From Desulfobacterales bacterium (GTDB lineage Bacteria; Desulfobacterota; Desulfobacteria; Desulfobacterales; JAAELO01), in contig JAAELO010000054.1 of assembly GCA_024226555.1 (NCBI GenBank), forward strand, positions 16,241 to 80,240: DNA of 64,000 nucleotides. Direction: 5' to 3'. Position 1 is the stretch's first letter; every line of letters begins with the position of its first letter. Shown piece by piece: positions 1 to 64,000 of the stretch. The notes beneath the pieces were generated by a model that was not told the origin of the DNA, did no database searches, and was given only the letters and a program-made list of their open reading frames with translations. The position numbers and the translations under genes are program-made.

Positions 1-3000
1 ATCAATAACAGTATTTGTACCATCACAAGTAGCTTCAAAAACATTTGTTTGAGAAAGATATAAAGAAGATATACCAGTTGTACCAGTATGAGTATATGTG
101 TTAACCCAAGCAGAGTAAGAAACTGGAGCTTCAGTGGATGTTGACCTCTTAAATACTCCAGATAGATAATTTGCTGTGTCAGTATCACTAGTATCAAATA
201 GAAGACCACTAATACCAACTTTGTTTGATGCTATGTTATCCCATACACCAAAAACGTTATATGTATCGTCACCTAATTCAATATTGACAGATGGATAAGC
301 ATCACTTGAAGCTTGTTGTTCGTTCCCAATAGTTGTATCAAAATTCCCTGATGTCCATGTGGTTGGATTATTAAGATCAATTCCACCACCACCACTTGTA
401 GAAACTTCAATAATATGCCACCTATTAGCGGGGAGATCTGTTCCAGCGCGAATAAACGTAGCTTGTTTACCCGTAGTCAAATCGTAAGTGGTAGAGCCTG
501 TGTCAATACCATCTTGATAGAAGTTACCACCACCAGCATCTGTCGAAACCCTGAGCGTACCTGTTGCACCTGCTGTAGTTACATCAACAACTGGTAGATT
601 AGGATCTCCTAATATACTAGGAATAATTTCAGGAAGTGTTGCTAACCCTAAAGGCGTACCAGTTTTAATTTTAAACAAATACTTTGCTGAATATTCAAGA
701 TCATAAGGAGTTGATGTGTAATCATTTACAATAAGATTTATATAATTATCAAACCTTCCTAGAAATTCAACATCACCTTGAAAACAATTATTTTCTGTCC
801 ACGTATTGATTGAATTTAGTAAATCAGGTACTTCTACTTCATTATTTCTACTAAGAGGAACACTACCTAATATAACTATGTTTACACCATCCCAAACATC
901 ACCCACAACTGAACCGACAGTTTGACCTAAACCATTTATAGTGTAAGTACCGTCTACAGGGTAAGAAGCAGGATCAATTATTGGTGATGCTACATATTGA
1001 GTGAATCCAGCATCTAAAACTGGAGTTTCAATAACAGTCGCTGTAATATACTGGTCATCTGAAGGTATGAGTGCTTGACAAAAGTATGCAGATTGACCTG
1101 TGTAACTTAATGATGAACCTAACTCTGATAAAGTTAGTACCAGAATACTATCAATATAAACCTTTTGAACTACGTTAGTACTATCCCATGTAACTGATAC
1201 CCCTATTTCTTTCCCAAGAAATCCAGCATTATCTGTAACATAAGTTGTAGCATCGACACCAATTGAACTTTCAATAGTCCATTGATCAGCAGCACTATTT
1301 ACACAATTTACGCCAAAGTTAAATGTTGTAATAGGTGTTGAGGTTAATGGATTACCATCTGAATAAGCAATATATAAACTTGACGAATTACCATCAGTGT
1401 TAGTCGTGATACTTGTTGGGCTAAAATACCATCCACGCTCAGTTGCATCAGGTGTGACTTCCTCATAATTAAAATCAAGACCACAAATAGCATCAGCAGT
1501 AACCAGAGTATCTGTTAAACTGATTTGTGTTATATTATATCCATTTCCATTATCAATAATGGACATGTTATTCCAATTTGTATCTGGTATTCTTATAGGA
1601 TATAAAATATCTGGAATCCATTCATCTATACCACTACCACCACTTATAGACTCGAAATCTAACCCATCCTCTGTAACATTAACTACTGGAACATACCCAG
1701 CATATGTATCATATGTGTTAGGTGTATCATTAAGATCAAGGAAATCATATACCGGATTAACTGGAGGCTCTTTAAACTCTAGAGCTGTTGCAGTACCATT
1801 AACAACTATAGTATAATTCTCTAGACCAGTGTAATCACTTGGTGTGTCAGTTAGATCAAGGAAAGTTTCAGGAACTGAAATGTTATCAAAAGATATTCCA
1901 TCTTCTGTAGGGTTTACACGTAAGAAGAAATCAGCTTGTGAAGTATAAATGCTAGGTACATCTGTTAAGTCAGTAAATACTAAAGCACCTTGAATTGGAA
2001 GAGTCGTGAATTCAAGACCATCAGTTGCAACATTAACTGTAGCAACTTGACCTACTGTACCAAATGTAGCTGGTGTATCAGTTAAGTCTAAGAATGTTTC
2101 ACCAAATGGTGTTACAAATTCAAGTGCAGTTTCTCCACCATTAACTCTAACACTTTTATTAGCACTACTTGTGAAATTTGCTGGTGTATCAGATAACGCA
2201 ACAAATGTACTTACACCTACAGCACCTGCATATACAATATCAATATCAGTAGCATTCTGTGTGATTGTTAAAGACGCATCTGATGATTGGAATGACTTAA
2301 ATTCTAGATCATTAACGGTTTTTTGTAAAAATACTCCAGCAAAACCACCAACATTAGAAGCTGTAGTATTACCAGAAGCAGAGTTAACTTGAGTTAATGT
2401 TGCAAGATCACTTCCAGCAACAGCATCAACACCAGATATTGGGGAAGTGAATGTTTTAACACCTGCAACTGATTGAGCGCCTGTAGTAGCAACAAAACCT
2501 GAAAAGTCTTGTGCTGCAATTTTAGTATCGACATCATCCATTGTCGCAAGCTCATCACCATTTGCTGTATGAGAGCCTGTGAAAGTGACCGCAGAACTAA
2601 ACTCTACATCACCTGTAGCTGTGTATGTAGAAGCTGCTGTTAAGAATGAAGACGTATCAACAGCATCAACAAGAGCTGATCCGTTATAACGAACCTCAAT
2701 ATCAGATTCATTTTCTACTCTAAATTGGAAATTCAATAAGACAGGCACATATACCCAATTTACTTCAAAATCCGACCAGATAGCTATTGTATTTGTGTTA
2801 GTTGACCATACACCTGTAGCTCCAATAGGTACATAGTACCTATCACCATCAACTGGTGAAACTGCTGGCGTTGTAGTAGTACGACTTATAACAGATTTAC
2901 GGATAACACCACCTAGTGTTACCATGTTTAAATCCATACCTACATTCCAGCCATCTTCTCCAAGATTCCATCCGTAGTACAAGCCTAAGTTTGTTTCATT

Positions 3001-3011
3001 TGAAGCTGTCA
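1..3011 (-). CDS. Tail fibre protein with DUF2793-like N-terminus (partial, runs off left edge)
   Basis: Open frame of at least 1003 codons starting at ATG 3011 and still open at the window edge, so it is absent from the ORF track. The first ~110 residues (GLYYGWNLGEDGW, later VSPVDGDRYYVP) match the DUF2793 type seen at the start of phage tail/fibre proteins. Around residues 250-450 there are five tandem ~35-aa repeats built on FLDLTDTPS...VNVTEDGLEF, typical of extended fibre shafts. It is the last gene of the late operon, after another fibre gene, so a role in host receptor binding is inferred. The C-terminal receptor-binding tip is not in the window. Confidence 0.85.
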
Positions 3012-3018
3012 TTATTTG

Positions 3019-4578
3019 TTATCCTTCACCTATGGCTATAAATTGCATTCCATTACTGGGACTTCCATCACTTGAAAGAGCAATGGAAAAACCGCCAGAT
3101 GTTCTCGATGAATTATATATTTCTTGAAATCTCGTTGCGCCTCCATGCCCGTCATTAAGTGGCGTTGCTACAACTGTGTAATTAGCATTACTAAATTGCC
3201 TAAATCCTCCGAGAGATAAATCAACTGAAACTTCTCTGCCTCCCGACTTTGGGCTAGAGTCAACATACCTTCCAAAATTGATGACGAGGCCACCTATCTT
3301 AAAACTACGTGCTTTAATATTATATGTTCTAGATAAGATAGTTTTAGTGTGAGAATCTTTTTCAAGAAGTCCACCTAACAATGCTGCTGTTATCCCTGCA
3401 TTAGCCCCTATACCATCTTCTAATTGTAAAGCTGAAGCTAGTAAGAATCCTCCAACGCTTGAAGTTGATGCATCAGGTATTAGACCACTGTTTATTTTAC
3501 CACCATCCATAAGATCAACACTATTAATGGTAGTAGCTGTTGGTAATGCAGCAGATGTATCAACATTGATATTCTGAATGTATCCATCTGTCCATTGACG
3601 GGAAGCATCACCTAACCATGCATCTGTTGCTTGAACACCACCTGCACTGTTTATAGTAGCTGGTATTAATGCTGTTTGTGTTCCTACTAAAGTAAATGCT
3701 TGTACACCACCACCCCAAAGATATGAATTTATATTTGCTGTGTTATTTAATACACCAAAGAATCCACCACCAATGTACTTATTTGCACTAACAGTACTTG
3801 TAAATGTAGCCGCAGTACCATTTAGATTTGTACTACCAACTTCAACCGTTGAGCCTGAGTAGGCTGTTATTTTATTAACAATAATCCCAGCACTAGCAGA
3901 AAATGAGTTAGTTCCTGTGAATGTTTGGGTATTAGCTAAGAAGACATCACCACTAACACCACTGAATTCCCATCTTGAGTCAAGAGTTGATATATCCACT
4001 TTTTTCAATGTACCACTGTCAGATATGTACATATAATCTGATGTATCAATTGTTCCTATTGTACTGAGCGCACCAACATCAAACATCTCTGATCGTAGAT
4101 TAGCTGTAGTGATTCTCTTATTATCAGATACTGAAACATCATAAAAATTAAAAAGATCACCAGTAGCTAATATAGTTTCTGGTGTTAGAATAGAAAAATC
4201 ATTTACAGTTGCTCTGACATAAGATAGTGGTACTTCAGATAAGGTTGTATCTGTATCATCTCTGAAGATAATATTATCTGTTATATCAATTGCAACTTTG
4301 TCAGTATAGAAACCATCAGTTTGAAAAAGTAATCCTACATTAGCTAGAGATACCTTTTTATTATTATCTATATTAGAGTCAATTGCCTCAACCAGAAAAT
4401 ACGAACTTAAAGGTGTCGAGTCTTCTGTTAGACTAGCTATTTCAGCCTTACCAAACTCAGCACTCATGTCATCTATCGTAACTTTTTTGTCAACAGATGA
4501 TTGACTTAAATGAAGTAAATCAGCACCATCAACTGGTAAACTTGCATCAGGAAGATTTGCTATATTAATATCGGCCAT
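3019..4578 (-). CDS. Tail fibre protein with gp53-like C-terminal domain
   Basis: 519 aa. The N-terminus (ADINIANLPDASLPVDGADL) is a typical fibre attachment start; the middle has repetitive beta-rich segments; the last ~85 residues (GRYVDSSPKSGG... NYTVVATPLND...) resemble the C-terminal head domain of gp53-like putative tail fibres. Start overlaps the stop of the upstream gene (shared base 4578), showing translational coupling. Inferred to be a side/tip fibre that contacts the host surface. Confidence 0.8.
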   Translation of the reverse strand: MADINIANLPDASLPVDGADLLHLSQSSVDKKVTIDDMSAEFGKAEIASLTEDSTPLSSYFLVEAIDSNIDNNKKVSLANVGLLFQTDGFYTDKVAIDITDNIIFRDDTDTTLSEVPLSYVRATVNDFSILTPETILATGDLFNFYDVSVSDNKRITTANLRSEMFDVGALSTIGTIDTSDYMYISDSGTLKKVDISTLDSRWEFSGVSGDVFLANTQTFTGTNSFSASAGIIVNKITAYSGSTVEVGSTNLNGTAATFTSTVSANKYIGGGFFGVLNNTANINSYLWGGGVQAFTLVGTQTALIPATINSAGGVQATDAWLGDASRQWTDGYIQNINVDTSAALPTATTINSVDLMDGGKINSGLIPDASTSSVGGFLLASALQLEDGIGANAGITAALLGGLLEKDSHTKTILSRTYNIKARSFKIGGLVINFGRYVDSSPKSGGREVSVDLSLGGFRQFSNANYTVVATPLNDGHGGATRFQEIYNSSRTSGGFSIALSSDGSPSNGMQFIAIGEG

Positions 4579-4958
4579 TATATATTAACCTCAGAGGTTT
4601 TCTTGAAAACGTAAACATCTTGTCCTGCAATTGTGTCAGTTGGATCAGAAGCACCACCATCAATAAATTCCCAAGTGCCACCTAACTGTGTACTTATCGC
4701 TGCTTCTAATGTTCCTACCGTTTGACCTGAATCAACAATAAAGTAGACATCATCAACTTGATATTGCTCGTCAAAGAATTGAATCCATTCTCGTATTTTG
4801 TTAAATAAATAATTAATATCTTGGCGAAGCGTGTTTTTATTTGCCGCTTGTCCAATCTCTTGTTTTTCTACTGAAGGCAACTCTTTGTTATTACTTCCAC
4901 TAACAGGATCTACTATGTCATTCGTTGCCCAAAAAGGGTAATCTTCTGGCCTACTCAT
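4578..4958 (-). CDS. Small tail protein between baseplate and fibre genes
   Basis: 126 aa, overlapping both neighbours by one base. N-terminal half is polar (PEDYPFWATNDIVDP, a motif seen in phage fibre-associated proteins), with a helical stretch NYLFNKIREWIQFFDEQ. The C-terminus (LGGTWEF...VYVFKKT) resembles the C-terminus of the next upstream gene (FGGTWAS...TYIFKRT), suggesting a shared small domain, probably for trimer capping or fibre docking. Function beyond tail structure is unknown. Confidence 0.7.
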   Translation of the reverse strand: MSRPEDYPFWATNDIVDPVSGSNNKELPSVEKQEIGQAANKNTLRQDINYLFNKIREWIQFFDEQYQVDDVYFIVDSGQTVGTLEAAISTQLGGTWEFIDGGASDPTDTIAGQDVYVFKKTSEVNI

Positions 4959-6076
4959 TAGGCTGTCCTCTTAAATATGTATGTAGTTACTCCACCGAAA
5001 GTATCTGAACCTACTGAAGCCCACGTTCCACCAAATCTTGTGTCGTAGTCTGCTGCTGTTTGTGTTACATCTACTGTCATACGAATAGCATCAACTAACG
5101 CTCTATCAGAAACTAAACTTAACCAACTATCAATTAAAGCCATTGCCCAATTGAAAAATTGTCTTGGTATAGGTTGTTTGTTGTTTATTCCACTATCTTT
5201 ATATTGTTGAATTGGTTCTAGTTTATTTGTTGATTGAGTTAAAGGATCAAGTATTGCTATACCATTACCACCAACACCACCAGCCCAAGGAACAAAACCA
5301 TTTCCCCCGCTTGTTATTAATGAATTATCTGTTGTAGTAGTTTCAACTAACCAACTATACTCAGCTGCTGTACCACCATAAATTCCACCATAATTTAATC
5401 CATAACCAGAAACCTGATCACCATCAACAGTATTATCTACAAACGAACCTCGCAGATTACCATCATCAATAGAACCCAATAAAACATTAGCAACAATATC
5501 ATTCAGATTATTATCAATAATTTGATTGCTTTCATTATCAAAGAGATTTACATCACCAAATACAAGTTCTGCATCACTAGCAAGCCAAGCAAAACCAGCC
5601 GGATCAAACATTAAGCCTACAAACTCGATAGATGCTGCTGCTGCATCTAACATATACGATGGAGCTGTTAAATCAGTATCAGATCCACCTACAGATAAAA
5701 GAGCTACTGATAAAGGGTAGTGTTCATAAAAAGTTACATAACTAGATCCAGAAATCGTTGCAAATAAATCTATCAGTTGATCTGGAGTTCCACTGCCACT
5801 TGCCGATGATATACGTGATAAAATTGCTGCCCTGTATTCTGTGTCTGATCTTGCTGCCCTTTGTTCATCAAAGTAGCCACCAATAATGTCTAACTGAGCG
5901 CCTATAGCTGTACATATATTGAAACCATCTCTAACATCTATAGCGCATTGCTCAGATACATTCAATGGTGTTAACCATGACTCTAAAACACCTCTTAGGA
6001 TTGGCTTGTTATCCCATTGACCCGGTAGAAGTTCCAATCCTGCTTCAACGTGATCAATTTGAGTTATCTCAACCAT
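4958..6076 (-). CDS. Baseplate protein, gp48/DUF2612-like, with extended C-terminus
   Basis: 372 aa. Residues ~1-170 (LLPGQWDNKPILRGVLESW ... LDIIGGYFDEQRAARSDTEYRAAI) have the pattern of the gp48/DUF2612 baseplate wedge family that follows baseplate J. Residues ~190-290 are Gly/Asn/Asp-rich and fibre-like; the final 40 residues carry the GGTW...YIFKRT motif shared with the downstream gene. Position directly after the baseplate J gene supports a role joining baseplate to fibres. Confidence 0.75.
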   Translation of the reverse strand: MVEITQIDHVEAGLELLPGQWDNKPILRGVLESWLTPLNVSEQCAIDVRDGFNICTAIGAQLDIIGGYFDEQRAARSDTEYRAAILSRISSASGSGTPDQLIDLFATISGSSYVTFYEHYPLSVALLSVGGSDTDLTAPSYMLDAAAASIEFVGLMFDPAGFAWLASDAELVFGDVNLFDNESNQIIDNNLNDIVANVLLGSIDDGNLRGSFVDNTVDGDQVSGYGLNYGGIYGGTAAEYSWLVETTTTDNSLITSGGNGFVPWAGGVGGNGIAILDPLTQSTNKLEPIQQYKDSGINNKQPIPRQFFNWAMALIDSWLSLVSDRALVDAIRMTVDVTQTAADYDTRFGGTWASVGSDTFGGVTTYIFKRTA

Positions 6077-6086
6077 AACTAACCTA

Positions 6087-7838
6087 CTATGTTTGGTTTG
6101 TAACTGTTGTTAAAGCGTCACTAAAGAAAGCTTCTTCGTCAATAGCAATAACAACTGCGTCTGATGGATTGCTTGAAAGCTCACCATTAATATCAACCAA
6201 CACTTCTTTAAGCCCCTTAACTGCACAATAAACAACACTTTCAAACTCAGATGGTATAACATCCTCACCTGCTCCAAGTGCGTTACCAAACTCTACAACA
6301 GCAGTTGTAATTGCTGCATAAGCTTCTGCATCAGTTTCAGGATATAATGTGTCATCAAATACTTTATATGTTATAGCTGTTGTCATATCTATACTGGTTG
6401 GTCTGTTGAAGCTAATAGTTTGAGTATCACCATTAATATCAATCGCATCACCTTCATTATAAGTACCACCTGCTAATGCCCAAACCTCAACACCTGCTGG
6501 TTTTGTATCCCAGATTGATTGAGCAACATTATCGTTAGTACCACCTGCAACAACTATATGTACAGAGCCACCATTTTGAGTTGTTGATGCAGCACATATA
6601 TAATCACCAGATCCGTTATAACACTCGCTAACATTCTTTTCGGTTATTGTTACGGAAGAAACACCATCAACAGCTAAAAGGCTAGAAGTCATATTATCTA
6701 GAGTTGCTGTACCACCTGCCGTTTTAAAGTTGATTGCACGACTTCTTAATTCTTGATCTGTTTCTTGTTCTCTTCCTATTACAAGGGCAGTAGGATTGAA
6801 AACAGAAGTCCAACCACCTGCTGGTGAAAGAATAGTAATAACACTGTATGCAGGAGCTGGCAGAATACCTGTATTAACACCTGTGACATTTCCTGCACTG
6901 GTAGCCTCTGTAAAAGACATATTCAAATCTACAGAAGCAGTTATGTCAGTGGATTCAATCACTGAAACTGTTGCTGTACCATCTAAATTATCTTCAGCAG
7001 TGTAGTTAACTCCATACAGAATATTTTGTAATGACATGAGAGTTGGTTCAGAAATTACAACACTCTTTGTTGTTATGTCAGAAACTACAGATGTAGAGAG
7101 AGTTACTGTGCCATCCATATTATCAGTTGCATCAACTCCATGAGATCCTGAGTTAGCTTGAATAGCTACTTGAAGTCCTGCTGTTATCTCTAAACTTGTT
7201 GCACTTGCATCTGAAGTATAATCATTGTTAACACCTGCAATTACAACTCTATATAAAGTTGAATCATCTATACTATCAACGATAAGTGTTACTGTTGTTA
7301 CAGCTTTAACTAAACCCGCAATAATTTCTAAATTAGTTGCAGATCCATCAGAAGTATATTCAAATGCTACACCCTGAACTGTGAGAGTATATAATGTAGT
7401 ATCAAGTACATTTAAAACATTGAATGTACAGTCTCTACAAGAGTTTCTTGAAATCTGTAAAGATAAATCAAGGGTATAGTTTTCTTTAGAAGATATGTTT
7501 TGAACTCGTGAACCTGCTGGAACAAGAGTGCCATCTACACCTCTAAAATAACATTCACCTGCTGTTGCAGCAGCTCCTTGTCTATAAACTCCTAGCCAAG
7601 AAACATTATCATCTAACGCTTTTCCTTCTGCATTAAATATACTACGCTGATCATAAATATCTTGTGTGAGTTCATTTACCAGAGCAATCTGAGCTGCCAT
7701 TATCTGGTTTGTTTGCCCCAAAGCTGTATCATCATCGACATCAATTTGTGAGCTAACATTTTCCTGTTCAGCAGTTATGATAGCATCTAAAACTTCTTCA
7801 TAAGTCGGTACTGTTAATCCATTTACAGTTAAAGCCAT
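6087..7838 (-). CDS. Baseplate J-like protein
   Basis: 583 aa. The N-terminus (LTVNGLTVPTYEEVLDAI... QIDVDDDTALGQTNQIMA) and C-terminal region (TEKNVSECYNGSG ... GGSVHIVVAGG, then a fold with VIPSEFESVVYCAVKGLKEV) match baseplate J / Mu gp47. Between them (~residues 120-310) are two copies of a ~75-aa repeat (YTLTVQGVAFEYTSDGSATNLEIIAGL and YRVVIAGVNNDYTSDASATSLEITAGL), an insertion relative to the family. Stop-start overlap with the gp25-like gene upstream. Confidence 0.88.
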   Translation of the reverse strand: MALTVNGLTVPTYEEVLDAIITAEQENVSSQIDVDDDTALGQTNQIMAAQIALVNELTQDIYDQRSIFNAEGKALDDNVSWLGVYRQGAAATAGECYFRGVDGTLVPAGSRVQNISSKENYTLDLSLQISRNSCRDCTFNVLNVLDTTLYTLTVQGVAFEYTSDGSATNLEIIAGLVKAVTTVTLIVDSIDDSTLYRVVIAGVNNDYTSDASATSLEITAGLQVAIQANSGSHGVDATDNMDGTVTLSTSVVSDITTKSVVISEPTLMSLQNILYGVNYTAEDNLDGTATVSVIESTDITASVDLNMSFTEATSAGNVTGVNTGILPAPAYSVITILSPAGGWTSVFNPTALVIGREQETDQELRSRAINFKTAGGTATLDNMTSSLLAVDGVSSVTITEKNVSECYNGSGDYICAASTTQNGGSVHIVVAGGTNDNVAQSIWDTKPAGVEVWALAGGTYNEGDAIDINGDTQTISFNRPTSIDMTTAITYKVFDDTLYPETDAEAYAAITTAVVEFGNALGAGEDVIPSEFESVVYCAVKGLKEVLVDINGELSSNPSDAVVIAIDEEAFFSDALTTVTNQT

Positions 7839-8203
7839 TATAGGGTTACCTCAATATTAACTATCTCGCCTGTGTCAGAAGTTATTGAGAATTCTAACGT
7901 GTATTCTCTTGTGTATTTATCTAATGAAGAAGCATATCTATTTATATTAGTCACACCTTCTGTGTTTCTAATTGTTTGTTTAAATGCAGCATCTGCTGCT
8001 GCTTTTGTATTTTTACCGTATATGCTCTCAAAATATGCAACACCATAAGTTGTATCTGTAAACCACTCACCAAAAACCATTAAAAGATTTATAACTAGAC
8101 GTTGACGTACAAGCTCTTCGTGTGTGTCACATAATCTCATTGTGGTATTATTTTCTAAGTCCCAATCATCAGTGACAGGACTCATATAGAAATCTTGTGC
8201 CAT
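7838..8203 (-). CDS. Baseplate wedge protein, gp25/gp46-like
   Basis: I place the start at MAQDFYMSP (8203) behind AAGGAT, not at the longer frame in the ORF track. 121 aa; contains TTMRLCDTHEELVRQRLVINLLMVFGEWF, the lysozyme-related gp25/Mu gp46 pattern, and the context gp25-like then baseplate J is the canonical order. Builds the baseplate wedge. Confidence 0.82.
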   Translation of the reverse strand: MAQDFYMSPVTDDWDLENNTTMRLCDTHEELVRQRLVINLLMVFGEWFTDTTYGVAYFESIYGKNTKAAADAAFKQTIRNTEGVTNINRYASSLDKYTREYTLEFSITSDTGEIVNIEVTL

Positions 8204-8214
8204 TGCTAAATCCT

Positions 8215-9018
8215 TTAAGCTGGTGCAGTTGTTGTAGAAGATGCACCTGTACATGGGCCTGATACGCTGTCGAGTATTGCACCTGCTGGAGCGCCAATAC
8301 CTGCATTATGTACGTGAGTGTTATATGCAAGGAGAAGAGCATCTAAATCAGCACCACTTGCTGTTACAACATTACCAGTAGCAGCATCAATAGTTGCACC
8401 ATTAATATCAACATCACCACTAACAGCCATTGTTATATTTCCAGAGGCATTAGTAATGTCAATAGCTCCTGTATTTAGAGCTTCAATACTTGCATTAGCA
8501 TTGACTAAACTAATGTCACCAGTAGTTTCAAGTGTTAAAGTTGCATTCTCAGTTGTAACTTCAACATCACCATTTTCTTTGATGGTTATCTCAGAACCTT
8601 TATATTTGATTTCTAAATCTGTTGGGTTTGGTGAAGGGTGATTGTTGTCCCTAAACACACCAACCAAACAATAACCATCTGAAATATTATGTAATCTTGA
8701 ATCGTATGGATCAACCGTACCCTCTTCTGATAACTGAAACTCAACTATTGATCTCATTGAAAATACTATTAGAACGTCATCATCAACAGCTACAGGAAAA
8801 GTGATTATAGAACCACCACCTGAAGGCCAGATGACAGGTATATCCTGTAAGATAGGAAGAGTTGTACCATCAGGATTATTAAGTGCTGGCTGTACCGAGA
8901 TGGTATTCTCAGACTCCAATAAACTCACATCAACAACAGTTGCAGGAATAGCAGTAAATAATTCTGCTTGTTCAAGTTCTATGTACTGAAGTATAAGATC
9001 TGAAAGAGTAGTTGACAT
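8215..9018 (-). CDS. Baseplate central spike, Gp138/Mu gp45-like
   Basis: Start chosen at MSTTLSDL (9018), whose ATG overlaps the stop of the hub gene (TAATG); the ORF track start lies inside the hub gene. 267 aa. An N-terminal OB-like region (IPATVVDVS... ISVQPALN... IPVIWPSGGG) matches the Gp138 N-terminal domain; it is followed by a repetitive beta-helix stretch (ENGDVEVTTENATLTLETTGD...), and a C-terminal THVHNAGIGAP motif (HxH, likely metal-binding tip). It is predicted to puncture the outer membrane. Confidence 0.85.
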   Translation of the reverse strand: MSTTLSDLILQYIELEQAELFTAIPATVVDVSLLESENTISVQPALNNPDGTTLPILQDIPVIWPSGGGSIITFPVAVDDDVLIVFSMRSIVEFQLSEEGTVDPYDSRLHNISDGYCLVGVFRDNNHPSPNPTDLEIKYKGSEITIKENGDVEVTTENATLTLETTGDISLVNANASIEALNTGAIDITNASGNITMAVSGDVDINGATIDAATGNVVTASGADLDALLLAYNTHVHNAGIGAPAGAILDSVSGPCTGASSTTTAPA

Positions 9019-10007
9019 TAGCCACGAGTCTCTATGATGGTGTCCCAAGCTGCCCCTTCATAGGAAAGCTTATGTATAACTGATGTAACTGCATAAGCAC
9101 CTAAGTAACTATTAAACTCTTCTGTACTTGGGTTAGCGCCTGTTGTTGCTACTACTTTTACATAGGCTTCGCGGTTTATATTTCCATTTAAATTTATAGT
9201 GAAAGCAACACCTTGTTTTTTTGTTTTGTCTTGAACTTGATCTTTGTTGGTAATATCATCTAAAAATTCTATGTTCCCTTTCAGATTTTCTTGTTCTACC
9301 TGTAAAGCTCTAACCATTTCAACATCATTTGGATTCAATGGCTCTACATATATATCACCACCCATCACATACCACCTATGCCCTGTATGAGAGCATAATG
9401 TTTCCATTGACTTACTGAGCTTTCCACTAACACTATAAGCTTTACCAAACTGAGTATTTTTAGCGGTTTCAGTTATTTGAATTCTACCAACAGGAACACC
9501 GTACTGTGCAAATACACCTAGTAGTTTATTTATTCCATCTTCATATGTAAGAGTCTTAGCAAATGTTTCTGAGTAACTAATAGTTTTTTTTACATCATGC
9601 GCTTCACTGCAAAGTAGTTTAAGCACTCTGTTATTACCAGAACGTTCAATCCATGATTTGGTTATGATAGTTGCACAAATTATAGGAAGCTGTGCATCAG
9701 TGTTATAACCCGCTTTCAATAGCAAAGCATTCCCTGTCTTTATCTTACTCTCAGTGTCAGGTGCAGGATTAAATATACTTATATTTTGACTTACAGTTTT
9801 GTTACCCTTACCCTCTTTTGGGTAATTTATTTGTGCTTCAAAATGATGATCAGTTAAAAGAATGAAATCACCTTGAGCTGGTACTGTTTTTGTATCAGCT
9901 TCTGGTTTAGTTCCATCTTTCTTTGTAGCATCGGTTTCTTTTTTAACTTCAACAAGTTCAGGAATAAAACCTATGTACATTTCATATTTTCTAGAAAGAG
10001 CTTCCAT
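9018..10007 (-). CDS. Baseplate hub protein
   Basis: 329 aa lying between the plug and spike genes, the position of the hub (gpD/gp27-like) in myoviruses. It has a Lys/Glu/Thr-rich insert (KKETDATKKDGTKPEADTK) and a domain with GKLSKSMETLCSHTGHRWYVMGGDIYVEP, the LysM-adjacent hub pattern. Assignment rests on context plus these motifs. The spike sits on its end. Confidence 0.72.
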   Translation of the reverse strand: MEALSRKYEMYIGFIPELVEVKKETDATKKDGTKPEADTKTVPAQGDFILLTDHHFEAQINYPKEGKGNKTVSQNISIFNPAPDTESKIKTGNALLLKAGYNTDAQLPIICATIITKSWIERSGNNRVLKLLCSEAHDVKKTISYSETFAKTLTYEDGINKLLGVFAQYGVPVGRIQITETAKNTQFGKAYSVSGKLSKSMETLCSHTGHRWYVMGGDIYVEPLNPNDVEMVRALQVEQENLKGNIEFLDDITNKDQVQDKTKKQGVAFTINLNGNINREAYVKVVATTGANPSTEEFNSYLGAYAVTSVIHKLSYEGAAWDTIIETRG

Positions 10008-10342
10008 TATGGACGTTCCACTTCATCTGATGTGAAATAGATTAATGAATAGTCTTTACTGATTCCAAAGTTACCAAGTGTTGCAAAGTCTTCCGCGTCT
10101 TGTTGAAGTTGTGATACAAACAACAAACCTTGAGGTGCATCTACATTTGGGTAGTTGAAATTTGGGGTACTAAACTCAAGAAGTCTCATTCCCATAACAA
10201 GCTCAGTACCATCTTCTTCTAATATATTAAGAAAAAAACGCTTGTTACGACTATTAAACCTATATTGAAAAATATAAGTAACACCTTCTAACGTAATATT
10301 AGTGTCACTATTTCCATTCTGTGATACTGGAATCTGTAGCAT
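10007..10342 (-). CDS. Baseplate plug protein (Pam3 plug-like)
   Basis: 111 aa. YIFQYRFNSRNKRFFLNILEEDGTEL with an Asp/Glu-rich context and a C-terminal DDYSL-like segment resembles the plug protein described for the cyanophage Pam3 baseplate (Pam3 gp18 family). It lies between Dit-like and hub genes, as expected. Overlaps the hub start by one base. Confidence 0.72.
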   Translation of the reverse strand: MLQIPVSQNGNSDTNITLEGVTYIFQYRFNSRNKRFFLNILEEDGTELVMGMRLLEFSTPNFNYPNVDAPQGLLFVSQLQQDAEDFATLGNFGISKDYSLIYFTSDEVERP

Positions 10343-10354
10343 CTTATACCTTGT

Positions 10355-11002
10355 TTATGGTTGTAGAATAGATACATCAATGACTGTTCCTTTAGCGTTT
10401 AAATCACCGCTAAGGGCAACACCATCAATTGTCTTTACTGCTTGAGAGTCATCAAGACCAGATGTACCACCAGAATCTTCCTTATTCTTTGCAGTCAAAT
10501 GTTTAAAATCATCTTTAGGTGCATCAACAGTTAAGGCTCTAGATGCAAATCTAATTTCTTGAAGAGTAATATCAACTTCCCAAGATTTACCAAGTGAGGC
10601 ATCTTTGCTAATATCAAATTTCGTTAGTATTGCTTTTTGTATTCCACTAATTTTTCCATCATCATTGCCAGAAAAAGATACTGTGAAAACTGTTTTCTTA
10701 AATTGTAAATCCCTTAAATCTTTTATATATTCTTCAAGCTTTTTTGGTACATCCGGGTTTTTTCCAGAAATTAAATTTAATGCGCTTGTTATAGATACTG
10801 TTTTTGATTGTGCGACATCAGTAAGAACACCTCTAAAAGATACAGAGGCTGGATTCATAACTACATTGTCACTAACAGAAGAACCTGTTTCTATTGGGTA
10901 GTTTGTAACTGTTGATGAAAAGCTAACGTTGATATTTGTAGTAGCATGAAGCTCATACTTTTTTTCTGGTTCTCCGAAAGGAGTTAAATAGAAACTAGCC
11001 AT
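10355..11002 (-). CDS. Dit-like distal tail protein
   Basis: 215 aa. The N-terminus LTPFGEPEKKYELHATTNINVSFSSTVTNYPIETGSSVSDNV (read in parts) is the Dit-like/gp48 N-terminal beta-sandwich pattern. It follows the tape-measure gene directly, the standard position for the protein ring at the tube end that nucleates the baseplate. Confidence 0.75.
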   Translation of the reverse strand: MASFYLTPFGEPEKKYELHATTNINVSFSSTVTNYPIETGSSVSDNVVMNPASVSFRGVLTDVAQSKTVSITSALNLISGKNPDVPKKLEEYIKDLRDLQFKKTVFTVSFSGNDDGKISGIQKAILTKFDISKDASLGKSWEVDITLQEIRFASRALTVDAPKDDFKHLTAKNKEDSGGTSGLDDSQAVKTIDGVALSGDLNAKGTVIDVSILQP

Positions 11003-11014
11003 AACTATCCACTT

Positions 11015-12829
11015 TTATGCAAATTGACCATCAATGAATGCGTAAGCAAACTCAGGAGCTTGATCTGCTGTTGTTCCATCTGGTAGTGTTAGATTTAGAG
11101 TTTGAACATTCATTGTATTTTTTGGTTCTAATTCCTCAGAAATCTTTTTGTCTTTCTCTTGTACGCTTGACCTATATGCATTAAGTATATCTTTTTTTGT
11201 TCCTCCAGCAGCTTTCACAGCTCTTACATCTGCGCCTGCACCCTCGGTTGCCAATTTTGATGGATCAACTTTTTTAGGTAATATCCCAAAGTATTGAAGT
11301 GTTCTTACTAGGTCATTGAACTCATCTTTAATATCTTTTAAAAACTTATCAGGGTTATTAAACATCTCATCCCACTGTAAGCCTATCCATTTTGATATTA
11401 GCCATAAGTCAACAAAGTGTTTGTAGATTCTGTTCACTGTCCACTGCATAGCATTCAAAGGCACTAACGCATCATCTAAACTGTCAAATGCATACTCTCG
11501 TATCTTTTTCCAACCATCACCAATAGTACCAACCAATTTTGCTATAGGAATTAGAAAAACTTTAAGAAATGCTGCACCCATCTTGACAAACGCCTTTAGA
11601 CCTAATCCCATTAAGCCCCAGAAGTCTTTAGTCTCTTCAAAAAAATCAGCACCCATTTTAAAGACTTCAGACATTGCTTCACCAAGACCACCTGCAAAAA
11701 AAGCATCCCCTGCTTCTCGCATTGTTTGATTGAATCTGGTTTGTTCTGCTTCTGTAGATTTCAAGGCTTTTGCATAAGCACCAGAAGCACGAATATCTTT
11801 TCTCAGGTATTTGGCGAAGTTAACTAATTCATTATTACCAACTGATCCAGCCTTAACAAGCTCCATGAATTGAGGAACTGTTTTTCCCATTGACTGAGCG
11901 AAAATACCCATTGCCGATGGCATACGATCTCCAAGTTGGAGCTTCAATTCTTCCATCATGACTTGGCCTTTACCCATCATCTGGGAAAAAGCTCTCATAA
12001 CACCTTGAGTATCATCAGTAGATAAACCAAATGCTCTTGATGCTTCAGAAGCTGCCATAAAGATCTCTTGAGAGTCTTCAAGTGCCATGTTAGACATACG
12101 ACCAGCAACACCAATCTTTGCATAACCATCTGCAAGAGCTAATACATCAACACCTAAATGCTTTGCAGTTTTTTGGAGGAAAGCCATCTGTTTAGTGCCA
12201 GCTTGTGCTGAACCAAAAGATGCTTGTAACTGAATTCTTAGATTTTCCCAAGTTTTACCATTACGGTATATCTCTCGTGTTAGCATTGTAACACCAGCAA
12301 CCATTGCAGCAATACGACCTTGCTTTAAAGCTGCCATGAACTTTTGAGTAACACTGGTAGCAGAGCGTGTTGATCTGGTATACTCTCTAACAGAATCAGT
12401 TGCTCCCTTGATCCTAACTTTTAAGATAGACCAAACTTGCCCTTGAACACGTAATTGTTGCTGTGATGTGATCGTAGCTTTTCTAAGATTAGCTTGGTAG
12501 CTCTCAACAGATTTAATTTGTTTCTGGATTTGAGCGTGTGCTGCTGCACCTCCCTTTATTTTCAAATCAATTCCAGCAGCCAATGTTCTTAATTTTTGTA
12601 ACTGTGCATTTGTTTGTTGAAGGAGAGTTAATTTTCTAGCGTTGAGTAGATCAAGATCAGCGCCTTTTTTCTGGCGAGTTTGCTTAGGCTGTTTTGCCGT
12701 TGGGTCAACTGCTGTTTGAGTTTTTTTCCCAAGATTTTGAATTTTGTCTTCAAGGTCTTTGATACCCTTGTTGACTTTTTTTGCACTCCATCCAATCTCA
12801 AGAGTGTAATCATTAATTGTTGTTGCCAT
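11015..12829 (-). CDS. Tail tape-measure protein
   Basis: 604 aa. N-terminal ~120 residues are helical coiled-coil; the middle (DVLALADGYAKIGVAGRMSN ... GQVMMEELKLQLGDRMPSAM) is the tape-measure N-terminal core domain. Hydrophobic segments around residues 385-450 (LGLKAFVKMGAAFLKVFLIPIAKLVG) could insert in the membrane. The length implies a fairly short tail, near 90 nm by the usual ~1.5 A per residue rule. The start overlaps the chaperone frame-shifted ORF by 17 bases. Confidence 0.9.
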   Translation of the reverse strand: MATTINDYTLEIGWSAKKVNKGIKDLEDKIQNLGKKTQTAVDPTAKQPKQTRQKKGADLDLLNARKLTLLQQTNAQLQKLRTLAAGIDLKIKGGAAAHAQIQKQIKSVESYQANLRKATITSQQQLRVQGQVWSILKVRIKGATDSVREYTRSTRSATSVTQKFMAALKQGRIAAMVAGVTMLTREIYRNGKTWENLRIQLQASFGSAQAGTKQMAFLQKTAKHLGVDVLALADGYAKIGVAGRMSNMALEDSQEIFMAASEASRAFGLSTDDTQGVMRAFSQMMGKGQVMMEELKLQLGDRMPSAMGIFAQSMGKTVPQFMELVKAGSVGNNELVNFAKYLRKDIRASGAYAKALKSTEAEQTRFNQTMREAGDAFFAGGLGEAMSEVFKMGADFFEETKDFWGLMGLGLKAFVKMGAAFLKVFLIPIAKLVGTIGDGWKKIREYAFDSLDDALVPLNAMQWTVNRIYKHFVDLWLISKWIGLQWDEMFNNPDKFLKDIKDEFNDLVRTLQYFGILPKKVDPSKLATEGAGADVRAVKAAGGTKKDILNAYRSSVQEKDKKISEELEPKNTMNVQTLNLTLPDGTTADQAPEFAYAFIDGQFA

Positions 12830-13079
12830 CCTTCCTAAGCCTCAAATTTTCTTTGTGCTGATCAAGATCACTAGCCGCATCTAAAAATTCTAGTATCTGT
12901 ATATTCTGTTTATGACGTGAGAATTCACGCATTGAAAATGAATACTTCAAATCTAGAAAAGACTCAGTACAATATTTAGAGTTAGATACTCCATATATGA
13001 ACAAGTCTTCTGGCGCTAGAGTAGATTTCTTTTCAACGATTAGCCTAGCTCTGTCTGAACTTCTTCTTTTGGCGGAGTT
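12813..13079 (-). CDS. Frameshift extension of the tail assembly chaperone (T part of G/GT)
   Basis: The -1 frame relative to the chaperone gene is open from upstream of 13079 to a stop at 12813, overlapping the end of the chaperone gene and the first 17 bases of the tape-measure gene. The ORF track gives a TTG start at 13004, but no good ribosome binding site precedes it. This is the standard architecture of a programmed -1 shift producing a long chaperone. A candidate slip site is the A-run in CCA AAA GAA GAA near 13068; it is not a perfect heptamer. Confidence 0.6.
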   Translation of the reverse strand, partial: NSAKRRSSDRARLIVEKKSTLAPEDLFIYGVSNSKYCTESFLDLKYSFSMREFSRHKQNIQILEFLDAASDLDQHKENLRLRKDGNNN

Positions 13080-13510
13080 AATTGAGCTTGAAATTCCTTT
13101 ATATATGTCATAAGTCTTGCTTTCAAACTCACTTCCGTAAAAAGGCTACCATAGTTCTCCTTGATAGCTTCAGATAGGACGTTTACAAGTAAACCAAGTC
13201 TACCTTTAAAATATGATTCAAAATCAACAGGCACATCATTAGCCAAAAGATTTTGTAATAACTCTTTTATAATATCTAGAACATCAATATTACCAAGTTG
13301 ATTTTTCATATGTATTGCTATAGCTGCAAAGGTTTGATTGTCATCATAAAGATCATCTGACATCATCCCATCGAAAGCAGCTCCAGCCGCAGGTAAGCTC
13401 AATTTAACAATCTCTTGTCCTGTACAAAATGCACGAGAAGTGCATAGAAGTGTTAGTTTATAATCTGTATTGTCAATCCTGAATTCAACTACATCTCTAA
13501 CTGAAGTCAT
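13040..13510 (-). CDS. Tail assembly chaperone
   Basis: Start taken at MTSVRDVVEF (13510), which has GGAGGG in front; the longer track start places that site inside the gene. 156 aa, mostly helical after a small N-terminal beta domain (VEFRIDNTDYKLTLL). Lies between tail tube and tape measure, and its end overlaps an open -1 frame, as for lambda G/GT. Not a virion protein in known systems; it keeps the tape measure soluble during tail assembly. Confidence 0.75.
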   Translation of the reverse strand: MTSVRDVVEFRIDNTDYKLTLLCTSRAFCTGQEIVKLSLPAAGAAFDGMMSDDLYDDNQTFAAIAIHMKNQLGNIDVLDIIKELLQNLLANDVPVDFESYFKGRLGLLVNVLSEAIKENYGSLFTEVSLKARLMTYIKEFQAQLTPPKEEVQTELG

Positions 13511-13539
13511 ATTAACGCCCTCCATTTTTTATTAATATT

Positions 13540-14052
13540 TTAAAGTGATGATTGTGCAACCATCCCTGCAACGATAGCTGCTACTTCAATAGCAAATGTT
13601 GCATCATCTAATCCACGAGGAATAGATAAGAAGTCAATCTTCTCAGAATAGAATGTCCACTCATGTGTTTCTTGTTCAACACCTAACATAATTTCTGGTG
13701 CTGTCTTCAAGTAAGCATTACGTGCAATACATAAAACCGAACCTGAAGGATCAGAAACAGCAAAGTCAGCTTTAATAATTGCTGCTGTGTCTGCTTGATT
13801 ATTCTGATAAGCCAAGATGCCAGCTAACTGTCGTGTAGTTAATGATGTTTGCATCAACTCAACTTTGATAGTACCTGAACGATCAGGTGTGACACTGGTA
13901 GCTAATGAACCATCAGCTCCAATTGTTTCTGTAGTTAGGTCTGTATTGTAGGCAAAAGTAACGATATTATCGTTAGAGAAACCTTCCATATTTACTAGAC
14001 CCCAAGCACATGCGACTTCTCTTGCACTATATACGGGTAATGAATCGGCCAT
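13540..14052 (-). CDS. Tail tube protein (DUF3277-like)
   Basis: 170 aa. YSAREVACAWGLVNMEGFSND...IGADGSLATSVTPDRSGTIKVELMQTS and ...EVMLGVEQETHEWTFYSEKID-type C-terminus match the DUF3277 tube family. Adjacent to the sheath gene. Forms the inner tube through which DNA passes. A Shine-Dalgarno AAGGAG precedes the start. Confidence 0.87.
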   Translation of the reverse strand: MADSLPVYSAREVACAWGLVNMEGFSNDNIVTFAYNTDLTTETIGADGSLATSVTPDRSGTIKVELMQTSLTTRQLAGILAYQNNQADTAAIIKADFAVSDPSGSVLCIARNAYLKTAPEIMLGVEQETHEWTFYSEKIDFLSIPRGLDDATFAIEVAAIVAGMVAQSSL

Positions 14053-14062
14053 TATCTTCTCC

Positions 14063-15427
14063 TTAAACCTCTAATACGCCAGTAATATCTACTAACTGAA
14101 TTGCACCTGCCAAGGTAGCGTTGAATTCCAAACCGTCAAGAATACGTGTAACTTTCTCACTGGTTGGTATGTCTGCTGACTTAGGTACTGTTATTGTTAT
14201 AGGATCTGTTAGAAAATCCCTGTTCACTTTATAGTCATTCAATCTACGTTCAAGAGCGCCTGAAAATACATTAATACCTTTATCGGTATAAGGTACTTTT
14301 GTGCCTTGTTGGTTAGTTAGAATATCAAACATATCTGCTGTAATGTCTGATTTGAGATTATCTCTACCACGAATAATATCAATCCATTCATTACCAACAA
14401 CCTTACCTTCTCTGTTATATACAGTTGAACCAGTTATAGCTGCCCAATTTGAGTAACGATCTGCAAGGTTTTGTTGTTGAGTAGGTGTTAGTTTGACTCC
14501 ATCAGAATTCTTAGCTGCACTCACTGGAACTTGAATGTTAGCCCAAGTTATAGAGCCTGCATCAAATGGTAGGTTATATCCTAGCAAAGCACCTTCATTG
14601 AATGATGTGTCAGCTTCGTCATGCCACCAACCAATAGTACGCATATAACCACCTTCGGCAAGATAGCCAAGGATGTCACTTGTACTAGATGGATCTGAAC
14701 CGGGAGTGTATGTGGTAGTAATAGATTCTGAAGCCTCACTTCCGTAGAAGTAAAGTTTATCAAGTGATTCAATAAAAGTAGCCATTGCTACGATGTCAAC
14801 TAATGTATCATGCTGCTCCCAGAATAATGCATACCAATCATCATCGATAAGTTGTATCGCTGTTAGTCCTGTAACAGCATCTTCAACAGCAGTAGCTTCA
14901 ATACCTATATTAGTGAAATCACTTAGTATAAAGTCTTCTGTAGGATAAGTTGTAGCACGAGCAATAGTGAACGTATCACCATTATCAGTTAGTGTTACTG
15001 TTAGACCAGCACCATTAATCTGTGCAACCAAATTGTCAACTACATCTGCAACAGTATCACCACCAATAGTGGTATAGGTTGCATCTACTGTTGTACCAAC
15101 AAGGTCTGTCACAGTTAATGCAGTAGTTGTTCCTGTAACTACAGAGCCATCTACAGTAACAAGAGGTGAGATTATAGAGTCACCTATCAATCGACCAATT
15201 TTTAAATTGTCCACTGATGGTTCATTTGAAAACACAGATTGACCAGCTATAAATGCGTTAGATGTCGTTTGTGTATCTGCACCAATAGTAGTTGTACCTG
15301 TATAAGTGCGTACACGATCTGTGTAATAGTTGTGAGCCGTTAAGAAAAATGGCGTTCCAAAACCTGCGCGTTGGACACCAGATGTAGAAAGGCTGATTGA
15401 AACTAGAGCTATGTCTTGCAAAGCCAT
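14063..15427 (-). CDS. Contractile tail sheath protein (DUF3383-like)
   Basis: 454 aa. The N-terminus (ALVSISLSTSGVQRAGFGTPFFLTAH, in parts) and the C-terminal sheath fold (TDKGINVFSGALERRLNDYKVNRDFL ... ITVPKSADIP) fit the DUF3383 sheath family. Residues ~90-170 look like an inserted surface domain (VVTGTTTALTVTDLVGTTVDA). Shows that the phage is a myovirus. Confidence 0.87.
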   Translation of the reverse strand: MALQDIALVSISLSTSGVQRAGFGTPFFLTAHNYYTDRVRTYTGTTTIGADTQTTSNAFIAGQSVFSNEPSVDNLKIGRLIGDSIISPLVTVDGSVVTGTTTALTVTDLVGTTVDATYTTIGGDTVADVVDNLVAQINGAGLTVTLTDNGDTFTIARATTYPTEDFILSDFTNIGIEATAVEDAVTGLTAIQLIDDDWYALFWEQHDTLVDIVAMATFIESLDKLYFYGSEASESITTTYTPGSDPSSTSDILGYLAEGGYMRTIGWWHDEADTSFNEGALLGYNLPFDAGSITWANIQVPVSAAKNSDGVKLTPTQQQNLADRYSNWAAITGSTVYNREGKVVGNEWIDIIRGRDNLKSDITADMFDILTNQQGTKVPYTDKGINVFSGALERRLNDYKVNRDFLTDPITITVPKSADIPTSEKVTRILDGLEFNATLAGAIQLVDITGVLEV

Positions 15428-15467
15428 GTTTTACCTCATTTAGTTTGTTATTCCCGTTAGGGTAAAG

Positions 15468-16073
15468 TTAAGATGTAGTATCGACATGAATTATTATTGG
15501 ATCGGAATTTAACGAACCTGTTAGTTCCCCATCAATAATAACGTTTTCGATACTTTCTAGGTTCGGGTCAACGAACATATCATTTACCCTAATTGACATT
15601 TGGACGAAAGATGCTTCCAAAAAGTCAGTTTGTAAAAGTTCTGGTAGGATCTGAACTACTTCAACATCACCTAATGCAATGCCGCCAGTTCTTAGTAAGG
15701 CGATCATGTCATCTCTTCGGTATGCTGTTTTTAAGTTTTCTGCAATATCTATTGCTCTCAAACCTAACGTTGTATTACTACCGTAAATTGATACCTGCAA
15801 TTCAAGTGTTTTATGGGTTTGATAAGCAAACTCATCATCACCGTCATCATATGTAAGAGCTGTTAGATACCAATCAGTATCTTTACTTGTTAAAACATCT
15901 AGAACAGCATAAGGGTAATCTGGAATTGGATATTCTGGATTTGGTCTAGCATTAAAAACAATTCCATATGTTTCTTGAGTTGCTGGATTAGTTGTCTGTG
16001 TTAATAGATCGCCAATCGCCAATTTAACTGAATCTATAACAACCTTTCTTATTTCATTAAAGTCTAGAGCCAT
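15468..16073 (-). CDS. Neck terminator / tail terminator protein (gp12-like)
   Basis: 201 aa. The core ARPNPEYPIPDYPYAVLDVL ... KTLELQVSIYG ... GDVEVVQILPELLQTDFLEASFVQM is the phage neck terminator gp12-like pattern. It probably caps the tail before head joining. A C-terminal tail of ~25 residues extends past the core. Start overlaps the preceding stop by one base. Confidence 0.8.
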   Translation of the reverse strand: MALDFNEIRKVVIDSVKLAIGDLLTQTTNPATQETYGIVFNARPNPEYPIPDYPYAVLDVLTSKDTDWYLTALTYDDGDDEFAYQTHKTLELQVSIYGSNTTLGLRAIDIAENLKTAYRRDDMIALLRTGGIALGDVEVVQILPELLQTDFLEASFVQMSIRVNDMFVDPNLESIENVIIDGELTGSLNSDPIIIHVDTTS

Positions 16074-16579
16074 TATGTTTGCCTAACTTTACCGTCAAAA
16101 GATGTTCTGTAAGTGAAGTGGTATAATAGTTCGCCAGTTTCAAATAGTGGTGTTTGGTTGTTTGGTGCTTGAGGAAAATAAGCTGTATTGTTAAAAACAA
16201 CATGAGCCTGTTTTTTTGCAAACCAACCAACAGCATTTAATACATCTAGTGGATTGCCCTTTTTATCTAGTTTTTTAAACCAAGATTTCATAGCTCTTTT
16301 GTACTTCATAGAACCACGTAAGCCATAGAATGTTCGTTGTACTATATGCTCCATGAAAGGCATAGGTATTCTGAACGGCTGATCACTCAAAGGAAAATAA
16401 CCAAGCTCTAACGCTTGTGCCAAACCTGCATAAGTGTAGCTTCCAATTCCATCTGATCCTTTATGTTTTCCTTGACTTGCAAAATATCCTACTTCTGTTC
16501 CTTGACCATCAAGCTTCTTTATAGATGCCAACATACTGTCAAGTTTTTTTCCTTTCTTTTTTATCTTGACAGAAATCAC
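16073..16579 (-). CDS. HK97 gp10-like tail completion / neck protein
   Basis: 168 aa with GTG start behind AAAGGA. The N-terminus is basic (KIKKKGKKLDSMLASIKKLDG), followed by GYF...YAGLAQALELGY and a C-terminal PQAPNNQTPLFETGELLYHFTYR, matching gp10-like head-tail joining proteins. Lies just before the neck terminator, as expected. Confidence 0.72.
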   Translation of the reverse strand: MISVKIKKKGKKLDSMLASIKKLDGQGTEVGYFASQGKHKGSDGIGSYTYAGLAQALELGYFPLSDQPFRIPMPFMEHIVQRTFYGLRGSMKYKRAMKSWFKKLDKKGNPLDVLNAVGWFAKKQAHVVFNNTAYFPQAPNNQTPLFETGELLYHFTYRTSFDGKVRQT

Positions 16580-16597
16580 TTAAATATCCTTTTTAAA

Positions 16598-18295
16598 TCA
16601 TATTGCAACTACTGTATTCTTTACAGCTTGGTTCATAACTGTGCCGCCTTGAATACGGCTGTAATGGGCATACCTATCAGTGATAGTTAAGTCTGCTTTA
16701 GCTTCGGCAGAAGTATCATTGCCTGAATCTGTCAACGCTTGTGTTATGTTTGTAGCTTCAAACTCTATGCCTACTGCTGAGTCTTTCGTAGCTTTCCAGC
16801 TTATCCAATCCCCATACTCGACATCAGCACCAAAGTTTAATATTACGAACTTAGACCCAAAAGCTGTCGTGCTTTGTACTAAATTTACCCCCTTTAAATC
16901 AGTGGAGTTAACATAAACCCACAACCTATCTGTAGTGTCAGACCCAATCCCAAAACTTGGAGAACCAGTACCCTCAGCACCTAAGTATTGAAACTCGCCT
17001 TCCCAAATAAAATCATTTGCTGGATGTTCTTCAGCCGCAGGCCATACGTTACTATCGCCAACCGTTGTGCGTATTGTTATTACTTCTGCTTCAGTTTTTA
17101 AAGAAAGCGACCAATCAATAGTAAATACGTTAGAACTATCTCCAGTGTTTTCAAAGCCAGCTTGTGTAGCTACATCATCGGCCAATCCTGTAGGATTATA
17201 TATAACTTCATACTGTAGGCTTGAAACGTTTACATATCCTGTTATTCTAAGCTTAACATTGTTTGTTAGACTAGTATAAATGCAACCAACATCATTAGCA
17301 GTACAGTAAGAGTAATACTTACCTGTAACTCCGCTGCTTTGTAAATAACCTACTGTACCAATAGAACCGTTTGTAAATAACCCATTAGTCCAACCACCAG
17401 AAGTGTAATCACCTAAAACGGTAGCAGTAACACTGTTACTTGGAACTTCTCTAAAAGCGCCTTGTTCAATTAGGCTACTGATAGTGGGTTGGCAGGCGAC
17501 TCTTGTAGTGACAGCCCCTTCAGCTTTAACGTAGCTAGATAAACCGCCTTCACATAAGTTACCACCCCACGCGTAGTACTTTATAGTGCCACTGTCAGAA
17601 GCAAACCTAAGTCCTCCGTTGCCCGTTCCCGCAGACACAAAACTATCAACAACCGTAACAGCGGCATGGTATTCTGTTAGTCTCTCAATTCCATCGCCTA
17701 TAAGACTTAAATCAATCTCCCATGAGCCAAGTGGTGAGCCTGCTGTGTTTCTAAGTAAAGCTGTACCCGTTGAATAACTAGCATGTTTCTTAAAGAATAC
17801 GCTAGCGGCTAAGGCAACAGATGCGGAAAATGCGCCATTTGCTATTTGTCTTACATCGTCTACGCCATCAGCTCCAACCGTCAACTCAAACATATACAAG
17901 CCAGTTTTGGGGGAAGTCACTGTCGTAGTGTCTACCGTACCTGTGCCGCGCTCAAGCCATATTGCTTGAGTTAGGTCTTCTGTCCATTTCATTGTCTGCG
18001 TGGTGGCTATACCCTCAACTAGCATACTTTCACCAGTTATAATAGCAGCTCCACCGCTTGGATATGTAGTCATACTGGAATCTAACTGAACCACATTAGT
18101 TTCACTATCACGAATTGTTAGTACAGATGTTTCTTGATTAACCCATTCAAGAATTCCATAATCAAAGCTATAAAAAATAACAGCATCGTTAGGGATTATA
18201 GGTGATACACCACCCCATTCACCAAAATAGAATGGTGAAATACCAGATCTTAACTCTCTTAATTGAACTTGATCAACAACGGGTATAATCGCCAT
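16598..18295 (-). CDS. Structural protein with lectin-like domains inserted in the neck module
   Basis: 565 aa, unusual in a neck module. The first ~260 residues include a jelly-roll-like part (MKWTEDLTQAIWLERGTGTVD... ELTVGADGVDDVRQIANG) seen in phage carbohydrate-binding/decorating proteins; residues ~400-500 (FIWEGEFQYLGAEGTGSPSFGIGSD) resemble a concanavalin-like sandwich. I read it as a decoration or whisker/collar fibre; catalytic residues are not evident. Placement between head-completion and tail-completion genes suggests a collar location. Confidence 0.55.
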   Translation of the reverse strand: MAIIPVVDQVQLRELRSGISPFYFGEWGGVSPIIPNDAVIFYSFDYGILEWVNQETSVLTIRDSETNVVQLDSSMTTYPSGGAAIITGESMLVEGIATTQTMKWTEDLTQAIWLERGTGTVDTTTVTSPKTGLYMFELTVGADGVDDVRQIANGAFSASVALAASVFFKKHASYSTGTALLRNTAGSPLGSWEIDLSLIGDGIERLTEYHAAVTVVDSFVSAGTGNGGLRFASDSGTIKYYAWGGNLCEGGLSSYVKAEGAVTTRVACQPTISSLIEQGAFREVPSNSVTATVLGDYTSGGWTNGLFTNGSIGTVGYLQSSGVTGKYYSYCTANDVGCIYTSLTNNVKLRITGYVNVSSLQYEVIYNPTGLADDVATQAGFENTGDSSNVFTIDWSLSLKTEAEVITIRTTVGDSNVWPAAEEHPANDFIWEGEFQYLGAEGTGSPSFGIGSDTTDRLWVYVNSTDLKGVNLVQSTTAFGSKFVILNFGADVEYGDWISWKATKDSAVGIEFEATNITQALTDSGNDTSAEAKADLTITDRYAHYSRIQGGTVMNQAVKNTVVAI

Positions 18296-18303
18296 TACGA
18301 ACC

Positions 18304-18570
18304 TTACGAGTTATCTTGAACATTCACTTTAGAAGATCCAAGCGCCCAAGCACCTGTAGCACCAGCTTGAACAATTACATATCCATTCATTGGAATATTA
18401 ATACCATCTCTATCTGGTACTGTAGGTTCAGCTGCAACTACTGTAATTGTTACTGGTATGCTTCCTTTATTTTGTACAAGTAATTCAGTTCCAACATCTA
18501 ACCCTGACTCATCATATAAATCAGTATATGTGTCATTGTTTAGAAGAATATCGGGTAATGTATCGGCCAT
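18304..18570 (-). CDS. Small virion-associated protein
   Basis: 88 aa, beta-rich, acidic (DILLNNDTYTDLYDESGLDVG... GYVIVQAGATGAWALG). AAGGAA precedes the start. Similar short proteins sit beside fibre/decorating genes in phage structural operons; likely partner of the 565-aa protein downstream. No known domain recognised. Confidence 0.6.
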   Translation of the reverse strand: MADTLPDILLNNDTYTDLYDESGLDVGTELLVQNKGSIPVTITVVAAEPTVPDRDGINIPMNGYVIVQAGATGAWALGSSKVNVQDNS

Positions 18571-18594
18571 TTTCTTTCCTTAGATTTTTAAATT

Positions 18595-18990
18595 TTATGA
18601 GCCTTCAGGTTGTATCAACTGTAAGTAATACTCATTGTTATCAGCTAACAATCCGTAGCTTGTCCATAAACCCTTTCGGCAAACCTTGTAACTATTTCCA
18701 TCAATAACGCAAGTGTCGGGTAAGTTGTTATCGAACTGGTTAGTAGTTCTAAGGACATCTTTTGAGTAATATACAAAGTAGTCTTCTTCTCGAAATCCCT
18801 CTTCTAAACCAACACGATTTTGATATTTAGAAAATGGTTGAAGTGATCCAATTGTAGAAATTGTTTCGGTAGTTGTGGGTGTTACTATATTGCCGTACTC
18901 ATCCACATAAGTTTTATCTGTGTCACTTCCATATCTTGTAAAGTCGATAGAATGTGTTTCTAACAACGTTATACTTGTTTTTCCTACCAT
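18595..18990 (-). CDS. Probable head-tail stopper/adaptor
   Basis: 131 aa; DFTRYGSDTDKTYVDEYGNIVTP and IGSLQPFSKYQNRVGLEEGFREEDYFVYYSKDVLR give the pattern of short beta-barrel head closure (stopper) proteins. Position between the adaptor-like and tail-completion genes supports it. Assignment is by context and fold impression, not by a diagnostic motif. Confidence 0.55.
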   Translation of the reverse strand: MVGKTSITLLETHSIDFTRYGSDTDKTYVDEYGNIVTPTTTETISTIGSLQPFSKYQNRVGLEEGFREEDYFVYYSKDVLRTTNQFDNNLPDTCVIDGNSYKVCRKGLWTSYGLLADNNEYYLQLIQPEGS

Positions 18991-19002
18991 GCTTGCTCCC
19001 TG

Positions 19003-19560
19003 TTAACAGCAGCAGCCACTACCAACACCAAGCCCACATGTTCCGCATAAGTTAACTTCTATTGTTCCTAGAAATGCTAGTCCATTATTGTATCCACGAA
19101 AATAACCATTTTCCCATGTGATAGCATGACACGCTAACATTGCCGAGCTAAACCAACCAATACTAATTCCTGACTGACGTAGACCGTTATTGCAATAACC
19201 CCCTAAAAAGAAAAGAGGTAATCCATCTGCACCAGAACCTATAGGGGGATTTGCTTTGAGCCATTTACATGTATTTTTATAAGCTTGGTAACGTTCATTC
19301 CCATACTCTTCTACTTCGACTGCATTAACCCTCTCGCGGCTTCTAAGACCACTTTGAGCATAGTGTCTAACAATAATACTACAAGCGTAAATAGCAGCAA
19401 ACCACTCTGCGATTGACTCATCAACTTCAGTGTACATATCAAGGATTTGTTGATACATATTATCAGACATGATTGGGCAAGTTTTATCAAAGTCACCAAC
19501 TAAGGCACGTACAACATCAATGGAGTTTGTTAGATCCAGATTTATAATAGCATCTGTCAT
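19003..19560 (-). CDS. Probable head-tail adaptor (neck) protein
   Basis: 185 aa; helical N-terminus with VVRALVGDFDKTCPIMSDNMYQQILDMY (gp6/adaptor-like: short helical start followed by DxxxP). The C-terminal ~90 residues are Gly/Cys-rich and end in CGTCGLGVGSGCCC, which is odd for an intracellularly assembled neck protein and could bind metal or form disulphides. Overlaps the upstream small gene by one base. Confidence 0.55.
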   Translation of the reverse strand: MTDAIINLDLTNSIDVVRALVGDFDKTCPIMSDNMYQQILDMYTEVDESIAEWFAAIYACSIIVRHYAQSGLRSRERVNAVEVEEYGNERYQAYKNTCKWLKANPPIGSGADGLPLFFLGGYCNNGLRQSGISIGWFSSAMLACHAITWENGYFRGYNNGLAFLGTIEVNLCGTCGLGVGSGCCC

Positions 19561-19748
19561 TAGAAATCCTTATCTGATTCATTAACACTAAAAACCATGC
19601 GTGGTTTTACTTTTGCTAGTACCTTTTTGGTACTTGGCTTCCATCCCTGTTTTCTCATTGTACCATAAACAAATGCATCAGCTTCTTTACCACTCATACC
19701 TTTTCTTCTGGCTTCACTTCTTAACTTGCGTTCCATTTCAACAGGCAT
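19560..19748 (-). CDS. Small basic phage protein
   Basis: 62 aa, rich in Lys/Arg. The motif ARRKGMSGKEADAFVYGTMRK recurs in short proteins between head genes in many phages. No known function; may be a nucleic-acid binding or internal head protein. Confidence 0.6.
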   Translation of the reverse strand: MPVEMERKLRSEARRKGMSGKEADAFVYGTMRKQGWKPSTKKVLAKVKPRMVFSVNESDKDF

Positions 19749-19758
19749 AATATCTTCC

Positions 19759-20157
19759 TTAAACTACTATAGAAAATAGATTAGTTCCATCAGAGTATAA
19801 AGTTACTGAACCATAATCGGTAGATATTGTAATATCAGCACCACCATCAATAGTTGCAGTACCACCATCTACAATTAAATTATCAGATGAAGCATCACCA
19901 CCTTCATCTTTTACACTAAAGACAAAAGGTGCTTCTGGTGTACCTTTTGCAATTAAAGTATCAGAGGTTGTTAGAGTTGCACCCCCAGTGGTTGTAAAAG
20001 CATATAAAGTAGCATCACCAACTGTATCTGTATCTGTAGTTTCTGTAAATCCCAAGCGAGTAGCTACTGTGTTTACGATATTTTTAACGCGAGCTGACTC
20101 ACCTGTTGACCTATCAATGAGAGTTGTCACATAAAAATTGTCATGACTTGTTGCCAT
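19759..20157 (-). CDS. Short head-fibre-like protein sharing an anchor with the giant fibre
   Basis: 132 aa. The N-terminus MATSHDNFYVTTLIDRSTGES aligns with the first residues of the 2131-aa gene upstream (MATQDNLFISSLTDRTTGKS), so both probably dock at the same virion site. The C-terminal segment STDYGSVTLYSDGTNLFSI is a typical fibre-knob ending. I infer a short capsid or collar spike. Confidence 0.6.
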   Translation of the reverse strand: MATSHDNFYVTTLIDRSTGESARVKNIVNTVATRLGFTETTDTDTVGDATLYAFTTTGGATLTTSDTLIAKGTPEAPFVFSVKDEGGDASSDNLIVDGGTATIDGGADITISTDYGSVTLYSDGTNLFSIVV

Positions 20158-20184
20158 TTTTAAATTCCTTTTTTAATTAATACT

Positions 20185-20238
20185 TTATTTTGAGCCTTTA
20201 GAGCCTTTAGATTTCTTTTTCTTTGAACCACCTGACAT
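20185..20238 (-). CDS. 17-aa lysine/serine-rich micropeptide
   Basis: ATG at 20238 behind ACAAGGGAATG; the product is MSGGSKKKKSKGSKGSK. It fills the only gap between two fibre genes and is too short for the track. Similar Lys/Ser/Gly peptides occur in phage structural regions, but this could be a chance ORF. Confidence 0.4.
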   Translation of the reverse strand: MSGGSKKKKSKGSKGSK

Positions 20239-20275
20239 AATACATTCCCTTGTCGTAGACAATTTAATTTTTTAT

Positions 20276-23200
20276 TTAATGACGTATAATATCAACATGA
20301 CCTGCCCACCATTCTGCTGTATCTGTACCAGATAGTGCTTCAACTCTAACTTCAACGTCACCTGTTGATGTGGTTGAAAAATCTCCTATGACAATAGAAC
20401 TTAGTTGATCATTAGAAAATCCTAACCCTTTTGTATAGGTTTCAAGACCTGTAGCCACACCGCCAACGTATACACTTAATATCATTATTGATGAAGAAGA
20501 ATACTCGTAAGAAAGATTAGCCGTGATCTTGTAATGATCTCCATTAACTGTATCTTCTACATGATCTATAGTGAATTTATTGTTTGCTTGATCTGAAGTT
20601 ATAATTCCTTGACAATCATCACCGTTATCTGTCCAAGCTGTTACAGCAACAGCAGAACTAATACTTCCTTGCGTGAAATTACTGCCTGACATAAACATTT
20701 CAGCATGTGCAGTTCTCGCACTTTGAACAATATCCCATCCAGTATCACTAACTTTACGCAATGTAAACACATCACCTACAGTTGCTAAACGTCTAGTGCT
20801 AGTCGAGCCATCAATCGTGTCACCTGCAAATGGTGTTATCTCACCATAGAATCCAGTACCTTTTGCAACCAACTTAAACTTAAAGTCTTTACCAATTGGA
20901 ACACTTGTAGCATCAGGTAATGTAATAACCCTTGTAGCTGCTGTCGCATCAATACGAATATAGTCTTCGTTTATAGCAATACTTTCTGTGGCTGTTGATG
21001 TTCTTACTTCTGGGAAACCAACAGAGTGCCAAGCAGTGTTATTGCTAGAAGCTCCAGCGTGAAGATAGATATTTGAGCCTATGCCTGCATCTGCTTGAAA
21101 ACATACATCACCAGCAGTACCAGTTATTGCACTGATAGGCGTAACATCACTTAGGAAAAATTCAGAGTTTGCTCCGTTTGTTCCATAAGTTTCTAATTGG
21201 AATGGGGAACTCGTATTAGGGCCAGCCGAAGTTATATCAACATGTTTTCCTGAAGCTAATGTAAATGTCACATTCTCGCTCAAACCAAAATTTAAATTAT
21301 CAGAGGCTACTATCTGCGATGATCCAAAAAACTCGTTATAACTAAACCTTAATCTAGTAGATGATGAAGAGTTCTTTAGCTCTAAAGAGGCTGCACCACC
21401 AGCAGCCTTACTAGCAATTGCTAAAGTTGAATTAAGTGGATCACTTGTCGCATGTATGCCACTATTATTTATATCAAGTTCGCCGGTATCAGTGTTATCA
21501 ACCCAATTGAAAAATGCACCGTTTGATCCTGCAAAATCCCAACATCCTACTTGTGAAGTTCCTGTAGCTGCTAATGGATATATGTCAAGACTTGTATTAC
21601 TGCCAGCCTCATAAATTATGAAACCGGGAGCAGAGACTATATTAGATCCAGATGTATCTGAAAAATATGCCATTGTGTTAGCTGTAACTGCTGCTGTTGG
21701 CCCTTTTAATTGTGGTTTCCATCCAGTTGTTCCAGAGCTTGCTGCATCATGGATATACTGAGTAGAATCAACACCATCTTCTCTTATGTATAATGAACCG
21801 GGAGTTCCTGTTACAGTTCCTTCAGGATTTTCATTGCCAACATGAATACCAATATCACCGCCAGTTGCCCCTGTAGTTTGCAACTCAAGAATAGGGTTAG
21901 AATGACTTGCTGACGTTTCTATTCTTACTCTTTCCGCTGTTACTATATCTATCCCTGTACCGCTGCCATCTTGAATAGTTGAAGTATCTGTACTTTCAGC
22001 ATATTTCAGACTGAAGCCGATAGTTTCAGTAGAGTTTAACAGTTGAAATATAGAGAAGCCTGAAGCAGATGGTGAAATCAACTTAACATGATTTAAGGTT
22101 GTATCAGTGGTTATTAACCTTAGTGGATTTTGATAACTAATTAATGTTTCATCATCATCTTCATCGTACAATATGCTCAATTCAGTTCCATCAGAACTAT
22201 TTTTAAGCCTAAACCCTGAGCCTGTACTTGTTGCAGTTGGACTTTCAATATCAACAAACATATCTGTAGCAGATAGCGATCTGCAAGATATTAAACCTAC
22301 GTCTGAACCAATATCAACACCTGATCCACTGTAATCTAATAACTGGGTTCTATCTGACGATTCAACATATTCAAGAACAACTTGTGTTGAGTCGTTAGAA
22401 TCTTTAAAAGCTATTGCTGAAGTACCTGTAGCCGAAGGAGAATCTAGGATGATTGTCGTTGCTGATGCGGTTGTATTCAGACGAGCATTATCGTTTTCTT
22501 GAAGAGTTGTCCCTGTCGTATCGCCCCACGTTGGGATACTATTAACTACAGTAGTTGCAGGGCCAGATACGTCGCCGCCCTCTTGACTTACCCAACCTGT
22601 GTTACCACTACTAGCAGCTTCTAGTTGATAAATTCTTGAAGCAACGCCATTTTGATATATACAAATATCACCGGGATTACCAGTTATCACACCTTCAGGA
22701 GCGGTATCACTCATGAACCATTCTATAATAGCACCGTTAGTTCCTAAAGATGCTGTTCGTAATGGTGCGTTAGTATTAGCACCAGAAGCAACAATATCAA
22801 CAGAAGCATTACCAGTAACTACTAATCCTAAATCTACATCAGTAGCGTTATTTACAATATCAAAAGACGAGGCAGAACTAGATGCTGTTATAGCTACTGT
22901 GTCAGAATCATCGTCAATACCAACAGTTAACAAATCTGTAGTTAAGTAATTACGAAAACGAACTCTAGAATCACCAACCGCATCGCCTGACGTAAGTATT
23001 ATCTCTGTAATCGAGCTATCATCATGAATAACTGCTCTTGGATTATCGTTTAATACTTTTCCTGTAGTATCAGCATAAGTTGCTATTCCATGTAATGTGG
23101 ATGAAGCTGGGCCATCAACATCACCACCTTCTTGACTTGTCCAGCCTGTATTACCTGATGATAATGACTCAAGTTGTAGTATTCTTGAATCTAAACCATC

Positions 23201-26200
23201 TTTATAAATACACAAATCACCGGGATTACCAGTAATTACTCCTTCAGGATGGACACCACTCGTAAAGAATTGTATTAATGCTCCGTCTGTTCCACTTGCA
23301 CCAATTCTGACAGGTGGATTTGTATTTGCTCCAGTGGCTGTAAGACCAATAGTAGCATTTCCAGTTACAGCTATGTCTGTATCTACACCAGATGCTAAGT
23401 TTGATATATTGAATGCAGTTGCCGTACTGAAAGTATTTATTGCTACCGCATTTGAATCATCATCTACGTGTAACTCTAACAATGTTGTTGTGGCAAAGTC
23501 TCCTAGTCTTATGTAAGAATCACCATTAGAACCAGAAGCGTCAATTTTAAAAACCGCTTCTGATAAACCTGTATACAGTGTTGTTGTAGCATTATCTAGA
23601 AGAACTTTTCCTGAAGTGTCTGCATAGGTTGGTATGGCAAATTGTCTAGACGTAGCAGGCCCAACGACATCACCTGAACCAGTAGCAAAAATATCAACCC
23701 AATCTGTGTTATTCGTTGCTGTTCCACGATGTAAATATATATCAGAACTGTTTCCATCATTGCGAAAACAGAGAGAACCCGGAGGTGCTGATATATTGCC
23801 TAATGGTGTTCTGTCTGAAAAGTACCAATCAAAAACTGCACCATTTATAGCCAAACTATTATCAACTCTTATTGCAGGGTCATAGTCTTCAGTTGATGTA
23901 ATAAGTAGATCCAACAAACCACCTTGAGCGATTTGCATTTGAATATCACCATAGCCTTGTAACTCTAATATTCCATCAAGAGCGTCAATGGTTGCAGTTC
24001 CACTTGTTGAGTTATACCCAAAAACAGCACCAGTTCCTCCAGCACTATCTTTTAAGAAAAAGTTTGCCGCACCGCCTGCGCCAGCAGCCTGTAATGTTTG
24101 AAGTGTATTAGATCCAGATACCTGAATAAGAGCTGTATTACGCTCTGCAATTACTTGACCATTTGTGTCATCGAAAACAGCTATAGAATTTGCAGTTGAA
24201 GATGATGGGCCAACAACAACTGAATCAACTCCTATCAAGAAATTCGTAGCGGTTACACTCTCGGAGAAAATTGCATCACCTGTACTTGAATTAATCTCAA
24301 ATACAGTGTCAGAGTTTAAATCTATCCCTCTTGATAACTTAAATTTTTCAGCATCGTCATTATCTATTCCAAGTGAATAATATTGACTACCTGTAAGATG
24401 GAATTGCAATAGTGAATCACCTATACCATCTTGTTCTAGCTGTAAACCTACTGCTCCATATTCATTTGCATTATTATCGTAAATGTGGAATGTATTAACA
24501 GGAGTGTCATTGTTGATGCCAACTACACCATTCAAACTATTTAGAAAGATAGCATGAGTGTTAGCATTACTCTCAACTCTGAAATCAATATCTGCTGAAG
24601 CTTCGTTGAATACTGTCTCTGTAGTTTTGAAAATTAAATCAGAACCAGAAGTACTAACACTAAATTCATCTGTAGATTCATCGTATTGAACTTGTGCCTT
24701 TGAAACACTAGAGCTATTTACAAAATCGTAGGTAGCAGAACCTGCTGCTGGTGCTTGTAAAGAAACTGTCTTTAATGTGTCATCAAAAGCAAAATTTATC
24801 TCACCGCCAAACACACCACCATCGTTATACTGAATAGAAGTGTCAACACCTCCGGGTGTAGTTATACCGGGAATTGTTGAAGCTGCACTTTGAGCACCAG
24901 ATAGCCTAAAGCTCGACTGTTCGAAAAATTCAGCTTCTGCTGTATCACTTAAATCTGTTGCAGACTCTTGTACAATTAAAGAACTTCTGAATAGAGTAAA
25001 AGGTAGAGGACTCTTTTCAACAAATGATTCACTTCCAAGTGCTTCTAGTGCTAACGCTAAAGATGCAAATTCTTCTTGACCATAAGCAACTAAAGTTCCA
25101 CCAGCTCGACTTCTAAATATTCGCTGAATAGTGAAGTAGCCTGCGGTAACACTTTGTAAAGTTCCAGAACCATCATCATATTGGGTTGGGTCGATAGTTG
25201 TGGTTGCTGCACCATCATATACAATACTAGCACCAGCACCTGCACTTCTATAACACTTTCTAAACGTTAGAGCTGTATCGCTTGCTAATGTAACTATGTC
25301 AGGGACAGTTGTGTTATTTCTGAAATTTGATGCAAGCATGAAAGCGTTACCGCCAACGACATCAATATTTAGATTTGTACCATTTGGGCCATAAACATTC
25401 CCATCAACATTGGCAGGGCCAATAATCAAATTAACAAAGTCTGTAAAGCTACCAATACCATCATAGCCTAGATTTCCGGGTGCAGTTATAACGCTAACTA
25501 GTGTACTACTTAAATGAGTCGCAGATCCAAACCAAATTATATTGTGAGCGTCTTCTATTGTTACAGCAGTAGACAATCTTTGCTCTATTGATCCAGTTGA
25601 GTCATAACCAAATAAAGTTGTTCCATCAGTCCCTATGTGTGCAGGAATAATGTTAGAAACAGCATCCCATTCAACATCTGTAATTATCACATTTTCTGGA
25701 TCTGTATAATCAACTACTTGACCTTTTCCTGAAGTCCAATCTACTGTACCGGGTGAAGATATTGATATAACACCACCTTGTAACAATCCTGTGGTTTGTA
25801 CTTGTTTTGAATGTGTATCCTGTCCAAGTGTAATTGGTGGGCCATCATGAACTTCTGCTGTCATGTATGGTTCATCACTAATATCACCAAGCAAATCAAT
25901 TGAATCAGCAATCATAGTAAGGTCAACATTTTGACCTGCTTCAAACAAAAATGGAGTAAAACCTAAATAAATATTTGTTAATGTGTTAGCTCCTACTTCG
26001 GCAAAATGGAAAGTAATATCACCTGTGCCTAGAGTTAGCCCATCTGAATCTCCTTCATAAGCTGATTTACTGGGTATATACCGAATAGCCAAACCTGTTG
26101 CAGTATCAGTCAACTTTGCTCTAAAGTTTGTCATAGGGCCATTAGTACGTAGAACAACTTCGTCTACTAATCTAACGTCTGGAGCAACGACAGTCCCTGT

Positions 26201-26671
26201 TAGTGAGAAAGTTAGAGGATTAGCCGTTAGTATCTCTGAATCATCAGTCTGAATAGGCAGGATAAAAGCAGCGCCAAAATCATAATAGAAAGGGTCTGAA
26301 GAGCCTGTTGCTTCACTAAAGTCTGATTTTACTGCAAACGACATTTCATTAGCTAAGTGATTAACAATAACTAAATCGGCTATGCCTTCAGATAATTGTA
26401 ATACTTCACCAATATTAACAGAGCCAGAAGGAACATTAATTGATTTATCAAATGTCCATTCCAAAGTGGTTGGATCAACTGTAGCTCCACCATAAACGAG
26501 TTTCTGGGAAGCATTAGCTTTAGGTATTTGACCTTCTGTTAGAGTAGTAAAAGAAGGATCATCACCACCACCACCACCAATTATGACATCATAAGCTTCT
26601 ACGATAGTAAAAGATTTACCAGTAGTTCTATCGGTGAGGGATGATATGAAGAGATTGTCCTGAGTTGCCAT
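20276..26671 (-). CDS. Giant repetitive fibre protein encoded next to the major capsid gene
   Basis: 2131 aa. The N-terminal anchor MATQDNLFISSLTDRTTGKS is shared with the 132-aa gene downstream. A poly-Gly linker (GGGGGDD) follows. The body holds at least five ~170-aa repeats built on GDVxGPATS...IPTYADTSGKVL...GANTNxPxR...GVITGNPGDxCIY...SSGNTGW. The last ~250 residues (ITLPDATSVPIGKDFKFK... then a beta-sandwich) are a probable receptor-binding head. Its place just behind the capsid gene, after a terminator, suggests a head fibre or collar fibre rather than a baseplate fibre. The longest gene in the window. Confidence 0.75.
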   Translation of the reverse strand: MATQDNLFISSLTDRTTGKSFTIVEAYDVIIGGGGGDDPSFTTLTEGQIPKANASQKLVYGGATVDPTTLEWTFDKSINVPSGSVNIGEVLQLSEGIADLVIVNHLANEMSFAVKSDFSEATGSSDPFYYDFGAAFILPIQTDDSEILTANPLTFSLTGTVVAPDVRLVDEVVLRTNGPMTNFRAKLTDTATGLAIRYIPSKSAYEGDSDGLTLGTGDITFHFAEVGANTLTNIYLGFTPFLFEAGQNVDLTMIADSIDLLGDISDEPYMTAEVHDGPPITLGQDTHSKQVQTTGLLQGGVISISSPGTVDWTSGKGQVVDYTDPENVIITDVEWDAVSNIIPAHIGTDGTTLFGYDSTGSIEQRLSTAVTIEDAHNIIWFGSATHLSSTLVSVITAPGNLGYDGIGSFTDFVNLIIGPANVDGNVYGPNGTNLNIDVVGGNAFMLASNFRNNTTVPDIVTLASDTALTFRKCYRSAGAGASIVYDGAATTTIDPTQYDDGSGTLQSVTAGYFTIQRIFRSRAGGTLVAYGQEEFASLALALEALGSESFVEKSPLPFTLFRSSLIVQESATDLSDTAEAEFFEQSSFRLSGAQSAASTIPGITTPGGVDTSIQYNDGGVFGGEINFAFDDTLKTVSLQAPAAGSATYDFVNSSSVSKAQVQYDESTDEFSVSTSGSDLIFKTTETVFNEASADIDFRVESNANTHAIFLNSLNGVVGINNDTPVNTFHIYDNNANEYGAVGLQLEQDGIGDSLLQFHLTGSQYYSLGIDNDDAEKFKLSRGIDLNSDTVFEINSSTGDAIFSESVTATNFLIGVDSVVVGPSSSTANSIAVFDDTNGQVIAERNTALIQVSGSNTLQTLQAAGAGGAANFFLKDSAGGTGAVFGYNSTSGTATIDALDGILELQGYGDIQMQIAQGGLLDLLITSTEDYDPAIRVDNSLAINGAVFDWYFSDRTPLGNISAPPGSLCFRNDGNSSDIYLHRGTATNNTDWVDIFATGSGDVVGPATSRQFAIPTYADTSGKVLLDNATTTLYTGLSEAVFKIDASGSNGDSYIRLGDFATTTLLELHVDDDSNAVAINTFSTATAFNISNLASGVDTDIAVTGNATIGLTATGANTNPPVRIGASGTDGALIQFFTSGVHPEGVITGNPGDLCIYKDGLDSRILQLESLSSGNTGWTSQEGGDVDGPASSTLHGIATYADTTGKVLNDNPRAVIHDDSSITEIILTSGDAVGDSRVRFRNYLTTDLLTVGIDDDSDTVAITASSSASSFDIVNNATDVDLGLVVTGNASVDIVASGANTNAPLRTASLGTNGAIIEWFMSDTAPEGVITGNPGDICIYQNGVASRIYQLEAASSGNTGWVSQEGGDVSGPATTVVNSIPTWGDTTGTTLQENDNARLNTTASATTIILDSPSATGTSAIAFKDSNDSTQVVLEYVESSDRTQLLDYSGSGVDIGSDVGLISCRSLSATDMFVDIESPTATSTGSGFRLKNSSDGTELSILYDEDDDETLISYQNPLRLITTDTTLNHVKLISPSASGFSIFQLLNSTETIGFSLKYAESTDTSTIQDGSGTGIDIVTAERVRIETSASHSNPILELQTTGATGGDIGIHVGNENPEGTVTGTPGSLYIREDGVDSTQYIHDAASSGTTGWKPQLKGPTAAVTANTMAYFSDTSGSNIVSAPGFIIYEAGSNTSLDIYPLAATGTSQVGCWDFAGSNGAFFNWVDNTDTGELDINNSGIHATSDPLNSTLAIASKAAGGAASLELKNSSSSTRLRFSYNEFFGSSQIVASDNLNFGLSENVTFTLASGKHVDITSAGPNTSSPFQLETYGTNGANSEFFLSDVTPISAITGTAGDVCFQADAGIGSNIYLHAGASSNNTAWHSVGFPEVRTSTATESIAINEDYIRIDATAATRVITLPDATSVPIGKDFKFKLVAKGTGFYGEITPFAGDTIDGSTSTRRLATVGDVFTLRKVSDTGWDIVQSARTAHAEMFMSGSNFTQGSISSAVAVTAWTDNGDDCQGIITSDQANNKFTIDHVEDTVNGDHYKITANLSYEYSSSSIMILSVYVGGVATGLETYTKGLGFSNDQLSSIVIGDFSTTSTGDVEVRVEALSGTDTAEWWAGHVDIIRH

Positions 26672-26710
26672 AAAGGTATCCTGATAGACTAGGTAGGTAT
26701 TTTTGAAAGG

Positions 26711-26746
26711 AAAAAAGAAGGCTGACCGTTGCAGTCAGCCTTTTTA
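26711..26746 (-). terminator. Intrinsic terminator after the major capsid gene
   Basis: On the minus strand GGCTGAC-TGCAACG-GTCAGCC forms a 7-bp GC-rich stem followed by TTCTTTTTT. Lies between the capsid stop and the giant fibre gene, so it should set a high capsid : low fibre transcript ratio. Confidence 0.8.
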
Positions 26747-26754
26747 TACGCTTA

Positions 26755-27780
26755 CTAAACTGTGTTAGTACACAGAACGACAAGCTCTGGTCGTTTTGAC
26801 ATACAGAGGAAGTTAGATTCTGACTGTATTTCAATAACCGATTGGCGTTGATCTTCATACGTCCACATATAACTTTCTGCACCATCTGATCCAATAGAAT
26901 CAAAGCGATATGCTGGCGCATAATATGTCATAAATGAATCAGAGCCTCTTGGTAACGCCCATGCTTGACCACCAGTTACTTCTGGGAAGTAAGGTGTACC
27001 ATCAGGTTTAGCCCCTCTATACTCGATAAAAGTTACTCCCTGCCATGTAAATCTACGATACATACCAAAACGCAAATCATTACGTAATGGTTCTTGTGTA
27101 GAACTATAGTAGGTATAAGCAGCTTCAATTTGTGCATTAGAAATTAATGCAGCAAACCAGTTAGGAGTACAGAAGAAAATGATCTCTTCTAGAACACCAC
27201 CACTGTGAAAACTATCTTGAATATGAGCAACAACCTCTTGAACATTAGCACGTTGATCGATTGCAGTGTTTGCAAAATCAAAGTTAATTGTTGTCTGCGT
27301 TTGACCAAACTCGGTATACCAGTTAGTTGTAGGGATAGTTCCGTTAGGAGCATAAACCAAACCTTGAATTGCTTGGCAACGTGCATACTCTGCTGTTATA
27401 GCATGTGATCTACGAATCTGTGTTACTTTTTTAGCAACAACATTTTCGACAGACTCACGCATATCAGCAGTACCCACTCTACGCAAACCATAAACATCAC
27501 CAACAGTGATGTCATCATCCAAAGGGAAAGTAGGTATTGCATAACTGTAAAGACCAGTTTGTTCATTACCACCAAAAGTAGAGCGTTCACCGTAAGGTTT
27601 ATCCACCACTACTTGTGCAGTCGTTTCTGTCTTGTCAAAGACCACGACATTAGTACCTACACCTTCACTTGAAAAAATACCTTCTTGCTCAACCAAGTTC
27701 CACATATTGGGAACAAGCATTAGCTCTTCAGTATAATCAACAATGGTATAGGCATTTTCAAAACTATGTGTAATAGCCAT
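26755..27780 (-). CDS. Major capsid protein (lambda gpE-like)
   Basis: 341 aa, usual size for the gpE family. HSFENAYTIVDYTEELMLVPN at the start, then PYGERSTFGGNEQTGLYSYAIPTFPLDDDITVGDV (in parts) and MRESVENVVAKKVTQIRRSHAITAEY match the family. It sits after the decoration gene and before a strong terminator, and is expected to be the most abundant virion protein. Confidence 0.92.
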   Translation of the reverse strand: MAITHSFENAYTIVDYTEELMLVPNMWNLVEQEGIFSSEGVGTNVVVFDKTETTAQVVVDKPYGERSTFGGNEQTGLYSYAIPTFPLDDDITVGDVYGLRRVGTADMRESVENVVAKKVTQIRRSHAITAEYARCQAIQGLVYAPNGTIPTTNWYTEFGQTQTTINFDFANTAIDQRANVQEVVAHIQDSFHSGGVLEEIIFFCTPNWFAALISNAQIEAAYTYYSSTQEPLRNDLRFGMYRRFTWQGVTFIEYRGAKPDGTPYFPEVTGGQAWALPRGSDSFMTYYAPAYRFDSIGSDGAESYMWTYEDQRQSVIEIQSESNFLCMSKRPELVVLCTNTV

Positions 27781-27794
27781 TTGTTATTATCTCC

Positions 27795-28277
27795 TTATGC
27801 GCCAAAGTCAGTGAAGGCTTCAATAAGATCTTGAGAGTCTTCAACGTTAACATTGGTCATTAATCCTTCAATTAGACGTGCAAGCCGTGTTGTATCAGCC
27901 GTAGTCATTGTTCCTGTGTATACCAAAGCTTCACGCTTAACAGCACAAGGGCCATGAATAAGTGTTAGAACTGGTGCAGCAGCATCTACTTCTAGAGTGC
28001 CAACTCCTGCTTTTGGATCAATAACGATTGCAACTTGATTCAGATCACCTACAGCATCTAACAATGCATCTACTTCTGCATCACTATCTATAGCTGCGGA
28101 GTCTAGATACGTGAAAGTTGCGCCTCGATCTGTTGAAATCAGTACAGAACCAATTTCCAAACCTAAGTCTGGATCATTGTCGATTGTTAATTCTTTGCGG
28201 CAAAAACCAAAATCTGCGAACAGCTCGTATGCGAGTACCGTAGTTTGGATGCGTTGCTTATCAGCAATTAGTGACAT
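27795..28277 (-). CDS. Head decoration protein
   Basis: 160 aa. The order scaffold, decoration, capsid is that of lambda-like heads. Residues ~10-60 (FADFGFCRKELTIDNDPDLGLEIGSVL) resemble gpD-like decoration proteins fused to a further helical C-terminus (RLARLIEGLMTNVNVEDSQDLIEAF). GGAGAT ribosome site precedes the ATG. Confidence 0.75.
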   Translation of the reverse strand: MSLIADKQRIQTTVLAYELFADFGFCRKELTIDNDPDLGLEIGSVLISTDRGATFTYLDSAAIDSDAEVDALLDAVGDLNQVAIVIDPKAGVGTLEVDAAAPVLTLIHGPCAVKREALVYTGTMTTADTTRLARLIEGLMTNVNVEDSQDLIEAFTDFGA

Positions 28278-28288
28278 TGCTTATCTCC

Positions 28289-28708
28289 TTATTTAGATAC
28301 GTCAGTTAGACCATGTTGTTTCATGACCATTTCTTTAACGCGATTTGATTTTGTAGACTTTGATAAATTAATTTCACCACCGTCAACACCTTGTGTTTCA
28401 GTTAGAGCTGTAATAGCTGCCTGTGCTTTATCAAGAGCCAGTACAATAAGTTCGCTATCAACTTCAATTAACGCTTTAGCAAAGTCTTCACGTTCTTCTT
28501 CTGTAATATAAGAATAAGTTTCTACCTTCGCAATAAACGCCTTCTCTAGACGCTCTTGATTAGCTTTCTCGAAAGATTCTACCTTAGCGGTTAGTTGTTC
28601 TTTCTCAGCTTCAGAATCTGCCACTGCTTTTTCCATTGCAGCTAGGCGTTCTTCAAGCTCTTTAGCTTTCTCAAGTGCTTTCTCTTGGTCTGTAGTTTTA
28701 TCAGACAT
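28289..28708 (-). CDS. Nested scaffold (internal start)
   Basis: Internal start MSDKTTDQEK with AAGGAG six bases upstream inside the longer scaffold ORF; gives a 139-aa pure coiled-coil product. Nested scaffold genes (lambda Nu3 in C is the classical case) are known; here only the ribosome site and the composition change at the boundary support it. Confidence 0.6.
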   Translation of the reverse strand: MSDKTTDQEKALEKAKELEERLAAMEKAVADSEAEKEQLTAKVESFEKANQERLEKAFIAKVETYSYITEEEREDFAKALIEVDSELIVLALDKAQAAITALTETQGVDGGEINLSKSTKSNRVKEMVMKQHGLTDVSK

Positions 28709-29011
28709 GAGTTCTCCTTGGTTTGTTTTAGTTTTTTCTGAGGGGGTTGTAGACTCAGTGCCTACACTCTTCATTTCTGGGTCGCCCTCAGAAAATGAAT
28801 CTTTTTCTGGGAGTTTCCCAGATTTGATGATAGCTAAAGTTTCCTTTGCTTCATCAGTAATTTTTGCATCATCAGCTTTTATCAATATAGGTTGAGGTTT
28901 ATTGTTAGCTGAAAATCCTTGCGTCTTGTGACATAAGGCTAAATGCGAACCTTTGAAATTAAAGGTAATCTCTGTAATTTCGTTTTCTGGATTTAAACTT
29001 TCTATTGACAT
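28289..29011 (-). CDS. Scaffold protein with an upstream extension
   Basis: 240 aa. The C-terminal 139 residues are a charged coiled coil (KALEKAKELEERLAAMEKAVADSEAE, in parts) as expected for a capsid scaffold. The N-terminal ~100 residues are a distinct low-complexity/acidic part. A second in-frame ATG at 28708 has a near-perfect ribosome site (AAGGAG at ideal spacing), so two forms are likely made. Start overlaps the protease stop by one base. Confidence 0.72.
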   Translation of the reverse strand: MSIESLNPENEITEITFNFKGSHLALCHKTQGFSANNKPQPILIKADDAKITDEAKETLAIIKSGKLPEKDSFSEGDPEMKSVGTESTTPSEKTKTNQGELMSDKTTDQEKALEKAKELEERLAAMEKAVADSEAEKEQLTAKVESFEKANQERLEKAFIAKVETYSYITEEEREDFAKALIEVDSELIVLALDKAQAAITALTETQGVDGGEINLSKSTKSNRVKEMVMKQHGLTDVSK

Positions 29012-29421
29012 TAACCTACTACTCCTCTTGCACCCATGCTTAAACCACTGACTTCACCATCAAGGAAGAGCTGCCAAAGAGTGTCATTATTGAATTTGAT
29101 TATTGCCAACCAGCTACCTTCTGAAACTTCAGTTTCGCCAATGACTGAATCAACTGGAACAATAAATGTTTTAACAACTTCAAATGAGTCAGTAGCTTCC
29201 GCAACTCCGTTTTCATCTTTTACATGGAATAAGTTTGCAACCGTAATACTTTTATTGAAATAACAATCATTGAAATTATCACAAGCTTTTGCTAAAGTTT
29301 CTTTCGAGACATACTCACCATGTGCATCATTTACGTTAGGCTCATAAACCAAGAAAGTAACTTCACGTTTTAATTCATCAATAGCCTTCATGATTGGCTT
29401 TGCTTCAATAGTTTTTGCCAT
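29011..29421 (-). CDS. Prohead protease-like protein (XkdF family)
   Basis: 136 aa. EVTFLVYEPNVNDAHGEYVSKETL ... FHVKD ... IGETEVSEGSWLAIIKFNND ... GEVSGLSMGARG is the XkdF pattern annotated as a putative phage serine protease. A histidine (FHVKD) and serine (SGLSMGA) are placed as in prohead proteases. Position between portal and scaffold agrees with capsid maturation. Confidence 0.75.
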   Translation of the reverse strand: MAKTIEAKPIMKAIDELKREVTFLVYEPNVNDAHGEYVSKETLAKACDNFNDCYFNKSITVANLFHVKDENGVAEATDSFEVVKTFIVPVDSVIGETEVSEGSWLAIIKFNNDTLWQLFLDGEVSGLSMGARGVVG

Positions 29422-30971
29422 TATTTGTTTTCCGTATTGTTATCACCGTTAGTTTGAGATCCACCAGTACCACTTGTCCCTTCACCTTCACCAGCGTTAG
29501 ATTGTTTACCTGTCATAAACTCATTTGGTACTTCATCATCATCATCATATGTGGCTTGTGGTAAATCAGCAGCTTCACGTAATGATTGATCCAGATTCTT
29601 ACCAATTGTCATAGCGCCTGATGTAACAACTCTTTGAACGTATTTACCCAATTCATCCAAATCTCTAGGTGCAACATCACCATATTCAAGTGTTGGCATA
29701 TCTTCTTGTTCAAACAACCAACCATTAACAGCAAGCGTTTGAGGAATAAGGTCTATATTTATCTGGTCACGCAATATGTCGAGGTTGTGTTGAACAGCAA
29801 ATCCAAGCATATTGTTCATGTTGTCAGAGAGTGCAAACGATCCAGAAGCATCTTGACCAAGCTTGAGCATTGATGCTGAATAAACTGTTAAGATTTCGTT
29901 TTGATACTGGCGTATAACTTCCGTTGTATCGTATTGCTTACCTGATCCTGTAATACCCTGTAGCTCAAATGTGTAAAGCTCTTTCCCTTGGTCATCGTAG
30001 AGAATAGGCTTGATAGCAAACGTCCTATCACCAGCATGTAAACTAGCAGCCATTTCTTTTAAGGACGATTGCGTTTGTGCAGCTACACCTGATGGATCAG
30101 CAGCAGCCTCTATAAGTTTATCAACTGGGATACCCAACACAGGTATACCACCAAGATCTTTGGCAATACCAACAGCTTGGTATTCCTGAACTAAGTTCAG
30201 ATACTTCCACGCTTTCCATGCCCCATCTAAAGGTGATGTTCCTTGTGGATTATTCTTTTTAGGATCAAATCTAAACAGAATAAATTTGCTACGGTCTATT
30301 TCACGCTCACCCTTGAAATCTGTTTGCTTATATCGGGTTGCGTCCATGACCTCGCTGCGCTGAATAACACCTGTTAACAAGTCAGGGTTATTTTTATCCC
30401 AACGCCATTCCTTGACAGTTTCTTGGGATCTCTGCGCGAGAGCTTTCCACTTTAATCTACCTTTGTACTTACCACGTTTTACCGTAGTCCAAACTTTCTC
30501 AGCTATTGAGAATCCAAAAACACGGTAAGTCCCAACACCTGCAATAAATTGTTGCCAAGTTTGGTCTTCCATATTCCCCATACAATAGTTAAGAAAATCA
30601 GTAGCTGCTTGTACTTCCGCTTTAACTGTTCCATCTTCTTGTATAGGTGCGACAAATTTGAAATCAGCTCTTGAAATCATCATGTCGTAAAAATTATTAA
30701 CGGCAGCTATCGTTGGATCTAACGACATGGCTTTGTAAGTTATTATACTTAAAGGCCAACGTAGATCAGGATGTAGATGCTCTACAACTCTTCCATGAAC
30801 TGTACGAAGTCCATCTATACCTTTAGCGCCTAACGTTAAACGAGAAACACCAACTTCATTAGAAGATTTCTTCTCTAGTGAAAGTGTTGGACGATGTTTA
30901 CCTTTAATTCGTATAGGAATATCTTTACCAGTTTTGGGGCTTTTTCCCATAGCTGTTATCGCCATAGCCAT
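29421..30971 (-). CDS. Portal protein
   Basis: 516 aa. Core motifs YRVFGFSIAEKVW, RFILFRFDPKKNNPQGTSPLDGAWKAW-like stretch, and QNEILTVYSASMLKLGQDASGSFA are those of DUF935/phage portal proteins. The C-terminus is a disordered Gly/Ser/Thr tail. Directly downstream of TerL. Dodecameric channel for DNA entry is the family role. ATG 30971 chosen; two further in-frame ATGs follow closely. Confidence 0.85.
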   Translation of the reverse strand: MAMAITAMGKSPKTGKDIPIRIKGKHRPTLSLEKKSSNEVGVSRLTLGAKGIDGLRTVHGRVVEHLHPDLRWPLSIITYKAMSLDPTIAAVNNFYDMMISRADFKFVAPIQEDGTVKAEVQAATDFLNYCMGNMEDQTWQQFIAGVGTYRVFGFSIAEKVWTTVKRGKYKGRLKWKALAQRSQETVKEWRWDKNNPDLLTGVIQRSEVMDATRYKQTDFKGEREIDRSKFILFRFDPKKNNPQGTSPLDGAWKAWKYLNLVQEYQAVGIAKDLGGIPVLGIPVDKLIEAAADPSGVAAQTQSSLKEMAASLHAGDRTFAIKPILYDDQGKELYTFELQGITGSGKQYDTTEVIRQYQNEILTVYSASMLKLGQDASGSFALSDNMNNMLGFAVQHNLDILRDQINIDLIPQTLAVNGWLFEQEDMPTLEYGDVAPRDLDELGKYVQRVVTSGAMTIGKNLDQSLREAADLPQATYDDDDEVPNEFMTGKQSNAGEGEGTSGTGGSQTNGDNNTENK

Positions 30972-30973
30972 CT

Positions 30974-32515
30974 CTACTTCATTAAGTTTTTGAGGTTTAA
31001 AACTGGCGTTCCATTGCCAGCCATAGAAGGTAAAATAAAATCAGGAACTGTTACCATCTTAGATAAGTAGTTAAAAGCCGAAGCTGTAGCATCTGCCCAA
31101 TCATCTTTTCTTGTTGGTGTTGATGGTGTACCATCAAAAGCTTCCAACTCTTTCATGTAAGCATCATAGGTAGACTTGTTAGGAAAAGATGATCTAACAA
31201 TTCTTACCAATCCATTAGAACAAGCAGAAGCAAAAGGTTGAAATCTTGTTAATTTTGATTTATTACTTGGTGTTGGATCTGGTTTAACTATAAATCCTTC
31301 TGTCACCATTGCTTTTGCAGAATGTTCATACTCAATCTTCCCTGCTGCTGCTGGATCAACTGCAAATATCACATGGCAATCTGTACCATCATGTTTTGCT
31401 TGTTGTAATATTTTCTGATCTCTTTCACCAGAACGGAGTCTAAAACGCCCCTTAATATCACTTGCATTGTCTTTAGGATCTGTATTTTGTTCGTGGGTAT
31501 CCCAGACAATATAATAAAGCCCTTCATGCATGTATAAACGTGGACTCGAAGCAGTGTAATCAGGCCAACGATATGTATCTGATGGCTGTGTAGCCGCTTT
31601 ATCCCATGCTCTACAACACTTAGACTTAGCAGGATATTTTTCTACTTCAACTAACCAATCTCGCTGAAAATAGTTTGATCCTATAGGTCTTGCATACCAA
31701 TTACCCCAAAGTTGTCTAGCTCGTTCGTGATCAATCAAGTTTTGAAGCTCAGATAGATAACGGGGGTTCTTGGCAATTAATGCAGGATTATCGTAGATAT
31801 TTCCATTTATAAACGTAAATGTTTTTGGTGGTATGTAGGCTTTTTCACCGCTGACAGGGTTTGTAACGTAAACGGAGTCTGGTCTATTATCTTTAAACCA
31901 CTGCTCGTCATCGGCAAACACAAAATCGCCATTAATAACAACGAAGTAACGGATAACACCACAACGTGCTTCAACTGGGAAACCTGCATCATCTAAATAC
32001 CACTCAACTAACTCTAATACCCAGCTATCAGGATCTGGGTTTACTGTACCAATGCAAAATGAATCCATATCTGCTTTGGAACGTAGACAAGTCATCAGGA
32101 ATGTAACTTGCTCTTTACTAAACTGATCTATTTCATCGAAACCAATAAATGAATATTGTAAGCCTCGATGAGAGAACATATCCTTTTCGGTAAACATGTG
32201 ACTAAATCGCACATCTGAACCAGCAGGAAACTTATACTTCAAATTAGCTATGTTTGCTTTCCCACCAAATTGTGGGTACATCTCATTAGCCGTATCCCAT
32301 AACCCACCAGCACCTGTAAGCTCGTTATACTGCCTACGAAAGAATATGCCTTGAAAAAATGGATCATTTATGTGCTTCAGTGGAAGCATGTTTAGAAGGT
32401 AAGATTTACCGCTTCCCCTCGCACCTCCATAAATCGTAAATGAAACCTTATCTACAAGGTTACATGCTAACTCTTGCTTACCCTTCTGAGGGGTAATAGT
32501 AATTTGATTCGTCAT
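30974..32515 (-). CDS. terL: Terminase large subunit
   Basis: 513 aa. Walker A GGARGSGKS at residues 30-38, Walker B FIGFDEID at 123-130, coupling motif region FCIGTVNPDPDSWVLE, and nuclease domain starting near CRAWDKAAT with later CHVIFAVDPAAAG and DDWADATASAF acidic residues. ATPase packages DNA, nuclease cuts concatemers. GGAGG ribosome site ideally spaced. Start of the packaging module. Confidence 0.93.
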   Translation of the reverse strand: MTNQITITPQKGKQELACNLVDKVSFTIYGGARGSGKSYLLNMLPLKHINDPFFQGIFFRRQYNELTGAGGLWDTANEMYPQFGGKANIANLKYKFPAGSDVRFSHMFTEKDMFSHRGLQYSFIGFDEIDQFSKEQVTFLMTCLRSKADMDSFCIGTVNPDPDSWVLELVEWYLDDAGFPVEARCGVIRYFVVINGDFVFADDEQWFKDNRPDSVYVTNPVSGEKAYIPPKTFTFINGNIYDNPALIAKNPRYLSELQNLIDHERARQLWGNWYARPIGSNYFQRDWLVEVEKYPAKSKCCRAWDKAATQPSDTYRWPDYTASSPRLYMHEGLYYIVWDTHEQNTDPKDNASDIKGRFRLRSGERDQKILQQAKHDGTDCHVIFAVDPAAAGKIEYEHSAKAMVTEGFIVKPDPTPSNKSKLTRFQPFASACSNGLVRIVRSSFPNKSTYDAYMKELEAFDGTPSTPTRKDDWADATASAFNYLSKMVTVPDFILPSMAGNGTPVLNLKNLMK

Positions 32516-32744
32516 CTGTCCTCCATGACAAAAAAAGTAAGGGGGTTTATTACTGGAGGGCTGATAATAAACCGTTTACAATCACCTGAAGGGTGAAAGT
32601 CCCTTAAACCATATACTCTCGCAATGGTCAGGCACATTGCATACCCGTAAGGGTTTAGAAGCCCTTGGCAGTGGAAACTTGTTAGTGTAACTTAACAGAC
32701 GCGCTCTAATTGCGGAATGTGAGAGGTTACCTAAACGAATCTTT
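32516..32744 (-). other. Hairpin-rich intergenic element between terS and terL
   Basis: No ORF spans this 229-bp gap in an otherwise tightly packed operon. It contains at least five short inverted repeats: AAGGG/CCCTT, GCAATG/CATTGC, ACCC/GGGT, GGG/CCC and TGTTA/TAACA. GC content is higher than its surroundings. Candidates are a packaging (pac/cos) site, an mRNA processing or control element, or a structured RNA. I could not fold a tRNA here. Confidence 0.5.
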
Positions 32745-33098
32745 TTATTTAGCTTTAGGACTAAATACTGCTAATTGGGGTTTATGTTGTATTGTTTCAT
32801 TCTTGCTTGATTTTTTGTTTTGTTTCTTCAAGCCATCATTGATATGTGCTACAGCCTTATCAGGTGCTTTCATGAACTGTGTCCAGAAAGTAAACCTATC
32901 TTGTAATGCGCTGTGCTGTTTTGTAGATATTTGATATTTCTTGCGAGTGTCTCCCGCAGCATAACCACGCAAGATGTCATTGATTTCAAGAATTTCAGTA
33001 TTAAGTTCAGCAATTATTGCAAGCCAACTATTCACACCATCATCATATAACGATTGTGCTAGGTTTAGCTTACGTGCGTCCTTGGTAATTCCTGCCAT
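32745..33098 (-). CDS. Probable terminase small subunit
   Basis: Start at MAGITKDARKLNLAQ (33098) with AAAGGAG in front; the ORF track's longer start is a TTG that contains this site. 117 aa, helical N-terminal half (DDGVNSWLAIIAELNTEILEIND) and basic C-terminal tail (KKQNKKSSKNE). Identified from its location before TerL and size; no diagnostic DNA-binding motif seen. Confidence 0.6.
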   Translation of the reverse strand: MAGITKDARKLNLAQSLYDDGVNSWLAIIAELNTEILEINDILRGYAAGDTRKKYQISTKQHSALQDRFTFWTQFMKAPDKAVAHINDGLKKQNKKSSKNETIQHKPQLAVFSPKAK

Positions 33099-33149
33099 GA
33101 AAACTCCTTTTATCAAAAATATAACAAAAAAACTTATACCTCTACTAAT

Positions 33150-33178
33150 AGTTTAACCTATATCACATAAAGAGTCAA
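33150..33178 (-). promoter_or_regulatory. Promoter of the packaging/structural operon
   Basis: Minus strand -35 TTGACT (33173-33178) and -10 TAAACT (33150-33155), spacer 17. The spacer carries TTATGTGATA, related to the TATGTGTTA box of the other phage promoters. Lies 50 bp before terS. Confidence 0.6.
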
Positions 33179-33196
33179 GCGTTAAATGTTAATATT

Positions 33197-33361
33197 TCAT
33201 AAATCATCATGAAAATCTTCGTCAATAGATAAACATGAACCATCTGAACTAAGATTCGTTAGATACCCATGATCATATTCTTTATCACTTGCAGAGTATT
33301 TTTTTGATGATTGATAGCGACACTCTGAGCAATAATCCCAGTCATTGGATTTACGTTTCAT
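33197..33361 (-). CDS. Small zinc-ribbon-like protein
   Basis: 54 aa from ATG 33361; contains YCSECRYQSSKKY and an acidic tail ending EDFHDDL. In the same frame, upstream of the ATG, the sequence continues open with RCKACDCILSRED, giving a CxxC...CxxC pair, so the true protein probably starts earlier, near 33424, with a non-standard start or after a lost start codon. Possibly a small transcription-linked zinc protein. Confidence 0.5.
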   Translation of the reverse strand: MKRKSNDWDYCSECRYQSSKKYSASDKEYDHGYLTNLSSDGSCLSIDEDFHDDL

Positions 33362-33457
33362 ATCTTCTCTTGAGAGAATGCAATCACAGGCTTTACATCT
33401 GATAACAAAATCCTTTTTGTCAATTGAAAGGTAGTTAAAACTATATTCTATACTAAT

Positions 33458-33487
33458 AGTATAGCATGGATATTATAAAACTGTCAA
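33458..33487 (-). promoter_or_regulatory. Promoter before the zinc-ribbon gene
   Basis: Minus strand TTGACA (33482-33487) and TATACT (33458-33463) with an 18-base spacer. A TAACACGTTA-like box lies upstream. Confidence 0.5.
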
Positions 33488-33807
33488 CAACAAAACATAG
33501 TTAACGTGTTATAAAATACTATAATATTGGTAAAAACAATCTTATATGGCTATTTTGTATATTATAATGGTATTTTCATATACACAATTATGTACATTTC
33601 AACTACCTCACAAAAACTGACTAAACTTATCCACAGGTAATATAATATTATTATGTGTATTACTGGTATATGTAATAGCACTAAGCATAGGAGCTTAAGA
33701 TACTAATTTAAACATATACCTACACACACATACTTATAAATATATATGTATATAAGTATATATTTATAAGGTTTTAAGTATATCAATCGAGGAAGGGAGG
33801 AAGTTTG
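33488..33807. other. AT-rich non-coding region with a perfect DnaA box
   Basis: Contains TTATCCACA at 33627-33635, a perfect DnaA box on the plus strand, next to a long TA-rich stretch (33718-33785) with direct and inverted TATATA runs. No ORF of substance. Reads like a possible replication origin, given the lack of phage replication genes; a single box is weak evidence. Confidence 0.4.
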
Positions 33808-33874
33808 GAGGTAAAAGAACCCCAACCCAATCACTAACCAAGAAGGTAGTAAATCAGGTTAGTTCTTTTACCTC
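33808..33874. repeat. Long imperfect nested inverted repeat
   Basis: Perfect 13-bp arms GAGGTAAAAGAAC and GTTCTTTTACCTC enclose a second 7-bp pair ACTAACC/GGTTAGT. Two copies of ATCAGGTTAGT lie at ~33853 and ~33893. Lies downstream of the small minus gene at 33990 and could end or regulate its transcript or be part of an origin. Confidence 0.55.
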
Positions 33875-33989
33875 AGAATCTTATATCAACCGTATCAGGT
33901 TAGTATAGCCCATTGGCAACCAATTATTATTAAGGTTAAATTGGTTCGACAGCCTTCCTTGCCTTAACAAGTCCACTCCCTGTTCTGTC

Positions 33990-34115
33990 TTACGAACTCA
34001 GTTGCCGCGTGGAGTTATCTTCTACGGCTACCCTGTAAAGGGGATCAAGGGTGGTGAGGGAATAATAGAGTTCTTCTACCATCGACATATCTTCCTTGAC
34101 CGCTAAAAAATCCAT
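33990..34115 (-). CDS. Small acidic protein
   Basis: 41 aa (MDFLAVKEDM ... TRQLSS), ATG at 34115 behind AAGGA at good spacing; too short for the track. Divergent from the plus-strand gene at 34246. No recognised domain. The dense GC-rich stretch here, unlike the flanks, supports a coding or structured role. Confidence 0.55.
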   Translation of the reverse strand: MDFLAVKEDMSMVEELYYSLTTLDPLYRVAVEDNSTRQLSS

Positions 34116-34245
34116 TTAAAAATCCTTCTAGCTTATTATTAGTTTAAACGATTCATCTATGTCTTGTCAATTTGTTTTTTTAATTTGCATAGTTCAAAAT
34201 ACCCCACTACATTTAATTTATCACTTAAAAATAGAGAACAAGAAA

Positions 34246-34491
34246 ATGGAATTCATTGAAACACAAGGAAAGCGTGTAAAGAAAACTAATAATAATAAAG
34301 TAAAGTATGATGAAATATTACCAAGCAAAGAATTACTAAAGAAACTCCCTGTAGATCCAAGAGCATGGCATTGTAAAACTGTTGAAGAATATTACTTATG
34401 GAAATTCTCATCAGATTATTCAGGATTAAATAGTGATGATACAAATTTTAGTGAAGATCTACATCATGACGTTGATGGAACGTATTTTTAA
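34246..34491 (+). CDS. Hypothetical protein
   Basis: 81 aa from MEFIETQGKR (the track's start at 34159 adds a hydrophobic, unlikely leader). Charged, with a basic N-terminus (KRVKKTNNNK) and a central PVDPRAWHCKTVEEYYLWKF. No family recognised. Confidence 0.6.
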   Translation: MEFIETQGKRVKKTNNNKVKYDEILPSKELLKKLPVDPRAWHCKTVEEYYLWKFSSDYSGLNSDDTNFSEDLHHDVDGTYF

Positions 34492-34597
34492 TAAATTAGC
34501 CTATATTAATAGACTAATCTGAGAATGTTAGTGTAGTTATCTTGTTTTGTTACTGCACTAACAAATATAGATAAAGTGTTATTACAGATAAAGAAGC

Positions 34598-34627
34598 TTG
34601 ACATAAGTGTTACAAATAGTTTAAAAT
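34598..34627 (+). promoter_or_regulatory. Promoter of the vWA/RNR operon with shared operator
   Basis: -35 TTGACA (34598-34603), -10 TAAAAT (34622-34627). Upstream TTACAGATAAAGAAGC and the spacer AAGTGTTAC match the modules in front of the minus-strand cassettes at 50.7, 51.7 and 55.2 kb. The only plus-strand member of the set found. Confidence 0.65.
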
Positions 34628-34759
34628 GTTAGTACGGATGAAGAGTTTAAGAATATTATAAATATAAGAAAGTTTTTATTTGACGAACTCTGAAATCCAG
34701 ATCATAATTAAAACATGAAATATAAAAACAAAGATTAAACGTTAGTTTTCATGGAAGGA

Positions 34760-34912
34760 GGAGTGGTCAGTATACCCACACGAAGGATCGCAAAAAGTAT
34801 ACAAAAATGGATTGGAGGGTATGGTCTGGTATAGCCAAGGTAAGGATTACCGAAGTATACCACTTTTCATAGTTGTGGTTTGGTGTAGCCCCGCAAAGGA
34901 TTGTAAAAATAT
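34760..34912 (+). repeat. Three tandem imperfect repeats in the vWA leader
   Basis: Three ~60-bp units share GGTnTGGTnTAGCC...AAGGATT...AGTATACC (first unit degenerate). Each unit can form a GGTATA/TATACC-type stem that presents an AAGGAT loop; the middle one has a clean inner GGTAA/TTACC stem. Looks like a protein-binding or translation-control leader. Confidence 0.5.
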
Positions 34913-34925
34913 ACCATGATTTAGT

Positions 34926-34970
34926 TTGGGAGGTTTTACGGCTTCCTCCCACTAACCAAAAAAAGCCGCA
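34926..34970 (+). promoter_or_regulatory. Mutually exclusive hairpins before the vWA gene
   Basis: GGGAGG pairs with CCTCCC, while CGGCTT (inside that loop) can pair with AAGCCG downstream; the two stems cannot form together. This is attenuator-like, but no U-run follows either stem. Confidence 0.4.
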
Positions 34971-34992
34971 CAATATGAACAAGGAAATAGTT

Positions 34993-35577
34993 ATGAGTAA
35001 CAAGGAAGTTTTAGATGTTGTTGTACTGATTGATAAGTCTGCCTCAATGGGTGGAATGGAAGAAGAAACAATTGGTGCTTTCAACAGTTTTCTACAAGAG
35101 CAGCGTAATCTCGAAATTGAAGCATACCTAACACTTATCTTATTTGATCATGAGAAAGAGTGTATCTATTTTCGTGAGCCACTTGACCGAGCAGAAGAGC
35201 TTACAAGTAATATCTACAAAGTACGGGGTAATACAGCAATGTATGACTGTATGGGGCTTGCTATTGAAGCTATAGCTCTCGCTAATAAGTCTGATAACGT
35301 TCTTTTCCTCATTCAATCTGATGGTCAAGAGAATTCAAGCAGAATGTATAGTGGTTCTAACATCAAACAATTAATCTCTGATTCTGAAAAAGCAGGTTGG
35401 CAGTTTAATTTCATTGGAACTGGTATTGATGCTTTTGAAGAAGGTTCTAAGTTTGGCTTAAGAGCTAACTCATGCCTTTCAGTTGCTAAATCAGCTCGTG
35501 GCTTTGAAACCTATGGTGCAACGATGGATTGTTGTACAAAAGCCTACGTTGATGATGTTGTACTCACTAAAGCATGA
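34993..35577 (+). CDS. von Willebrand factor A domain protein
   Basis: 194 aa from MSNKEVLDVV (AAGGAA precedes; track start is earlier). MIDAS motif DKSASMG at residues ~14-20, a threonine in the GNTAMYDC loop and an aspartate in LFLIQSDGQENSS complete the metal site. Single vWA domain, cytoplasmic, no TM or signal. First gene of the plus-strand operon leading to RNR. Such free vWA proteins often act as chaperone-like or stress-related partners; its phage role is unknown. Confidence 0.85.
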   Translation: MSNKEVLDVVVLIDKSASMGGMEEETIGAFNSFLQEQRNLEIEAYLTLILFDHEKECIYFREPLDRAEELTSNIYKVRGNTAMYDCMGLAIEAIALANKSDNVLFLIQSDGQENSSRMYSGSNIKQLISDSEKAGWQFNFIGTGIDAFEEGSKFGLRANSCLSVAKSARGFETYGATMDCCTKAYVDDVVLTKA

Positions 35578-35720
35578 AACGCAATGAGTTAAATAAACTC
35601 AGGAAAGGAAACTGGTGTTCAAGGCCAAAACATAAAATAAGAAAGATTTGGAATAGACGCACCAGAAGACGTTTTAAAGAGTATTCAAAAATACAGGAAA
35701 AACAGGATGTTCAAGGATAA
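35574..35720 (+). CDS. Small arginine-rich protein
   Basis: 48 aa, pI very high (PKHKIRKIWNRRTRRRFKEY). ATG overlaps the vWA stop (ATGA) and its end overlaps the next gene by 14 bases, so translation is coupled. Missing from the track by length. Similar basic peptides occur near nucleotide-metabolism genes in other phages; likely binds nucleic acid. Confidence 0.7.
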   Translation: MKRNELNKLRKGNWCSRPKHKIRKIWNRRTRRRFKEYSKIQEKQDVQG

Positions 35721-36006
35721 CGAAATAAAAATATCTGATGCTCGTGCATTTACCGCACTACCCGATAAGCTTTCAACTGGTAATTTTGAAGAGAAAATGA
35801 CAGTAGAAAAATTATGCGAAGTGATGAAATGGGATATAGACAGAGTACCTAAGTTAGCCAATAGAGAATATACCTACAAGATGCGTAAAATACTTGGTCA
35901 ACTCACAAAGCAAGAGTTGAGAGTAGCTGCCAAACGTGAAGCCAAGGAACTAAAGATTAAACGAGGAAATGCAAAGATGAAAAGATTAATAGGAAGACTT
36001 CAATAA
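35707..36006 (+). CDS. Basic hypothetical protein
   Basis: 99 aa, helical, C-terminal third rich in Lys/Arg (KREAKELKIKRGNAKMKRLIGRL). A helix-turn-helix-like stretch may lie at KMTVEKLCEVMKWDIDRVPKL. Sits between two overlapping small genes. Possible DNA-binding regulator; not assignable. Confidence 0.6.
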   Translation: MFKDNEIKISDARAFTALPDKLSTGNFEEKMTVEKLCEVMKWDIDRVPKLANREYTYKMRKILGQLTKQELRVAAKREAKELKIKRGNAKMKRLIGRLQ

Positions 36007-36167
36007 TGTCAGAACTAAATCAACTACGTATAGGTTCAAACAGGTTTTTAAGCTTTCTTACTGTGATGCTCATTCTTACACTTGATGCAAATAACGGTAA
36101 AGATATGCTAGACGTACTTGTACCTTACATTGAATCACTAACAATTGTTAATCTAGGTAATCATTGA
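36006..36167 (+). CDS. 53-aa membrane protein
   Basis: Start overlaps the upstream stop (TAATG) and its stop overlaps the RNR start (TGATG). One transmembrane segment (FLSFLTVMLILTL) at residues ~14-26. Too short for the track. Translationally coupled to RNR; role unknown. Confidence 0.6.
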   Translation: MSELNQLRIGSNRFLSFLTVMLILTLDANNGKDMLDVLVPYIESLTIVNLGNH

Positions 36168-37906
36168 TGGAATCTGAATTCAGAACAGATTTGGGGAGAA
36201 ATATCTTCAAACAAAAATATGCACTTACACAAGCTGAAACTTGGAAGCAACGTGCTAAAACCATTGTTGATTTTGTTTGTGGAACATGTGGTGGTACACA
36301 ACATCCTCTCATGTCTCTTGAAGATAGAGAAACCTTAATTCAATACATAACTGAATTCAAATTTATGCCCGGTGGTCGTTACATCTATTATGCAGGTAGA
36401 GAAGCACCATTTTACAATAATTGCTATCTTTTTAAATCAGAAGAAGATACACGCGAAGAGTGGGCAGACTTATCTAAACGTGTTACTAGTGCATTAATGA
36501 CAGGTGGTGGTGTTGGTAATGACTACTCAGTGTTTAGACCACAAGGAAGCTTGTTAGGTAGAACTGGTGGGCAAGCTAGTGGCCCTATCCCATTAATGTA
36601 TTTAGTGAACGAGATAGGTAGAAACGTAAAACAAGGTGGTTCAAGAAGATCTGCAATTTATGCCTCACTAAACTGGAAACATGATGATGCACAAGTATTC
36701 ATGAGAGTTAAAGATTGGGACAATATACCTATTGGTAATACTGGAATTACTATGGGGGATGCCAAGAGAGCTGATTTCAATTTCCCCTGCCCTCTTGATA
36801 TGACTAATATTAGTTTGAATTATGACAATGCTTTCTTAAGTACTTTGTGTGGTGAAAATATTGATGATTTTGACATGGAAGAATGGGAGTGTCTATTTGA
36901 CCCTGAATGTGAAACACATGCTTTTATGCATGAAGTAGTTTTACCAGAAACCTTTGTTGATAATGTTAAATTTGCAATGCGTAATGGAGAGCCAGGATTT
37001 TCATTTAACTTTTTTGATAAAGAAAATGAAACTGCTCGTAACGCTTGTACTGAGGTTACTAGTGAAGATGATTCAGATGTATGTAATCTTGGTTCAATTA
37101 ATATGGGCAGAATTGAAACTATTGAAGAATTTATAAAAATTACAGAGCTTGGAAGTAAGTTTTTAGTTTGTGGCACATTGAGAGCTAAACTACCCTCTGA
37201 AAAAATAGCTGAAATACGTGAAAAGAATAGACGTTTAGGTTTAGGGATAATGGGTGTTCATGAATGGCTACTCAAGAGAAAATATGACTATGAAGTTACT
37301 CCAGAAATGCACAAATGGTTATCAGTTTATGAAACTGTTTCAGAAAGTGCTGCTAATGAGCATTGTGATCGTTTATTCATTTCTCGCCCCATTGCTTATA
37401 GGGCTATTGCTCCTACTGGTACTATTGGGATCATTGCTGGTACAACAACAGGAATAGAACCTCTATATGCTGTAGCCTACAAAAGACGTTATCTTGTTGG
37501 TGGCTCTCATTACCGTTATGAGTATGTAGTAGACCACACAGCAGACACATTAATAACTGAGCATGGGATAGATCCTAACGATATTCAAACAGCTTACCAG
37601 TTAGCGGAAGATCCTGAGAAGCGCATTAAGTTTCAGGCAGATGTACAAGACTATATTGATATGGCTATTAGTTCTACTCTGAACTTACCAGAATGGGGAT
37701 CTAAACATAACAATGAGAAAACTGTTATTAAAATAGCGTCAATCGTAGCTCAGTATGCACCACGCTTGAGGGGTTTAACATTCTACCCTGATGGTTCAAG
37801 AGGTGGTCAACCTCTTACACCCATCTCTTATGAAACTGCACTTAAACATAAAGGCGTTATTTTTGAAGAGAATGACTCATGTAAAGGTGGAGTTTGCGGA
37901 TTATGA
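36167..37906 (+). CDS. Adenosylcobalamin-dependent (class II) ribonucleotide reductase
   Basis: 579 aa; ATG at 36167 chosen over TTG 36164. Redox cysteines C86 (NNCYLF) and C306 (VCNLGSIN), radical-site N-A-C-T-E with C294, the phosphate loop APTGTIG...GIEP, and C-terminal thiol pair C572/C577 (SCKGGVCGL) are all present. No ATP-cone at the N-terminus, as in small monomeric-type class II enzymes. Makes deoxynucleotides for phage replication without oxygen dependence; needs cobalamin from the host. Confidence 0.93.
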   Translation: MESEFRTDLGRNIFKQKYALTQAETWKQRAKTIVDFVCGTCGGTQHPLMSLEDRETLIQYITEFKFMPGGRYIYYAGREAPFYNNCYLFKSEEDTREEWADLSKRVTSALMTGGGVGNDYSVFRPQGSLLGRTGGQASGPIPLMYLVNEIGRNVKQGGSRRSAIYASLNWKHDDAQVFMRVKDWDNIPIGNTGITMGDAKRADFNFPCPLDMTNISLNYDNAFLSTLCGENIDDFDMEEWECLFDPECETHAFMHEVVLPETFVDNVKFAMRNGEPGFSFNFFDKENETARNACTEVTSEDDSDVCNLGSINMGRIETIEEFIKITELGSKFLVCGTLRAKLPSEKIAEIREKNRRLGLGIMGVHEWLLKRKYDYEVTPEMHKWLSVYETVSESAANEHCDRLFISRPIAYRAIAPTGTIGIIAGTTTGIEPLYAVAYKRRYLVGGSHYRYEYVVDHTADTLITEHGIDPNDIQTAYQLAEDPEKRIKFQADVQDYIDMAISSTLNLPEWGSKHNNEKTVIKIASIVAQYAPRLRGLTFYPDGSRGGQPLTPISYETALKHKGVIFEENDSCKGGVCGL

Positions 37907-37931
37907 ATACTACAAATAAAAAGGAATTAAA

Positions 37932-38543
37932 ATGAGTTTAAATAGATATTACGGAGTTAAGAACTTCACAAAAGCAGTAATAAAATCTCACGCTTCTGGT
38001 AAACCTTTTAACCCTGCTGCCTGTCGTGGCACTTTAGAAGTGTTTTATTATAACGATGAACAAAAAGGTGGCTACAAAGGTAAGGATATGTCCTTTGGAA
38101 CTTGTATACGAGCAACATGTATGCCTGAATATGTCTACACTTTAAATCTGTTATTAGACAAGGGTGCAAATATTATAGCTGCTTCTGCAACTTCGCATGG
38201 AATTCTAACTCAATGCTCTTATACCTTGGAAGAAACAGATGAATTTACCAATGAGAAACCACAAGTTGAAGATCACCCAATACGAGGCACAGAAAAAGAA
38301 AAAACATCTGTGGATGAGACTACGGAATCATCTGAAAGTTCAACAGATATGCCAGAACCTACCACGAGCGAGAGTAGGAACTTACCGGATTGGGATTATG
38401 CGGAGTCTATGAGTGAAGGTGTTAGTAAAACTGATGCTAAAAAAGCACTTGAAGCATATGCACTAGAATTTGGTGTTGATCTTAATCGTGGGCAGAAGTT
38501 TGAAACAATGATGCAGAATTTCAGAGTAGAAATGGAAGATTAA
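37932..38543 (+). CDS. Hypothetical protein linked to RNR
   Basis: 203 aa in two parts: an N-terminal ~95-aa folded region with four cysteines (AACRG, GTCIRATCMP, TQCSY) and a C-terminal helical region (DAKKALEAYALEFGVDLNRGQKFETMMQNF) joined by an acidic low-complexity linker (TTESSESSTDMPEPTT). AAGGAA precedes the start. No family recognised. Confidence 0.65.
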   Translation: MSLNRYYGVKNFTKAVIKSHASGKPFNPAACRGTLEVFYYNDEQKGGYKGKDMSFGTCIRATCMPEYVYTLNLLLDKGANIIAASATSHGILTQCSYTLEETDEFTNEKPQVEDHPIRGTEKEKTSVDETTESSESSTDMPEPTTSESRNLPDWDYAESMSEGVSKTDAKKALEAYALEFGVDLNRGQKFETMMQNFRVEMED

Positions 38544-38544
38544 C

Positions 38545-38997
38545 ATGATTAGGCATTTCAGTATCAAGGAGCTTGTACCAAAACACATTTATGAACAATG
38601 GGGAGATATGTCTTGGTGGTTTCTAGATTTCAGAGCAATTAAGACGTTAGAGTGGTTGCGTGATGAGCTTGGTTCTTGCACTGTCAATAATTGGGCTTGG
38701 GGTGGTTCATATGATCAAAGTGGATTACGCACTTACCAATTTTATCAACAGAATTCACTTACTCCAAAATACATAGCAAAAGAGCTGGTAGCTGAAAGTT
38801 TTAGTCAACATAAATATGGAAGAGCTTTTGATTGTAAGTTTACAAATCACAAAGCAGAAGATGTAAGAGAGTTTATAAAAACAAATTGGAATATATACGG
38901 TTATGAGTGGCCTATAACAATAGAAGAAGATACAAATTGGGTTCACTTTGATACACGCAATAGACCATATCACAAGGTTTATACGTTTAAGCAATAA
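38545..38997 (+). CDS. M15-family peptidase, probable endolysin
   Basis: 150 aa. Zinc ligands H89 and D96 in SQHKYGRAFD and H134 in NWVHFD fit the D-Ala-D-Ala carboxypeptidase (M15) layout; catalytic E near EEDTNW. No signal peptide or cell-wall binding domain. Start is 2 bases after the previous stop. It probably cuts peptidoglycan cross-bridges at lysis, unless it has an ejection-time role. Confidence 0.82.
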   Translation: MIRHFSIKELVPKHIYEQWGDMSWWFLDFRAIKTLEWLRDELGSCTVNNWAWGGSYDQSGLRTYQFYQQNSLTPKYIAKELVAESFSQHKYGRAFDCKFTNHKAEDVREFIKTNWNIYGYEWPITIEEDTNWVHFDTRNRPYHKVYTFKQ

Positions 38998-39044
38998 AGC
39001 TTTCTCGTAAAACACTAAAGTAACTTAAACAGAGGAAGTTAAAA

Positions 39045-39449
39045 ATGGCTAAAGAAGATGAAATAGAAAATGCAGAAATAATCGAAGAGACAACTCTTGA
39101 AGATGAAACCACAGAAAACCCAGATGCTGTTCAATACGAAATTATTGACGGTGATCAAGATGGTGTTAAAAAGAGAGGTGTTAGAGCTGGTGGGAATGTT
39201 ATTTTCCTTGTTAGTGAAAGCTTCACTAATGAACAAGTTGAAGAAGTCTTTAATCTTGGTAACAAGTTCTTTAATGATGGAATTCAGTTTGCCAATATGC
39301 AGCAAGATCAACGTGTACCACAGGCTTTAGCAATGTTGGGTATTACACCAAAGGTTATAAAGCAAATGTATGATATGGCTGTACAGCTTGAGGAAAAAGA
39401 AGCAGCAGAAGCTGCTACAACTCCTGAACCTGTAGAAAACGCGGCTTAA
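39045..39449 (+). CDS. Acidic hypothetical protein
   Basis: 134 aa with very acidic termini and a folded middle (RGVRAGGNVIFLVSESFTNEQVEEVFNLGNKFFNDG, in parts). AGGAAG precedes. No family recognised. Adjacent to lysis-type genes. Confidence 0.6.
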   Translation: MAKEDEIENAEIIEETTLEDETTENPDAVQYEIIDGDQDGVKKRGVRAGGNVIFLVSESFTNEQVEEVFNLGNKFFNDGIQFANMQQDQRVPQALAMLGITPKVIKQMYDMAVQLEEKEAAEAATTPEPVENAA

Positions 39450-39477
39450 CGGTTAGCTCATGTTTTGTGATCCTCTT

Positions 39478-39759
39478 ATGAACAAGATTCTATATATAGG
39501 AATTTTCCTACTCGGAATGTTTGTTATGTGGCTTCCTAGTTTTGTAATAGAAACAAAGCATGAGTTTATTCTAAAATATAGTGACCTTGACGATTATTAT
39601 GTGGATTGTATGAGCTGGCACGATGGTACAGGCTATGTTAAAATGAATTCAATAGGTAATACAGAAGGAACGTACTCATTAACATGTGCTGATGGACATG
39701 CACCCTCTGATAAGCATCCAATCAAATATAAACAAAACTCTTTAATTAGGGGAAACTGA
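39478..39759 (+). CDS. Membrane protein, possible lysis accessory
   Basis: 93 aa from MNKILYIGIF (the track start 39460 is less likely). One N-terminal membrane anchor (ILYIGIFLLGMFVMWLPSFV) and a periplasmic part with two cysteines (DCMSWHD, LTCADGH) that could form a disulphide. Placement after the peptidase hints at a spanin-like or holin-accessory role. Confidence 0.5.
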   Translation: MNKILYIGIFLLGMFVMWLPSFVIETKHEFILKYSDLDDYYVDCMSWHDGTGYVKMNSIGNTEGTYSLTCADGHAPSDKHPIKYKQNSLIRGN

Positions 39760-39773
39760 AAAAGGAATTTTCA

Positions 39774-40043
39774 ATGTCTACCAACAAAAAGACTAAAGTA
39801 AAACAAGGATCTAACATATTCCACCTTTCTACACGTCAGCATGATTTATGGGTTGCTATGCGTAAAGCTAGACGCTACCTAACAAACACTGAATTACGAG
39901 ATATAACAGGGATTACATGGCCTACTAATCGTATGAGTGAGCTTGTATCAATGGGTGTTAGTATCTCAAAGAAATGGATTGAGATTACAGATGATCATGG
40001 AAAACTGATCAAAGTTAGAACATATAAACTTGAGGCGGCATAG
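39774..40043 (+). CDS. Winged helix-turn-helix protein
   Basis: 89 aa; STRQHDLWVAMRKARRYLTNTELRDITGITWPTNRMSELVSMGVSI (in parts) is the pattern of short wHTH proteins found in phages that have a helix-turn-helix followed by IEITDDHGKLIKVRTYKL wing strands. Probable transcriptional regulator or DNA-binding accessory. AAGGAA before the start. Confidence 0.7.
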   Translation: MSTNKKTKVKQGSNIFHLSTRQHDLWVAMRKARRYLTNTELRDITGITWPTNRMSELVSMGVSISKKWIEITDDHGKLIKVRTYKLEAA

Positions 40044-40121
40044 ATGATGTTTGTTTATATAGCTTTAGCATTGTTTTTTCTGGCTGTATTAGCTGAATTT
40101 TTTGATGATTATTTTAATTAG
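40044..40121 (+). CDS. 25-aa membrane micropeptide
   Basis: MMFVYIALALFFLAVLAEFF then an acidic tail; ATG directly follows the upstream stop (TAGATG). One membrane helix, reminiscent of tiny phage lysis or accessory peptides. Not in the track by length. Confidence 0.5.
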   Translation: MMFVYIALALFFLAVLAEFFDDYFN

Positions 40122-40130
40122 GAGAATATT

Positions 40131-40394
40131 ATGTTTTATGCAATATGGCTTTTATTAATTGGTATAACTCTCTCTACGTGGCTTTGTTCTACACTACATG
40201 TTATTTATTATAAGCTTGAACCTAATATAGCTAAACCGTGGCCTTTAGTTAGTAGGAATCCAGAAGAGAGATTTAAAGTGCTACTCTTAACTTGGGCTTA
40301 CTTCCCTACCCTATTAGCAAAAATGGCGTGGAAAGATTTTTCAACATCAGAAAAAGGGTCAACATTGATGGAATGGTTAAGGAAGAAAATATAA
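40131..40394 (+). CDS. Small membrane protein (holin candidate)
   Basis: 87 aa with one clear N-terminal membrane span (FYAIWLLLIGITLSTWLCSTLHVIYY) and a weaker second (LLLTWAYFPTLLAKM), ending in a charged tail, holin-like in layout. TAGGAG ribosome site. Holin role is inferred from context with the endolysin only. Confidence 0.45.
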   Translation: MFYAIWLLLIGITLSTWLCSTLHVIYYKLEPNIAKPWPLVSRNPEERFKVLLLTWAYFPTLLAKMAWKDFSTSEKGSTLMEWLRKKI

Positions 40395-40642
40395 TGCACT
40401 CTCTTACTCATAAATTAGAAAAATTGGATTCATTCTTGGATGATGCAGAAAAAGAGTTATCACCAGATAGAGTTAGAATAATTAAATTAATGAGGAGATA
40501 TAGGGAAAGTGTTGAACATAGAGGAGTAGCTGATCTAGTGCTTGTTGAGTTCCTTGACAGCTTAGGTGGTGAACAGATTCCTATTAATAATAGTTTTATT
40601 CGCTATATGCTTGAATCTGATAAAGAGGGAGATGATACATAA
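40394..40642 (+). CDS. Hypothetical helical protein
   Basis: 82 aa from MHSLTHKLEK; ATG overlaps the stop of the preceding gene (TAATG). The track's longer start lies in another gene. Helical and charged (LDSFLDDAEKELSPDRVRIIKLMRRY). No family recognised. Confidence 0.6.
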   Translation: MHSLTHKLEKLDSFLDDAEKELSPDRVRIIKLMRRYRESVEHRGVADLVLVEFLDSLGGEQIPINNSFIRYMLESDKEGDDT

Positions 40643-40689
40643 CCACTAGTTGATTTATATCACCAGCTCATGGTTTTAATGGTAATAAT

Positions 40690-41259
40690 ATGGGACAAGT
40701 ATTTGTAATCAGTGACTTACATTTTGGTCATAAAAACATCCAAAACTTTGCAGGTGATCATAGACATGGTGATAACTTTATAGAGAACATACACTATACC
40801 GTTGAATTGTGGAATAAGGTTGTTAGTAAGCGTGATAAAGTTTATGTGTTAGGTGATGTTTGCTTTGATGAATTCTGGCTTGGTACTCTGCATGAGATGA
40901 ATGGATTAAAAGTTTTAATCAGAGGCAATCACGATGACAGAATCAAAACAGAAACTTTTCTTAAATACTTTACTTCAGTTGAGGGTATGGTTCGGTATAA
41001 AAGTTATTGGCTTACACATGCACCCATACACCCACATGAGCTACGTGGAAAGAAAAACATACATGGACATGTACACCAAAACTCAATACTAAGACCTTAC
41101 ACTAATGAATGTGATGAACGATATATCAATGTTTGTATGGAAAACACTGGAGGCGCACCTGTCAGCATGGAACGAATTAAAGCTGGTGAACGAGGCTGGA
41201 AACAGTGGCTTGATGATGGGAATGCAAGAATAGTGGAGAGGAATCAATTAAAGGGATAG
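40690..41259 (+). CDS. Calcineurin-like metallophosphoesterase
   Basis: 189 aa. All five metal motifs are present in order: DLHFGH, GDVCFD, RGNHDD, THAPIHP, HGHVH. Common in phage genomes as stand-alone phosphoesterases, possibly removing 2',3'-cyclic phosphates or nucleotide signals; substrate unknown here. Cytoplasmic. Confidence 0.88.
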   Translation: MGQVFVISDLHFGHKNIQNFAGDHRHGDNFIENIHYTVELWNKVVSKRDKVYVLGDVCFDEFWLGTLHEMNGLKVLIRGNHDDRIKTETFLKYFTSVEGMVRYKSYWLTHAPIHPHELRGKKNIHGHVHQNSILRPYTNECDERYINVCMENTGGAPVSMERIKAGERGWKQWLDDGNARIVERNQLKG

Positions 41260-41268
41260 TGTAAGAGA

Positions 41269-41667
41269 ATGAAAACTAAAATGGTTAATCTGGATAAGTT
41301 TTATCAAGAATCATTAAACTTTAATGATTGGCTTGTTAGTGAAGGTTTTGCTATAGAGGGTGAAATTGGATTCCAAAAAGCTAAAATTTTATTAAAAGGA
41401 TTTAGAAATATGCCAACTAACGATGAATTCAGTAATATAGAAATTGATGTTTCTCAAGAGCTTCTTGATAGCTTAACCATAACTGTTGACAATTTTTTAC
41501 TTGAGAACCTAAAACCATGCTCATACACCATCTGGGAAGAAGAGCGAGATTGTGTAATTGATATTCTTACTCTTAGTCAATTGTTTGGTGAGTGTTTAAT
41601 TAATGACTTAATTGTTGAAATTCTAGAGATGGGACTTGGAATTATTAAAGAGAAGGAAGTTTTATGA
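41269..41667 (+). CDS. Hypothetical protein
   Basis: 132 aa, acidic, helical (FNDWLVSEGFAIEGEIGFQKAKILLKGF, in parts). Overlaps the next gene by 4 bases (ATGA). No family recognised. Confidence 0.6.
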   Translation: MKTKMVNLDKFYQESLNFNDWLVSEGFAIEGEIGFQKAKILLKGFRNMPTNDEFSNIEIDVSQELLDSLTITVDNFLLENLKPCSYTIWEEERDCVIDILTLSQLFGECLINDLIVEILEMGLGIIKEKEVL

Positions 41668-41915
41668 GCATCATAATTACAAATATAACAAATGATCATA
41701 TACCTGTTGGTGAGAATCAATACGTTGTGAGAATCAATAATTGCGTTATCTGTGAGTTTTTACATAACAGAACCTACAATGGGCTTGCTCAGTGCCTCAG
41801 AGATGCTGCTGACGCAGTTGAGGCACAAGGAGCTAGACAAGATGGACAAGTTGATATAGAAGAGCTTATAGAGGCTATGGATGCGCTAGAGAGTAAGAGT
41901 ACTACTCCGGGATAA
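41664..41915 (+). CDS. Hypothetical protein, last of the plus-strand operon
   Basis: 83 aa with a mixed fold (NQYVVRINNCVICEFLHNR). Ends directly against the stop of a convergent gene with no terminator between. AAGGAAG before ATG. No family recognised. Confidence 0.6.
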   Translation: MSIIITNITNDHIPVGENQYVVRINNCVICEFLHNRTYNGLAQCLRDAADAVEAQGARQDGQVDIEELIEAMDALESKSTTPG

Positions 41916-42170
41916 TTATGTATTTTTCCAACGCTTATACTTGGGAATCCTTCTAGTGGATACCCAAGCTATTCCTTTTGGTGTTCCCTTCTCTCTCATT
42001 TTTTTCATACAAAATTCTTGCATTTCTTCTGCTGTTGTACAGCCATCAAGAAAAACACCATCTTTATAACATAGACTGCAATAGTCTGTGCTTTTACTGC
42101 CATCACTATTTGTTCCACCATTTTCAGGGTCTTGACTGAATGGCATTCCGCAACTTTCACAAAATCTCAT
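41916..42170 (-). CDS. Putative zinc-ribbon protein
   Basis: 84 aa. CESCGMPF ... DYCSLCYKDGVFL with an internal DGSKSTDY and a C-terminal T..EM segment is the pattern of the putative zinc ribbon domain (PF12674-like). Four cysteines (two CxxC) are a metal site. Role unknown; probably nucleic acid or protein contact. Confidence 0.75.
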   Translation of the reverse strand: MRFCESCGMPFSQDPENGGTNSDGSKSTDYCSLCYKDGVFLDGCTTAEEMQEFCMKKMREKGTPKGIAWVSTRRIPKYKRWKNT

Positions 42171-42235
42171 AATTTCCTCACTACATTTAATAAATAGGGG
42201 ATATGTACCTTTGGATCTTAAATTACCTTTAATTC

Positions 42236-42490
42236 TTATTCATCCAATTTATCATATATTTCACGCCAAAGCCTAGTAGTATTTTGAATACTGAGATGAT
42301 ATTCATTGGCTAGTGAATAACCTACAACTTTAGCTAACTCTTTTTCACTACAATCAGCACATAACCCTGATCCTCTACCAGAGTTACCACACATATCACG
42401 ACATGGGCCAAATGTGCTAGGCCACATAGGATAATTTCTCAAAATCCCATTACAATATTCGGTAGCTAAGTCTAGCTTATGTCTTTCCAT
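42236..42490 (-). CDS. Cysteine-containing hypothetical protein
   Basis: Start taken at MERHKLDLATEYC (42490) with GGAGG five bases before it. 84 aa with five cysteines in the middle (GPCRDMCGNSGRGSGLCADC), probably metal-binding. No family recognised. Confidence 0.6.
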   Translation of the reverse strand: MERHKLDLATEYCNGILRNYPMWPSTFGPCRDMCGNSGRGSGLCADCSEKELAKVVGYSLANEYHLSIQNTTRLWREIYDKLDE

Positions 42491-42515
42491 TTTATCCTCC
42501 ATCTATCCAATAACC

Positions 42516-43442
42516 TTATAATAGTGTCTCTTGTGCTTCTGTCTTTTCATAGTTAATTTCTGCTTTAAAATACTCTTCAGTGATTATATTTTTCCACTTA
42601 CCCTTCATTTTATAGCTTTTATATAAGCGATCATGATTTCTATTAATAATATTATCAAGGCGTATGTTTTTATTTAAAAATGGTTTCTTTTCTTCCCAGA
42701 GATCATAAGAATGTAATACTAGAAATACGTCTTCACGTCTATGTCTCTTATACTCACCATCACGTCTACTAATAAGATAAAAAGGTAAACGGTGTGTTGG
42801 GCTATCCCTGTAATCACCGCCATGTTTAAAAAACTCTAAAAACTCTTCAACCTTCGCTTTTGGTTTATTAATTTTTAATAACATTAACGCAAATACTAAC
42901 TGCCCCTTACTACAACCGTTAATTATGTTTGCTTCTGCAAGAGGACAAGCCCATTCAAACTCTTTACTATAGAGCCTGTAAAGCTCAAGTAATTGGTCAT
43001 GGCATAATTGAGGTCTACCCCTTAATGTATTTGTAATACTGCCATTGAGGTGAGTACCTTCCCTAATCCAACTATCAATAAATCTAGAAATAGAAGCTTT
43101 CTGAGTAGCGTAAGCCTCACCATTTAGAGAAAAAATATCTGCTACAGAACGAGCCTTACCAGTGTCGATAGAGTTTTTAACTTCTGGTTCAGCTCCACGC
43201 GCTACCCAAATATTAATAGAAACACCAGACTCAACAATAGCATTTAAACGATGCTGCCCATTTAAAAGATTATTCAGTTTATCTATTGTTACTGTTTCAC
43301 CGTTATCTTCTTTCCAACCACCTTCCTTCATAACAACAGCAAAATCTTTAACCCGCTTTATGCTTAACTTCCGGTTATCTTCATTTTTTTCTAATATAGC
43401 TTTAGCTTTTGTTGGTGTTATCTTCTCACGTCTAATCTGCAT
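42516..43442 (-). CDS. DGQHR/ParB-like nuclease-fold protein
   Basis: 308 aa. LLNGQHRLNAIVESG (residues ~56-70) is the DGQHR/ParB nucleotide-binding loop, preceded by a lysine-rich N-terminus and WKEDNGETVTID. The remaining two thirds are helical and basic. Members of this fold hydrolyse or bind CTP/ATP or take part in DNA modification (DndB-like); which applies here cannot be read. Opens onto an upstream promoterless gap, part of the minus accessory operon. Confidence 0.75.
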   Translation of the reverse strand: MQIRREKITPTKAKAILEKNEDNRKLSIKRVKDFAVVMKEGGWKEDNGETVTIDKLNNLLNGQHRLNAIVESGVSINIWVARGAEPEVKNSIDTGKARSVADIFSLNGEAYATQKASISRFIDSWIREGTHLNGSITNTLRGRPQLCHDQLLELYRLYSKEFEWACPLAEANIINGCSKGQLVFALMLLKINKPKAKVEEFLEFFKHGGDYRDSPTHRLPFYLISRRDGEYKRHRREDVFLVLHSYDLWEEKKPFLNKNIRLDNIINRNHDRLYKSYKMKGKWKNIITEEYFKAEINYEKTEAQETLL

Positions 43443-43462
43443 TCATAGTCTCACTTATATTT

Positions 43463-44134
43463 TTAATTAAATTTATTATATTTATGTTTAAACTTCTGGC
43501 ATTCCACAAATGACCTATACATAAGAAAAAACATCAAACCAATTGATAAAAGTGTTATAGAATAAATCCACCAAGGCTTATTGAAATCTAATATAATCAA
43601 TTGCATTACAGTACAGAAAGCAAAAGAATAGAATATAAATATACTCAAATAATTAAAACTGTAATTATCCTGTACTACTCTTAAATCAAAACCAAGTTTC
43701 TGACATTCAAGTGTCATGTAAAACTCATCTCTATAAACATCTTTACCAAATAGATCTTCAGGTATGTGGTTAGAAGAAAGTGTTTTTAAAAGAATTGCCA
43801 TACCCGGTACTAAATCTCCTGAGTGAGCTGCGTCAAAACCATACCACCAATACTTATCATGCTCTTTCGTTAGTGGATTCCGATGTGAAGCATAAGTAAG
43901 CCCACCATGTGCATTTATGTATTCATAATTATCATCATAATCTACTCGGTAGTATGGATGTCTTCTTGGAATACCAACATATCCACACCAGTGACCCATA
44001 CCAGATACTCTAACTAAACACATAGGGTAACCACTAATAGGATCATGCCAAGCAGCTTTATCTTCTTCTAAATCCCATGCTCCACTACCCCACTTGGATT
44101 TATCAAGTATCTTACCTTCTACTTCTTCTATCAT
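43463..44134 (-). CDS. HGGLTYA-type phage protein fused to two membrane helices
   Basis: 223 aa from ATG 44134 (overlaps upstream stop TAATG; track start is a GTG). Residues 1-~150 (WGSGAWDLEEDKAAWHD ... GHWCGYVGIPRRHP ... HGGLTYA ... WWYGFDAAHSGDL ... YRDEFYMTLECQKLG) match a family common in phages but uncharacterised; the last ~70 residues add two membrane helices (FIFYSFAFCTVMQLIIL, WIYSITLLSIGLMFFLMY). The membrane tail is unusual, and would tether the domain to the inner membrane. Confidence 0.7.
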   Translation of the reverse strand: MIEEVEGKILDKSKWGSGAWDLEEDKAAWHDPISGYPMCLVRVSGMGHWCGYVGIPRRHPYYRVDYDDNYEYINAHGGLTYASHRNPLTKEHDKYWWYGFDAAHSGDLVPGMAILLKTLSSNHIPEDLFGKDVYRDEFYMTLECQKLGFDLRVVQDNYSFNYLSIFIFYSFAFCTVMQLIILDFNKPWWIYSITLLSIGLMFFLMYRSFVECQKFKHKYNKFN

Positions 44135-44736
44135 TACCACGGCCTCACACCATATAAAAGTAAATACTTACTATCTAAATAATCTTTCATTTCATGAAAT
44201 TTAGGACATGCGTTAAGTATTTCTCTTCTAAAACTTTCATACTGAGGATATTCTTCTAAATAAAACTCAACTGCCTCGTTATAAGCCTTTCTAAGCTGGC
44301 GATTACTTTTAAAACTAAAGCTTCTTCCTTTTTTTATGCCATCATCATCTTTATAGAAAACTTTTATTGAAGGTGGGTAAGTATTGAACCAGTAATAATG
44401 ATTAATACTACCCCAATCAGGTATATAGCCCCTACTACACGGTTGCCAAGATAAAGTTATATTTTTAACTTTTAAATCAATATAAGCTTTCCTACCTGAT
44501 CTTATACGGCCTTTCAGGTGAAATGGGGTTTCGTGATAATCCTCTAAAGTAGTTTTATATAAAGCTTTAAACTCTGCATCACGCTCTTCAGCTTCTTTGA
44601 GTATTTTCTCATCATTTTCTGCAACACCTGTTAATGTCCAGTATTCCTGAATATTAGGTTGTCCTAACGATATACGACTACAAAAAACACGTATTCGTTT
44701 TGTACCACAACGCTCTTCAAATATAGTTAAGCTCAT
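44134..44736 (-). CDS. Hypothetical protein
   Basis: 200 aa, mixed fold with basic and aromatic residues (SWQPCSRGYIPDWGSINHYYWFNTYPPSIKVFYKDDDG, in parts). No recognised domain. Coupled to the HGGLTYA gene by a one-base overlap. Confidence 0.6.
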   Translation of the reverse strand: MSLTIFEERCGTKRIRVFCSRISLGQPNIQEYWTLTGVAENDEKILKEAEERDAEFKALYKTTLEDYHETPFHLKGRIRSGRKAYIDLKVKNITLSWQPCSRGYIPDWGSINHYYWFNTYPPSIKVFYKDDDGIKKGRSFSFKSNRQLRKAYNEAVEFYLEEYPQYESFRREILNACPKFHEMKDYLDSKYLLLYGVRPW

Positions 44737-44777
44737 TAACTTTTACCAATGTTATATTTTATATCATAAGTTTATGG

Positions 44778-44966
44778 TTATACATATTCAGTAATAAAGC
44801 CTTTTTTTATCTCATCTTCATCACTACTTATCACAAGTTTACCTCCCATAAGCACATGATCCATTTCACGCAAAAAATCTAGATTTGTATCATCAGTGCT
44901 TTCAGAAGAAAATAAAGTTTCAATATCTGCAAGCTTTTTAGTCTCTAATAATTTTTTTTCATCCAT
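44778..44966 (-). CDS. Short acidic hypothetical protein
   Basis: 62 aa, charged, helical N-terminus (DEKKLLETKKLADIETLF). Part of the minus accessory operon. No family recognised. Confidence 0.5.
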   Translation of the reverse strand: MDEKKLLETKKLADIETLFSSESTDDTNLDFLREMDHVLMGGKLVISSDEDEIKKGFITEYV

Positions 44967-45010
44967 CTTATTAAAACCCCACTTATTATTGAATTCTTAA
45001 TTTATAATCA

Positions 45011-45220
45011 TCAACAAAACATTCTTATTACCTTTTGAATCATATGTAATATATTATTCAATCTTTCTAACTCTACTTCTAACTCCTTTATAAAGTGGAT
45101 TGGCATTCTCTCTTCTTGATACCGTTTAATTGCAATTTCAACCCAATCCTTACGCTCTTCTATAGCCTGTTGTATAACTTTCCAATTATGCTCATTTGTA
45201 TATAATCCTTCAATTTGCAT
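45011..45220 (-). CDS. Short helical hypothetical protein
   Basis: 69 aa, predicted helical hairpin (IQQAIEERKDWVEIAIKRYQEER then FIKELEVELERLNNILHMIQ). No family recognised. Fits the spacing of the operon. Confidence 0.5.
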   Translation of the reverse strand: MQIEGLYTNEHNWKVIQQAIEERKDWVEIAIKRYQEERMPIHFIKELEVELERLNNILHMIQKVIRMFC

Positions 45221-45243
45221 TACTAATACCTCTTATTAGTTTA

Positions 45244-45729
45244 CTAACTACCACATTTAACTATAATCTTATCAACCATCTTTGTCCGAGCCACAAGATA
45301 TAAATCCTTAATCTCCCTATCCATTTCTATCTCATGCATCCATAAAGCTTGCATAAATAACTCTTCAACAACATAGGAGGGATTTCTGCTTTTCAATCTA
45401 CGCTCTCCAACTAACACAAGCTTACCATTCACACGAGTACGCATAACTAAGTTATAGTGGTTAGTCCTTTTATTATTAATTATTGATAAGCCTCTAATAG
45501 AGTCACCGTCAAATAGTATATTTATTAACAATTCGTCTCGAAGATTTTTTGCATTCAAACGTTCTAACACAGACTTACTACAATTTTTTGCAGCGTCTAA
45601 AGCTTTTCCCTTACTTCCATACTTTTTATAAAAGAAATATTGATTTAACCCAATAAGCTTACACTGCACACGGTAAGCTAACGGATTTTCTTTATTTGGG
45701 AAAAGCATTGTATATCTTGGTAACTTCAT
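45244..45729 (-). CDS. Hypothetical protein with AP2-like repeats
   Basis: 161 aa. Two segments (GLNQYFFYKKYGSKGKALDAAK and, later, NHYNLVMRTRVNGKLVLVGE...) resemble the three-stranded AP2-type DNA-binding fold carried by phage homing endonucleases and integrases. The nuclease part is absent. Tentative. Confidence 0.5.
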   Translation of the reverse strand: MKLPRYTMLFPNKENPLAYRVQCKLIGLNQYFFYKKYGSKGKALDAAKNCSKSVLERLNAKNLRDELLINILFDGDSIRGLSIINNKRTNHYNLVMRTRVNGKLVLVGERRLKSRNPSYVVEELFMQALWMHEIEMDREIKDLYLVARTKMVDKIIVKCGS

Positions 45730-45731
45730 TA

Positions 45732-46232
45732 TTAATGTGTATTACGTTTTTTTGGATTACATTCACCACACTCACAATTATCATTATTATATTCTCTAAT
45801 CATTTCTTTTAGAGAACTAGGTAAATCATCAGGTGTTAATACTTCCATTTTAATTTGTCCTGATAATAATCCCTGCAACAGATCACTAACACTTGGCTTC
45901 TTACCTTTTTGAAGCTTCTCTTTAGTATGATCGACTATATTCTCTTCGGCATCATCGACTATAACCTCAATATTTAAATTATTATCATCTATTAGTCTTG
46001 TTTTAAAAGATAAAACTCTATAACTACCAAACTCCATTTTTACTATTCCAAGCTCACTAACCTTTTCTAACAACCATTGTAATTCATCATCAATTCCACC
46101 ATCTTCAACGTTTGGCTTCTCATCCTTTAACAGACAACTAAACATGGATGATATGCCATAAAATGAAACTGTTTTATACGCATGATACTCACGCCTTCCA
46201 TCTTTATAAAATATCTCTATACCTTCACTCAT
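45732..46232 (-). CDS. Hypothetical protein
   Basis: 166 aa; N-terminal beta strands, central acidic stretch (IEVIVDDAEENIVDHTKEKL), C-terminal CECGECNPKKR with a small CxCxxC metal motif. Function unknown. Confidence 0.6.
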   Translation of the reverse strand: MSEGIEIFYKDGRREYHAYKTVSFYGISSMFSCLLKDEKPNVEDGGIDDELQWLLEKVSELGIVKMEFGSYRVLSFKTRLIDDNNLNIEVIVDDAEENIVDHTKEKLQKGKKPSVSDLLQGLLSGQIKMEVLTPDDLPSSLKEMIREYNNDNCECGECNPKKRNTH

Positions 46233-46276
46233 ATTTACACCCCATTTTTAGCTTATTATGTTGTATGCTCTATAGC

Positions 46277-46417
46277 TTATAGTGTCAATAAATATAGAGG
46301 GTAGCAATATGTCACTAATGCCAAAAAAGACAGTATTGAAATATACAACGCCCAATACCACAAATAATTACGTGGTTCAAAATATTGCCTAAAAGCTCCT
46401 TTAATAACCTTAACCAT
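46277..46417 (-). CDS. 46-aa membrane protein
   Basis: ATG at 46417 overlaps the stop of the A1S_2505-type gene (TAATG). Amphipathic start then a long membrane span (WALYISILSFLALVTYCYPLY). Missing from the ORF track by length. Confidence 0.6.
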   Translation of the reverse strand: MVKVIKGAFRQYFEPRNYLWYWALYISILSFLALVTYCYPLYLLTL

Positions 46418-46767
46418 TAACCCCACCCCTCTGGTAGATGACAATTATCAGGCGCACCTTTAAAGAATATCTTTATATCATCTTCACTATACCCCGCTAA
46501 TCCACAACCAATTTTGGTAACTTCAAATTCAAGATCTGGATTACCTATGGCATAAGTAATAAAATTTACAATATGCTCTGATATTGTATAGATGTCCAAA
46601 ATATTTAAATCTTCATCCTTTGTAGGAATAGCATAGGCATTGCCAGTTCTACCACTCCCCTCACCTTGAACTGCATCATAACTGTGTTTAGCGTGTAACG
46701 CTGCACCTTTACCATGCCTACCAGCTAAATTACTTCCAAATACAAATATCCTATTTTCCTTCTTCAT
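46417..46767 (-). CDS. A1S_2505-family phage non-structural protein
   Basis: 116 aa. FGSNLAGRHGKGAALHA ... GNAYAIPTKD ... IGCGLAGYSEDDIKIFF ... CHLPEGW is the A1S_2505 family pattern, a macro-domain-like phosphoribosyl/ADP-ribose binding fold. Widely found in phages and plasmids; role not established. AGGAGA ribosome site. Confidence 0.82.
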   Translation of the reverse strand: MKKENRIFVFGSNLAGRHGKGAALHAKHSYDAVQGEGSGRTGNAYAIPTKDEDLNILDIYTISEHIVNFITYAIGNPDLEFEVTKIGCGLAGYSEDDIKIFFKGAPDNCHLPEGWG

Positions 46768-46782
46768 TTCAAAGTTCTCCTA

Positions 46783-46931
46783 TTATTCTAATGAAGGTTT
46801 ATGCTTGTTACGCCTGTTATATTTTGTTCTAACACCATGCCTACCACCCTTGTGAATAAGGTTTTTTGCGACAAGATTTCGATTTTTTGGAATTTTTTTT
46901 TTATTTTCTTGATCTTTCTCTTTCTTCGCAT
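46783..46931 (-). pseudogene. Small basic gene interrupted at a 10-base A run (frameshift or slippage)
   Basis: The segment RNLVAKNLIHKGGRHGVRTK...NKHKP in one frame has the composition of a known type of short basic phage protein, but that frame has no start codon. The only ATG (46931) is in another frame and reads a Lys/Arg string up to ten consecutive A (minus strand, ~46893-46902); a one-base shift there would join the two. Either a sequencing/assembly error, a mutation, or transcriptional slippage. Confidence 0.45.
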
Positions 46932-46942
46932 GATTTAAATAT

Positions 46943-46970
46943 CATATATTAAATTGAGACTGTAAATCAA
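46943..46970 (-). promoter_or_regulatory. Promoter of the 46.9-41.9 kb accessory operon
   Basis: Minus strand TTGATT (46965-46970) and TATATG (46943-46948), spacer 16; AAAAAGCTT upstream as in other members of the family, but the spacer box is degenerate. Confidence 0.4.
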
Positions 46971-46971
46971 T

Positions 46972-47812
46972 AAAGCTTTTTGGATATTAAAATATATTGG
47001 AAGAGGCAATTTCGTGTTGAGCGCGGGGGGTGTGTACGACCACTTCCAATCCACAATCTGAAAATATCCATAAAGGATCTCCATTTACCCTGTACTGCAT
47101 TTAAAAACTTTTTTTATAGCATGAGATACCCCATATTAATGTAGCTTAAAATGGATTTGAGAGTCTTATAGGTGTATAAAAGAAGACTACTTTTTTTAAC
47201 ACTCTACTAATCTAATACCACTATGGTGCTGTGGCTCTCTCACATGCATCAGGTTAGACGTTCTCTATTTCATCCTTGAATGTTGGTGTCAATGCGCTTG
47301 TGTACACAGTGAGTATACAGAGCCTTATAGAGCTATATCATATATGGACATAATCACCTAATTACTATGATTTTAATTTATATTATATCTGCCCATGTCA
47401 CACAATATAGAAGCCCCCTTATATAGCCCCATATATAGCCCCCTTTATATAAAGCCCCATGTATAGGGGCTTTGCTATATCACACAATACTATTATGTGA
47501 CTTGTAAGCGGGTATTGTGGGCAGCTATTCAAAGGGGCTTTATATTGGGCGCTATATTGGGCTTTTTGTTGGTTGTTGCTCAGGAAAGGCCAAAAAACAG
47601 AAAAAAATTGAATTTTTATTCAACAATCAATCAAAGGAAAAAAAAAAGAATTAAAAAACTTTTTTTATTTTGCTAAACAAAAAACAGGCTTTACAAGGCT
47701 CTCAGCTTGCCTACACTGCACAATAAATTTTCTAAGGCTAGTTAATAGCTTTAGTATTTTAATTTGATTAGGGGCTTATAGGGAGGGCATAGCATGGATA
47801 TTTTAAAGGCAT
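46972..47812. other. Non-coding region with GCCCC/GGGGC repeats
   Basis: Over 800 bp without a credible gene. Between 47411 and 47556 there are four TATA(A)AGCCCC units followed by inverted GGGGCTTTATAT and GGGCGCTATAT units and flanking CACACAATA boxes, a clear local repeat array. Poly-purine and T-rich runs fill the rest. It could be a replication origin, partition site or regulatory hub next to the DUF932 gene. Confidence 0.5.
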
Positions 47813-47838
47813 AAAAAAAGCCGCTTTTTAGGCGGCTT
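47813..47838 (-). terminator. Intrinsic terminator after DUF932 gene
   Basis: Minus strand AAGCCGC-CTAAAAA-GCGGCTT followed by seven T. Confidence 0.85.
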
Positions 47839-47863
47839 ATATAGGATTTTTTAAAAGTTTTTT

Positions 47864-48901
47864 TTATGCGGCTTCGAGCATATGTTTTAAAGCTTTATGT
47901 ACTAGCTTTTCTTTATCATTGCGGCCATTTACGCTTTGTGATTCGCTGTATTGTGGTTTGTTGCCGTGTGTACTGATATGAGTTAAAACGTTATTTAATG
48001 CCCATTGTGAAGCGCCAAGCTCCCTTTTATATTTTGACCATAGCGCCATGTGATGTTCAATAATTGGTTGACGTTTTAATGTTGGTCTAATTACACGTTG
48101 GTATTCTTCATAAGTTGGTGCTAATGAGGTATCAATTTTATTTATAATTGCTAACGCTTCATAAACAGTCTGAAAACTAACATCGGTTTTAACTTGCTGC
48201 ATAAAATCAGCTTTATCATTTTGGTATGCCTCAACTCCGCAAGTAATAACCTTAACCGCTTTTTCTACGCTTAAAGCTTGCGTATGTTTTTGTTTGTATT
48301 CTATTACAGGCTTTGCACTCACCATGCCATTTGCACAAATAAAACGATATGCAGAACATTTAATAGAAAAATTCCCAGAACCATCAAAGCTATTAGTAGC
48401 TGTTATTGAAAGTGCTACTTCATCCCTAACTGATGGATTGCTTGATACGTCAAAACTGGTAGACGGTAGGATAATTTCTAAACGCATTTTAGAACCATCA
48501 TTATCAATGCGGGTTCTAGTGAATGCATTTGTAAGATCAATATCAGATTGATTTAACGCTGCTAGTAGATTGGTTGTTAAATGCCTGTTATCTACAATTT
48601 TATATCCCTCACCTTGAACGCTTAAAGGCTTATTACTTGATGCATTAAAAATTGTTTTCATGCCAGTACTAACAGTATTACCATTATTATCAGTTGTTGA
48701 GTTATTGCGAGCAACAACATTATAAAATAAACCTTTTGACTCAATTTGTTCCGTTAGTGTTGCGCCTATATCATCAGTGGCTATGGTTGGAACGTTCCAA
48801 TGTGTTGTTCCTTCCTTTGCTTGTGAATAGTCGATAGCTTGCGCTTGTGTTTCTTGATTTTTACCAAAGATAGCCACTACGTTATTGTTTGAAGTATTCA
48901 T
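47864..48901 (-). CDS. DUF932 domain protein
   Basis: 345 aa. VQGEGYKIVDNRHLTTNLLAAL ... RDEVALSITATNSFDGSGNFSIKCSAYRFICANGM (in parts) is the DUF932 (plasmid/phage-like) pattern; helical C-terminus ...HHMALWSKYKREL... . Family members occur on plasmids and phages near replication regions; biochemical role unproven. Transcribed with a 56-aa gene from a shared-operator promoter and closed by a strong terminator. Confidence 0.85.
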   Translation of the reverse strand: MNTSNNNVVAIFGKNQETQAQAIDYSQAKEGTTHWNVPTIATDDIGATLTEQIESKGLFYNVVARNNSTTDNNGNTVSTGMKTIFNASSNKPLSVQGEGYKIVDNRHLTTNLLAALNQSDIDLTNAFTRTRIDNDGSKMRLEIILPSTSFDVSSNPSVRDEVALSITATNSFDGSGNFSIKCSAYRFICANGMVSAKPVIEYKQKHTQALSVEKAVKVITCGVEAYQNDKADFMQQVKTDVSFQTVYEALAIINKIDTSLAPTYEEYQRVIRPTLKRQPIIEHHMALWSKYKRELGASQWALNNVLTHISTHGNKPQYSESQSVNGRNDKEKLVHKALKHMLEAA

Positions 48902-48950
48902 AATATTTTACCTTTTAATTTAAGTTTTGGTTTTAAGTTTTGGTTTTGGT

Positions 48951-49121
48951 TTATCGTAAAGTTTTTATTACTTTTCTGCCTAATTGCTTAGCTATATAGT
49001 TTTTATAGTTTTTATCATGTTGTTGTTCTATTGCACGTTCAAAAGTGTTTACTACATCAGTGGATGTAAAAACGGCTTTTTTGCTTGTAGGGTAAACAGT
49101 AGGAATGTTTGAATTTTGCAT
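48951..49121 (-). CDS. 56-aa basic protein
   Basis: MQNSNIPTVYPTSKKAVFTS...NYIAKQLGRKVIKTLR, ATG at 49121 behind GAGG. First gene of the DUF932 transcript; too short for the track. No family recognised. Confidence 0.6.
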   Translation of the reverse strand: MQNSNIPTVYPTSKKAVFTSTDVVNTFERAIEQQHDKNYKNYIAKQLGRKVIKTLR

Positions 49122-49174
49122 GGGTAGAGCCTCGTGTTGATAATTTAATTTAAAATGTAATATTTACAATACAC

Positions 49175-49202
49175 ATAATAAACACTTAACACATAGAAGC
49201 AA
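49175..49202 (-). promoter_or_regulatory. Shared-operator promoter for the DUF932 cassette
   Basis: TTGCTT (49197-49202), spacer 16 with CTATGTGTTAAG, -10 TATTAT (49175-49180); upstream ATAACAGATAGAATGC. Confidence 0.6.
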
Positions 49203-49432
49203 GCATTCTATCTGTTATATTTTAAATTAAATTTATAATGCTTATAAGTTATTGATTTGATTCTTATTTTTTCACATTTTTTCTTTTCTTTTTTTCAGCT
49301 ATCTATTACGCTTATATAGTCATTAGAAAAGCGGTTTTATTGATTCGGTAATAGCTAACGTTAAACAATAGCCGTAAATGATTTTTTAATAACACCATCA
49401 AATTTTTATTTTCAAAACTTCTCTTTCAATAA

Positions 49433-49517
49433 CTCTCAAAAAAAAGTAAAAGCTTGCCGGACGATTTTTTTTTTCAAGTTTTCAATAAATAAAGTAAAAC
49501 CTATCTGGAAGAAAATT
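49433..49517 (+). repeat. 36-bp repeat copies A1 and B1
   Basis: A1 (49433-49474): CTCTCAAAA..AGTAAAAGC then TTGCCGGACGATTTTT. B1 (49491-49517): AAAGTAAAACC then TATCTGGAAGAAAATT, a diverged right half. Same A-then-B order recurs at 51.97 kb. Confidence 0.8.
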
Positions 49518-49523
49518 CAGGCA

Positions 49524-49550
49524 TAAAAAAAGGCGCTTAATTAGCGCCTA
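49524..49550 (-). terminator. Intrinsic terminator
   Basis: Minus strand AGGCGCTAATTAAGCGCCT followed by a T-run; closes the 50.7-49.6 kb cassette. Confidence 0.85.
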
Positions 49551-49583
49551 TATTTTTGAGTTAAGTTTTATTTTTATCTATGA

Positions 49584-50285
49584 TTAAGCTTCGAGGGCTT
49601 CAATATCAGCACGTTTGCACCATGTTGAGGTATCGCAGTAATCAACACCTTTTTCGTAATATTTATAATTCTCCTCATTTGTGCCAGTTCTGATAAATGA
49701 ATTTGTATAAGTTCCAGAATTAAATTCACTCATAAAAAACATGTTTAATCCTTCCTTGGTAGTATGCCAGTTTTTAGGGGGTAAAACTTCTAGCATATCC
49801 CAATAGCGTTCACGGTCAATTTCAATTGGATTTGAAACCCAGCAAGCCTTTTGAGTGGCTTCATATTCTGACCATGTAATAATTTTATAAGGTTGATCTT
49901 TCTTTTCATATTCGTTTTCAGTTGGTTTATTTTTATCATCGCGTGTAGCTATAGCGCAGCTCTCATCGCTGTAAAAGTTCCAGATTGAATTGATTTTATT
50001 AACTAACACAAATGGGCGTGTGAATTCTATTGGCTGCATTTGGTAAGCAATGCGCTTTATAATAGCTGATCTTTTTGTTTCGTCTTTGAAGTTATTACAG
50101 GCATAAATACTAACCTCTTCAAAATCTCCACTTTCTTTTAATTTCTTTTGAATAATTTGTGCATCTTCAGCGTTAAATGATGTGTCATTTTCAACGATAA
50201 CCATAGAAACAAAATAATTTTGTTCTTTTGATTCCATAGTAAAAACATGATAAAAATTTTCTTTCTTTGATTGAGAAGTTTTCAT
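49584..50285 (-). CDS. Hypothetical protein
   Basis: 233 aa from MKTSQSKKEN (AAGGTG before it). Mixed fold with aromatic/charged C-terminus (DYCDTSTWCKRADIEAL). No family recognised. Second gene of its cassette. Confidence 0.6.
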   Translation of the reverse strand: MKTSQSKKENFYHVFTMESKEQNYFVSMVIVENDTSFNAEDAQIIQKKLKESGDFEEVSIYACNNFKDETKRSAIIKRIAYQMQPIEFTRPFVLVNKINSIWNFYSDESCAIATRDDKNKPTENEYEKKDQPYKIITWSEYEATQKACWVSNPIEIDRERYWDMLEVLPPKNWHTTKEGLNMFFMSEFNSGTYTNSFIRTGTNEENYKYYEKGVDYCDTSTWCKRADIEALEA

Positions 50286-50312
50286 TGTTAACACCTTATA
50301 AATTTAATTAAA

Positions 50313-50681
50313 TTATTGTTTACCGTAAAAATGTTCTGCAATTTGTTGTTGGGTGATTGGGTAATCTGCTAACTTATCAACACAATCTTCTATATCACCA
50401 GTATAATAACATTCATGATTGTTTAACTCGCGTTCAATAATTGCCTTGATTCCATTTTCTTTTATATCTTGTTCAATACCTTGTTCTGCAATTTTATTGA
50501 GTCCATCCATAAGCTCTTTAGCATTACATTTTGGAGCGATTAAACCAGCACCACAACTAACATAAATTACATCTTTTTCTCTCTTCTCTTCAAGCTGAGA
50601 ATTGCTGAAAGCGAAAAACGCGCCCATATCATTAAAAAGTTTTGTTTGTGCTTCTTCTATATAATCAGATAAGTATTTCAT
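50313..50681 (-). CDS. Hypothetical protein (DUF7659-like)
   Basis: 122 aa. YIEEAQTKLFNDMGAFFAFSNSQLEEK (in parts) with ISCGAG-like ...VYVSCGAGLI... and a C-terminal ITQQQIAEHFYG match a small family seen in phage accessory regions. No biochemical role known. Confidence 0.55.
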   Translation of the reverse strand: MKYLSDYIEEAQTKLFNDMGAFFAFSNSQLEEKREKDVIYVSCGAGLIAPKCNAKELMDGLNKIAEQGIEQDIKENGIKAIIERELNNHECYYTGDIEDCVDKLADYPITQQQIAEHFYGKQ

Positions 50682-50712
50682 TTTTTAGCCCTTATTATTT
50701 AAGTTAAGATAA

Positions 50713-50740
50713 TTATTATTCATGTAACACATAATATCAA
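50713..50740 (-). promoter_or_regulatory. Shared-operator promoter
   Basis: TTGATA (50735-50740), spacer TTATGTGTTACATGAA (16), -10 TAATAA (50713-50718); upstream AATAACAGATAAAAAGC. Confidence 0.65.
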
Positions 50741-50768
50741 GCTTTTTATCTGTTATTTTTCAGGCAAT

Positions 50769-50792
50769 AAAAAAGGCACTAAAAAGCGCCCT
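50769..50792 (-). terminator. Intrinsic terminator
   Basis: Minus strand GGCGC-TTTTTA-GTGCC then T-run; closes the 51.7-50.8 kb cassette. Confidence 0.75.
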
Positions 50793-50810
50793 TTATAAAT
50801 CTAATTAAAT

Positions 50811-51392
50811 TTATATAGATTGGTGTTGCATTGTATTATTAACAGGTTTTTGCAATGCATCCTGTAAGATGGTTTTATTAGTTTCGGTTAACAGTTGGGC
50901 TTTTGTATTTTCTAATGCTTTGGCTTTAGACTTGCCACTTGCTAAACATTGCCCACTATGCGTATATACTCCCCAGTCCCCCAAATAATCAATAGAAGCT
51001 GGCCGAGCGACAAAAAGAGAAGGCCATTCTTTTATTTTTGCAGCCACTAGATCAACAAGTAATTGATTAGAATTATGATGAAAAATGACAGGCTTATCAA
51101 AGTTTTCAAGGTATTGAATAGCGTTGGCTGTTTCACCTGTAAGCATAAATTCTTTAGCAGTAGTGGAACAATAAACACGATTAATTGATATTTTCCGTGG
51201 TGCTGTAAAAGTGCCTGTATAACAGCCCTTATTAAATCTAGCAATTAAAGCGTTTTTTGCTTCTACAGTTGCCTTGCATGAAACCTTAAAATTATCAATT
51301 TTAAAATGATAGCGTCCATCTACTGGTAGTGGTTGTTGCTCTTGAATTGCTTTGGCAATTTCTGGAAATGTGTTTTTTTTGTATGTATTCAT
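50811..51392 (-). CDS. Hypothetical protein
   Basis: 193 aa, basic, mixed fold with STTAKEFMLTGETANAIQYL and a C-terminal GKSKAKALENTKAQLL. No family recognised. Second gene of its cassette, 10 bp after the first. Confidence 0.6.
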   Translation of the reverse strand: MNTYKKNTFPEIAKAIQEQQPLPVDGRYHFKIDNFKVSCKATVEAKNALIARFNKGCYTGTFTAPRKISINRVYCSTTAKEFMLTGETANAIQYLENFDKPVIFHHNSNQLLVDLVAAKIKEWPSLFVARPASIDYLGDWGVYTHSGQCLASGKSKAKALENTKAQLLTETNKTILQDALQKPVNNTMQHQSI

Positions 51393-51402
51393 TTTTTAAC
51401 CC

Positions 51403-51690
51403 TCATTTAATTTTATAATTTACTTTTATTTCTTCTGGTTTACATGGTGGAGCAGCATATAGAATAAGTGACTGAGAACTATTGTTAGATTTATTTTCGT
51501 TCGTAGCAGCAAGCTCTATAATTCTGTTTAAATCCTTATCGTTTAATTGCTCGTATACATCAACATTTCTATTAGCGTTTATATGTGCTACCTGTAAATA
51601 GTCACCGTGTTTTTCATGCAATCTATCCGCTACAGAGTAACCGTTACCCATATGATAAAAATTTATTTCGCGTTTAATTTCTTTAGTCAT
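51403..51690 (-). CDS. Hypothetical protein
   Basis: 95 aa from MTKEIKREIN (AGG site before); track start is upstream and unlikely. Contains MGNGYSVADRLHEKHGDYLQVAHI, no recognised family. Confidence 0.55.
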   Translation of the reverse strand: MTKEIKREINFYHMGNGYSVADRLHEKHGDYLQVAHINANRNVDVYEQLNDKDLNRIIELAATNENKSNNSSQSLILYAAPPCKPEEIKVNYKIK

Positions 51691-51731
51691 GTATAACCTC
51701 GTAAAATCAATTAATTTAATAATTACGCTTA

Positions 51732-51759
51732 AGTTAAAACATTTAACACATAGTAGCAA
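51732..51759 (-). promoter_or_regulatory. Shared-operator promoter
   Basis: TTGCTA (51754-51759), spacer CTATGTGTTAAATGTT (16), -10 TTAACT (51732-51737); upstream AATAACAGATAAAAAGC identical to the 50.7 kb copy. Confidence 0.65.
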
Positions 51760-51784
51760 GCTTTTTATCTGTTATTTAATGGAT

Positions 51785-51808
51785 AAAAAAAACCACTAAA
51801 AAGTGGTT
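51785..51808 (-). terminator. Intrinsic terminator
   Basis: Minus strand AACCACTTTTTAGTGGTT plus T-run. It lies after the repeat block that follows the recombinase cassette, so repeats A2/B2 sit inside that transcript's 3' end. Confidence 0.8.
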
Positions 51809-51968
51809 TAATTTGTTGACTCAATAATATAGGCTGATAAAGCTAGTTAGATTCTATATTCTGCTACTGTATATTTATATAGTGGTTTATATTGCTGTGT
51901 GTTTATACAGTAGAGCCAGATATAAAACAGATTAAATTTATAACCTGTGAATGATACAATGGCTCTAT

Positions 51969-52045
51969 CTCTCAAAAAAGTAAAACCTTGCCGGACGATT
52001 TTTTTTTCCCTCAAAAAAGTAAAACCTATCTGGAAGAAATTTTTA
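51969..52045 (+). repeat. 36-bp repeat copies A2 and B2
   Basis: A2 (51969-52007) and B2 (52008-52045) lie head to tail: CTCAAAAAAGTAAAACC common left half; right halves TTGCCGGACGATTTTT (A) and TATCTGGAAGAAATTTTT (B). Just downstream of the recombinase cassette. Confidence 0.85.
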
Positions 52046-52059
52046 ACAAAAAAATTAGT

Positions 52060-52251
52060 TCAATCAACTATTGTTATCTCTATCTTATCTGCTCCAAGGT
52101 CTTCTTTATCTTGATAACCATGCTCCCCAGCGCCATGCAGATAAATGTCTACAAATCTATTTTTAACATCTTCTAACGTTTCTCCTTCTTCTAAAGTTAC
52201 AATTGTTTTAACTTCTGCTACGATTTTTATAGTGATCTCTTCATTACTCAT
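52060..52251 (-). CDS. Small acidic protein
   Basis: 63 aa (ITIKIVAEVKTIVTLEEGETLEDVKNRF, in parts), beta-rich, acidic. Follows the recombinase gene by 11 bp. No family recognised. Confidence 0.55.
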   Translation of the reverse strand: MSNEEITIKIVAEVKTIVTLEEGETLEDVKNRFVDIYLHGAGEHGYQDKEDLGADKIEITIVD

Positions 52252-52262
52252 TTTTCTATCCT

Positions 52263-52817
52263 CTATAATTCAAATTCATCATATGTTTTCAGAGTAGCTT
52301 CTTTAGTCAAGCCAATATAAGCCATTGTAACGGCAGGTGAGCTATGGTTTAACACTTCGCTTATCTGTTCAATAGAAACACCACTAGAATGCATTATATA
52401 GCCCCTAGTTTTACGCATAGAGTGAGTACTAAGTTTAATATCAACTATATCCCCTATCTCTTTAAACTTTCTGGCTACAGTTTCACGTTTTAGGTGATCG
52501 CACTTGATGCGTTTACTTTGAGATTGAAACAAAAACTTATCGTCTGGTCTGTCTTCACGTCTACGCTCAATTATAGCCAATGCACTATTATTAAAACGCA
52601 CAGTTCTAGATTTACCTGTTTTCTGTTCCTTGGTTGTATATTCTCTTGTGTTCATGTTTATATTGCTGTACTCAATATCTAGCAAGTCTGAAATTCTAAA
52701 TGCTACATTTATTCCCAGCTTCCATATATCAGCATAATCTTGTGAACCATGCTTTAACAGCAAGTTTTCAATTCGCTGTATATCATCTTTACTTTTAACA
52801 GCATCAACTTCATTCAC
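52263..52817 (-). CDS. Short tyrosine recombinase (FimB/FimE-sized)
   Basis: 184 aa, catalytic domain only. R41 (AFRISDLL), lysines in KEQKTGKSR, H132-xx-R135 (THSMRKT), H158 (NHSSPAV) and Y167 (AYIGL) form the complete active set. No N-terminal core-binding domain, as in the fimbrial inverting recombinases. Flanked on one side by a copy of the 36-bp repeat. Likely performs site-specific inversion, excision or multimer resolution; target sites are not proven. Confidence 0.88.
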   Translation of the reverse strand: MNEVDAVKSKDDIQRIENLLLKHGSQDYADIWKLGINVAFRISDLLDIEYSNINMNTREYTTKEQKTGKSRTVRFNNSALAIIERRREDRPDDKFLFQSQSKRIKCDHLKRETVARKFKEIGDIVDIKLSTHSMRKTRGYIMHSSGVSIEQISEVLNHSSPAVTMAYIGLTKEATLKTYDEFEL

Positions 52818-52850
52818 TTGTTAGCCCTCAATATTTATTAATTAAACTCT

Positions 52851-52878
52851 ATTATAATCATGTAACACTAATAGTCAA
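52851..52878 (-). promoter_or_regulatory. Shared-operator promoter for the recombinase cassette
   Basis: TTGACT (52873-52878), spacer ATTAGTGTTACATGAT (16), -10 TATAAT (52851-52856); upstream AATAACACATAAGTTG gives a TAACAC...GTGTTA inverted repeat. Confidence 0.7.
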
Positions 52879-52901
52879 CAACTTATGTGTTATTTAATGA
52901 A

Positions 52902-52928
52902 TAAAAAAAACCGCTTGTTAGGCGGCTT
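52902..52928 (-). terminator. Intrinsic terminator
   Basis: Minus strand AGCCGC-CTAACAA-GCGGTT plus eight T, closing the 55.1-52.9 kb operon. Confidence 0.8.
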
Positions 52929-52948
52929 CTAATACTCTCTAGTGGATT

Positions 52949-53266
52949 TTAATTTTTATTAGCTTCTTGTTCTGCTATATGCGCTCTTTTCACCCTGTAC
53001 ACTGTCTGGTGGCTACAGTTGCATTTTTTAGCAACATCCAAAGCTCTGAGGTTATTAACGAATAAGAGTTTAATTATTTTCTTATGTAACTCTCTCTCTT
53101 CATCAGTTAACACTCTACCAACATAAACCCGTTCTGGTTTTTCAAGAATTTCTATAGCTTTTTCTAATCTTGATATAGCTTGAATATATTTACCGTTTGA
53201 AGGTTTTAATCGTAAACCATCAAGTTTATTTGTGAGTTGTTTTATTTGTGATTGTAATATTTTCAT
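52949..53266 (-). CDS. Helix-turn-helix protein
   Basis: 105 aa. C-terminal RALDVAKKCNCSHQTVYRVKRAHI is a Hin/recombinase-type helix-turn-helix; the N-terminal part is a coiled coil. Possibly a DNA-binding regulator or recombination accessory. Last gene of its operon before a terminator. Confidence 0.65.
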   Translation of the reverse strand: MKILQSQIKQLTNKLDGLRLKPSNGKYIQAISRLEKAIEILEKPERVYVGRVLTDEERELHKKIIKLLFVNNLRALDVAKKCNCSHQTVYRVKRAHIAEQEANKN

Positions 53267-53278
53267 TTTAAAACCTTT

Positions 53279-53674
53279 TTAAGAACCTAGATAATAATAG
53301 ATTTCGTTATCAGTTCCAAGTCCTAACCTACCAATAGTTTTATCGTCTTTTTCGTACCCTTCCCAATCTATTGGTGATTGTTCAAGATATTCATTATCTT
53401 CTCTTACATCACCACTAATTAACTGCAAGAATAAAGCGTTAGATTCAATATCACTCATTTGATTAATTTCTTCTTCATCCATACCAGCATTAACCATATC
53501 AGTTTTCAATGCTTGTATTTGTTCAGGCGTTTTAAGTAGTATTAAGGATTCACTTTCATCAATAGCGGCTTGCCATGTGATTTTAGCTGCATTTTCCCCT
53601 TTTTCCATTATTGAGCCAGAATAATTAGATGGTTCTAAATCGTTAGTAAAATAATCTGTTACGTTAATTTCCAT
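53279..53674 (-). CDS. Acidic hypothetical protein
   Basis: 131 aa, strongly acidic, DNA-mimic-like in composition (DMVNAGMDEEEINQMSDIESNALF, in parts). Such acidic proteins in phage accessory operons are often anti-defence factors, but I have only composition as evidence. Confidence 0.5.
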   Translation of the reverse strand: MEINVTDYFTNDLEPSNYSGSIMEKGENAAKITWQAAIDESESLILLKTPEQIQALKTDMVNAGMDEEEINQMSDIESNALFLQLISGDVREDNEYLEQSPIDWEGYEKDDKTIGRLGLGTDNEIYYYLGS

Positions 53675-53675
53675 C

Positions 53676-53894
53676 TCAATAACTCCTTAAAGAAATTTCT
53701 ATAATTTCATTCTGATTTTTAGGAAACGCTTTAGCACTCCAATCCATCACATTCTTTTCAATAGCTGCAAAGCTTTCACCATAAACGGGTATCTCTTTCA
53801 CCCATGTTTTATTTTTACCAGTGGGGTCAATCATTTTTAATTTAACATCATAACGGTTTTTTGCGGTTAGGCATGTATCTGTATCGGTAGTCAT
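53676..53894 (-). CDS. Hypothetical protein
   Basis: 72 aa, ends 4 bases into the next gene's end. Beta-rich (RYDVKLKMIDPTGKNKTWVKE). No family recognised. Confidence 0.5.
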   Translation of the reverse strand: MTTDTDTCLTAKNRYDVKLKMIDPTGKNKTWVKEIPVYGESFAAIEKNVMDWSAKAFPKNQNEIIEISLRSY

Positions 53895-54322
53895 TCTTTT
53901 GCCTTTTCAATTATTGAATAGATTTCTTCAAATGAAAAATGATGATCAGGATGATTAATATCTAGCTCATCATTATAACAATTATCATTTGAAGTTAGAT
54001 CTGTTAAATTATAATAGAGTGCTTCTAACATCGCTAACGGGATTTCAACTTTTTTGTATAAATCAGCTAAGTCAGCTTCAATCAACACCATTAAATTATC
54101 AGGTATTTGATCAAGTCTTAAAAGTTTATCACTAGTTTCATCTAAAAATGATTTTGTTACTTCTATTGAACAACCAACGCCATTAGGTGCTGATGGATTT
54201 TCACAACAACCACGGGCAAAATAAACACCACGTTCTAACGTATCAATATATACGATTGTGTATCGGTCAAGTGTTTCACCACCATTATCTAATACAATTA
54301 CATTTGAATTTTTAATTTTCAT
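53891..54322 (-). CDS. Hypothetical protein
   Basis: 143 aa from MKIKNSNVIV (ORF track starts inside the neighbour). Mixed fold with YFARGCCENPSAPNGVGC and an acidic C-terminus. No family recognised. Confidence 0.55.
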   Translation of the reverse strand: MKIKNSNVIVLDNGGETLDRYTIVYIDTLERGVYFARGCCENPSAPNGVGCSIEVTKSFLDETSDKLLRLDQIPDNLMVLIEADLADLYKKVEIPLAMLEALYYNLTDLTSNDNCYNDELDINHPDHHFSFEEIYSIIEKAKE

Positions 54323-54329
54323 TTTATAC

Positions 54330-54689
54330 CTATTTATTTTGTGGCTTATAACCACAAACCCAACTTAAAGAATTAGTTATTAACTTAGCTGCATTTTCTG
54401 GAGATATGCCATTCACAGAATAATGATGATTCCATTTACCAGAATATGGATTTGAATGATGTGTTAATTCTCTACCGTTTAAAGCATTTTCAAAGCGAGT
54501 GAAAACAGTAAATACTGCTGAGTTTTCATGACGGACAGTTATCAACAATTTACCCGCTTTAGTTTGTAACGTGTAAAGAGAGTACTTTTCTCTATCGAAA
54601 TTTTTTGAACACGAAACATAATCTTTTAACTCTACTTCTATGTGAGTAGTAACCAGTTCTGTAAACTTTCGCTGTTTTGCAGTATGCAC
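54330..54689 (-). CDS. Hypothetical protein
   Basis: 119 aa, mixed fold (LYTLQTKAGKLLITVRHENSAVFTVFTRF), ...NPYSGKWNHHYSVNG... . No family recognised. Confidence 0.55.
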   Translation of the reverse strand: MHTAKQRKFTELVTTHIEVELKDYVSCSKNFDREKYSLYTLQTKAGKLLITVRHENSAVFTVFTRFENALNGRELTHHSNPYSGKWNHHYSVNGISPENAAKLITNSLSWVCGYKPQNK

Positions 54690-54700
54690 TTTAGATACCC

Positions 54701-55102
54701 CTATTTTCTATTTTCTATTTCTAATTCTTTTTTTAAGTCTGGACTTTCAATTTTTGTCACATGACCACATATATCATTAAGCCATAAATCACGCTTTCCT
54801 GTTTTAAAATCCTTTACCGTTCGATTATAAGAACAACGTAAACCATCAAGCGTTAAACTATGTGTTTGTACATCCAAACGTCCAAGCTCATCACAACTAT
54901 TCAGAAGCAATCCACTTTGAGAAACATTAAAGAATTTTTTAATTTCTTTTAAAAGCTCTTTCAGTGTGTCAGCTTCAAAAACTAATGGCTCATCTAAAAA
55001 ACGACTACAACCAGTGGAAGGGTCGCAGCCTTTTTTAAAATTATCAAGTTCACTGTGAACCAGTGAAAACATTACCATGTATTTTTTACCTGTTTTATCC
55101 AT
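54701..55102 (-). CDS. Hypothetical protein, first of a six-gene operon
   Basis: 133 aa from MDKTGKKYMV; CSRFLDEPLVF and GRLDVQTHSLTLDGLRCSY. No family recognised. Promoter 45 bp upstream. Confidence 0.55.
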   Translation of the reverse strand: MDKTGKKYMVMFSLVHSELDNFKKGCDPSTGCSRFLDEPLVFEADTLKELLKEIKKFFNVSQSGLLLNSCDELGRLDVQTHSLTLDGLRCSYNRTVKDFKTGKRDLWLNDICGHVTKIESPDLKKELEIENRK

Positions 55103-55146
55103 TATAAACACCTACTATGCTTTCGTTTGTTTTTTCATTATTGAGG

Positions 55147-55174
55147 ATTATAAGTTATTAACACTTAGTGTCAA
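55147..55174 (-). promoter_or_regulatory. Shared-operator promoter, best-formed member
   Basis: TTGACA (55169-55174), spacer CTAAGTGTTAATAACT (16), -10 TATAAT (55147-55152). Upstream TAACACATAACAG gives an inverted repeat TAACAC...GTGTTA across 55159-55187. Confidence 0.75.
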
Positions 55175-55184
55175 CTGTTATGTG

Positions 55185-55625
55185 TTACTTAATTGTATCA
55201 ACTGCCAAAGTAGCAGAAGTATAACCACTTGTTGCAATTGATAGCTCAAAACTCTTATTTATATGTTTAATCAATTTGTTATAACTAATTTCATAATTAT
55301 GATTTTGTAAACCTTCACAATCAACATCTTGAAATTCAAAATTAATAAGGATGCCATCACCATAATATGTAGAATCAAGTGAAACTATAAACATATCACC
55401 ATAATAAATCTTATTATTGTTATAACCTGTATTGCTTGGTATTAATCCATATTTTGCACAAATCGGTAATTCAAGAATAGTTTCTTTTAGTTGGTCTAAA
55501 ACAAATTCAAAAGCCCAACCATCATCATCTTCACCATAACCTTCTTCATCTTCAACTTGAATATTTACCCAATAAGCTTTTATATCTCTATTTTCTTCTA
55601 ATGTGTAGTAACAACCTGCGCCCAT
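55185..55625 (-). CDS. Hypothetical protein
   Basis: 146 aa, acidic, aromatic (GAGCYYTLEENRDIKAYWVNI, EDDDGWAFEFVL). No family recognised. Own promoter at 55.67 kb. Confidence 0.6.
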   Translation of the reverse strand: MGAGCYYTLEENRDIKAYWVNIQVEDEEGYGEDDDGWAFEFVLDQLKETILELPICAKYGLIPSNTGYNNNKIYYGDMFIVSLDSTYYGDGILINFEFQDVDCEGLQNHNYEISYNKLIKHINKSFELSIATSGYTSATLAVDTIK

Positions 55626-55664
55626 TTTGATAACCTCAATTATTTTTCTAAGTAGTTGCGTTCA

Positions 55665-55692
55665 AGTATAGGCATGTAACTATTAACGTCAA
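55665..55692 (-). promoter_or_regulatory. Shared-operator promoter
   Basis: TTGACG (55687-55692), spacer TTAATAGTTACATGCC (16), -10 TATACT (55665-55670). Upstream TTAACGTATAAAAAAC. Confidence 0.6.
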
Positions 55693-55778
55693 GTTTTTTA
55701 TACGTTAAAAGTTAAAATAAATTATATTTTGATTTGAATCAATAAGTTAGGGAGGGAGTTTTAGAGTTTTAATCGAGA

Positions 55779-56024
55779 TTAGTATATAATTTCGTTCTGT
55801 TTCTTATAGTCTTCTATTAATAAGAGTTCTATTTCATCTTCATGATATAACTCATATAACTGTTCTAAATCGTTACATTTCCAATTAAACCAGTATTGTT
55901 CAGGGTAATGAGGATCTGTTTTAGTTTGTGGTTCTGGTGAGTCATAACAATCTAAACTGTATTCAATCCATAAATCACAATACAAATCTAATTTATAATC
56001 ATAAATAGTACTTTCAGTATTCAT
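55779..56024 (-). CDS. Acidic hypothetical protein
   Basis: 81 aa, acidic and Tyr/Trp rich (YKLDLYCDLWIEYSLDCYDSPE). AAGGAAG before ATG. Three Fur-box-like sites lie ~120-180 bp upstream. Confidence 0.55.
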   Translation of the reverse strand: MNTESTIYDYKLDLYCDLWIEYSLDCYDSPEPQTKTDPHYPEQYWFNWKCNDLEQLYELYHEDEIELLLIEDYKKQNEIIY

Positions 56025-56141
56025 ATTAAAACGCTTCCTTTCGTTTTATTGATATGTTAGCTTTAAAAGGCTAATGGAAAAATGGGCTTAATTTATGTGC
56101 ATATGTCATTGATATATAAAAGTAATTAAAATTCTCTTAAA

Positions 56142-56207
56142 TGAGAATGATTCTTAACATCTTAAATTTAATGGATGAGAATCATTCCTATTTGAGTATT
56201 ATTCTAT
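56142..56207. promoter_or_regulatory. Three Fur-box-like 7-1-7 sites
   Basis: TGAGAATGATTCTTA (56142-56156), TGAGAATCATTCCTA (56176-56190), TGAGTATTATTCTAT (56193-56207); compare the Fur consensus half TGAxAAT-N-ATTxTCA. The first two have one or two mismatches; the third is weaker. They lie upstream of the 56024 gene. Confidence 0.5.
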
Positions 56208-56254
56208 TTGATGAACCATAAAATCTGGTTTATCAATACGGTAAAACTGTGTTT

Positions 56255-56382
56255 CTCTCAAAAAAGTAAAAGCTTGCCGGACGATTTTTTATTTCAATAT
56301 CTCTCAAAAAAGTAAAACCTTGCCGGACGATTTTTTATTTCAATATCTCTCAAAAAAGTAAAACCTTGCCGGATGATTTTTC
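56255..56382 (+). repeat. Three tandem copies of the 36-bp repeat (A3-A5)
   Basis: Period 46 bp: 36-bp unit CTCTCAAAAAAGTAAAA(C/G)CTTGCCGGA(C/T)GATTTTT plus an identical 10-bp spacer ATTTCAATAT. Same unit as A1/A2. Not a CRISPR: the spacers are identical. Confidence 0.9.
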
Positions 56383-56386
56383 ATAA

Positions 56387-56423
56387 ACCTACTTTGTAGG
56401 TAATAAAAACCTACTTTATAGGT
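56387..56423. promoter_or_regulatory. Pair of 15-bp palindromes
   Basis: ACCTACTTTGTAGGT (56387-56401) and ACCTACTTTATAGGT (56409-56423), centre-to-centre 22 bp (two helical turns), immediately after the last 36-bp repeat. Operator-like pair; possibly bound by the neighbouring wHTH protein. Confidence 0.55.
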
Positions 56424-56469
56424 TTATGAGTTATACGCCAATTTATAAAAATAGTAGTATAACTGTTAG

Positions 56470-56796
56470 TCATACTTTTAAACTTCTTGCTAGTGGCTTC
56501 TCTTCAATAGGTAGGAAAGAAATTGGGCTTTGTTTATCATATGTAACATAAAGAGCAGGTTGAAAGCCTTCGTTTATGATCTTAAGATAACCTTTTTTGG
56601 TCAATCTACCTAAAACTCCATGTGTGTTTACAGGTGGTTTTCCAAAATGTTCTGACACTTCTTTCCATGTCACTGCTTGTTTTTGTTGCCTGATAAAATT
56701 TATAATATTAATTTGATATGGTGAGAGTCGCATACCTCTCATGTAATCTTTTCTATTTTCAAATAAAAACCTGATGTCTTTCTCGTTAACGTTCAT
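56470..56796 (-). CDS. Winged helix-turn-helix regulator
   Basis: 108 aa from MNVNEKDIRF; LSPYQINIINFIRQQKQAVTWKEVSEHFGKPPVNTHGVLGRLTKKGYL (in parts) is a wHTH DNA-binding core of MarR type, without other domains. Between the palindrome pair and TerD-like gene. Candidate controller of this region. Confidence 0.75.
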   Translation of the reverse strand: MNVNEKDIRFLFENRKDYMRGMRLSPYQINIINFIRQQKQAVTWKEVSEHFGKPPVNTHGVLGRLTKKGYLKIINEGFQPALYVTYDKQSPISFLPIEEKPLARSLKV

Positions 56797-56924
56797 GATG
56801 CTATCTCTCATTATTTAGAATAGCGGGGCTTAGGTTTTATAATTCTTATTATCTTTAAAACCCCGTTATCCTATTTTGTACTGACTAATCTTAATACTAA
56901 AGCTTTGAGTTTAGACCACAAAGT

Positions 56925-57497
56925 TCAAGCGTAATGCTCACCAAAACTTTCAATAGCACGAGAACCATTACCAAGTTGATGGAATTGCTCTGTATTTTGT
57001 AGCTCCCACAAACCTTCAGATGATCGCGTAAGCGTGAAAGCAGCTACAACAGTATCAGAGGCAGCCGCATCAGAGAGGTGAACAGCACCAATTTGATCAG
57101 CTCCTTCTGCTTCACCATCACACACCCGAAAATGGGCGTTAGGAGCTGTAGCTAGGTCTTCATTCCCTGAATACGCAGCCAAGCCTACAACGATTGAATC
57201 TACATCACTTGGGATTAATGATGTATCTATTACAATACTCTCATCATCACCGTCACCTTCGCCTGTCGTATTGTCTGCTGACAATGTAACACCTGCTTGG
57301 GTTTTGTTTCCGAAGTAAATCAAGTCAGCTTTTTTGGTGATCTTACCACTTGAATCAAGCATCACTGCTACAATATCCAAATCAACAGGGCCACTAGGGT
57401 TATCCCAACCTGCACCAAAATAGAACTTCCCTGAACCTCCTTGCTTGCTTACTACAGATAAATCAAGTTTTTGGCCTTTTTCGATTATGTCAAACAT
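56925..57497 (-). CDS. TerD-family protein
   Basis: 190 aa from MFDIIEKGQKLDLS (AAAGGA before it; the track's N-terminal extension is unlikely). TerD pattern: GxGWDNPSGPVDLDIVAVML, KKADLIYFGN, GDGDDESIVIDTSLIPSDVDSIVV, calcium-binding acidic residues intact. TerD proteins are membrane-peripheral, stress/phage-resistance and tellurite-linked. A single TerD gene in a phage accessory region is a likely host-benefit or superinfection factor. Confidence 0.9.
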   Translation of the reverse strand: MFDIIEKGQKLDLSVVSKQGGSGKFYFGAGWDNPSGPVDLDIVAVMLDSSGKITKKADLIYFGNKTQAGVTLSADNTTGEGDGDDESIVIDTSLIPSDVDSIVVGLAAYSGNEDLATAPNAHFRVCDGEAEGADQIGAVHLSDAAASDTVVAAFTLTRSSEGLWELQNTEQFHQLGNGSRAIESFGEHYA

Positions 57498-57707
57498 GTT
57501 ATTTCCTTTATTTCTTATAGTTTTATTAAACCTAACATTACTGCTAGGGCTGTCCTCTTGGACATCACCACTAAACATTCCTGTTCAATATTCCACTTTA
57601 AATGTATCCTTCCTCTTGGTGTGTTATTAAGACTAGAAGAGGTTTTATAGGTATGCCAATTAAAAGTTTTATGGCTCGTAAGCTCTTATTTTTAATATAG
57701 AAACTAC

Positions 57708-57782
57708 TTGACACGGATTGTCAAACAAATTAATCTTTAGAAGTTTGTCATATTTGACAAATTAATTTTTAAACAATAAATA
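57708..57782 (+). promoter_or_regulatory. Tandem promoters with paired palindromic operators upstream of csrA
   Basis: Palindromes TTGACA-CGGAT-TGTCAA (57708-57724) and TTTGTCA-TATT-TGACAAA (57744-57761). Each provides a -35 TTGACA with a plausible -10 17 bases on (TAATCT at 57731, TAAATA at 57777). A repressor bound to either would block its own promoter. AAATTAAT repeats follow both. Confidence 0.6.
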
Positions 57783-57810
57783 ATTTCAGATTATAGGGAA
57801 ATACAAAACT

Positions 57811-58104
57811 ATGTTAATACTTACTCGCAGACCTCAAGAAGCTATAATGGTTGGTGATGATGTCACTGTAACTGTTCTTAGTATAAAGGGTAATCAAGTA
57901 CGCTTGGGTATTGATGCCCCTCGTGACGTAGATGTGCATCGTGAAGAGATTTATCACAAGGTGAAGGAAGGTGTTCCCCATACCCCTCAACCCCATGTAA
58001 CAAACTCTGAAGACCCTCAAGGTGGAAATAAAATAAAAACCACAGTCATCAGAACTAAAAGTAGATCTTACCCTGAAGATGATGAAAATCGAGGTAATCA
58101 CTAA
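57811..58104 (+). CDS. csrA: CsrA RNA-binding regulator with C-terminal extension
   Basis: 97 aa. [12 protein letters not shown]...VTVTVL...[11 protein letters not shown]...VHREEIY matches CsrA over the whole fold, including L4, R6 and the RNA-binding VHREE at ~42-46. Usual CsrA is about 60 aa; the extra ~40 residues ([36 protein letters not shown]) are polar. Binds GGA in mRNA leaders to block or alter translation. A phage copy could retune host Csr targets or its own mRNAs. GGG AAAT ribosome site. Confidence 0.93.
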
Positions 58105-58187
58105 ACATAAATTTATTTATATTTTAAAAACCGCACTATGAGTTTGGGGGAATTCTCCCCCTTTACCCCCAAAAAAAGAATTACAAA

Positions 58188-58436
58188 ATGGATGTTTGGT
58201 ACAAGATTAAAACTCAACAAATAGAATCACTCAACCCACTTAATGATGAAGAGTTTAAAACCTTAATAACTATCAGTTATAAACAAACTACTATAAATAA
58301 TATTGAGATTTATAAGCTTCTACTCATCTCTCCCCACACATTTGAAAACTGGCTTAATGGGGAATTCTTCCCAAGCCCTACTGTTAGAATACTTGTTAGA
58401 CACTATATTTTAAAAAGTATTAAAAGTTTAACTTAA
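58188..58436 (+). CDS. Small putative HTH protein
   Basis: 82 aa. LISPHTFENWLNGEFFPSPTVRILVRHYI has a Cro/CI-like recognition-helix and following helix. A TTTGGGGG...CCCCCAAA hairpin sits just before its start, which may control translation. Candidate lysogeny or operon regulator. Confidence 0.55.
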   Translation: MDVWYKIKTQQIESLNPLNDEEFKTLITISYKQTTINNIEIYKLLLISPHTFENWLNGEFFPSPTVRILVRHYILKSIKSLT

Positions 58437-58725
58437 AAACCCCATATACACTAAACAACCGTCTAACACATTAACACTACCGTTCGTCTACTAACACATA
58501 CACTAAGCTTTACATTTACACAAAAACATGTTAAAATAATAGTATATCTTAAGGTTTTTTTTCTTGTATATAATCTTTTAAGTTTGTATGTATTTAAGGC
58601 TGATCTTTAAGTAGAATTTAAAATAGTGTTCTAAATAGTATTAACAACCACCGCGCATTAATACTATTATTCCCACCTCTTTCTGTTACCTGATACGGAT
58701 TAAAACCTCGCAAGGAGCGCCTATC
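58437..58725 (+). promoter_or_regulatory. Leader with promoter and 11-bp stem-loop
   Basis: Non-coding. Possible promoter TTTACA...TAAAAT near 58514-58542. A perfect 11-bp inverted repeat AATAGTATTAA/TTAATACTATT (58634-58644, 58658-58668) with a 13-base GC-rich loop lies 60 bp before the next gene. Confidence 0.45.
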
Positions 58726-59073
58726 ATGGCTACACAAGTACAATTAGATGCAATTTATGTTGGAGATACCCAGCAAGTTACAGTATCAATAGTTGATAGT
58801 GATGGAAACCCTGTAGATATTACAGGCTATACGCTTGAATACACGGTGAAGACATCTAAAGAAAATGAAATAGAATTATATACCGTGAGTGACACGGTTT
58901 TCACCACCCCAACTACAGGAGTACATACTTTCATTGTTCCAGATACAGAAACAGAGAATTGGTTAGTGAGAAGTAATTCATATGATGTGGTTACAATAGA
59001 TACTGATTCTTATATTACAACCTACCAGATAGGTGCATTTAATGTTTTATTACCAGTACATAACACACCGTAA
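58726..59073 (+). CDS. Ig-like baseplate/virion protein
   Basis: 115 aa beta-sandwich (VGDTQQVTVSIVDSDGNPVDITGYTLEYTVK...), like BppU/Ig-fold phage proteins. AAGGAG ribosome site. Located in the lysogenic side of the genome, away from the late operon, so possibly a moron gene giving a surface or structural product. Followed by terminator. Confidence 0.6.
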   Translation: MATQVQLDAIYVGDTQQVTVSIVDSDGNPVDITGYTLEYTVKTSKENEIELYTVSDTVFTTPTTGVHTFIVPDTETENWLVRSNSYDVVTIDTDSYITTYQIGAFNVLLPVHNTP

Positions 59074-59085
59074 TAGGAGGTGATT

Positions 59086-59145
59086 TTGCGATATTCGCAG
59101 TATCTAGACTATTCCATTAACCAGACAAAGAAAAGCCCCAATTAA
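59086..59145 (+). CDS. Possible 19-aa peptide with perfect ribosome site
   Basis: TTG at 59086 follows TAGGAGGTGATT, a nine-base match to the anti-Shine-Dalgarno; product RYSQYLDYSINQTKKSPN with stop inside the terminator stem. The ribosome site is unusually strong for such a weak start. May be a leader peptide or ribosome-trapping site, or chance. Confidence 0.3.
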   Translation: MRYSQYLDYSINQTKKSPN

Positions 59146-59157
59146 GGGGCTTTTTTA
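59129..59157. terminator. Bidirectional intrinsic terminator
   Basis: AAAAGCCCC-AATTAA-GGGGCTTTT with T-run in both senses; ends the Ig-like gene (plus) and the minus operon from 61.0 kb. Confidence 0.85.
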
Positions 59158-59194
59158 ATACATACTATTTAAGGAAAAAACTTACTGGTTAGTT

Positions 59195-59572
59195 TTAAAC
59201 ATCTTCTAGATCTGGACGTTTAGTATGTGGTAAGTATTTCTTTTGAATTTTCTGGTATTCTGCAACGAGTCTCACATCTAACACTTTTAATAACCTCTGA
59301 AGCGTATCTGCACGAGGTTGATAGTCCTCCTCCCTGTCTTGATTAGCTACCCTTAGAACTGTGCTAGTCATTAGAAATGCTTGATCAGCTACTATAGCAA
59401 AGTCAGCATCACCGCTACACCTCTCTTGAAGCAGATCTTGCACTAAATCCTTCAACTCTCTTTTGCTATTCCCTAAACATGAGTTGTTTTTAATATTCTC
59501 AACCATTTGTTGATTCAGCTTTTTAGAAACAGCTTGGCTGATTGGTGTTATTTTCTTTTGTGTTGCTGCCAT
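59195..59572 (-). CDS. Hypothetical protein, last of the minus operon next to xis
   Basis: 125 aa, helical (ISQAVSKKLNQQMVENIKNNSCLGNSKRELKDLVQDLL, in parts), hydrophilic. No family recognised. Confidence 0.6.
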   Translation of the reverse strand: MAATQKKITPISQAVSKKLNQQMVENIKNNSCLGNSKRELKDLVQDLLQERCSGDADFAIVADQAFLMTSTVLRVANQDREEDYQPRADTLQRLLKVLDVRLVAEYQKIQKKYLPHTKRPDLEDV

Positions 59573-59574
59573 GA

Positions 59575-60279
59575 TTAATCCCTCATTTCTTCTTGTGGAG
59601 TTGCGTCTATTAATGTTGCTGTGGTTGTTTCATAAAACTCTTCAAGAGTTTCTACAAACCTGTCAGTTTCTTCAATAACTTCTTTTAACATTCCATCACG
59701 TAAAGTTCTATAATCGTTGTCTTTATATTCTTCTAGGAATTTCCCAATGGCACAATGAACTTCTTCTAAACAAGTCTTAGCAGTATGATTTGATACAATA
59801 ACATCTTGTAATATATCTGTTGCTCTTTGCGCTACTGAACTTAAAACAATTGGTTCTTCAATTGGAAGTAAAGCCTGCTGTTGAACTTTTGGTTTTTCTG
59901 CTGCCCGTGATCCACTCCTTGATATAAATTCTTCATTCCTAGTTCCATCTTTGTTGTAACCTCTTTTCCATTGAAGCTCAACATTAGGTATATTATGTTG
60001 TACTAAATGTTCAACCGTTTTTAAATGAGCTTTTCCTGATTCTGTTATTATAAACTTTAAAGGAGAACCGTGATCTCTCACTGTTTCATAGTGTGGTTCT
60101 TCACCATTTTGAATTCGTTTCTTACTGCCTTTCCAATTTATGTTAGCAAGAATGTCATACTCTTCATGTATTTTATATTTATCTCTTATTTCAATTACAC
60201 TAATTCCTAGAGGATTCTTATCAAGAATATCTAGGATAGTTTCATAATTGTATGTAGCTGTTTGTAATGCAAAAGTCAT
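59575..60279 (-). CDS. Hypothetical protein with N-terminal wHTH-like part
   Basis: 234 aa. N-terminal ~75 residues (YETILDILDKNPLGISVIEIRDKYKIHEE ...) look like a winged-helix; the rest is helical, charged (ETDRFVETLEEFYETTTATLI). May be an early regulator. No family recognised. Confidence 0.55.
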   Translation of the reverse strand: MTFALQTATYNYETILDILDKNPLGISVIEIRDKYKIHEEYDILANINWKGSKKRIQNGEEPHYETVRDHGSPLKFIITESGKAHLKTVEHLVQHNIPNVELQWKRGYNKDGTRNEEFISRSGSRAAEKPKVQQQALLPIEEPIVLSSVAQRATDILQDVIVSNHTAKTCLEEVHCAIGKFLEEYKDNDYRTLRDGMLKEVIEETDRFVETLEEFYETTTATLIDATPQEEMRD

Positions 60280-60295
60280 AGTTGTTCCTTAATTC

Positions 60296-60583
60296 TTAAT
60301 CGGATGTTTTATTTTCTTTTCTTTCAGGAATAATACATCCACAAATAGCGCAACAAACTCGATGATTAAAACCTTGTTTATGTCCATAACGACAATCAGT
60401 AGCCCAACTTACAAGTTTGTACTTTCTAACAGGATGTTTGCAGTGCATTAAGGGTTTAGAGAATTCATGGTTGGAGTTTGATTTGATATTTGAAAGAATA
60501 TTTTTGATGAGAAAGTAACCGCGTGAAAGTAGACCCCCTCCCGCATCATCATTTAAAATTCTCGATCCCATTTCCTTATCCAT
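60296..60583 (-). CDS. Zinc-binding small protein
   Basis: 95 aa with C/H-rich segments (MHCKHPVRKYKL, DCRYGHKQGFNHRVCCAICGC). Basic. A promoter lies at 60619-60647. No family recognised. Confidence 0.5.
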   Translation of the reverse strand: MDKEMGSRILNDDAGGGLLSRGYFLIKNILSNIKSNSNHEFSKPLMHCKHPVRKYKLVSWATDCRYGHKQGFNHRVCCAICGCIIPERKENKTSD

Positions 60584-60618
60584 AATATATATATAATTTA
60601 ATTTAAAAGCTTATATCT

Positions 60619-60647
60619 AAGATAAGACGGTGATCTATTCAAGTCAA
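60619..60647 (-). promoter_or_regulatory. Promoter for the zinc-binding gene
   Basis: Minus strand TTGACT (60642-60647), spacer 17, TATCTT (60619-60624). Lacks the TATGTGTTA box. Confidence 0.45.
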
Positions 60648-60661
60648 GAAAATAAATAAAA

Positions 60662-61027
60662 TTAATGTAAGCTTTTTTTCAAGCTCTCTTTTGTCGGCCA
60701 GTTGGACATTTCTTTTACCACTAACCTCACAGGTATGCTTTCATTTTCTTCGCCATTGTAGTAGGCAATCATGTCACAAAATTCTTTGACATTATCTTCA
60801 TACCCTAACGGCCATTCATCTGTAGTTTCACATTCAAGTACATCTTTATCATCATTGACAATATATGATAATAACCATGAAACAGGGATATGTGCATTGT
60901 CAGCACTCATATTTATAAAAGCCATGAACAGGCTTATAGCTTGTTGACGTGTTTCATAAATTATATGGTGAAGTAGTTCGTTTTCTTCGAGAAGTGCATT
61001 GATCAATTTTTCATCTGACATGTTCAC
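60662..61027 (-). CDS. Hypothetical protein divergent from xis/int
   Basis: 121 aa, acidic, helical (NALLEENELLHHIIYETRQQAISLFMAF). No recognised repressor fold. Divergent from xis with overlapping regulatory DNA, so a place where a lysogeny gene is expected. Confidence 0.55.
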   Translation of the reverse strand: MNMSDEKLINALLEENELLHHIIYETRQQAISLFMAFINMSADNAHIPVSWLLSYIVNDDKDVLECETTDEWPLGYEDNVKEFCDMIAYYNGEENESIPVRLVVKEMSNWPTKESLKKSLH

Positions 61028-61061
61028 ATTTCCTTATGTGTTATTTAGTTTCCTTATAAAT

Positions 61062-61124
61062 AGTATGGTTGCCTATTAAGGAGCTGTCAAATTGATTTGC
61101 TATAAATCAGATTCAAATTATAAT
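61062..61124. promoter_or_regulatory. Divergent promoters controlling xis/int and the minus operon
   Basis: Minus promoter TTGACA (61085-61090)/CATACT (61062-61067) and plus promoter TTGCTA (61097-61102)/TATAAT (61119-61124) are back to back. TGATTT-GCTAT-AAATCA forms an inverted repeat over the plus -35. A TTATGTGTTA box lies just downstream of the minus start. This is an integration/excision switch layout. Confidence 0.65.
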
Positions 61125-61156
61125 GGTTATAGGAAATGGATAACAAGGAGTAAGTT

Positions 61157-61360
61157 ATGTTGATCAAAGCACAGATATGGATAATTAAAACATTTGAAGA
61201 AAATTCCCGCCCGACTCTCAACACAGTAAAAAACTGGATTAAGTCTGGTGACATAAACGGTATCTTTATAAGAGGTGCGGCTTATATTGACCCTGATAAC
61301 TTCATTGTTAAAAAAGAAGAAATCAAACCATCACCAAAACCAAAATACAATGTTATTTGA
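61157..61360 (+). CDS. xis: Excisionase
   Basis: 67 aa: WIIKTFEENSRPTLNTVKNWIKSGDINGIFIRGAAYIDPDNF (read in parts) is the Xis winged-helix pattern (W-I-K...T-V-x-x-W-x-x-x-G-x-I...Y-I-D). AAGGAG ribosome site. Directs Int toward excision. One TTTTCTCCAT box sits in the gap before int. Confidence 0.82.
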   Translation: MLIKAQIWIIKTFEENSRPTLNTVKNWIKSGDINGIFIRGAAYIDPDNFIVKKEEIKPSPKPKYNVI

Positions 61361-61422
61361 CATGGTGGTGTTTTCTCCATAGAATTGCTTTTAAGAGTTA
61401 AGTAATCGCGAGAAGGAATCAA

Positions 61423-62694
61423 ATGAAAAAACGCACCTACACCTGTCCAACTTCAAAAAAAGAATTTGTATTGCCAGCAAACCTGTATCCCAACAATCAC
61501 AAAATTGAGGGTAAATGGGTTTACAAATTACCAGAGGGAAAGAAGTCATTACATAAATGTGTTTTAGATAAAGTTCCTGACTTGATACCTCCACAAATGG
61601 CAATTGAGATTGCCGAAATATTGAATGAAAAACATTATGGCATTCGCACTCAAAATAAGTCACCTAAAAAACTAAAAGGTTATATGACTGATCAGGTTGA
61701 AGACTTCATAACATGGATGCTTGAAAATGACTCTAATCATAAACTCACTTTAATTAAAAATGGCAAGCGTGTTGATAAGGAAAATTGGAAAGGTTTACAG
61801 TCTCTTTTGAGGCGTATGGGTGATGCTTTTAATCAGTACACTTTTAGTGAACTACCTTTTGAAGAACTTTCAGACTGGTATCAGGATAATAATAATTTCA
61901 CAGGCAACACCCAAGCAAAAGCTAGAACTATTTACCTTAAATTTTTTACTCATAATATACATTCTGATCCTCGCTTCATGTTGCTGTTTAGTGCAGGTGG
62001 TTTGAAGATAGATATTTCTGATAAGAAGCGCAGTAGACTCAGTGGATCTCAATTTAATAAAATTCGAGATTTGGCAATTGCAGATAACGAATGGGCATTA
62101 ATTAATGCTATGGACATCGGCTTATTAACAATGCTAAGACGCACCAATATATGCAATTTGCAGTTTGCGAATATAGAAGACGATAAATTACATGTTGAAT
62201 TGATAAAGAAGAAACAGCCTGTCATTTTTGTTTTTAACCTGAATGATGAAAGCAATCAGGCATTACATGATGTGATTAAACGCTGTCGAGTTCAGAGCCA
62301 TGATGTTATGAAAGGAAGCATCACCACACCAGCAACTAATCTGATCCATAAGATTTGGTATAGAAAACACTCATTCAGAAATGTGGTTATTAGTGGCAGG
62401 AAAGGTGAAAAGAATCACATCAGTTCAGTTCTACCACGTAAGCTCTCAAACCTGTTTCAAGAGTACCGTGACATGCTCCCTGAGATCGCCTCACTGCCCG
62501 TTGATGAACGCCCAACCTTTCATGAGATTCGCGCTCTAGGATGTCACAGAGCTATTAAAAGTGGCATGTCGCTGGAAGATGTTTCAATGCTCATGGGTCA
62601 TAAAGATGCAGAAACTACAGAGCGTTTTTATAAGCGTGGGCATGAAGAAGAAATTTATGATGTTGTGTGTGCTGTTGGTGATATTGCGGCTTGA
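61423..62694 (+). CDS. int: Tyrosine integrase
   Basis: 423 aa. Catalytic set: R near 248 in TMLRRTN, H367-xx-R370 (HEIR), H393 (GHKD), Y403 (RFYKRG). N-terminal ~80 residues are basic and suit an arm-type DNA-binding domain; residues ~85-200 are the core-binding domain (WKGLQSLLRRMGDAF). Ends 8 bp before the 3' end of the convergent tRNA gene, the usual arrangement at a tRNA attachment site. Confidence 0.93.
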   Translation: MKKRTYTCPTSKKEFVLPANLYPNNHKIEGKWVYKLPEGKKSLHKCVLDKVPDLIPPQMAIEIAEILNEKHYGIRTQNKSPKKLKGYMTDQVEDFITWMLENDSNHKLTLIKNGKRVDKENWKGLQSLLRRMGDAFNQYTFSELPFEELSDWYQDNNNFTGNTQAKARTIYLKFFTHNIHSDPRFMLLFSAGGLKIDISDKKRSRLSGSQFNKIRDLAIADNEWALINAMDIGLLTMLRRTNICNLQFANIEDDKLHVELIKKKQPVIFVFNLNDESNQALHDVIKRCRVQSHDVMKGSITTPATNLIHKIWYRKHSFRNVVISGRKGEKNHISSVLPRKLSNLFQEYRDMLPEIASLPVDERPTFHEIRALGCHRAIKSGMSLEDVSMLMGHKDAETTERFYKRGHEEEIYDVVCAVGDIAA

Positions 62695-62702
62695 TTAAGA
62701 AA

Positions 62703-62779
62703 TGGTGCGCCAGAACAGATTTGAACTGTTGACCTATGCCATGTCGAGGCATCGCTCTAACCAACTGAGCTACTGGCGC
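62703..62779 (-). tRNA. tRNA-Val(GAC)-like, with encoded CCA
   Basis: Folds as a 77-nt tRNA: acceptor GCGCCAG/CTGGCGC, A73 and CCA, D-arm GCTCAGTTGGTTAGAGC, anticodon stem ATGCC/GGCAT, T-arm AACAG/CTGTT. The anticodon GAC is at 62743-62745. Position 33 is C instead of the near-invariant U, so either functional oddity or a degenerate copy. The 3' end faces int. Confidence 0.85.
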
Positions 62780-62808
62780 ATTTTGTTTACTATTTAACCA
62801 AATTATTC

Positions 62809-62945
62809 ATGGAGAAAAGTTTTCTCCATTTGTCTTTTTTCTAAATTCTTAAAACTTTCAATCTTCTTTAAAAACAAACACTTAGAACACACTTCATGGA
62901 GAAACTACAACCATGTCAAAATTGTATTTTCTCCATAGATTTATG
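62809..62945. repeat. ATGGAGAAA boxes flanking the attachment region
   Basis: A perfect 21-bp palindrome ATGGAGAAAA-G-TTTTCTCCAT starts near 62812; ATGGAGAAA (~62898) and TTTTCTCCAT (~62932) form a second inverted pair, and a partial ATGGAGAA lies at ~62995. One further copy lies left of int at ~61373. Candidate integrase arm-type sites. Confidence 0.55.
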
Positions 62946-63033
62946 TGTAAGCTATTGATCCTGTTAACTTTTATTTATATCCTGAAAAATGCAGCATGGA
63001 GAATTATACGGAATTATGGTTAATTATATGAAT

Positions 63034-63060
63034 TAAAAAAGGGGCTATTAAGCTCCTTTA
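63034..63060 (-). terminator. Probable terminator after the 63.07 kb gene
   Basis: Minus strand AAAGGAGC-TTAATA-GCCCCTTTTTT; one mismatch in the stem. Confidence 0.6.
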
Positions 63061-63068
63061 ATTGCGAA

Positions 63069-63620
63069 TTAACAAATCAAACCTAAAATCTTCGCAGCAT
63101 TTACAGTTGAAGATGTAGCTAATACAGCAGCACAGATGAGAGCGCCTACCGCAATCCATCTTGACCATGTTGAATTTTTTGCTATTATGGAATTTATGTC
63201 TTTTTGCTGGTCATACCTTTCCTTTGAATCATTATGTTCTCGTAATTTCAAAGCACAATCAATGCCCTTTGGACTAAGGATATATAGAGGACATTTTCCA
63301 CTTTCATCCCTTATTATATTCACAAATTCCATATCAATTAGACGTGACAATATCTTTGATACTATCGTTTCAGAGGCAGCATAATTTGCTTGTATAATAA
63401 GAATTTCATATCCTTCAGAATCTAAACGAAGCAGGAAATCAATAGTTGACTGTAATGAATATTGTATGTAACGAGTTTTATAATCCCTATTAATTAAAGC
63501 TGGTTCACTATCTGGGAGTTGTAGCCATACATGCCCCATATCGAGTAATACAAGTAATGCTTTTTCCCACTCAATCTCACTCTCTTTGTGGGGGCGTTGT
63601 ATTTCTGATGAACTTGCCAT
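63069..63620 (-). CDS. Membrane-anchored wHTH-like protein
   Basis: 183 aa. Middle part (YAASETIVSKILSRLIDMEFVNIIRDESGKCPLYILSPKG) is a winged-helix-like fold; C-terminus has one membrane helix (WIAVGALICAAVLATSS). May be phage or host. No family recognised. Confidence 0.6.
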   Translation of the reverse strand: MASSSEIQRPHKESEIEWEKALLVLLDMGHVWLQLPDSEPALINRDYKTRYIQYSLQSTIDFLLRLDSEGYEILIIQANYAASETIVSKILSRLIDMEFVNIIRDESGKCPLYILSPKGIDCALKLREHNDSKERYDQQKDINSIIAKNSTWSRWIAVGALICAAVLATSSTVNAAKILGLIC

Positions 63621-63742
63621 TAAATTACTCTATTTAACATTATAATTACTATATATATATAACTGCCTAAGTCACACAATGCTCTTTTGTGATTTGAAGC
63701 TTATTCGCAAACTGCGAACTGCAATTCACATATCAATCTTTA

Positions 63743-63991
63743 CTAGCAATTCATCTTCAAAAGCAGCTCTTTCAGATTCACTTTTTTTAGCCGTTTAGCA
63801 ATTTTTGCTTCAAATTCAACTTCGGAAAATTCCTTTTTAGTTGCATCTACATACTCAAGCTGTAATTGTTGAGCTTTAACAATTAATGAATCTATTTTAT
63901 CAGTTAATTTAATGTGTCTATACATCGCACACCAAAAGGGATCATTTTTCACACTTTTTCTATAAGCTTCAATTTCTTCCTCAGTATCCAT
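63743..63991 (-). CDS. Hypothetical helical protein
   Basis: 82 aa, two charged helices (DTEEEIEAYRKSVKNDPFW; KIDSLIVKAQQLQLEYVDATKK). Not recognised; lies near the window edge. Confidence 0.5.
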   Translation of the reverse strand: MDTEEEIEAYRKSVKNDPFWCAMYRHIKLTDKIDSLIVKAQQLQLEYVDATKKEFSEVEFEAKIAKRLKKVNLKELLLKMNC

Positions 63992-64000
63992 TGGATACTC

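Follow-up and report, generated by a model that had tools for sequence, protein, structure and literature searches.

Inverted repeats centred on the −35 hexamer form a predicted operator family in a probably temperate myophage

The DNA analysed here, a window of 64 kb, is the right-hand part of an 80,240-bp contig and carries a contractile-tailed phage with genes for terminase, portal, major capsid, sheath, tape measure and baseplate proteins. A tRNA-Val is adjoined by an integrase gene and an excisionase-like gene, suggesting that this myophage is probably temperate; a left attachment site (attL) was sought and not found. From 34.6 kb onwards the plus strand encodes ribonucleotide reductase and endolysin; on a by-eye reading of the translations, the leftmost 16 kb of the contig, outside the window, encode proteins that resemble DNA polymerase, primase/helicase and nuclease.

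Eight promoters of this phage, seven on the minus strand and one on the plus strand, had been proposed to share sequence boxes around the −35 hexamer, and all eight are present, each upstream of genes and in their orientation. When the eight are aligned, the unit they have in common proves to be an inverted repeat of the form TAACA[G/C]ATAA-N11-TTATGTGTTA, with the −35 near its middle. The upstream box of the original prediction ends 3–6 bp before the TTG rather than about 8 bp before it, and the box assigned to the spacer occurs in its exact form, TATGTGTTA, at three sites only, whereas GTGTTA is found in six of the eight. The inverted repeat had been ascribed to the best copies; it is in fact general, the reverse strands of most sites scoring high as well. 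Six of the dyads are 31 bp long, with a 30-bp version at 52.85 kb and a 29-bp version at 55.15 kb; the centre between the arms is accordingly 9, 10 or 11 bp, its sequence varying from site to site, and the centres of the half-sites are 19–21 bp apart.

On the minus strand, promoter 49.18 (49175–49217) has the dyad TAACAGATAG-N11-CTATGTGTTA at 49187–49217, with a −35 of TTGCTT (49202–49197) and a −10 of TATTAT (49180–49175) separated by 16 bp (score 24.2), and it precedes a DUF932 gene (47864–48901). Promoter 50.71 (50712–50755; dyad 50725–50755; score 27.8), upstream of a DUF7659 gene (50313–50681), combines TTGATA (50740–50735) and AATAAT (50717–50712) across 17 bp, and promoter 51.73 (51732–51774; dyad 51744–51774; score 28.5), upstream of the gene at 51403, has TTGCTA (51759–51754) with a weak −10, TTAACT (51737–51732), at 16 bp. 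Promoter 52.85 (52851–52892; dyad 52863–52892; TTGACT-16-TATAAT; score 21.2) precedes a tyrosine recombinase gene (52263–52817), and promoter 55.15 (55147–55187; dyad 55159–55187; score 27.1) has the consensus TTGACA-16-TATAAT and heads an operon running from 54701 to 52949. Promoter 55.67 (55665–55707; dyad 55677–55707; TTGACG-16-TATACT; score 12.0), upstream of the gene at 55185–55625, is a good promoter and a doubtful member of the family. The last minus-strand site, 33.15 (33150–33191; dyad 33161–33191; TTGACT-17-TAAACT; score 17.1), stands before a 123-aa gene followed by the terminase, portal, capsid and tail genes, and the single plus-strand site, 34.60 (34582–34627; dyad 34582–34612; TTGACA-18-TAAAAT; score 22.7), before the operon of ribonucleotide reductase (36164–37906) and endolysin (38545–38997). 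The 16-bp spacer described as usual thus holds for 49.18, 52.85, 55.15 and 55.67, but not for 50.71, 33.15 or 34.60, and at 51.73 it leads only to a poor −10.

The scores come from a leave-one-out scan with the two arms only, and chance level was taken from shuffled 80-kb contigs, whose mean best score was about 14.2. A rigid matrix anchored on the −35 was dropped in favour of a gapped model after it misranked 34.60, where the −35 slides within the dyad. Six sites (51.73, 50.71, 55.15, 49.18, 34.60 and 52.85), at 21–29 bits, lie far above the shuffled maximum; 33.15 is modestly above chance, with two non-site positions in the real contig scoring at least equally; and the motif at 55.67 is no better than chance. 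Adding a −10 matrix to the arm model gave a similar order and the same picture. We conclude that the sites are a real family of predicted phage operators, of which seven are firm or fairly firm members and 55.67 is a doubtful one.

The strongest indication that recognition is of the dyad as such comes from its arms, whose distance stays fixed while the −35 moves between them by up to 3 bp. In the commonest arrangement the upstream arm starts 15 bp before the TTG and the downstream arm ends 16 bp after it; at 33.15 these distances are 13 and 18 bp and at 34.60 they are 16 and 15 bp, the total remaining 31 bp in each case, which is the behaviour expected of an operator. One may ask whether the likeness simply reflects promoter pieces of common ancestry that do not act as operators, given that the 20 bp upstream of 51.73 and 52.85 are identical at 19 positions and that 49.18 and 51.73 have in common a 39-bp stretch at 90% identity. 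All other flanks are unrelated, with identity at chance level, so duplication of whole cassettes does not explain the motif; moreover, dyad symmetry and length are retained in divergent copies and on both strands, and the shared part ends at the dyad. We regard descent alone as quite unlikely.

The reading that we consider likely is that one DNA-binding protein, encoded by the phage, uses the dyads as operators and keeps sigma-70 polymerase off these promoters until it is removed. Such a protein would bind the two inverted 10-bp half-sites flanking the −35, on about the same face of the DNA, and, judging from this geometry, would cover roughly −51 to −20 and so exclude the polymerase. The idea that a bound protein would block the polymerase therefore stands as far as position is concerned, but the predicted operator straddles the −35 and is not the spacer box alone. 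Silenced in this way would be the promoters of the late operon, of the operon for ribonucleotide reductase and endolysin, and of the accessory cassettes. We infer from the arrangement of the sites that a protein binds them, that it represses, and that a single regulator is involved. That one regulator might serve all three groups had already been suggested, and their promoters do carry a common element, but control of everything is too strong a claim: a gapped-model scan of the 16 kb outside the window (L010), where the replication genes lie, found no dyad, so the layout is not simply that of lambda CI. This absence, along with the two dyads that are 1–2 bp shorter and the chance-level score of 55.67, counts against the operator and repression reading.

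Promoter strength bears on the sign of regulation. Sigma-70 hexamers 16–18 bp apart, with 9–12 of 12 matches, are present at six of the eight sites, while 49.18 and 51.73 fall under the promoter-scan threshold. The hexamers of 55.15, 52.85 and 34.60 are near consensus and should need no activator, which suits repression; the three best dyads, at 49.18, 50.71 and 51.73, go with weak hexamers, which leaves room for activation. Perhaps, then, the binder is an activator that sits astride the −35, as lambda CII does, and switches on the late and accessory genes; CII sites, for comparison, consist of direct repeats that flank the −35 in a constant position. The dyad-free replication genes would fit a late-stage activator of this kind. 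Activators of this type require a fixed position, however, and here the −35 shifts by up to 3 bp within the dyad, while the three near-consensus promoters would work unaided, so we judge activation unlikely and retain repression.

The exact pattern was found nowhere else in the 7.7-Mb host bin, being confined to this contig, and it was found once among 388 other genomes searched, the match being in another genome of the host's class. A pattern scan of IMG/VR returned five single matches that lack a promoter context like that of this phage, and a scan of GTDB (about 85,000 species genomes) returned eight single matches in unrelated organisms. The host bin, the 388 other genomes, IMG/VR and the GTDB genomes thus yielded no multi-site set like this one, which argues for a binder encoded by the phage, as is probably the case. 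That a host regulator binds the dyads we consider exceedingly improbable in view of the near-absence of the exact pattern from the rest of the host bin and from the 388 other genomes. Extending the scan to relatives, as the original prediction had envisaged, gave no similar dyads in the contigs with relatives of the terminase (L011–L018), several of which end before the promoter region. The VWA protein as query found no relative, a DUF7659 search found two loci (L022 and L023), and no relative of this phage suited to a conservation comparison was found.

Three regulator candidates had been put forward, at 52.95, 56.47 and 60.66 kb; none was confirmed, and the list had missed both the tyrosine recombinase and a winged-helix protein at 39774–40043. 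No DNA-binding family could be recognised in the product of the 60.66-kb gene, whose leader contains a single half-site (61034–61043). Helix-turn-helix or winged-helix matches, mostly weak, were obtained for the proteins at 39774, 52949 and 56470 and for the excisionase-like protein at 61157, and no sequence link was found between the dyad and any of these four. We place the recombinase first, as a tentative choice, and, with greater doubt, the protein at 52949–53266 second, followed by 56470, 39774 or another phage protein. The second candidate (minus strand; 105 aa) is the last gene of the 55.15 operon and has a resolvase/sigma-like helix-turn-helix (sub-threshold HTH_7; PHROG 36, 4.4e-07); its structure model is of too poor a quality for use. 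The protein at 56470–56811 (minus strand; 113 aa) is winged-helix-like, with sub-threshold HTH_IclR/MarR matches, and that at 39774–40043 (plus strand; 89 aa), inside the ribonucleotide reductase operon, is a winged-helix protein matching PF14090 (HTH_39) at 21.8 bits against a cut-off of 21.3.

The recombinase, encoded on the minus strand and transcribed from promoter 52.85, is a 184-aa protein consisting of the catalytic domain only (PF00589, Phage_integrase, 4.7e-23), in which R41, K66/K69, H132, R135 (HxxR), H158 and Y167 are invariant. Structure prediction gives a good model of a recombinase catalytic domain, and the modelled fold matches XerA, Cre and lambda Int at Z 15–18 and the repressors YopR/MrpR and SroF at Z of about 12. 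Its closest plasmid homologs are the two of Oceanisphaera pA (50% identity) and Pseudomonas monsensis pPGSB8459 (59%), and convergent ACA[GC]A[AT] pairs lie directly upstream of both genes. In the P. monsensis plasmid (3.8 kb) these are the only two pairs found; in that of Oceanisphaera (114 kb) they are two of 12, and the full half-site occurs there beside the recombinase gene only. The resemblance of this plasmid half-site (ACA[GC]A) to the operator arm is suggestive only, because the operator half-site matrix alone fails to single out the Oceanisphaera sites, ranking them 150 and lower, and the comparison is post hoc, the half-site having been partly defined after the sites were seen. No ACASAW pairs were found upstream of the plasmid recombinases of Vibrio, Alteromonas, Photobacterium and Pseudoalteromonas (34–39% identity), and most phage homologs are missing a strong dyad upstream of the recombinase.

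Elsewhere in the phage, at 47481–47499 on the plus strand, lies a sequence that matches, at 18 of 19 bases, the core dyad preceding the Oceanisphaera recombinase gene; in 100 shuffles the best match had two mismatches and occurred once. This near-identity suggests that 47481–47499, with its 5-bp core, is probably the recombinase's own crossover site and not an operator. One unrelated viral contig contains the core CACACAATACTATTNTGTG too, there as a terminator, and such palindromes can thus recur by convergence. With a putative crossover site of its own the recombinase reads as a working enzyme and an operator role becomes only a possibility, so that the intact catalytic residues and this probable site both count against it as the dyad binder. 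The dyads might instead be its recombination sites, used to exchange promoter-gene-terminator cassettes: six of them are direct repeats around cassettes, several have terminators just upstream, the enzyme appears intact, and the upstream flank of 51.73 recurs at 52.85 only. Strand exchange requires equal cores, however, whereas the dyad centres differ in length and sequence, and the canonical 5-bp-core site lies elsewhere, which makes this a very unlikely function for the dyads. As operators, the dyads could still be read by the same protein if an intact, catalytic-domain-only recombinase doubled as the repressor of the regulon, recombining at 47481–47499 and silencing promoters through wider-spaced, non-recombinable dyads of related half-sites, a proposal that we regard as doubtful.

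The predicted operator family is of an ordinary kind, though its details are new, and its closest precedent, alike in outline, appears to be the MrpR/SPBRE system of SPbeta. There MrpR (YopR), a repressor of about 320 aa with a recombinase fold, a core-binding domain and no catalytic residues, binds the 15-bp SPBRE at about ten phage promoters, and its authors suspect that recombinases acting as transcription factors are widespread (PMC10516654). Both systems repeat one short element at many promoters of one prophage, here at seven firm or fairly firm sites, and the recombinase gene among our candidates encodes a protein whose modelled fold matches YopR/MrpR; the element here is, in contrast, a dyad of 29–31 bp, and the candidate has 184 aa and keeps its catalytic residues. 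The stoperators of cluster A mycobacteriophages likewise provide many copies of a repressor site per phage genome, but they are asymmetric and spread through the genome (PMC9283540), whereas the present sites are inverted repeats and all eight are at promoters. Lambda CII and KplE1 intS resemble the present case in that the −35 of a phage promoter is overlapped or flanked by a site for a protein; the integrase IntS acts on its own gene rather than on a regulon (PMC2951348), and the repeats here differ from the CII sites in being inverted. The ACA[GC]A[AT] dyads of the two plasmids have a near-identical core in this phage at 47481, and their core spacing is 5 bp, whereas three of the operators, measured likewise, have 15 bp. 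Stoperators, CII sites and recombination-site arrays, the last of which have cores of equal length and sequence, thus each differ from the present sites in a defining feature.

Overall, a probable regulon is defined for an otherwise uncharacterised, probably temperate myophage, in which late genes, ribonucleotide reductase and accessory cassettes are probably tied to one switch. If the recombinase were the binder, it would exemplify a transcription factor drawn from the recombinases that is still enzymatically intact, and if it did serve in both roles, genome resolution and gene control would be joined in one protein by half-site spacing alone.

A near-palindrome (47481-47499) that sits within a 1.1-kb non-coding stretch equals, at 18 of its 19 bases, the core dyad found 5′ of the gene for a homologous plasmid recombinase, and a second CACACAATA lies at 47399. 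The near-palindrome is probably a crossover or resolution site. A direct repeat of about 46 bp also recurs between genes in six copies (at 49434, 51968, 52007, 56254, 56300 and 56346), three of which stand in tandem; the best of the six read CTCTCAAAAAAGTAAAA[GC]CTTGCCGGACGATTTTTT. The repeats may represent either iterons or a structured RNA.

By eye, imperfect repeats of the type TGGTCTGGTATAGCC...GTATACCA are visible at 34760-34930, where the ribonucleotide reductase operon has its leader; the computed repeat search did not pick them up, and the stretch has no match in Rfam.

A csrA-like gene, recognized by eye at 57811-58104, has in its promoter region a palindrome, TTTGTCATATTTGACAAA, that is distinct from the operator dyad. 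The small gene that comes next (58188-58436) is possibly HTH-like, and 57700-58436 perhaps forms a second regulatory unit. Single half-sites of the operator occur downstream of the small gene (TAACACATTA and TAACACATAC, at 58464-58501) and in the leader of 60662-61027 (TAACACATAA, at 61034-61043), at a frequency not above chance.

The tRNA-Val gene (62703-62779) adjoins the integrase gene (61423-62694) and is likely the attachment gene; a left end matching it was sought in the contig and not found.

In the Listeria phage FHC174-PLM34 (locus L146, 1986-3043), a recombinase of about 180 aa, from the same family as the tyrosine recombinase at 52263-52817, lies directly 3′ of a gene annotated as a sigma factor, and in some other Gram-positive phages a recombinase of this family is close to the terminase. 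The HTH gene at 52949 and the recombinase gene at 52263 are neighbours, and their adjacency may reflect an older connection with late-gene control.
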